This document shows, piece after piece, positions 1-16,328 of a DNA stretch of 16,328 nucleotides. Within the stretch, counting starts at the first letter, position 1. Each line of letters opens with the position of its first letter. The DNA lies in assembly GCA_030609785.1 (NCBI GenBank), contig JAUWTC010000007.1, positions 1 to 16,328 on the forward strand, read 5' to 3'. The notes beneath the pieces are model-generated. The model searched no databases, was not told the DNA's origin, and saw only the letters and a list, made by a program, of their open reading frames with translations. The position numbers and the translations under genes are program-made. This stretch comes from Holophagae bacterium (GTDB lineage Bacteria > Acidobacteriota > Thermoanaerobaculia > Thermoanaerobaculales > Sulfomarinibacteraceae).

Positions 1-129
1 CGGGACCTCGCAGAACTGGGCGACGCTCAGGGCGTGACCGCCATGCGCGAACGCGCTGCCGCCGAGCGATCCAAGATCGACGAGATCGAGGACAATCTGG
101 AGGCCGTCCGCAGCGCCTTGTGCCGGTAG
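1..129 (+). CDS. C-terminal end of an unidentified protein (5' partial)
   Basis: Frame 1 is open from the first base to a TAG at 127-129 and encodes 42 residues. They are rich in Ala, Glu, Arg and Asp (for example AAAERSKIDEIEDNLEAVRS), which looks like a charged helix or coiled-coil tail. The start lies outside the window and no family motif is visible, so no function is assigned. It is on the same strand as the insertion-sequence remnant that follows, about 245 bases upstream of the AbrB-like gene. A short 7-bp repeat array begins 4 bases after its stop. Reality as a coding end rests only on the open frame and plausible composition. Confidence 0.5.
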   Translation, partial: RDLAELGDAQGVTAMRERAAAERSKIDEIEDNLEAVRSALCR

Positions 130-133
130 GTAG

Positions 134-157
134 CTCTCAACTCTCAGCTGTCAACTT
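134..157. repeat. 7-bp tandem repeat (three units plus partial)
   Basis: Three consecutive heptamers, CTCTCAA, CTCTCAG and CTGTCAA, are followed by CTT in the same register. They begin 4 bases after the stop codon of the first gene. The units are C/T-rich on the plus strand like the longer 7-bp array at 8987-9035. From here to about 300 I see no gene or RNA. Confidence 0.6.
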
Positions 158-305
158 AGCCGCTTGCAATAATCAAGATATAGCCACAAAGAGAGAAGCA
201 AAATGGGGCGCTGGGACTGTGCCCGAGAACGAGGGGAAGGAGCCGGCGCCCTGAAGTTTGGCATTCGACTAGATCTTTAGGTCATCCTGCATGAGTTTTT
301 CCAGG

Positions 306-335
306 TTGTTCTTGTGCGTCTTTGTGTTCTATACT
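306..335 (+). promoter_or_regulatory. Candidate promoter of the AbrB-like gene
   Basis: TATACT at 330-335 is a good -10 match (five of six to TATAAT). TTGTTC at 306-311 is a weak -35 at an 18-base spacing. The -10 lies inside the left arm of the palindrome at 327-360, so a protein bound to the palindrome would cover it. Confidence 0.45.
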
Positions 336-360
336 CTAGCGTATGTGCTAGAGTGTAGAA
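327..360. promoter_or_regulatory. 34-bp inverted repeat, candidate operator of the AbrB-like gene
   Basis: The arms at 327-340 and 347-360 are 14 bases each (left TTCTATACTCTAGC, right GCTAGAGTGTAGAA). They are complementary apart from one T/G position and separated by GTATGT. The palindrome contains the probable -10 and ends 3 bases before the GGAGG of the next gene. AbrB/MazE-fold proteins commonly autoregulate by binding inverted repeats at their own promoter, so this is the natural operator candidate. As RNA it would form a strong stem just before the ribosome-binding site, which is an alternative role. Confidence 0.6.
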
Positions 361-374
361 ATAGGAGGTATCGA

Positions 375-578
375 ATGGGTTACCCAACGAAGATTCAACT
401 GATCAGCAGGAAGAAGACAGCGAACCAGTACTACATCAACTTTCCGACGGCCATTGCAGAGGCAATGGGTTTCAGCAAAGGAGAGACCGTCTACTGGGAG
501 ATCCACGATCGGCGCACAATGGTGCTCGAACGCCCTGATGCGCCACCGTCGCCGCTCGAAAAAACAACGGCACGTTAG
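375..578 (+). CDS. AbrB/MazE-like small protein of an insertion sequence
   Basis: This is a 67-residue protein that starts MGYPTKIQLISRKK and continues with NQYYINFPTAIAEAMGF and KGETVYWEI, the swapped-hairpin (AbrB/SpoVT/MazE) DNA-binding pattern. I know this MGYPTK-type small protein as a companion encoded directly upstream of a DDE transposase in some insertion sequences; its role there is unsettled, and regulation of transposition is the obvious guess. The start at 375 is chosen over an in-frame ATG at 291 because GGAGG (364-368) sits 6 bases before it and the upstream extension would run through the promoter palindrome. The gene is intact although the transposase behind it is broken. A run of six A (559-564) near its 3' end could allow a -1 slip into the transposase frame. 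Confidence 0.8.
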   Translation: MGYPTKIQLISRKKTANQYYINFPTAIAEAMGFSKGETVYWEIHDRRTMVLERPDAPPSPLEKTTAR

Positions 579-1346
579 CCGACCACGTCCTGGGGATTGT
601 CTCCGAACAGGCCAAACTAGGAGCCGAGGGGCAGCACCAGGAGGAACTGGCTCAGCATATGTTGGCTCATTTGCTCTGCAACCAGCGCCGCACCGTAACC
701 GGACTGCTCAGTACTTTAGGGCGACAGCAACAGGATTGGAGCAAAGCCTACAGGCTTTATCGTGAACATGTAGACAGCGCGGCAGTATTCAGCCCTATTC
801 TCGACGGTGTACTGGAGTTGATCCCGGAGGACTCAGCTTTGGTTGTTGCCGTGGATGATTCGCATCTGAGAAAGACGGGCAAAAAGGTTGCTACAGCAGG
901 ACTTGGATCGGTACGAGAAGATCAAGGCGCTCAATAGCCCCGGGGCTCATGCGATTCGACTGCTTCAACTCCTTCGAAAGCACCTCGATGCTTCCGACAG
1001 CCATGCCGAGAGAATCATCCGGGCCTGTGGCGACGGCGATTACTCCAATTTAACCCTACTCCTACAGCTTCCACCACGAACCGTCTACATCGGCAGAACG
1101 CGCACCGACATTAAGTTGCGTGGTGTTCCAAAGCCAACGAAGCGTCGCTTGGTTGGCCGTCCTCGCTCATACGGGAAACAATTGCCAACACCCGATGAGT
1201 TACGCAAAGACAAGACGATTGCTCTCGGCGGCAGGCAATTTCTCGCCGCTCGCCTTTACCCGCCCCCCCAACGTGAATACCAAGAAATTATCCTGGCGCT
1301 GTGTCACATGAATGCCACCAACAATATCGGGGGGCCTCACCCCTGA
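563..1346 (+). pseudogene. Decayed DDE transposase remnant (IS701-like style)
   Basis: Two reading frames carry pieces of one transposase. The first (frame of 659, open from 539) encodes an N-terminal region with HLLCNQRRTVTGLL and DWSKAYRLYREHV. It ends in AVDDSHLRKTGKKV, which contains the first catalytic Asp of this transposase type. The second frame, from about 888, continues with DLDRYEKIKALNSPG, GDGDYSNLTLLLQLPP, YIGRTRTDIKL and GRPRSYGKQLPTPDELRKD, matching the region around the second catalytic Asp. From memory of the family, about 65-70 residues are missing between the pieces, and the junction also shifts frame. After about 1240 the reading frame no longer resembles a transposase, and the C-terminal part with the catalytic Glu is absent. 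No methionine starts the first frame before 659, so translation may have depended on the upstream small gene. Not functional. I could not define terminal repeats or a target duplication. Confidence 0.75.
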
Positions 1347-1368
1347 CGGCCTGCCAAACTTCAGGCCT

Positions 1369-1389
1369 GCAATTCGTTCGACGAATTGC
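1369..1389. promoter_or_regulatory. Perfect 9-bp dyad upstream of the K+ channel gene
   Basis: GCAATTCGT (1369-1377) and ACGAATTGC (1381-1389) are perfect reverse complements around TCG. The dyad ends 2 bases before the TACACT hexamer that probably serves as the -10 of the channel gene. It therefore occupies the place of the -35, where no good -35 sequence exists. It may be an operator or activator site, or a scar of the insertion-sequence end. Confidence 0.5.
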
Positions 1390-1391
1390 TT

Positions 1392-1397
1392 TACACT
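1392..1397 (+). promoter_or_regulatory. Candidate -10 for a leaderless channel transcript
   Basis: TACACT fits TANNNT and ends 6 bases before the GTG at 1404, so transcription would begin at about the start codon. No Shine-Dalgarno is visible. The same geometry occurs at 8788, 9051 and 13797. Confidence 0.4.
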
Positions 1398-1403
1398 ACC
1401 CCT

Positions 1404-2933
1404 GTGAAACCAAGGCGCACTGCACAACAGACCGGCATCATCCATGCCGCTTTCCACCAACCGGAGACCCAGGTCTACCGCGTGGTCCAGGGCTTCGTAT
1501 GGCTGCTGATCACCGGATCGATCGCTTTGATTGCCGCAGGATTCTTCGTCGAACCGGACAGCCCCACCTCACAACTGTTGATCCGCATCGACCATCTGGT
1601 GCTGTGGATCTTCCTCGTGGAATACGTCCTACGAGTTGTCTCCTACCAACCACCAGGCCTCGGTCTCTTCGACCGCACACCGCGGCAACGCATCCTCTAC
1701 AGCCTTGCCAAACGGCTGGGCTATTGCCTGACCCCCCTGATGCTGATCGATCTGGCCACGGTCCTCGCCCTGGCGCCACAACTGCGGGGTCTCCGAGCCC
1801 TGCGCCTCCTGCGCGTGCTTCGTTTTCCCAGGATCTTCCGCCGGGCCAACCCCTTCAAAGCGGTGATGTTGTCATTCCGGGAAAACCGCCTGATGTTCGC
1901 CTTCGGTCTGCTGATGGTCTCCGGTGCAACCGTTCTTGGGGGCCTGACCCTGTTTCTGATCGAAGGACCCCTGGCCAAGGAAACCCAAACGATCAGCAGC
2001 CTGGGAGAGGGCATCTGGTGGGCCCTGGTGACGATCACTACGGTCGGCTACGGTGACATCATCCCGGCGACCCTGATCGGCCGAGTGGTTGGCGGCGTAC
2101 TGATGGTCTCGGGGATGTTCACCCTGGCCCTGTTCGCAGGCATCGTCAGCCAGACCCTGTTGCGCGCCGTTTTGAGCATTCGAGAGGAGCAATTCCGCAT
2201 GAGCACCTATGTCAACCACGTCGTCGTCTGCGGCTACGATCCAGGGGCCCGCATGCTGCTCGACGCCCTCCTGGCGGAGTTGGGCGCCCACGGACCAACC
2301 GTCGTGCTGTTCGCCCAGGGCGAGAGGCCGGCCGGGGTCCCGCTGGAGTTCACCTGGGTCAACGGTGACCCGACCAAGGAGAGTGAGCTGGACAAGGTCC
2401 GTTTGTCCCACGCTGCGGCGGCGATCGTCGTCGGCAACCGAAAGGTCCTGCCGCAACAGGCAGACGCTCATACGATTTTGACGGTATTCACCTTGCGTTC
2501 CTTCCTCGAGCAGCGCGGCGCCGCCGCCAGGCGGCGCAATCCGATGCACGTCGTTGCGGAGATCCTGGATGCCGAGAACGTCGCCCACGCTCGGACCGCA
2601 GGCGCCGACGAGGTGATCGAGACGACCCGCCTGGGCTTCTCCCTCCTGGCGCACTCGGTCGTCGCGCCGGGCACCGCGGCGATCATGGGCCGGATGGCGG
2701 CGTCACGGGCCCACAGCCTCTTCGTCAGCGAGGCGCCCCCAGAGCTGGAACTGCCGGCGACTTTTGCCCGTGTTGCTGCTCACCTCAAGAGCACGCACGG
2801 CGCCCTGGTGATCGGCCTGAGGCGACCCGGGGATGCCGAGGATCTCCTCAACCCACCCGATGAGTTGTCGGTGCCTCCGGGCAGCCGCGTCGTCTACCTC
2901 GCGGACGAGGCCTACTGCAATCAGGAAACCTAG
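1404..2933 (+). CDS. Voltage-sensor K+ channel with RCK/TrkA-N-like cytosolic domain
   Basis: The 509-residue inner-membrane protein has six predicted helices: S1 about 32-48, S2 61-80, S3 107-125, S4 127-147, S5 162-186 and S6 222-250. S4 carries arginines at 128, 131, 134, 137, 140, 143 and 146, a textbook voltage sensor. The pore has the K+ selectivity filter TVGYGD at 213-218. From about 271 follows a Rossmann-like regulator of K+ conductance region (HVVVCGYDPGARMLLDAL). The usual GxGxxG loop is here GYDPGA, so nucleotide binding may be altered. A second alpha/beta part extends to the C-terminus. GTG 1404 is chosen as start because of the TACACT 6 bases upstream; TTG 1386 lies within the dyad and is less likely. 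The stop is followed after one base by the ATG of the next gene, so the two are probably coupled. The channel presumably gates K+ by voltage plus a cytosolic signal; the ligand is unknown. Confidence 0.88.
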   Translation: MKPRRTAQQTGIIHAAFHQPETQVYRVVQGFVWLLITGSIALIAAGFFVEPDSPTSQLLIRIDHLVLWIFLVEYVLRVVSYQPPGLGLFDRTPRQRILYSLAKRLGYCLTPLMLIDLATVLALAPQLRGLRALRLLRVLRFPRIFRRANPFKAVMLSFRENRLMFAFGLLMVSGATVLGGLTLFLIEGPLAKETQTISSLGEGIWWALVTITTVGYGDIIPATLIGRVVGGVLMVSGMFTLALFAGIVSQTLLRAVLSIREEQFRMSTYVNHVVVCGYDPGARMLLDALLAELGAHGPTVVLFAQGERPAGVPLEFTWVNGDPTKESELDKVRLSHAAAAIVVGNRKVLPQQADAHTILTVFTLRSFLEQRGAAARRRNPMHVVAEILDAENVAHARTAGADEVIETTRLGFSLLAHSVVAPGTAAIMGRMAASRAHSLFVSEAPPELELPATFARVAAHLKSTHGALVIGLRRPGDAEDLLNPPDELSVPPGSRVVYLADEAYCNQET

Positions 2934-2934
2934 G

Positions 2935-4755
2935 ATGGATTCCACCACGCGACGAAGCCGTCTCATACGAATTGCGCTATGGGCATGGGCTATCTACCTC
3001 GTGGCGGGCAATCTCTTTGTGGCGACACCGATCGGGCAGAACCTGATCGCACCTCACCCCGAACGGTTCACGATTCACTGGGGCCGGGCATGGACCGTCA
3101 TCCCAGGCCTGGTCCATGTACAGGACCTCGAAATCCGCCAGCACTCGAAAGACGTCGTGTGGCATCTCACGATCGATCGGGCGGTCACCGGCGTCAACAT
3201 CCTGGCCCTGCCATTCAAGACCTTCCACGCCGTCCTTCCCCGGGCACGGGGGGTTGAGGTCGGGGTCGAACAGGCGCCGACAACCATGCCGCCCACGGGC
3301 AAGACCAAACCGGGCTTTCGAATCCGACTGAGCGGCATGGGGGTCAGAGACATTCGTTTCCTGGATTTCTTCGACCTCCACATTGAAGGAGAGGACCTCC
3401 GGATCGGGGGCGGGCTCGACACTACGGCCCGCGGACCACTGGGTATCCCGCGAGCTAGGGTCAGACTTGAGGGAGGTCAGGTCAGCCACGAGGGAGTGGC
3501 GCTGGCGACAGATCTCGACCTCGATTGCCGGGCCCGCATCGACAAACACACCAAGGAGGATCGGAGTGAGGGAGGGATCTTCCCCTTCATTTCTGCGAGC
3601 CTGAAGGCCTCAGGAGACATTGCTGACCTTCGGTTCATCGGAACCTTCTTGCGCTCGGTCTCATGGATGCAGGTCCGGGGAGGCTCCGGAACCCTCGAAG
3701 CAGACCTGGACATTTCAAAGGGCGCACTGGAACCGGGGAGCCGGTTGGATATCCAGACCTCGGCTTTTGCCTTCGAGTACCTCGACTATGCGGTCACCGG
3801 AAGGGGCAAGGTCGTGATCACCGGCCGCGAGGCCGACGGCCGAGGAGACACTACGCTGGACTTCGATCTCGATGATTTCGCCCTTGGTTTCCTGGACTCG
3901 AATACCCCACACATTGAGGGGCACAATCTCAGCGCCAGGATCATCGGCAATCTCACGGAAATGACGCAACCCAAGGCCCCGGTCGAGGTGACGATCGACG
4001 TGCCCGAAAGTGAGGTGCCGGACCTCAGGATTTACAACCGATATTTCAAGGGCGCCTCACCGGTGGAGATCCTCTCAGGGAAGGGTCGCCTCAGGTCCCA
4101 CCTCGAGGTCGCGACAGGGCCTGGGACGGGCAGGGGCACCATCGAAGTCAAGACCACCGATGTCTCGGTCGACATCAAGGACCGGAAGATCGTTGCTGAT
4201 GTGCATCTCCTCTTCCCAGTCACGATCACCGACGTCAAGGACAGGATGTTCACGGTGGACGGTTCGAGCATCAAGATAGCCAACGCCGGAGTTGGTACGC
4301 CTGAAGAGCAGGGCCCTGCCGATACGCCGCCACGGGACTGGTGGTGCAACATTGATATCAATAATGGAACACTTCGGCTGGCGAAACCTCTTGAATTGGA
4401 TACCGATCTCACACTGAAGGCCTTCGACGTGGAACCCCTCCTGGCCTTGATCTCCAAGACCCGCAAGTCGGCAGATCGGTTGGACCGGATCCTCGCGATT
4501 CACGACCTCGAGGGCGGCGCCCACCTCGCTGTCGGAGATGGCGGCACACACATCAAAGACCTTTTCACTGAGGGGGGGCGCGCCGAAATGCTCGGCAATC
4601 TCTGTCTGCGAAAGGGCGACAACTCAGGCGCCATCTACATCAAGTACGGCATCCTCTCCCTCGGTGTCGAAATCTCGGGCGATGACGAAAAGAAACACCT
4701 CATCGGGCCACGAAAATGGTACGACGAGTATGTCGGAGATTTCAGCTGCAGGTAG
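2935..4755 (+). CDS. AsmA-like membrane-anchored envelope protein, function unknown
   Basis: The 606-residue protein has one N-terminal membrane segment (about 11-30, LWAWAIYLVAGNLFVATPIG). It is followed by PERFTIHWGRAWTVIPGLVHVQDLEIR and a long beta-rich region with recurring strands such as GKGRLRSHLEV and ATDLDLDCRARID. This signal-anchor plus repetitive beta layout recalls AsmA/TamB/YdbH-type proteins that span the periplasm and move lipids, but I see no decisive motif and no assigned family. The start is the ATG at 2935, one base after the channel stop, rather than an in-frame ATG at 2833 inside the channel gene. The tight spacing implies co-translation with the channel. The gene ends 3 bases before the convergent msrBA stop, leaving no room for a terminator. 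The coding call is firm; the lipid-transport analogy is weak inference. Confidence 0.7.
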   Translation: MDSTTRRSRLIRIALWAWAIYLVAGNLFVATPIGQNLIAPHPERFTIHWGRAWTVIPGLVHVQDLEIRQHSKDVVWHLTIDRAVTGVNILALPFKTFHAVLPRARGVEVGVEQAPTTMPPTGKTKPGFRIRLSGMGVRDIRFLDFFDLHIEGEDLRIGGGLDTTARGPLGIPRARVRLEGGQVSHEGVALATDLDLDCRARIDKHTKEDRSEGGIFPFISASLKASGDIADLRFIGTFLRSVSWMQVRGGSGTLEADLDISKGALEPGSRLDIQTSAFAFEYLDYAVTGRGKVVITGREADGRGDTTLDFDLDDFALGFLDSNTPHIEGHNLSARIIGNLTEMTQPKAPVEVTIDVPESEVPDLRIYNRYFKGASPVEILSGKGRLRSHLEVATGPGTGRGTIEVKTTDVSVDIKDRKIVADVHLLFPVTITDVKDRMFTVDGSSIKIANAGVGTPEEQGPADTPPRDWWCNIDINNGTLRLAKPLELDTDLTLKAFDVEPLLALISKTRKSADRLDRILAIHDLEGGAHLAVGDGGTHIKDLFTEGGRAEMLGNLCLRKGDNSGAIYIKYGILSLGVEISGDDEKKHLIGPRKWYDEYVGDFSCR

Positions 4756-4758
4756 CCC

Positions 4759-5865
4759 TCAATCCCTCAGCACATGGCATTGATAGCCGCCGGGATTCTT
4801 CTCGAGGTAATCCTGGTGGTATTCCTCGGCCGACCAGAAGGGGCCGGCTTCGACGATCTCGGTCACGACCGGATTCTTGAAAACCCCACTGCGATCAACC
4901 TCGGCCTTGACCTTTTCGGCAGACTCCCGCTGAGCCTCTGAGAGGTAGAAGATCGCTGAACGGTATTGGGTGCCGATATCGTTGTGTTGGCGGTTGCGGG
5001 TAGTCGGGTCATGAAGCCTGAAGAAATAGTCCAGGACCTCTGCATAGGAGACCCTCGAAGGGTCGAAGACCAGTCGGACGGACTCGGCGTGTCCGGTCTT
5101 CCCCGTCGTCACCTCGCGATAGCCCGGATTCTTGGTGTGACCGCCGATGTAGCCGACCTCGGTGGAGAGCACGCCCTCGAGGTCGAGGAAGAGGTGTTCG
5201 ACGCCCCAGAAACACCCGGCGGCGAGGATGGCCTCCTCGGTACCGGAGGTTCCCGGTTCTTTGGCGGCCTCGACGCCGTCGTCATCGTCCGTCACCTCGA
5301 TGACACCCGCCTCAACAAAGGCCGGCACGAATTGACCGAAACCCTCGCTCTCGAGGTCCTCGGCGGCGACAAACCGAAGTGACGCCGAGTTGATGCAGTA
5401 CCGCTGTCCACCCGGGCCGGGGCCGTCATCAAAAACATGCCCCAGGTGGGAGTCGGCTTCCTTCGATCGGACCTCGGTGCGAACCATGCCGTGACTGCGA
5501 TCCTTGACGTCGACGACAGTTCCCGGCACCAGCGGCTTGGTGAAACTGGGCCATCCCGAACCGGAGTCAAATTTGTCCAGACTCGAGAACAACGGCTCGC
5601 CGGAGACAACGTCGACGTAGATGCCTGGCGCCTTGTGATTCCAGTACTCGTTGGCGAACGGAGGTTCGGTCGCCGAGCACTGCGTGACCTTGTACTGCAT
5701 CTCGCCCAACTCGGCCTTGAGTTGCTCATCCGTCGGCCTTGTGGCGTTACTCATGCGGCTATCCTCCGAAGACGAAATGGTCGAACCTCCACCCACTCCT
5801 GCGACCAGGAGTCCGGCGGCTGCAATCAAACACAGAGCTGCAATAGCGATCTCTCGGTACTTCAT
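4759..5865 (-). CDS. msrBA: Bifunctional methionine sulfoxide reductase MsrB-MsrA fusion with N-terminal export/anchor segment
   Basis: This 368-residue fusion repairs oxidised methionine in proteins. Residues 1-25 form a signal or anchor helix ([18 protein letters not shown]), pointing to the periplasm. MsrB spans about 45-170, with [29 protein letters not shown] (key part at 80-108) and catalytic Cys157 in RYCIN, specific for the R-sulfoxide. The zinc cysteines of other MsrBs are absent. The Cys often seen in SGCGWPSF is Ser103 here, so Cys63 ([11 protein letters not shown]) may be the resolving residue. MsrA spans about 210-368, with catalytic Cys218 in GCFWG and Cys363 in GGYQCH near the C-terminus as probable resolving Cys, specific for the S-sulfoxide. 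A second in-frame ATG (residue 38, base 5754) has a better ribosome site than the first and would give a cytosolic form. The gene follows the polymerase gene after 121 bases on the same strand and converges with the AsmA-like gene. Confidence 0.93.
5763..5767 (-). promoter_or_regulatory. Internal Shine-Dalgarno deciding an alternative MsrBA start
   Basis: On the minus strand GGAGG lies 8 bases before an in-frame ATG at 5754. This site is stronger than what precedes the outer ATG at 5865. Initiation here would skip the export segment and yield a 331-residue cytosolic enzyme. Confidence 0.45.
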
Positions 5866-5958
5866 GCCGACTCTTGTCCCACAACCACTGAACGGTTACC
5901 GCCATTCCCAAGTTTCAGGCGGAGCCAGAATCATTGCTGAATTCCTCTGTGGGTTTGT

Positions 5959-5994
5959 CCCGAGCCCGAGCCCGTGCCCGTGCCCGTTACCGAG
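5959..5994. repeat. Hexamer tandem repeat forming a G-quadruplex motif after the polymerase stop
   Basis: Six hexamers in register (two CCCGAG, two CCCGTG, CCCGTT, ACCGAG) overlap the end of the polymerase gene. On the minus strand, which is the transcribed sense, they give five GGG runs separated by exactly 3 bases, starting one base after the TAA stop (5989-5987). This is a canonical intramolecular G-quadruplex pattern in the mRNA between the polymerase and msrBA genes. It could act as a 3'-end structure or attenuator. I see nothing else in the 5866-5958 gap. Confidence 0.7.
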
Positions 5995-7702
5995 TTTCTT
6001 CGCGGCCCGCCTGAACCACCGAGCACACCGCCAGCAGCCAACCCCACAGCGGCGCCATCCGGAAATCGAGAATTTCGGGACTTGTCAGACTCCACACGGC
6101 GTAGACGACCCATGCGGCGGCCGCCGCCACCAGGAAGGCCCGGGCCTCGGTGTCGGCGACCCGGCCGATGCTCCGAACGGTCCATCCGATCCAACCGATC
6201 AAGGCGCCCAGGACCAACACCGACCCGACGAAGCCCAACTTGAAGAGCAGGAACAGATACCAGTTGTGGATGTAGTTGACATCGCCGTAGTGGACCCAGT
6301 GGCCCCGGTTGTCGAATCCGTCGACATCCAGGGTTATGGTGGCGCCCAGGCCACGGCCGACCAGCCGATCGACCCAAGAACCTCCATCCAGCGCCTCGAC
6401 GATCTTCGTGCTTTCGTGCCAGCGAAAACCCAGGGTGACATCCCCATCGGCCCGACCGGTCTTCACCGCCCGAGCAAGGCCCAGGACTCGCTCCTTGACG
6501 GCCAAAGCCTTGCCGGCCAAACGTGCCATGGTTGGGGACTCGAGAACAGCGCATTCGACAGCATCGAGACGCCATTGTCCCGTCGATCCCTTCCATCTGG
6601 AGAGTCGCACACGCGCCTCGGTCCAACTCGAGGGCACCGTGGCGACGGCGATTCCAACACCTCGCTCCTGCCCAGCCCGGATCGCCACAGGGATTCTCCC
6701 GATCTGGCGCCCCGAGTCGTCAAAAAAGAGCAGGGCAACCACCATCGCCCCCTTCCCCTCCCCTCGACCGCGAACCACCACGCGCCATGCTTCGGCGTCG
6801 GTCAAATCTACGGGGGCATCGAAGCGGGAATGTCGAGCCCTGTCGGGAAGATAGACGAGACTGCCGGAGAGACAGTTTCCGGCCCCGGGAAAGAGGGAAC
6901 ACGGCGTCCGCTGAAGAGCATCCGGCATGTCTGTGCCGACCCAGTCTTCCAGTTGCCACACAGCGCCTGCCATCCCGGCCCCTATCAGGACGACCGAAAC
7001 CAGGGCGATCAGCGTTTCCCGGCTGCGCACCCCCCTCCAGACGACAACCAGACCGACAACGGCGGCCGGTGTGAGAATCCACAGACTGCGGAGACTCGAA
7101 CCGAGGATCACCAGCAGAATCGAGACCGTCGCCAGCCATGCCAATCGCCGCATCCAACGAAGGGAATCACGAACCGATACCAGAGAAAAACACAGCCCCA
7201 TCAACGCCGGACCGATCACCGAAACCGAGTTGGGTAGAAACAACCGTGAAGGCTCCCCGAGGATGGCGATCTCCGCGGCGCCCCACAGCAGCTGTATCCA
7301 ACAACCCAGCGTTATTGCCGACAGGAGGCCGGCCTTCCATCGTCTCTCCGCAGGCCCCTGCCAGGCGGCCAAGCCACCGATGGCGGCCAACGGCAGCAAC
7401 CCCATCGACAGCGCCTGACCGACTATCTGGGTTGGTGCATGCCCTCGAATCAGGCCCACCGCCGCACCCCCGACCGTCGCAAGGGCAACCGCGATCACGC
7501 CAAGAATCACGGGGCGAGGGGCTGCCATCACGCGGCGCCGGCCTTCGACGGTCCCGAGAGCCGGAAGCGTTGCCATGACGACGGCCAGGATGCCGACCGC
7601 CTGAACCACCAGCGACGACCGAAAGCCCAGGCCGACAGTCACAAAGGGCATCAGAACGACCGCGGCGACCGCGATGTCCAGTCTCAGTGGCTTAACCCGC
7701 AT
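5987..7702 (-). CDS. O-antigen ligase/polymerase-like membrane protein with an inserted soluble domain
   Basis: The 571-residue protein has about ten or more hydrophobic helices in residues 8-250 and 480-565. It carries the HNWYLFLLFKLGFVG segment (479-493) that marks the large periplasmic loop and following helix of O-antigen ligase/polymerase (WaaL/Wzy-type) proteins. It probably joins or polymerises surface-polysaccharide units at the periplasmic face. The loop is unusually long. Residues about 262-390 look like an inserted beta-sandwich (SLVYLPDRARHSRFDAPVDL, AWRVVVRGRG, VVALLFFDDSGRQIG, RVRLSRW, GQWRLDAVECAV), similar in style to carbohydrate-binding jelly rolls. The ATG at 7702 overlaps the glycosyltransferase stop by 11 bases, with GGTGA 3 bases before the ATG. 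Whether it is a ligase or a polymerase cannot be decided from sequence alone. Confidence 0.8.
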   Translation of the reverse strand: MRVKPLRLDIAVAAVVLMPFVTVGLGFRSSLVVQAVGILAVVMATLPALGTVEGRRRVMAAPRPVILGVIAVALATVGGAAVGLIRGHAPTQIVGQALSMGLLPLAAIGGLAAWQGPAERRWKAGLLSAITLGCWIQLLWGAAEIAILGEPSRLFLPNSVSVIGPALMGLCFSLVSVRDSLRWMRRLAWLATVSILLVILGSSLRSLWILTPAAVVGLVVVWRGVRSRETLIALVSVVLIGAGMAGAVWQLEDWVGTDMPDALQRTPCSLFPGAGNCLSGSLVYLPDRARHSRFDAPVDLTDAEAWRVVVRGRGEGKGAMVVALLFFDDSGRQIGRIPVAIRAGQERGVGIAVATVPSSWTEARVRLSRWKGSTGQWRLDAVECAVLESPTMARLAGKALAVKERVLGLARAVKTGRADGDVTLGFRWHESTKIVEALDGGSWVDRLVGRGLGATITLDVDGFDNRGHWVHYGDVNYIHNWYLFLLFKLGFVGSVLVLGALIGWIGWTVRSIGRVADTEARAFLVAAAAAWVVYAVWSLTSPEILDFRMAPLWGWLLAVCSVVQAGREETR

Positions 7703-8735
7703 TATTCACCAGCCTTCGCCAGAGATTCAGGTGACGCTCGGCCACAGTCGACCAGGAAAAGTGCCCGGCGTGCTCCACAGCCCCATGCCTCAGGGCCTCG
7801 CTCCGCCCGCTGTCGAGGACCTTTCGAATGCCCTCCGCCAGTGCGTCCGCCCGTCCGCTTTCGAACAGCACAACCGCTGGTTCGAAGTGCTCCCGGTGGA
7901 CTTCAATGTCCGATGCAACCACCGCCCCGCCGCAAGCCAGGGCCTCGAGCAGGGGCAGGTCGAATCCCTCATCCCTCGAAGGTGAAATCACAGCGGCAGC
8001 TCCAGCGAACAGCGCCGGAAGGAAGGCGTCATCCACCCGCCCCAGAAATCGGACCCATGGCGGCGGATCCGCGAGGTCCTCGACCCGGTCCCGAGCCTCG
8101 CCGACCAGCACCAGGGTCATGGCGGGCGTCTCAATCTGAATTTCGCGGACGGCCTCCAGGGTCAGGTCGAGCCCCCGCCGCCGTTCGAACGATCCCATCT
8201 GCATGACGAACGGAGCTTCAATGCCGAAGTGGGCCAGAATCGCGTCGATCTCCCCCTGAGGCGGTGCGCCAAAGACCCGGAAGTCCACTCCGTAGGGCAT
8301 GACCTCGATCCGGTTCCGTGGAACGCGACACAAGGCCTCGATTTTCTCTGCGACGTGCTGTGAGGCCGTGACGATCGCCTCGGCGCGACGAGCGCCATGT
8401 CTGATCAACCGGGCCGTGACATCAGCCCAGGGCCGAGGAAACCACTCCGGATGTTCCAGGACCAGGACGTCGTGAATGGCACACACGACCGGGCATCGAG
8501 CGCTGAGCGGCGGGTAGTAGAACGGCAAATGGAGGAGGTCGAACTTCGAAGAAGCTCTTTGGAGATCCCACAGGACCCAGCGCACCGTTCGCCGCCTGGT
8601 TTCCGGCTGCAGAATCTCCACATCCAAATCGTCGGCGCTGACGTGCCGTAACCCTGCCAGGAGTCCTTCGAGGTAGCGGGCAATCCCCGCTCGGGGCGGC
8701 AACAAACAGGCGCCGTCGATCGTGACCGTCGTCAT
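7692..8735 (-). CDS. Glycosyltransferase, GT4 family (GT-B fold)
   Basis: The 347-residue enzyme has an N-terminal glycine-containing acceptor-side loop (PRAGIARYLEGLLAGL) and a central linker (RIEVMPYGVDFRVF). In its C-terminal donor domain it has VMQMGSFERRRGLDL, VLVGEARDR and VRFLGRVDDAFLPALFAGA. It ends with the GT4 EX7E-type motif SRDEGFDLPLLEALACGGAVVASD. Such enzymes transfer sugar from a nucleotide donor at the cytosolic membrane face. The start is placed at ATG 8735 because domain similarity begins there (MTTVTIDGACLLPP). An upstream open extension to 9020 would translate the 7-bp repeat and low-quality sequence. The ATG lacks a good Shine-Dalgarno and overlaps, as ATGA, the stop of an 18-codon upstream ORF. 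It therefore probably depends on coupling. Its 3' end overlaps the polymerase start by 11 bases. Sugar specificity is not predictable. Confidence 0.9.
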   Translation of the reverse strand: MTTVTIDGACLLPPRAGIARYLEGLLAGLRHVSADDLDVEILQPETRRRTVRWVLWDLQRASSKFDLLHLPFYYPPLSARCPVVCAIHDVLVLEHPEWFPRPWADVTARLIRHGARRAEAIVTASQHVAEKIEALCRVPRNRIEVMPYGVDFRVFGAPPQGEIDAILAHFGIEAPFVMQMGSFERRRGLDLTLEAVREIQIETPAMTLVLVGEARDRVEDLADPPPWVRFLGRVDDAFLPALFAGAAAVISPSRDEGFDLPLLEALACGGAVVASDIEVHREHFEPAVVLFESGRADALAEGIRKVLDSGRSEALRHGAVEHAGHFSWSTVAERHLNLWRRLVNNAG

Positions 8736-8788
8736 GGGGTGTTTGGCCTCGCCTGATCGAAGTCGTTCGAGAACGATATGTGCAACAT
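8732..8788 (-). CDS. 18-codon upstream ORF coupled to the GT4 gene (candidate leader peptide)
   Basis: The minus strand reads ATG at 8788 and encodes MLHISFSNDFDQARPNTP. It stops at TGA 8734-8732, which overlaps the GT4 ATG (8735) as ATGA. TAGAAT lies exactly 6 bases before its ATG, the same leaderless geometry seen at three other unit-leading starts. The GT4 gene itself lacks a good ribosome site, so ribosomes leaving this ORF could re-initiate there. Codons 5-9 contain the dyad TCGTTC-TC-GAACGA (8763-8776), which could form a small hairpin in the mRNA. No family is recognisable, and short ORFs arise by chance. The combination of promoter spacing and stop/start overlap is the argument for reality. 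Confidence 0.45.
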   Translation of the reverse strand: MLHISFSNDFDQARPNTP

Positions 8789-8794
8789 CGTCCG

Positions 8795-8800
8795 ATTCTA
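8795..8800 (-). promoter_or_regulatory. Candidate -10 for the GT4-polymerase-msrBA unit
   Basis: On the minus strand TAGAAT (five of six to TATAAT) ends 6 bases before ATG 8788. No convincing -35 is seen 16-19 bases upstream. Confidence 0.4.
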
Positions 8801-8986
8801 ACCCGGGCTTTTCGGCAGTGGTCTTCTGCGGCGCGAAATACGCAGACCCACAAACCCGAGAGAACTCAATACCTCCAAACCGGACGTGTCGGGTGTTGCT
8901 CCTGGTGGCGTGAGGCGTTTCGACCCCCGTTGCATCCAGGGGCAAGAACCGCGGCAGCGTCCGGGGCTGAGTCCTTAGACCCTTTG
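8801..8986. other. Intergenic stretch between divergent polysaccharide units
   Basis: Between the upstream-ORF -10 and the 7-bp repeat I see no gene, RNA or clear regulatory element. The minus-strand frame of the GT4 gene stays open here, but the translation resembles no glycosyltransferase and is best read as chance. Confidence 0.5.
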
Positions 8987-9035
8987 CTTCATCCTTCATC
9001 CTTCCGTCTTCACCCTTCACCCTTCTCCCTGACCC
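8987..9035. repeat. 7-bp tandem repeat, seven units, upstream of the flippase
   Basis: Seven heptamers lie in perfect register: two CTTCATC, CTTCCGT, two CTTCACC, CTTCTCC and CTGACCC. The array ends 15 bases before the flippase ATG, and its fifth unit supplies the TTCACC that is spaced as a -35. The base composition is strictly C/T-rich on the plus strand. Confidence 0.85.
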
Positions 9036-9044
9036 CGCTATGAT
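9016..9044 (+). promoter_or_regulatory. Promoter of the flippase-GT2 unit, embedded in the 7-bp repeat
   Basis: TTCACC at 9016-9021 (four of six to TTGACA) and TATGAT at 9039-9044 (five of six to TATAAT) are separated by 17 bases. The -10 ends 6 bases before ATG 9051, predicting a leaderless mRNA. There is no Shine-Dalgarno before 9051, which agrees. Confidence 0.55.
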
Positions 9045-9050
9045 CTACCG

Positions 9051-10322
9051 ATGTCGGAGACGGTACGTCGGGTAGCGCGAAACGCGGTGTGGCTTGCGGT
9101 TGGTGAGGGTGCGGTCAAGGGCGCCCTCTTCCTGGCCGCGATCATCGTTGCCCGTTCTGCGGGGCCTGAGGGAATGGGCGTGTTTTCAATTGCCTTCGCC
9201 GCCGCCATTCTGGCGGTGATGGTCCTGGCCGCCGGTCAGCAGGAGGTCGTCATCCGCGAGGTGGCGGCTGCCCCCGAACGGGCCGGAACGCTGCTGGACG
9301 CCGCCAGGACCGTCCAGGACCGGCTGGGACGGTGGGTCCTTCCGGCGCTCGTCGTCGGAGCCCTGCTGGTTCACGAACGGGACCTTCGCCTTGCCCTGCT
9401 GGCATTCGTGCCCTACGCACTGCTGAGGACCCTCCTCGTCACCCACGGTTCGGCCTTCAAGGGCCTTGACCGCATGGACATGGAAGTTCGAGCCCGCGGC
9501 CTCGAAGTCCTGGTGGTTCTGCCCGGGCTCGCCGCAGTCGGTTGGGCCGGCCTCCCCGTCTGGACCACCGGAGTGGTCTTCAGTGTCGGCGCCGGCACCG
9601 CATTGATCTGGCTGTCCACCCGCTCACGCGATCTCAATCGATCGACCGCTAAAGCCGGCCCGGAGCAACACACTCCGGCCCCCCCCGTCTGGCGGTATTT
9701 TCGGCACGAAGGCCTGCCCTTTCTCGCCCTTGCAGTCGCAAGCCAACTGCTGGCGCGAGCCGACACCTTTTTGCTGGCGGCGTTTGAGGTTTCCCACCAG
9801 GAGATCGGCTACTTCGGGGCTGCGGGGGCGCCGATATGGGGCATCGTCGCTCTGCCGACACTCCTGGCCGTTGCCTTCTACCCCACCCTGTCTCGTTGGG
9901 CGGCCGAAGGCCGATCACCGCTCCAGGCGGTAGCGGTTGCCGTCCTCCTCGGTGGAGCCCTGGGCTCTGGCTTGGCAGTGGCGATCAACGCCGTGAGAGA
10001 GCCCCTGGTCCTTCTGGCCTTCGGCTCTGACTTTGAACCCACTGCCGTCCTGCTCTCCCGCCTGGTCTGGGTGCTCCCGACCAAGTTCGTGATGACGTTC
10101 CTCGGGCTGATTCTGGCCGCATGGCACCGCCAGCACCTGGCGCTGATCGCGGTGGGCGCCGTCCTGGTTCTCTCGATCGGCCTCAATCTGATCTGGATTC
10201 CTACGATGGGCGCTTTTGGGTCGGTGAACGCGGCCGTTGTGGCTCACGCTGCCGGAGTCCTGATCCTGGTGGCCGTCGCGGTCACAACCCCACGTTCAAA
10301 CGGAGATTCTGATGAACCTTGA
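9051..10322 (+). CDS. Wzx-type polysaccharide flippase (MOP superfamily)
   Basis: The 423-residue polytopic protein opens with the family's N-terminal pattern RRVARNAVWLAVGEGAVKGALFLAAIIVARSAGPEGMGVFSIAFAAAIL. Repeated hydrophobic helices run over the full length. A mid-protein segment (FLALAVASQLLARADTFLLAAFEVSHQEIGYFGAA) is typical of the second half of Wzx/oligosaccharide flippases. It would move lipid-linked oligosaccharide across the inner membrane. Its usual partners are present: the two glycosyltransferases that build the unit and the polymerase/ligase that acts after flipping. The start at 9051 is supported by the adjacent TATGAT promoter and by the helix beginning right after it. The gene overlaps the next gene by 11 bases (10312-10322). 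The ATG has no ribosome site, so leaderless translation is likely. Confidence 0.87.
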   Translation: MSETVRRVARNAVWLAVGEGAVKGALFLAAIIVARSAGPEGMGVFSIAFAAAILAVMVLAAGQQEVVIREVAAAPERAGTLLDAARTVQDRLGRWVLPALVVGALLVHERDLRLALLAFVPYALLRTLLVTHGSAFKGLDRMDMEVRARGLEVLVVLPGLAAVGWAGLPVWTTGVVFSVGAGTALIWLSTRSRDLNRSTAKAGPEQHTPAPPVWRYFRHEGLPFLALAVASQLLARADTFLLAAFEVSHQEIGYFGAAGAPIWGIVALPTLLAVAFYPTLSRWAAEGRSPLQAVAVAVLLGGALGSGLAVAINAVREPLVLLAFGSDFEPTAVLLSRLVWVLPTKFVMTFLGLILAAWHRQHLALIAVGAVLVLSIGLNLIWIPTMGAFGSVNAAVVAHAAGVLILVAVAVTTPRSNGDSDEP

Positions 10323-11214
10323 ATCGACGGCTCTGGGCGTCGTCATCATCCACTACGGGCGAGCGGAACCGACCCGGCAGTGTCTGCGAAGCGTGCTCGA
10401 AGACCCTTCAGCAGTCGAACGGCACATCGCCGTCGTCGACAATTTCGGCAATCTCAAGCCAGAGGAATTCGGCAACTCCACGACCCTGGTACACCGCCCT
10501 GACAACCCCGGATTCGGGGGCGGCGCCAACGTCGGCGTCGCCGCCTTGAGGACGAAGGCCGACTGTCTCGGCTTCGTCGTCATGAACAATGATCTTGTAA
10601 TCAACCCCGGTTTTCTCGATGCCGCGGCCGAGGCCCTCGAACCCCAAGATGTCGGAGCGGTCGGCGGTCCAATACTTGTCGGTTTCGATCAGCCGACCCT
10701 CTGGTACGCCGGGGGGGTCATCCGGCGGCTGACCGGCACAGTTCGGCAGAGCCACTCGAAAGCCGACGCTTCCAGACGCCGGGAGGTCGGCTTCGTCCCG
10801 GGAACCGCAATCGCCGTCAAAGCCGACGCCTGGTTTGAAATCGACGGCTTCGACACCAGCTACTTTCTCTACAACGAAGACATTGACCTCTGCCTCAGGC
10901 TCCGGAGAAATGGGAGGCGTCTACTCTTCGAACCTGGGATGACCTGCCTCCACGACCTGGGGGAGACCACCGGTTCCAGCCACCGATCAGCCCTCTATCT
11001 CGAGCAGATCACGCGGACCCGGCTCCGCCCCTTCAGACCCCGCGCCTACCAGCTCTACCTGGGAGCGGTTCACACCCTCTACAACGTCGCCCGCGTCCTC
11101 AGGCTGTTCCTCCGCCACGGCCGCTCGGCCCGAACACAGATCCGGGCCATCATCCGAGCTCACCTCGCCGCTCTGGCCGAGGTCGTCGGACTAACCCGTA
11201 CTTCTCACCAGTGA
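10312..11214 (+). CDS. Glycosyltransferase, GT2 family (rhamnosyltransferase-like)
   Basis: The 300-residue GT-A fold enzyme starts with VVIIHYGRAEPTRQCLRSVL. It then has HRPDNPGFGGGANVGV, typical of this GT2 subgroup, and MNNDLVI as the metal/donor-binding DXD equivalent. FVPGTAIAVKADAWFEIDGFDTSYFLYNEDIDLCLRLRRNG contains the ED acidic pair of the likely catalytic base. It adds a sugar to the growing lipid-linked unit at the cytosolic face. The C-terminal 80 residues are Arg-rich and helical and may associate with the membrane. The ATG is preceded by GGAG 6 bases upstream and overlaps the flippase stop by 11 bases. The same overlap length occurs between the GT4 and polymerase genes. The rhamnose-type assignment is only by resemblance. 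Confidence 0.9.
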   Translation: MNLESTALGVVIIHYGRAEPTRQCLRSVLEDPSAVERHIAVVDNFGNLKPEEFGNSTTLVHRPDNPGFGGGANVGVAALRTKADCLGFVVMNNDLVINPGFLDAAAEALEPQDVGAVGGPILVGFDQPTLWYAGGVIRRLTGTVRQSHSKADASRRREVGFVPGTAIAVKADAWFEIDGFDTSYFLYNEDIDLCLRLRRNGRRLLFEPGMTCLHDLGETTGSSHRSALYLEQITRTRLRPFRPRAYQLYLGAVHTLYNVARVLRLFLRHGRSARTQIRAIIRAHLAALAEVVGLTRTSHQ

Positions 11215-11237
11215 TCTGCTGCGGCCGCCGATGCGCA

Positions 11238-11333
11238 AGCCCATTCCCCCAACGGCGGAACGGGTCCCCAGCCCATTCCCCCAACGGCGGAACGGGTCCC
11301 CAGCCCATTCCGCCAACGGCGGAACGGGTCCCT
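11238..11333. repeat. Three tandem 32-bp units with internal dyad
   Basis: Units occupy 11238-11269, 11270-11301 and 11302-11333. The first two are identical and the third differs at two positions. In the third, TTCCGCC-AAC-GGCGGAA is a perfect 7-bp stem, extended by CCC/GGG beyond one A/C mismatch. In units one and two a C replaces G and weakens the stem. The array lies between the convergent ends of the GT2 gene and the DUF6868 gene, and its last two bases fall inside the DUF6868 stop codon. There is no spacer and no T-tract, so it is neither a CRISPR nor a standard terminator, although the stems could slow transcription from both sides. Confidence 0.9.
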
Positions 11334-11574
11334 ACCCCACAATACGCAATGCCAGGTACGGGACAATACACAACCGGAAGATACCAGCCTTGAAAAACAG
11401 CATTCCCTGGTAATGCACAGCATCGAATTTCTCAACCGACAGCTTGAACCACTTCCCATGCATGCGATACATGAGATCGTGGCCAAAGACGAAAAATAAC
11501 CACCAGAAAAGCAGCATCCCAATATTCAAGACCCCACACCAACCAAGAGCGTCACGAACCAATTCAAGTGTCAT
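11332..11574 (-). CDS. Small two-helix membrane protein, DUF6868-like
   Basis: The 80-residue protein has a helix at about 12-31 (CGVLNIGMLLFWWLFFVFGHD). A conserved-looking middle follows (MYRMHGKWFKLSVEKFDAVHYQGM), and a second helix near the C-terminus (LFFKAGIFRLCIVPYLALRI). From memory this matches the DUF6868 family, small inner-membrane proteins of unknown function. The ATG at 11574 has a good Shine-Dalgarno (AAGGAG) 7 bases upstream. The gene follows rsmB after 41 bases, so it probably shares the fmt-rsmB transcript. The stop codon is reached just at the 32-bp repeat array. Confidence 0.8.
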   Translation of the reverse strand: MTLELVRDALGWCGVLNIGMLLFWWLFFVFGHDLMYRMHGKWFKLSVEKFDAVHYQGMLFFKAGIFRLCIVPYLALRIVG

Positions 11575-11615
11575 TCCTCATCTCCTTTCGAATTCCTGAC
11601 CACCAAACAGATCGA

Positions 11616-12896
11616 TCATACCCCCACCCGCCTCAGCACATGGACGGTGAATCCGTCGCACGACTCCTGAGGCAGCAGTCGAATACCGCCTGCGGATGTC
11701 CCGGTTGCCGGCGTCCCCTCCGGCAGGCTCGGTGCAAGATCCACCACCTCGAAACCCGTCGGCGGTCGATCGAAGTGGTCCTCGTTCTCCTCAGGTTCGA
11801 CACTGCAGGTGCTGTAGAGAAGAAGCCCGCCCGGCGCCACCAGATCGAGCGCACCCCCCAGCAACTTGGCCTGCAGGGCGGCCCGGTCGCCGACATCCTC
11901 AGGTCGAAGACGGTACCGCAGTTCCGGATGGCGGCGCAGGGTCCCTGTGCCGGTACAAGGCGCATCGAGGACGACAGCGGCCCATCGTGCCCTGACGACC
12001 GCCGGCCGGGCCGCATCCTGGACAACCCGAAAGACCCGCCCACGGCAGGTCTCGAACACTCGGCCGGCCCGGTGTAAACGCCCCAGGCTGAGGTCGGCGG
12101 CAACTGCCGCTGCCCACGCCCCATCCCTGACGATCCTTGCAGTCTTCCCCCCCGGGGCTGCACAGAGGTCGATGACCTCGCCGCCGCCGGGATTCAGTGC
12201 CGCCGTCAGCCAGGCCACCAGCTGAGACGCCGGATCCTGGGCATAGGCATCGCCACTTCGGAGTGATCCGACAAGATCGCTGCCGACGGCACGCCACGCC
12301 CCCGGCATCCACGGGTGTTGGTGCAACTCGATACCTTCACCAGTCAACCGGTCGGCGGCATCGACGTCTGTAAACCAGACCCACAGCGGAGCCGGATGCT
12401 GAGCCGCGGACATCGCCGATTCGGCTGCGTCCTGGCCGAAGGCCCGAGCCCATAGCCGCCACAGCCAGTCGGGATGGGAGTTCCGAAAGGCATCATCGCC
12501 TTCCCGGACCAGGCGATCCCAGTGTCCCGGGGCTCGGCGCATGACAGCATTGACCAGTCCTGACGCCTTGGGCCTGCCCATGCGCCGGATGAGCCGAACG
12601 GCGCCGTCGCCGGCGACCGCCGCCGGAATCCCCAATCCCTTGATTTCATACAGACCGACCCGAAGAGCGGCCCTGACCTCCGGGTCGAGGCTCGTCGGCT
12701 TCCGGCGGGACGCCGCCTCTATCGCACCGTCCAATGGGCGCAGGAGCCGCAGGGCGCCCAGCACACGAGCACGCACGCCCGGCGCCGAAACGTCGCCGAG
12801 AAGGCGAGAGGCGAAAGCGCCGTCCTCGACTCGCACGAGCAGTGCGGCCGCTCTCAGACGATCAGCCGAGGTGCTCACCGCGACCCACTCGCTCAC
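11616..12896 (-). CDS. rsmB: 16S rRNA m5C967-type methyltransferase RsmB
   Basis: The 426-residue protein has an N-terminal NusB-like RNA-binding half, with VRAALRVGLYEIKGL and ASGLVNAVMRRA, then HPDWLWRLW. The SAM-dependent catalytic half follows, with VIDLCAAPGGKT (241-252, SAM-binding), LDAPCTGTGTLRRHPE (motif IV, Cys314) and LYSTCSVEPEENE (motif VI, Cys364 as nucleophile by family knowledge). It methylates a cytosine of 16S rRNA. The C-terminal RLLPQESCDGFTVHVLRR corresponds to the usual DGFF-type end. The start at 12896 gives a 35-base overlap with fmt. GTG codons a few residues later are possible alternatives but do not remove the overlap. fmt followed directly by rsmB is a common bacterial order. 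Confidence 0.93.
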   Translation of the reverse strand: MSEWVAVSTSADRLRAAALLVRVEDGAFASRLLGDVSAPGVRARVLGALRLLRPLDGAIEAASRRKPTSLDPEVRAALRVGLYEIKGLGIPAAVAGDGAVRLIRRMGRPKASGLVNAVMRRAPGHWDRLVREGDDAFRNSHPDWLWRLWARAFGQDAAESAMSAAQHPAPLWVWFTDVDAADRLTGEGIELHQHPWMPGAWRAVGSDLVGSLRSGDAYAQDPASQLVAWLTAALNPGGGEVIDLCAAPGGKTARIVRDGAWAAAVAADLSLGRLHRAGRVFETCRGRVFRVVQDAARPAVVRARWAAVVLDAPCTGTGTLRRHPELRYRLRPEDVGDRAALQAKLLGGALDLVAPGGLLLYSTCSVEPEENEDHFDRPPTGFEVVDLAPSLPEGTPATGTSAGGIRLLPQESCDGFTVHVLRRVGV

Positions 12897-13797
12897 CGAT
12901 CAGGAAAGCATCGACCGGCATCCGCCGACGGCCCTCGCGCTGGACCTCGGTGATCCGGGCGGCGGTTTGCTTCCCGCAACGGACGACGATGCCGGTCCCG
13001 TCGGCCGACAGGATCTGCCCGGGCAGTTCGGAACCCGGCGGGGTTTCCGCCACCTCAAGTCCGAAGATCTTGAGCCGGTCCTTTCTGAAGATCGTGTAGA
13101 GCCCGGGCCAGGGGGTGAAACCGCGAAGACGATTGACCAGCATCCGTGCAGGACGGGACCAGTCGATTTTCGCAAATTCCCGCCTGAGCATCGGGGTCTC
13201 CGTGACGCCGTCTTCCGGTTGCGGCCGAGGTTCGAGGGCGCCCTCTCCCATCTCGTCCAGGGTCCTGACCAACAGGTGGGCGCCGATCAAAGCCAGACGG
13301 GGCGTCAGCTCCTCGGCGGTCTCGCGAGGATCAATTTCAACCGCCTCTTGGAGCAGGATCGGGCCCGTGTCCTGATCCTCTTCGAGGAGCATGGTTGACA
13401 CGCCGGTCCTCCGATCCCCACTGACCAAGGCCCATTGTATCGGCGACGGCCCTCGGTGCCTCGGCAGCAAACTGGGATGGACGTTGACCATGCCCCGGGG
13501 AACGGCATTCAGACAATCCAGGGGGATGATCCGTCCGTAGGCCACCACCGCCGCAACCTCAGCCCCAGACTCACGGATCCTGTCCGCGACCGCCGAACTC
13601 TTGAGAGTCTTGGGCTGCCACACCTCGATGCCGTGCCGCCTGCCGCACTCCGCCACCGGAGGAGGCGTCAGGACCTTCTTCCGGCCGATCGGCTTGTCCG
13701 GGCGGGTGACGACAAGAACTACCTGATGATCACTCTCGACCAGATGATCCAGGGAGGGAACTGCAAAGTCCGGAGTTCCAAAAAACACAACTTTCAT
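12862..13797 (-). CDS. fmt: Methionyl-tRNA formyltransferase
   Basis: The 311-residue enzyme formylates initiator Met-tRNA using 10-formyl-THF. It starts with MKVVFFGTPDFAVPSLDHL, and the long insertion loop TRPDKPIGRKKVLTPPPV follows. The catalytic signature NVHPSLLPRHRGPSPIQ gives Asn105 and His107, and LEEDQDTGPIL gives Asp143. The C-terminal OB-like domain carries FTPWPGLYTIF and LPGQILSADGTGIVVRCG. The start is ATG 13797, where homology begins. An in-frame extension to 14079 runs through the divergent protease gene and is rejected. TACCAT lies exactly 6 bases before the ATG and there is no Shine-Dalgarno, suggesting a leaderless message. def and priA, frequent neighbours, are not present upstream. 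Confidence 0.96.
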   Translation of the reverse strand: MKVVFFGTPDFAVPSLDHLVESDHQVVLVVTRPDKPIGRKKVLTPPPVAECGRRHGIEVWQPKTLKSSAVADRIRESGAEVAAVVAYGRIIPLDCLNAVPRGMVNVHPSLLPRHRGPSPIQWALVSGDRRTGVSTMLLEEDQDTGPILLQEAVEIDPRETAEELTPRLALIGAHLLVRTLDEMGEGALEPRPQPEDGVTETPMLRREFAKIDWSRPARMLVNRLRGFTPWPGLYTIFRKDRLKIFGLEVAETPPGSELPGQILSADGTGIVVRCGKQTAARITEVQREGRRRMPVDAFLIGERVGRGEHLG

Positions 13798-13803
13798 GTG
13801 CTG

Positions 13804-13809
13804 ATGGTA
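13804..13809 (-). promoter_or_regulatory. Candidate -10 of a leaderless fmt transcript
   Basis: On the minus strand TACCAT fits TANNNT and ends 6 bases before the fmt ATG. A weak TTCAGA lies about 19 bases further upstream. Confidence 0.4.
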
Positions 13810-13836
13810 ACCCGGATCACATCCTGTCTCTGAACC

Positions 13837-13852
13837 GGTGTTGATCATCACC
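13837..13852. promoter_or_regulatory. 16-bp near-palindrome in the fmt/protease divergent region
   Basis: GGTGTTGATCATCACC is symmetric except for one position in each half. It covers the candidate -35 of the protease promoter, so it could be an operator for the protease gene. Confidence 0.35.
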
Positions 13853-13869
13853 ACTCCGGGCAGTACACT
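13841..13869 (+). promoter_or_regulatory. Candidate promoter of the secreted protease gene
   Basis: TTGATC (13841-13846) and TACACT (13864-13869) each match consensus at four of six positions and are 17 bases apart. This gives a short leader before ATG 13888. Confidence 0.45.
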
Positions 13870-13887
13870 GGAAAGTCGGAAATATTT

Positions 13888-16328
13888 ATGTTGAGGAGAG
13901 ATCCGGCTTTGGTTTTGGTGGCTGCCTTGGTGGTAGGCCTGGCGGGAACGGCGGCCGCTACGGTTGCGACCGGTCGAACCCATGACCCCAGCCTGGACCC
14001 CGCACTTGCGGCACACGCCTTTGAAGGCGACACTCCTGTCGCGGTGATCGTGCGCCTCGATCCGGACGGCGGCAACCAAATGTCGCCGGAGGCAATGGCA
14101 GCGGCAACGCCCGGACTCCTCCAGCCAACCCTCGACCGCCTCGAAAGCGCTGGAGGCATTTCGAAAATCCGCCCCTTCAGGCTTCAGCCGTCATTCGCCG
14201 CCGACCTGACGTCCGAGGGGCTCGAGCAGTTACTGTCCTTGCCGGGCATTCTCTCCGTCGAAATGGACGACCGGTGGCCTCTCCACACCGCAGAAGGCCT
14301 GGAGTTGATCGGAGCGAACGTGCTCCATACCTACGGGTTCAGCGGTACGGGGACGGCAGTCGCCATCATCGACACCGGCATCGATGCGCTGCACCCCGCT
14401 CTGGGAGGCGGCGAGATCCCCAACCCCAAGGTCGTGTGGGGGCTCGACACCGCCGATGGCGACGACGACCCTTCGGACTGCTCAGGGCACGGGACTGCCG
14501 TCGCCTCTATCGCCGCGGGGGTCTCGGTCCATTGGAGCCCCGGAAGACAGTTTGCGGGCGGAGTCGCTCCCGAAGCCCGGATTTTTGCGTACAAGGCCGC
14601 TTCGGACGACGACTGCCTGGCTTTGAGAGAAAGCGCAGTTATCGCCGCAATTGAAGATGCCATCCTCCACCGCGAGGGGGACGATTTCCACCTTGTGGCC
14701 ATCAATATTTCGAGCGGCGGTGGATCGTGGTCCGGCCCCTGCGACAGCGACAACCCGGCCATGGCAGCAGCCGTCGATGCGGCGTCATCTGTCGGCATCA
14801 CCGTCGTTGCCAGCGCGGGGAACCAGGGCCTGAGCAACGGTATTACTTCGCCGGCCTGCATCGAAAATGTCCTGGCTGTCGGATCGGTATGGGACCAGAA
14901 TCCCTCGGCGACGGGGTCCCTCTTCTGCCTCAACGCCGATTGCACACGCATTTGCAGCGACGAGGGAAAAAAGGTCGGACAGCCCACCTGCTACAGCAAT
15001 TCAGGGCTCATGTTGGACCTGTTGGCTCCCTCCGAATATCTTCGGGTCGCGGAGGCAGGGGGGCAGACGACGGCCTTTGGCGGAACTTCGGGGGCAGCTC
15101 CCTACGTCACCGGGGGCCTTGCCGTCCTCGAACTGGCCCACCCCGACGCCCCACCAGCCCACATGCGCCACATCCTGAGGATTTCCAGCACCCTTGTGAC
15201 TGATCCCGGGAACCACCGAACCCTCCCGTTGACCGACTTGACCGCTGCGATCTACCCCGAGGGACTGTACCTGGGAGATGCCCTGAACACCGACCTGCCT
15301 CTTCCCGGGTCCGGCCCTTTGACCTCCAAGACGATTGTGGACTCACGCGGCCCCGTTGGGTCCCTCCAACTGACCCTGAGAATCACCCACCCCCTCCCTG
15401 AGGAACTCCATATTCGACTTTTTGGCCCCGAGGGTCATGACGTCTTGATCTGGGACGAGACCGTGCCCTCCCTCTCGGAGAATGGTCTGATCGGGACCTT
15501 CCCCATCGATCTCAAACCGGTCGAAAGTCTCAATGCCTTCATCGGGACCGAGCGCCACGGCACATGGGAGCTGATTGTTGAGGATCGCCTGTCCGAACCT
15601 CATGCCGCCCAGATCGAGAGCTGGAGCCTGTTGATCAAAGACCTTACGCCGCCGGCTGAAGCCAGATCACCACAGATGACCTATCTGCCGGTTGCCGCAC
15701 GCGGTCCCGGAGCGGCGGGCACACGGTGGACCACAGACCTTCAGATCTTCAACCCGTCCTCCTTCACCCCGATCCAGGGGCACCTCTTTCTGGTGCAGGA
15801 GGGGGCAAACGGAACCGAGGAACACCTCCGGCGGCCCCTGTTCATCCCGGCAGGCGCTCAGGTCAACCTGGACGACGTCATCGGCAACACGTTCGGACTG
15901 AACTCCGGCGCCGGCCAGATTCTGATTGATACCTCAGCCATGCCCCTGATCGCGGGAGGAACCATCGCAACGCAAGCGGCGTCCGGAGGGGCCTTCGGTC
16001 AGTTCGAACACGGCGTCACGGCCTCGAGCAGTACCCGCCTGGTTCTCCCTTACATCTCCGGCGGGCCTGACTTCAGAACCAACGTCGGCCTGTCCGAGAA
16101 TGCCGGTGTTGCAGCGGAAGCAACTCTCAAGGTCTTCGATGCAGCAACGGGAACTCTCATCGGCCAACCCCTCGAACTCGAGGTTCAGCCGTTTTCGATC
16201 CAAAGGGTTGACTGCATCCTCCAGGCGGCGGGCGCCCCGCAAACGAATGTGGACGCCTTCGCGGTGGTAGAAACCGACTCCACAGTGTCCGCTTGGGCCT
16301 CTGTCGTCGATCAGTCGACGGGGGATGC
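13888..16328 (+). CDS. Secreted subtilisin-like (S8) serine protease with P-domain and C-terminal beta domain (3' partial)
   Basis: The frame is open from ATG 13888 to the window end (813 codons visible). Residues 1-25 form a signal peptide (MLRRDP, then a hydrophobic run). About 50-127 looks like an I9-type propeptide (PVAVIVRLDPDG and LEQLLSLPGILSVEMDD). The S8 catalytic domain follows: Asp162 in AIIDTGID, His201 in SGHGTAVASIAAG, oxyanion Asn312 in ASAGNQG, and Ser401 in FGGTSGAAPYVTGG. A Cys-rich insert (Cys347, 352, 356, 368) precedes the SNSG segment. About 485-583 is a proprotein-convertase P-domain (GSLQLTLRITHPLPEELHIRLFGPEG, ending HGTWELIVEDR and ESWSLLI). From 598 a further beta-rich region begins YLPVAARGPGAAGTRWTTDLQIFNPS and continues to the edge; a similar domain style is common in exported proteins of Acidobacteria-like genomes. 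ATG 13888 is preferred because RR follows it as the signal n-region. It is probably an extracellular or periplasmic endopeptidase; the substrate is unknown. Confidence 0.9.
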   Translation, partial: MLRRDPALVLVAALVVGLAGTAAATVATGRTHDPSLDPALAAHAFEGDTPVAVIVRLDPDGGNQMSPEAMAAATPGLLQPTLDRLESAGGISKIRPFRLQPSFAADLTSEGLEQLLSLPGILSVEMDDRWPLHTAEGLELIGANVLHTYGFSGTGTAVAIIDTGIDALHPALGGGEIPNPKVVWGLDTADGDDDPSDCSGHGTAVASIAAGVSVHWSPGRQFAGGVAPEARIFAYKAASDDDCLALRESAVIAAIEDAILHREGDDFHLVAINISSGGGSWSGPCDSDNPAMAAAVDAASSVGITVVASAGNQGLSNGITSPACIENVLAVGSVWDQNPSATGSLFCLNADCTRICSDEGKKVGQPTCYSNSGLMLDLLAPSEYLRVAEAGGQTTAFGGTSGAAPYVTGGLAVLELAHPDAPPAHMRHILRISSTLVTDPGNHRTLPLTDLTAAIYPEGLYLGDALNTDLPLPGSGPLTSKTIVDSRGPVGSLQLTLRITHPLPEELHIRLFGPEGHDVLIWDETVPSLSENGLIGTFPIDLKPVESLNAFIGTERHGTWELIVEDRLSEPHAAQIESWSLLIKDLTPPAEARSPQMTYLPVAARGPGAAGTRWTTDLQIFNPSSFTPIQGHLFLVQEGANGTEEHLRRPLFIPAGAQVNLDDVIGNTFGLNSGAGQILIDTSAMPLIAGGTIATQAASGGAFGQFEHGVTASSSTRLVLPYISGGPDFRTNVGLSENAGVAAEATLKVFDAATGTLIGQPLELEVQPFSIQRVDCILQAAGAPQTNVDAFAVVETDSTVSAWASVVDQSTGD

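Follow-up and report, generated by a model that had tools for sequence, protein, structure and literature searches.

TANNNT boxes six bases before start codons point to leaderless genes in an acidobacterial family

In the draft genome of a Holophagae bacterium and in that of a relative from the same family, the hexamer TANNNT precedes start codons in excess of its shuffled expectation, chiefly with six bases between box and codon (a gap of 6). These boxes are, very probably, sigma70-type -10 elements from which transcription would start at the start codon or within a few bases of it, making the transcripts leaderless. A sequence-only reading of a single contig had proposed as much from four TANNNT-N6-RTG strings. 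The proposal is supported by enrichment of the box in two genera, a bias towards first genes, avoidance of Shine-Dalgarno (SD) sites and conservation of the box at fmt, dnaX and accA; it is right in substance and wrong at one of its four sites.

Genomes and start calling

The source genome (G000; 2.82 Mb in 457 contigs, 79.8% complete) furnished both the window, meaning the whole stretch of 16,328 nucleotides that was analysed, which is one contig, and a genome-wide sample of 61 contigs (425,758 bases, or 426 kb) with 299 usable starts. A second genome (G014), from another genus of the same family, contributed a sample of 245 starts. Starts were called by codon usage alone, no upstream signal being used, and the null model consisted of 200 dinucleotide shuffles of the 50-base stretches upstream of the called starts. 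Transcription units were inferred from strand and a distance cut-off of 60 nt. The first-gene and SD tests took only those starts that had a called neighbour (279 of 299 in G000, 236 of 245 in G014); two of the 25 boxed starts of G000, the one at 1404 in the window and one at locus L091, had none and so fall outside both tests.

Within the window the caller placed the starts at 1404, 9051 and 13797 as expected, set that of the glycosyltransferase gene at 8999 and that of the 2935 gene at 3001, and left two short genes, at 375 and 11574, uncalled. A cruder first caller, a fifth-order Markov model with whose calls a gap-6 TANNNT preceded only 5 of 164 starts, was dropped because it misplaced starts, that of fmt for example at 13392. 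As a count independent of called starts, we scored TANNNT-N6-codon strings whose codon opens at least 100 codons, taking the mean over gaps 0 to 4 and 9 to 30 as the baseline. Conservation was examined in a family set of twenty genomes, the source genome included; in the searches of the phylum and of other phyla, boxes were looked for upstream of whichever position matched the first residue of the query in the alignment. One genome of the family set, G015, has a 100-base test stretch in common with Ca. Sulfomarinibacter kjeldsenii (Acidobacteriota; Thermoanaerobaculia; Thermoanaerobaculales; Ca. Sulfomarinibacteraceae), and it is through this link that the window was assigned to the family.

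The genome-wide signal

The sequence-only reading had asked for genome-wide counts against shuffled upstream regions, and these bear it out. TANNNT stands at gap 6 before 20 of the 299 starts of G000, where the shuffles average 1.37 and never exceed 6, and before 16 of the 245 starts of G014, against a mean of 0.80 and a maximum of 4. Gap 7 adds five starts in G000, which brings gaps 6 and 7 together to 25 (shuffle mean 2.83, maximum 9), and gaps 8 and 9 add a further six and five boxed starts. The main peak is one or two positions wide.

Boxed starts at gaps 6 and 7 belong preferentially to genes at the head of their unit. In G000, 21 of 150 such genes have one, against 2 of the 129 remaining genes (p = 1e-4); in G014 the counts are 16 of 133 and 3 of 103 (p = 0.014). 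Boxed starts also tend to be free of an SD core, which is present at 1 of 23 boxed starts and 114 of 256 others in G000 (p = 8e-5), and at 3 of 19 boxed starts and 106 of 217 others in G014. SD cores overall peak four to nine bases before starts, which indicates that the organism uses both modes of initiation.

The start-independent count agrees for ATG, with 25 strings at gap 6 against a baseline of 7.6 in G000 and 15 against 3.2 in G014, although several other gaps are also raised for ATG in G000 (13 at gap 4, 14 at gap 9 and 14 at gap 28). GTG gives 13 against 7.4 in G000 and 19 against 5.7 in G014, the rise in the former being limited (13 and 12 against 7.4), and TTG has no peak at gap 6 in the G000 count.

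The boxed genes of the window

The letters and spacings of the four strings, before 1404, 8788, 9051 and 13797, are as they had been read. All four had been taken for gene starts; three of them are, at 1404, 9051 and 13797, while the fourth, ATG 8788, lies out of frame with the glycosyltransferase gene and is treated separately below. The claim that none has a clear SD site stands for the three genuine starts, which lack a nearby SD core. That the boxed genes open their units stands for 9051 and 13797, both divergent from their neighbours, whereas the gene at 1404 lies behind same-strand remnants of mobile elements and its place is not settled. Other starts do use SD sites or overlaps, as had been stated: SD cores precede those at 375 (gap 6 to 8) and 11574 (gap 7 to 8), and the gene at 10312, which overlaps the end of the flippase gene, is also preceded by an SD core, at gap 6.

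The signature thus marks 3 of the 12 gene starts inspected in the window, the alternates 1386 and 8788 being excluded. The sequence-only reading had called its four matches unlikely by chance; with one site dropped, the probability of at least three in 12 is 2e-5 if each start bears a box as often as in the shuffles (1.37/299) and 0.04 if as often as was observed in this genome (20/299), both values being post hoc because the motif had been picked after the window was viewed.

The first of the three genes, predicted to be leaderless, encodes a potassium-channel-like protein (Ion_trans, Ion_trans_2 and RCK/TrkA_N domains) and starts with GTG (1404..2933, plus strand); its box, TACACT, occupies 1392..1397 on the same strand at gap 6, with no G at -14. 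In alignments read by eye, from which matches at or below 34% identity were left out, TACACT adjoins the GTG in all five close orthologues, the gene itself included, at gap 6 in four and at gap 7 in family genome G011. The second, likewise predicted to be leaderless, encodes a polysaccharide-biosynthesis flippase (Polysacc_synt; 9051..10322, plus strand) and diverges from the glycosyltransferase gene. Its box is TATGAT (9039..9044, plus strand), at gap 6 to ATG 9051 and with a G at -14; it is retained in the three same-genus genomes that have the gene, the source genome included, and was not found at this spacing in six more distant loci beyond the genus.

The third gene, fmt, encodes methionyl-tRNA formyltransferase (12862..13797, minus strand) and is also predicted to be leaderless. 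Its box, TACCAT (13804..13809, minus strand), lies at gap 6 to ATG 13797 and has a G at -14. The best named relatives of the gene come from nine metagenome-assembled genomes of Acidobacteriota (Thermoanaerobaculales, Holophagae, Ca. Sulfomarinibacter and others), at 62-87% identity.

Conservation across the family

At fmt, TANNNT occurs at gap 6 to 9 in all 18 family genomes with an orthologue (own included), always before ATG; G003 and G005 have no fmt orthologue, and paralogue fragments with E values worse than 1e-11 were excluded. The gap is 6 in eight genomes, 7 in seven, 8 in two and 9 in one, a range that may give some relatives leaders of one to three nucleotides, and only 6 of the 18 sites have the G at -14. 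The box of dnaX is held still more strictly: it stands at exactly gap 6 in all 19 family orthologues (13 with ATG, 6 with GTG), G005, which gave a weak match, and second, C-terminal pieces in G003 and G017 being excluded. Its flanks (-50 to -15) average 32% identity, and a G occupies -14 in 18 of the 19. At accA, box and G are present in all twenty family genomes, with the box at gap 6 to 8, and in 13 of the twenty TTGMC lies 17-18 bp upstream of the box. Cytochrome b is less regular: among ten loci examined, with the 12 of 22 rows at 33-42% identity left out, seven keep the box, four of them only after the start is moved 9-33 bases upstream.

For the two genes checked beyond the family, dnaX and fmt, this lock appears to be specific to it. 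Within the phylum, dnaX has matches in 119 genomes, and the 28 loci examined outside the family include none with the box at gap 6 and one each at gaps 5, 8 and 10. For fmt (matches in 147 of 149 phylum genomes), gap 6 occurs in only 1 of the 47 loci examined outside the family and gaps 5 to 9 in six, and among 71 loci mostly from other phyla the counts are one and five. All of these counts may miss boxes before shifted starts, since the aligned position is not always the start codon. As a control, rsmB, the second gene of the fmt unit, shows no TANNNT within 60 bases upstream of the aligned start in the 27 loci printed; the comparison is coarse, because the aligned position is the start codon only in the source genome's own copy and some genomes are counted twice.

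The identity of fmt invites a further thought. Since initiation without a leader draws on formylated initiator tRNA and on IF2, a leaderless fmt would be governed by the very mode that it feeds. An arrangement in which fmt, dnaX and accA are core genes locked leaderless at a near-invariant spacing, with formylation by Fmt closing a positive loop through which the ratio of leaderless to leadered translation is set, nonetheless seems unlikely to us. The simpler idea that fmt is specially leaderless owing to its role is weakened, dnaX and accA being at least as conserved.

Promoter make-up and the proposed mechanism

In composition the boxes resemble the sigma70 -10 element, often with the G at -14 of an extended promoter and usually with no -35. 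No -35-like hexamer was found at the four sites of the window, and TTGMC at 17-18 bp spacing occurs in none of the 19 dnaX or 18 fmt loci. A -35 shared by all sites was accordingly rejected; among the three genes checked, accA alone has one. Its normal spacing at accA marks TANNNT as the -10 box of a complete promoter there, whose predicted transcription start falls on the start codon.

RNA synthesis begins some seven bases past a -10 box, so that a gap of 6 would place it roughly on the first letter of the start codon. The channel, flippase and fmt messages would then have neither a 5' leader nor an SD site, their translation would open at the 5'-terminal AUG or GUG with a ribosome that carries initiator fMet-tRNA, and later genes in the units would be reached through SD sites or overlaps. 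Where transcription begins and how the ribosome binds are both inferred here from the sequence. In published accounts the box lies about 10 bp ahead of the point at which transcription begins (PMC3160421), and IF2 favours leaderless mRNAs, whose recognition is by fMet-tRNA bound to the ribosome (PMC10783764).

Could the boxes instead be minor or accidental, with the real promoters further upstream and leaders that simply lack an SD site? Starts with neither a box nor an SD core are common, amounting to 142 of 279 in G000, which speaks for such leaders. Even so, this account is very unlikely: it leaves unexplained the position-specific enrichment, the bias towards first genes and the matching -35 of accA in 13 of 20 genomes, and the box is held at the fmt, dnaX and accA starts family-wide although the flanks have diverged. 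Hardly credible at all is the idea that the box simply reflects the base composition of an AT-rich, unstructured zone before starts, for although the start regions of GC-rich genomes do tend to be AT-enriched, dinucleotide shuffles of the same stretches yield 1.37 boxes against 20, and a peak confined to one or two positions contradicts it.

Relation to known systems

Leaderless initiation through -10 elements, as we propose for these genes, has close counterparts. The sequence-only reading had associated the signature with Deinococcota and Actinobacteria; the host is an acidobacterium, and leaderless genes have already been reported in that phylum, where Zheng et al. (2011; PMC3160421) found them in three of three Acidobacteria genomes at an average of 13.3% (9.7-19.4). 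The same survey describes TANNNT about 12 bp upstream of the start in many bacteria, the distance being counted from the first T as in the signature here. Its TA-led genes, too, are expected only as the proximal gene of a transcript and were assessed by dinucleotide shuffling; relative to what the available part of that article describes, family-wide conservation gene by gene is the addition of the present analysis.

The present family, which is mostly uncultured, was described later than that survey. The results extend the sequence evidence for leaderless genes to another acidobacterial family, in which fmt, dnaX and accA would have the promoter fused with the start codon in every examined genome with an orthologue. 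Such sites could aid start calling in genomes of this kind and form a natural series for studies of spacing; the known mechanism is unchanged by them. Our literature search found no description of leaderless genes in Thermoanaerobaculia or of promoters in Sulfomarinibacter, and the habit predicted here is ordinary in kind, a known type of gene expression in a lineage for which no description was found.

In Deinococcus-Thermus, Zhong et al. (2025; PMC12340547) describe -10-adjacent ORFs as an important mode, comprising about 30% of ORFs on average. There, as we predict here, a -10 box a few bases before the ORF is the promoter of a leaderless mRNA, and the -35 is optional but strengthening, with which the accA sites may be compared. 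The share is smaller in the present genome (20 of 299 starts at gap 6, and by estimate about a tenth with gaps 7 to 9), and the Deinococcus-Thermus work draws on reporter assays and transcript data, whereas ours draws on sequence. The leaderless transcriptome of Mycobacterium tuberculosis (PMC3898074) likewise combines TANNNT with leaderless starts; in that case transcription starts were mapped experimentally, and in ours they are predicted.

The boxes before the glycosyltransferase and subtilase genes

The fourth string read as a gene start, TAGAAT (8795..8800, minus strand), lies six bases before ATG 8788 and has a G at -14, so that it may be a real promoter. The adjacent GT4 glycosyltransferase gene occupies 7692..8735 (minus strand), its start taken as ATG 8735; from there its N-terminus, MTTVTIDGACLLPPRAGIAR, lines up with the N-termini of relatives among the six top matches, to which the comparison was confined. 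ATG 8788, being out of frame and leading to a reading frame that ends on ATG 8735, is not the glycosyltransferase start. It opens an ORF of 18 codons, real or fortuitous, MLHISFSNDFDQARPNTP* (8732..8788, minus strand), whose stop overlaps the glycosyltransferase start as ATGA. Same-genus genomes hold no close copy of the glycosyltransferase, the best identities being 33% in G001, 32% in G002 and 27% in G003.

We put at about an even chance that TAGAAT is an ordinary promoter of the glycosyltransferase gene, with a leader of some 53 nt in which the short ORF arose by chance. The in-frame start at 8735 does have a weak SD core, at gap 11, a distance that is unusual against the peak of 4 to 9 in the sample. 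Alternatively, the box would give a transcript that opens without a leader on the 18-codon ORF, whose translation would be coupled at ATGA to that of the glycosyltransferase. The box with its G at -14, the gap of 6, the ATG and an ORF ending exactly on 8735 weakly suggest that the transcript may begin in this way; we regard it as possible but doubtful. Boxed short ORFs (ATG or GTG) that overlap starts number three at gap 6 in G000 and one in G014, against zero to two at other gaps, and one of the three in G000 is 8788 itself, entered through the hand-added start 8735. With no clear enrichment at gap 6, the idea that short upstream ORFs with a box and a start overlap form a common class is unsupported.

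A subtilase gene divergent from fmt (13888..16326, plus strand) runs off the window. GTACACT lies 18 nt upstream of its ATG, which suggests that this gene has a short leader rather than being leaderless.

A predicted complete promoter and neighbouring start regions

Judged from its sequence, the region upstream of accA is a complete promoter whose end lies at the start codon. In 13 of the 20 accA loci compared (L356-L375, from genomes of the same family), TTGMC stands 17-18 bp 5' of the start-adjacent TANNNT, and position -14 is G in all 20.

On the forward strand (13850-13888), 18 nt separate a GTACACT box from the ATG of the subtilase gene; because same-genus relatives carry an in-frame ATG 13 nt 3' of the box, in alignments read by eye, a short leader without a Shine-Dalgarno site is suggested for the subtilase mRNA. 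A TAGAAT box precedes an 18-codon ORF (8732-8788, minus strand), the stop of which overlaps the glycosyltransferase start as ATGA, and this ORF is possibly a leaderless upstream ORF.

Directly 5' of the potassium-channel-like gene, a Shine-Dalgarno-led small ORF starting at 375 is followed by broken pieces (375-1346, plus strand), together likely a mobile-element remnant. A Pfam search with the small ORF returned no match; one of the pieces matches the DDE_5 transposase below the curated cut-off.

In the fmt unit, the GTG at 12896 (minus strand) had been taken as the rsmB start; since the aligned position is not a start codon in the relatives compared, the true start may lie elsewhere. Several of the fmt loci L103-L120 share a GAGACTTCGTGTACACT-like stretch 5' of fmt, at a position that does not correspond to -35 spacing.
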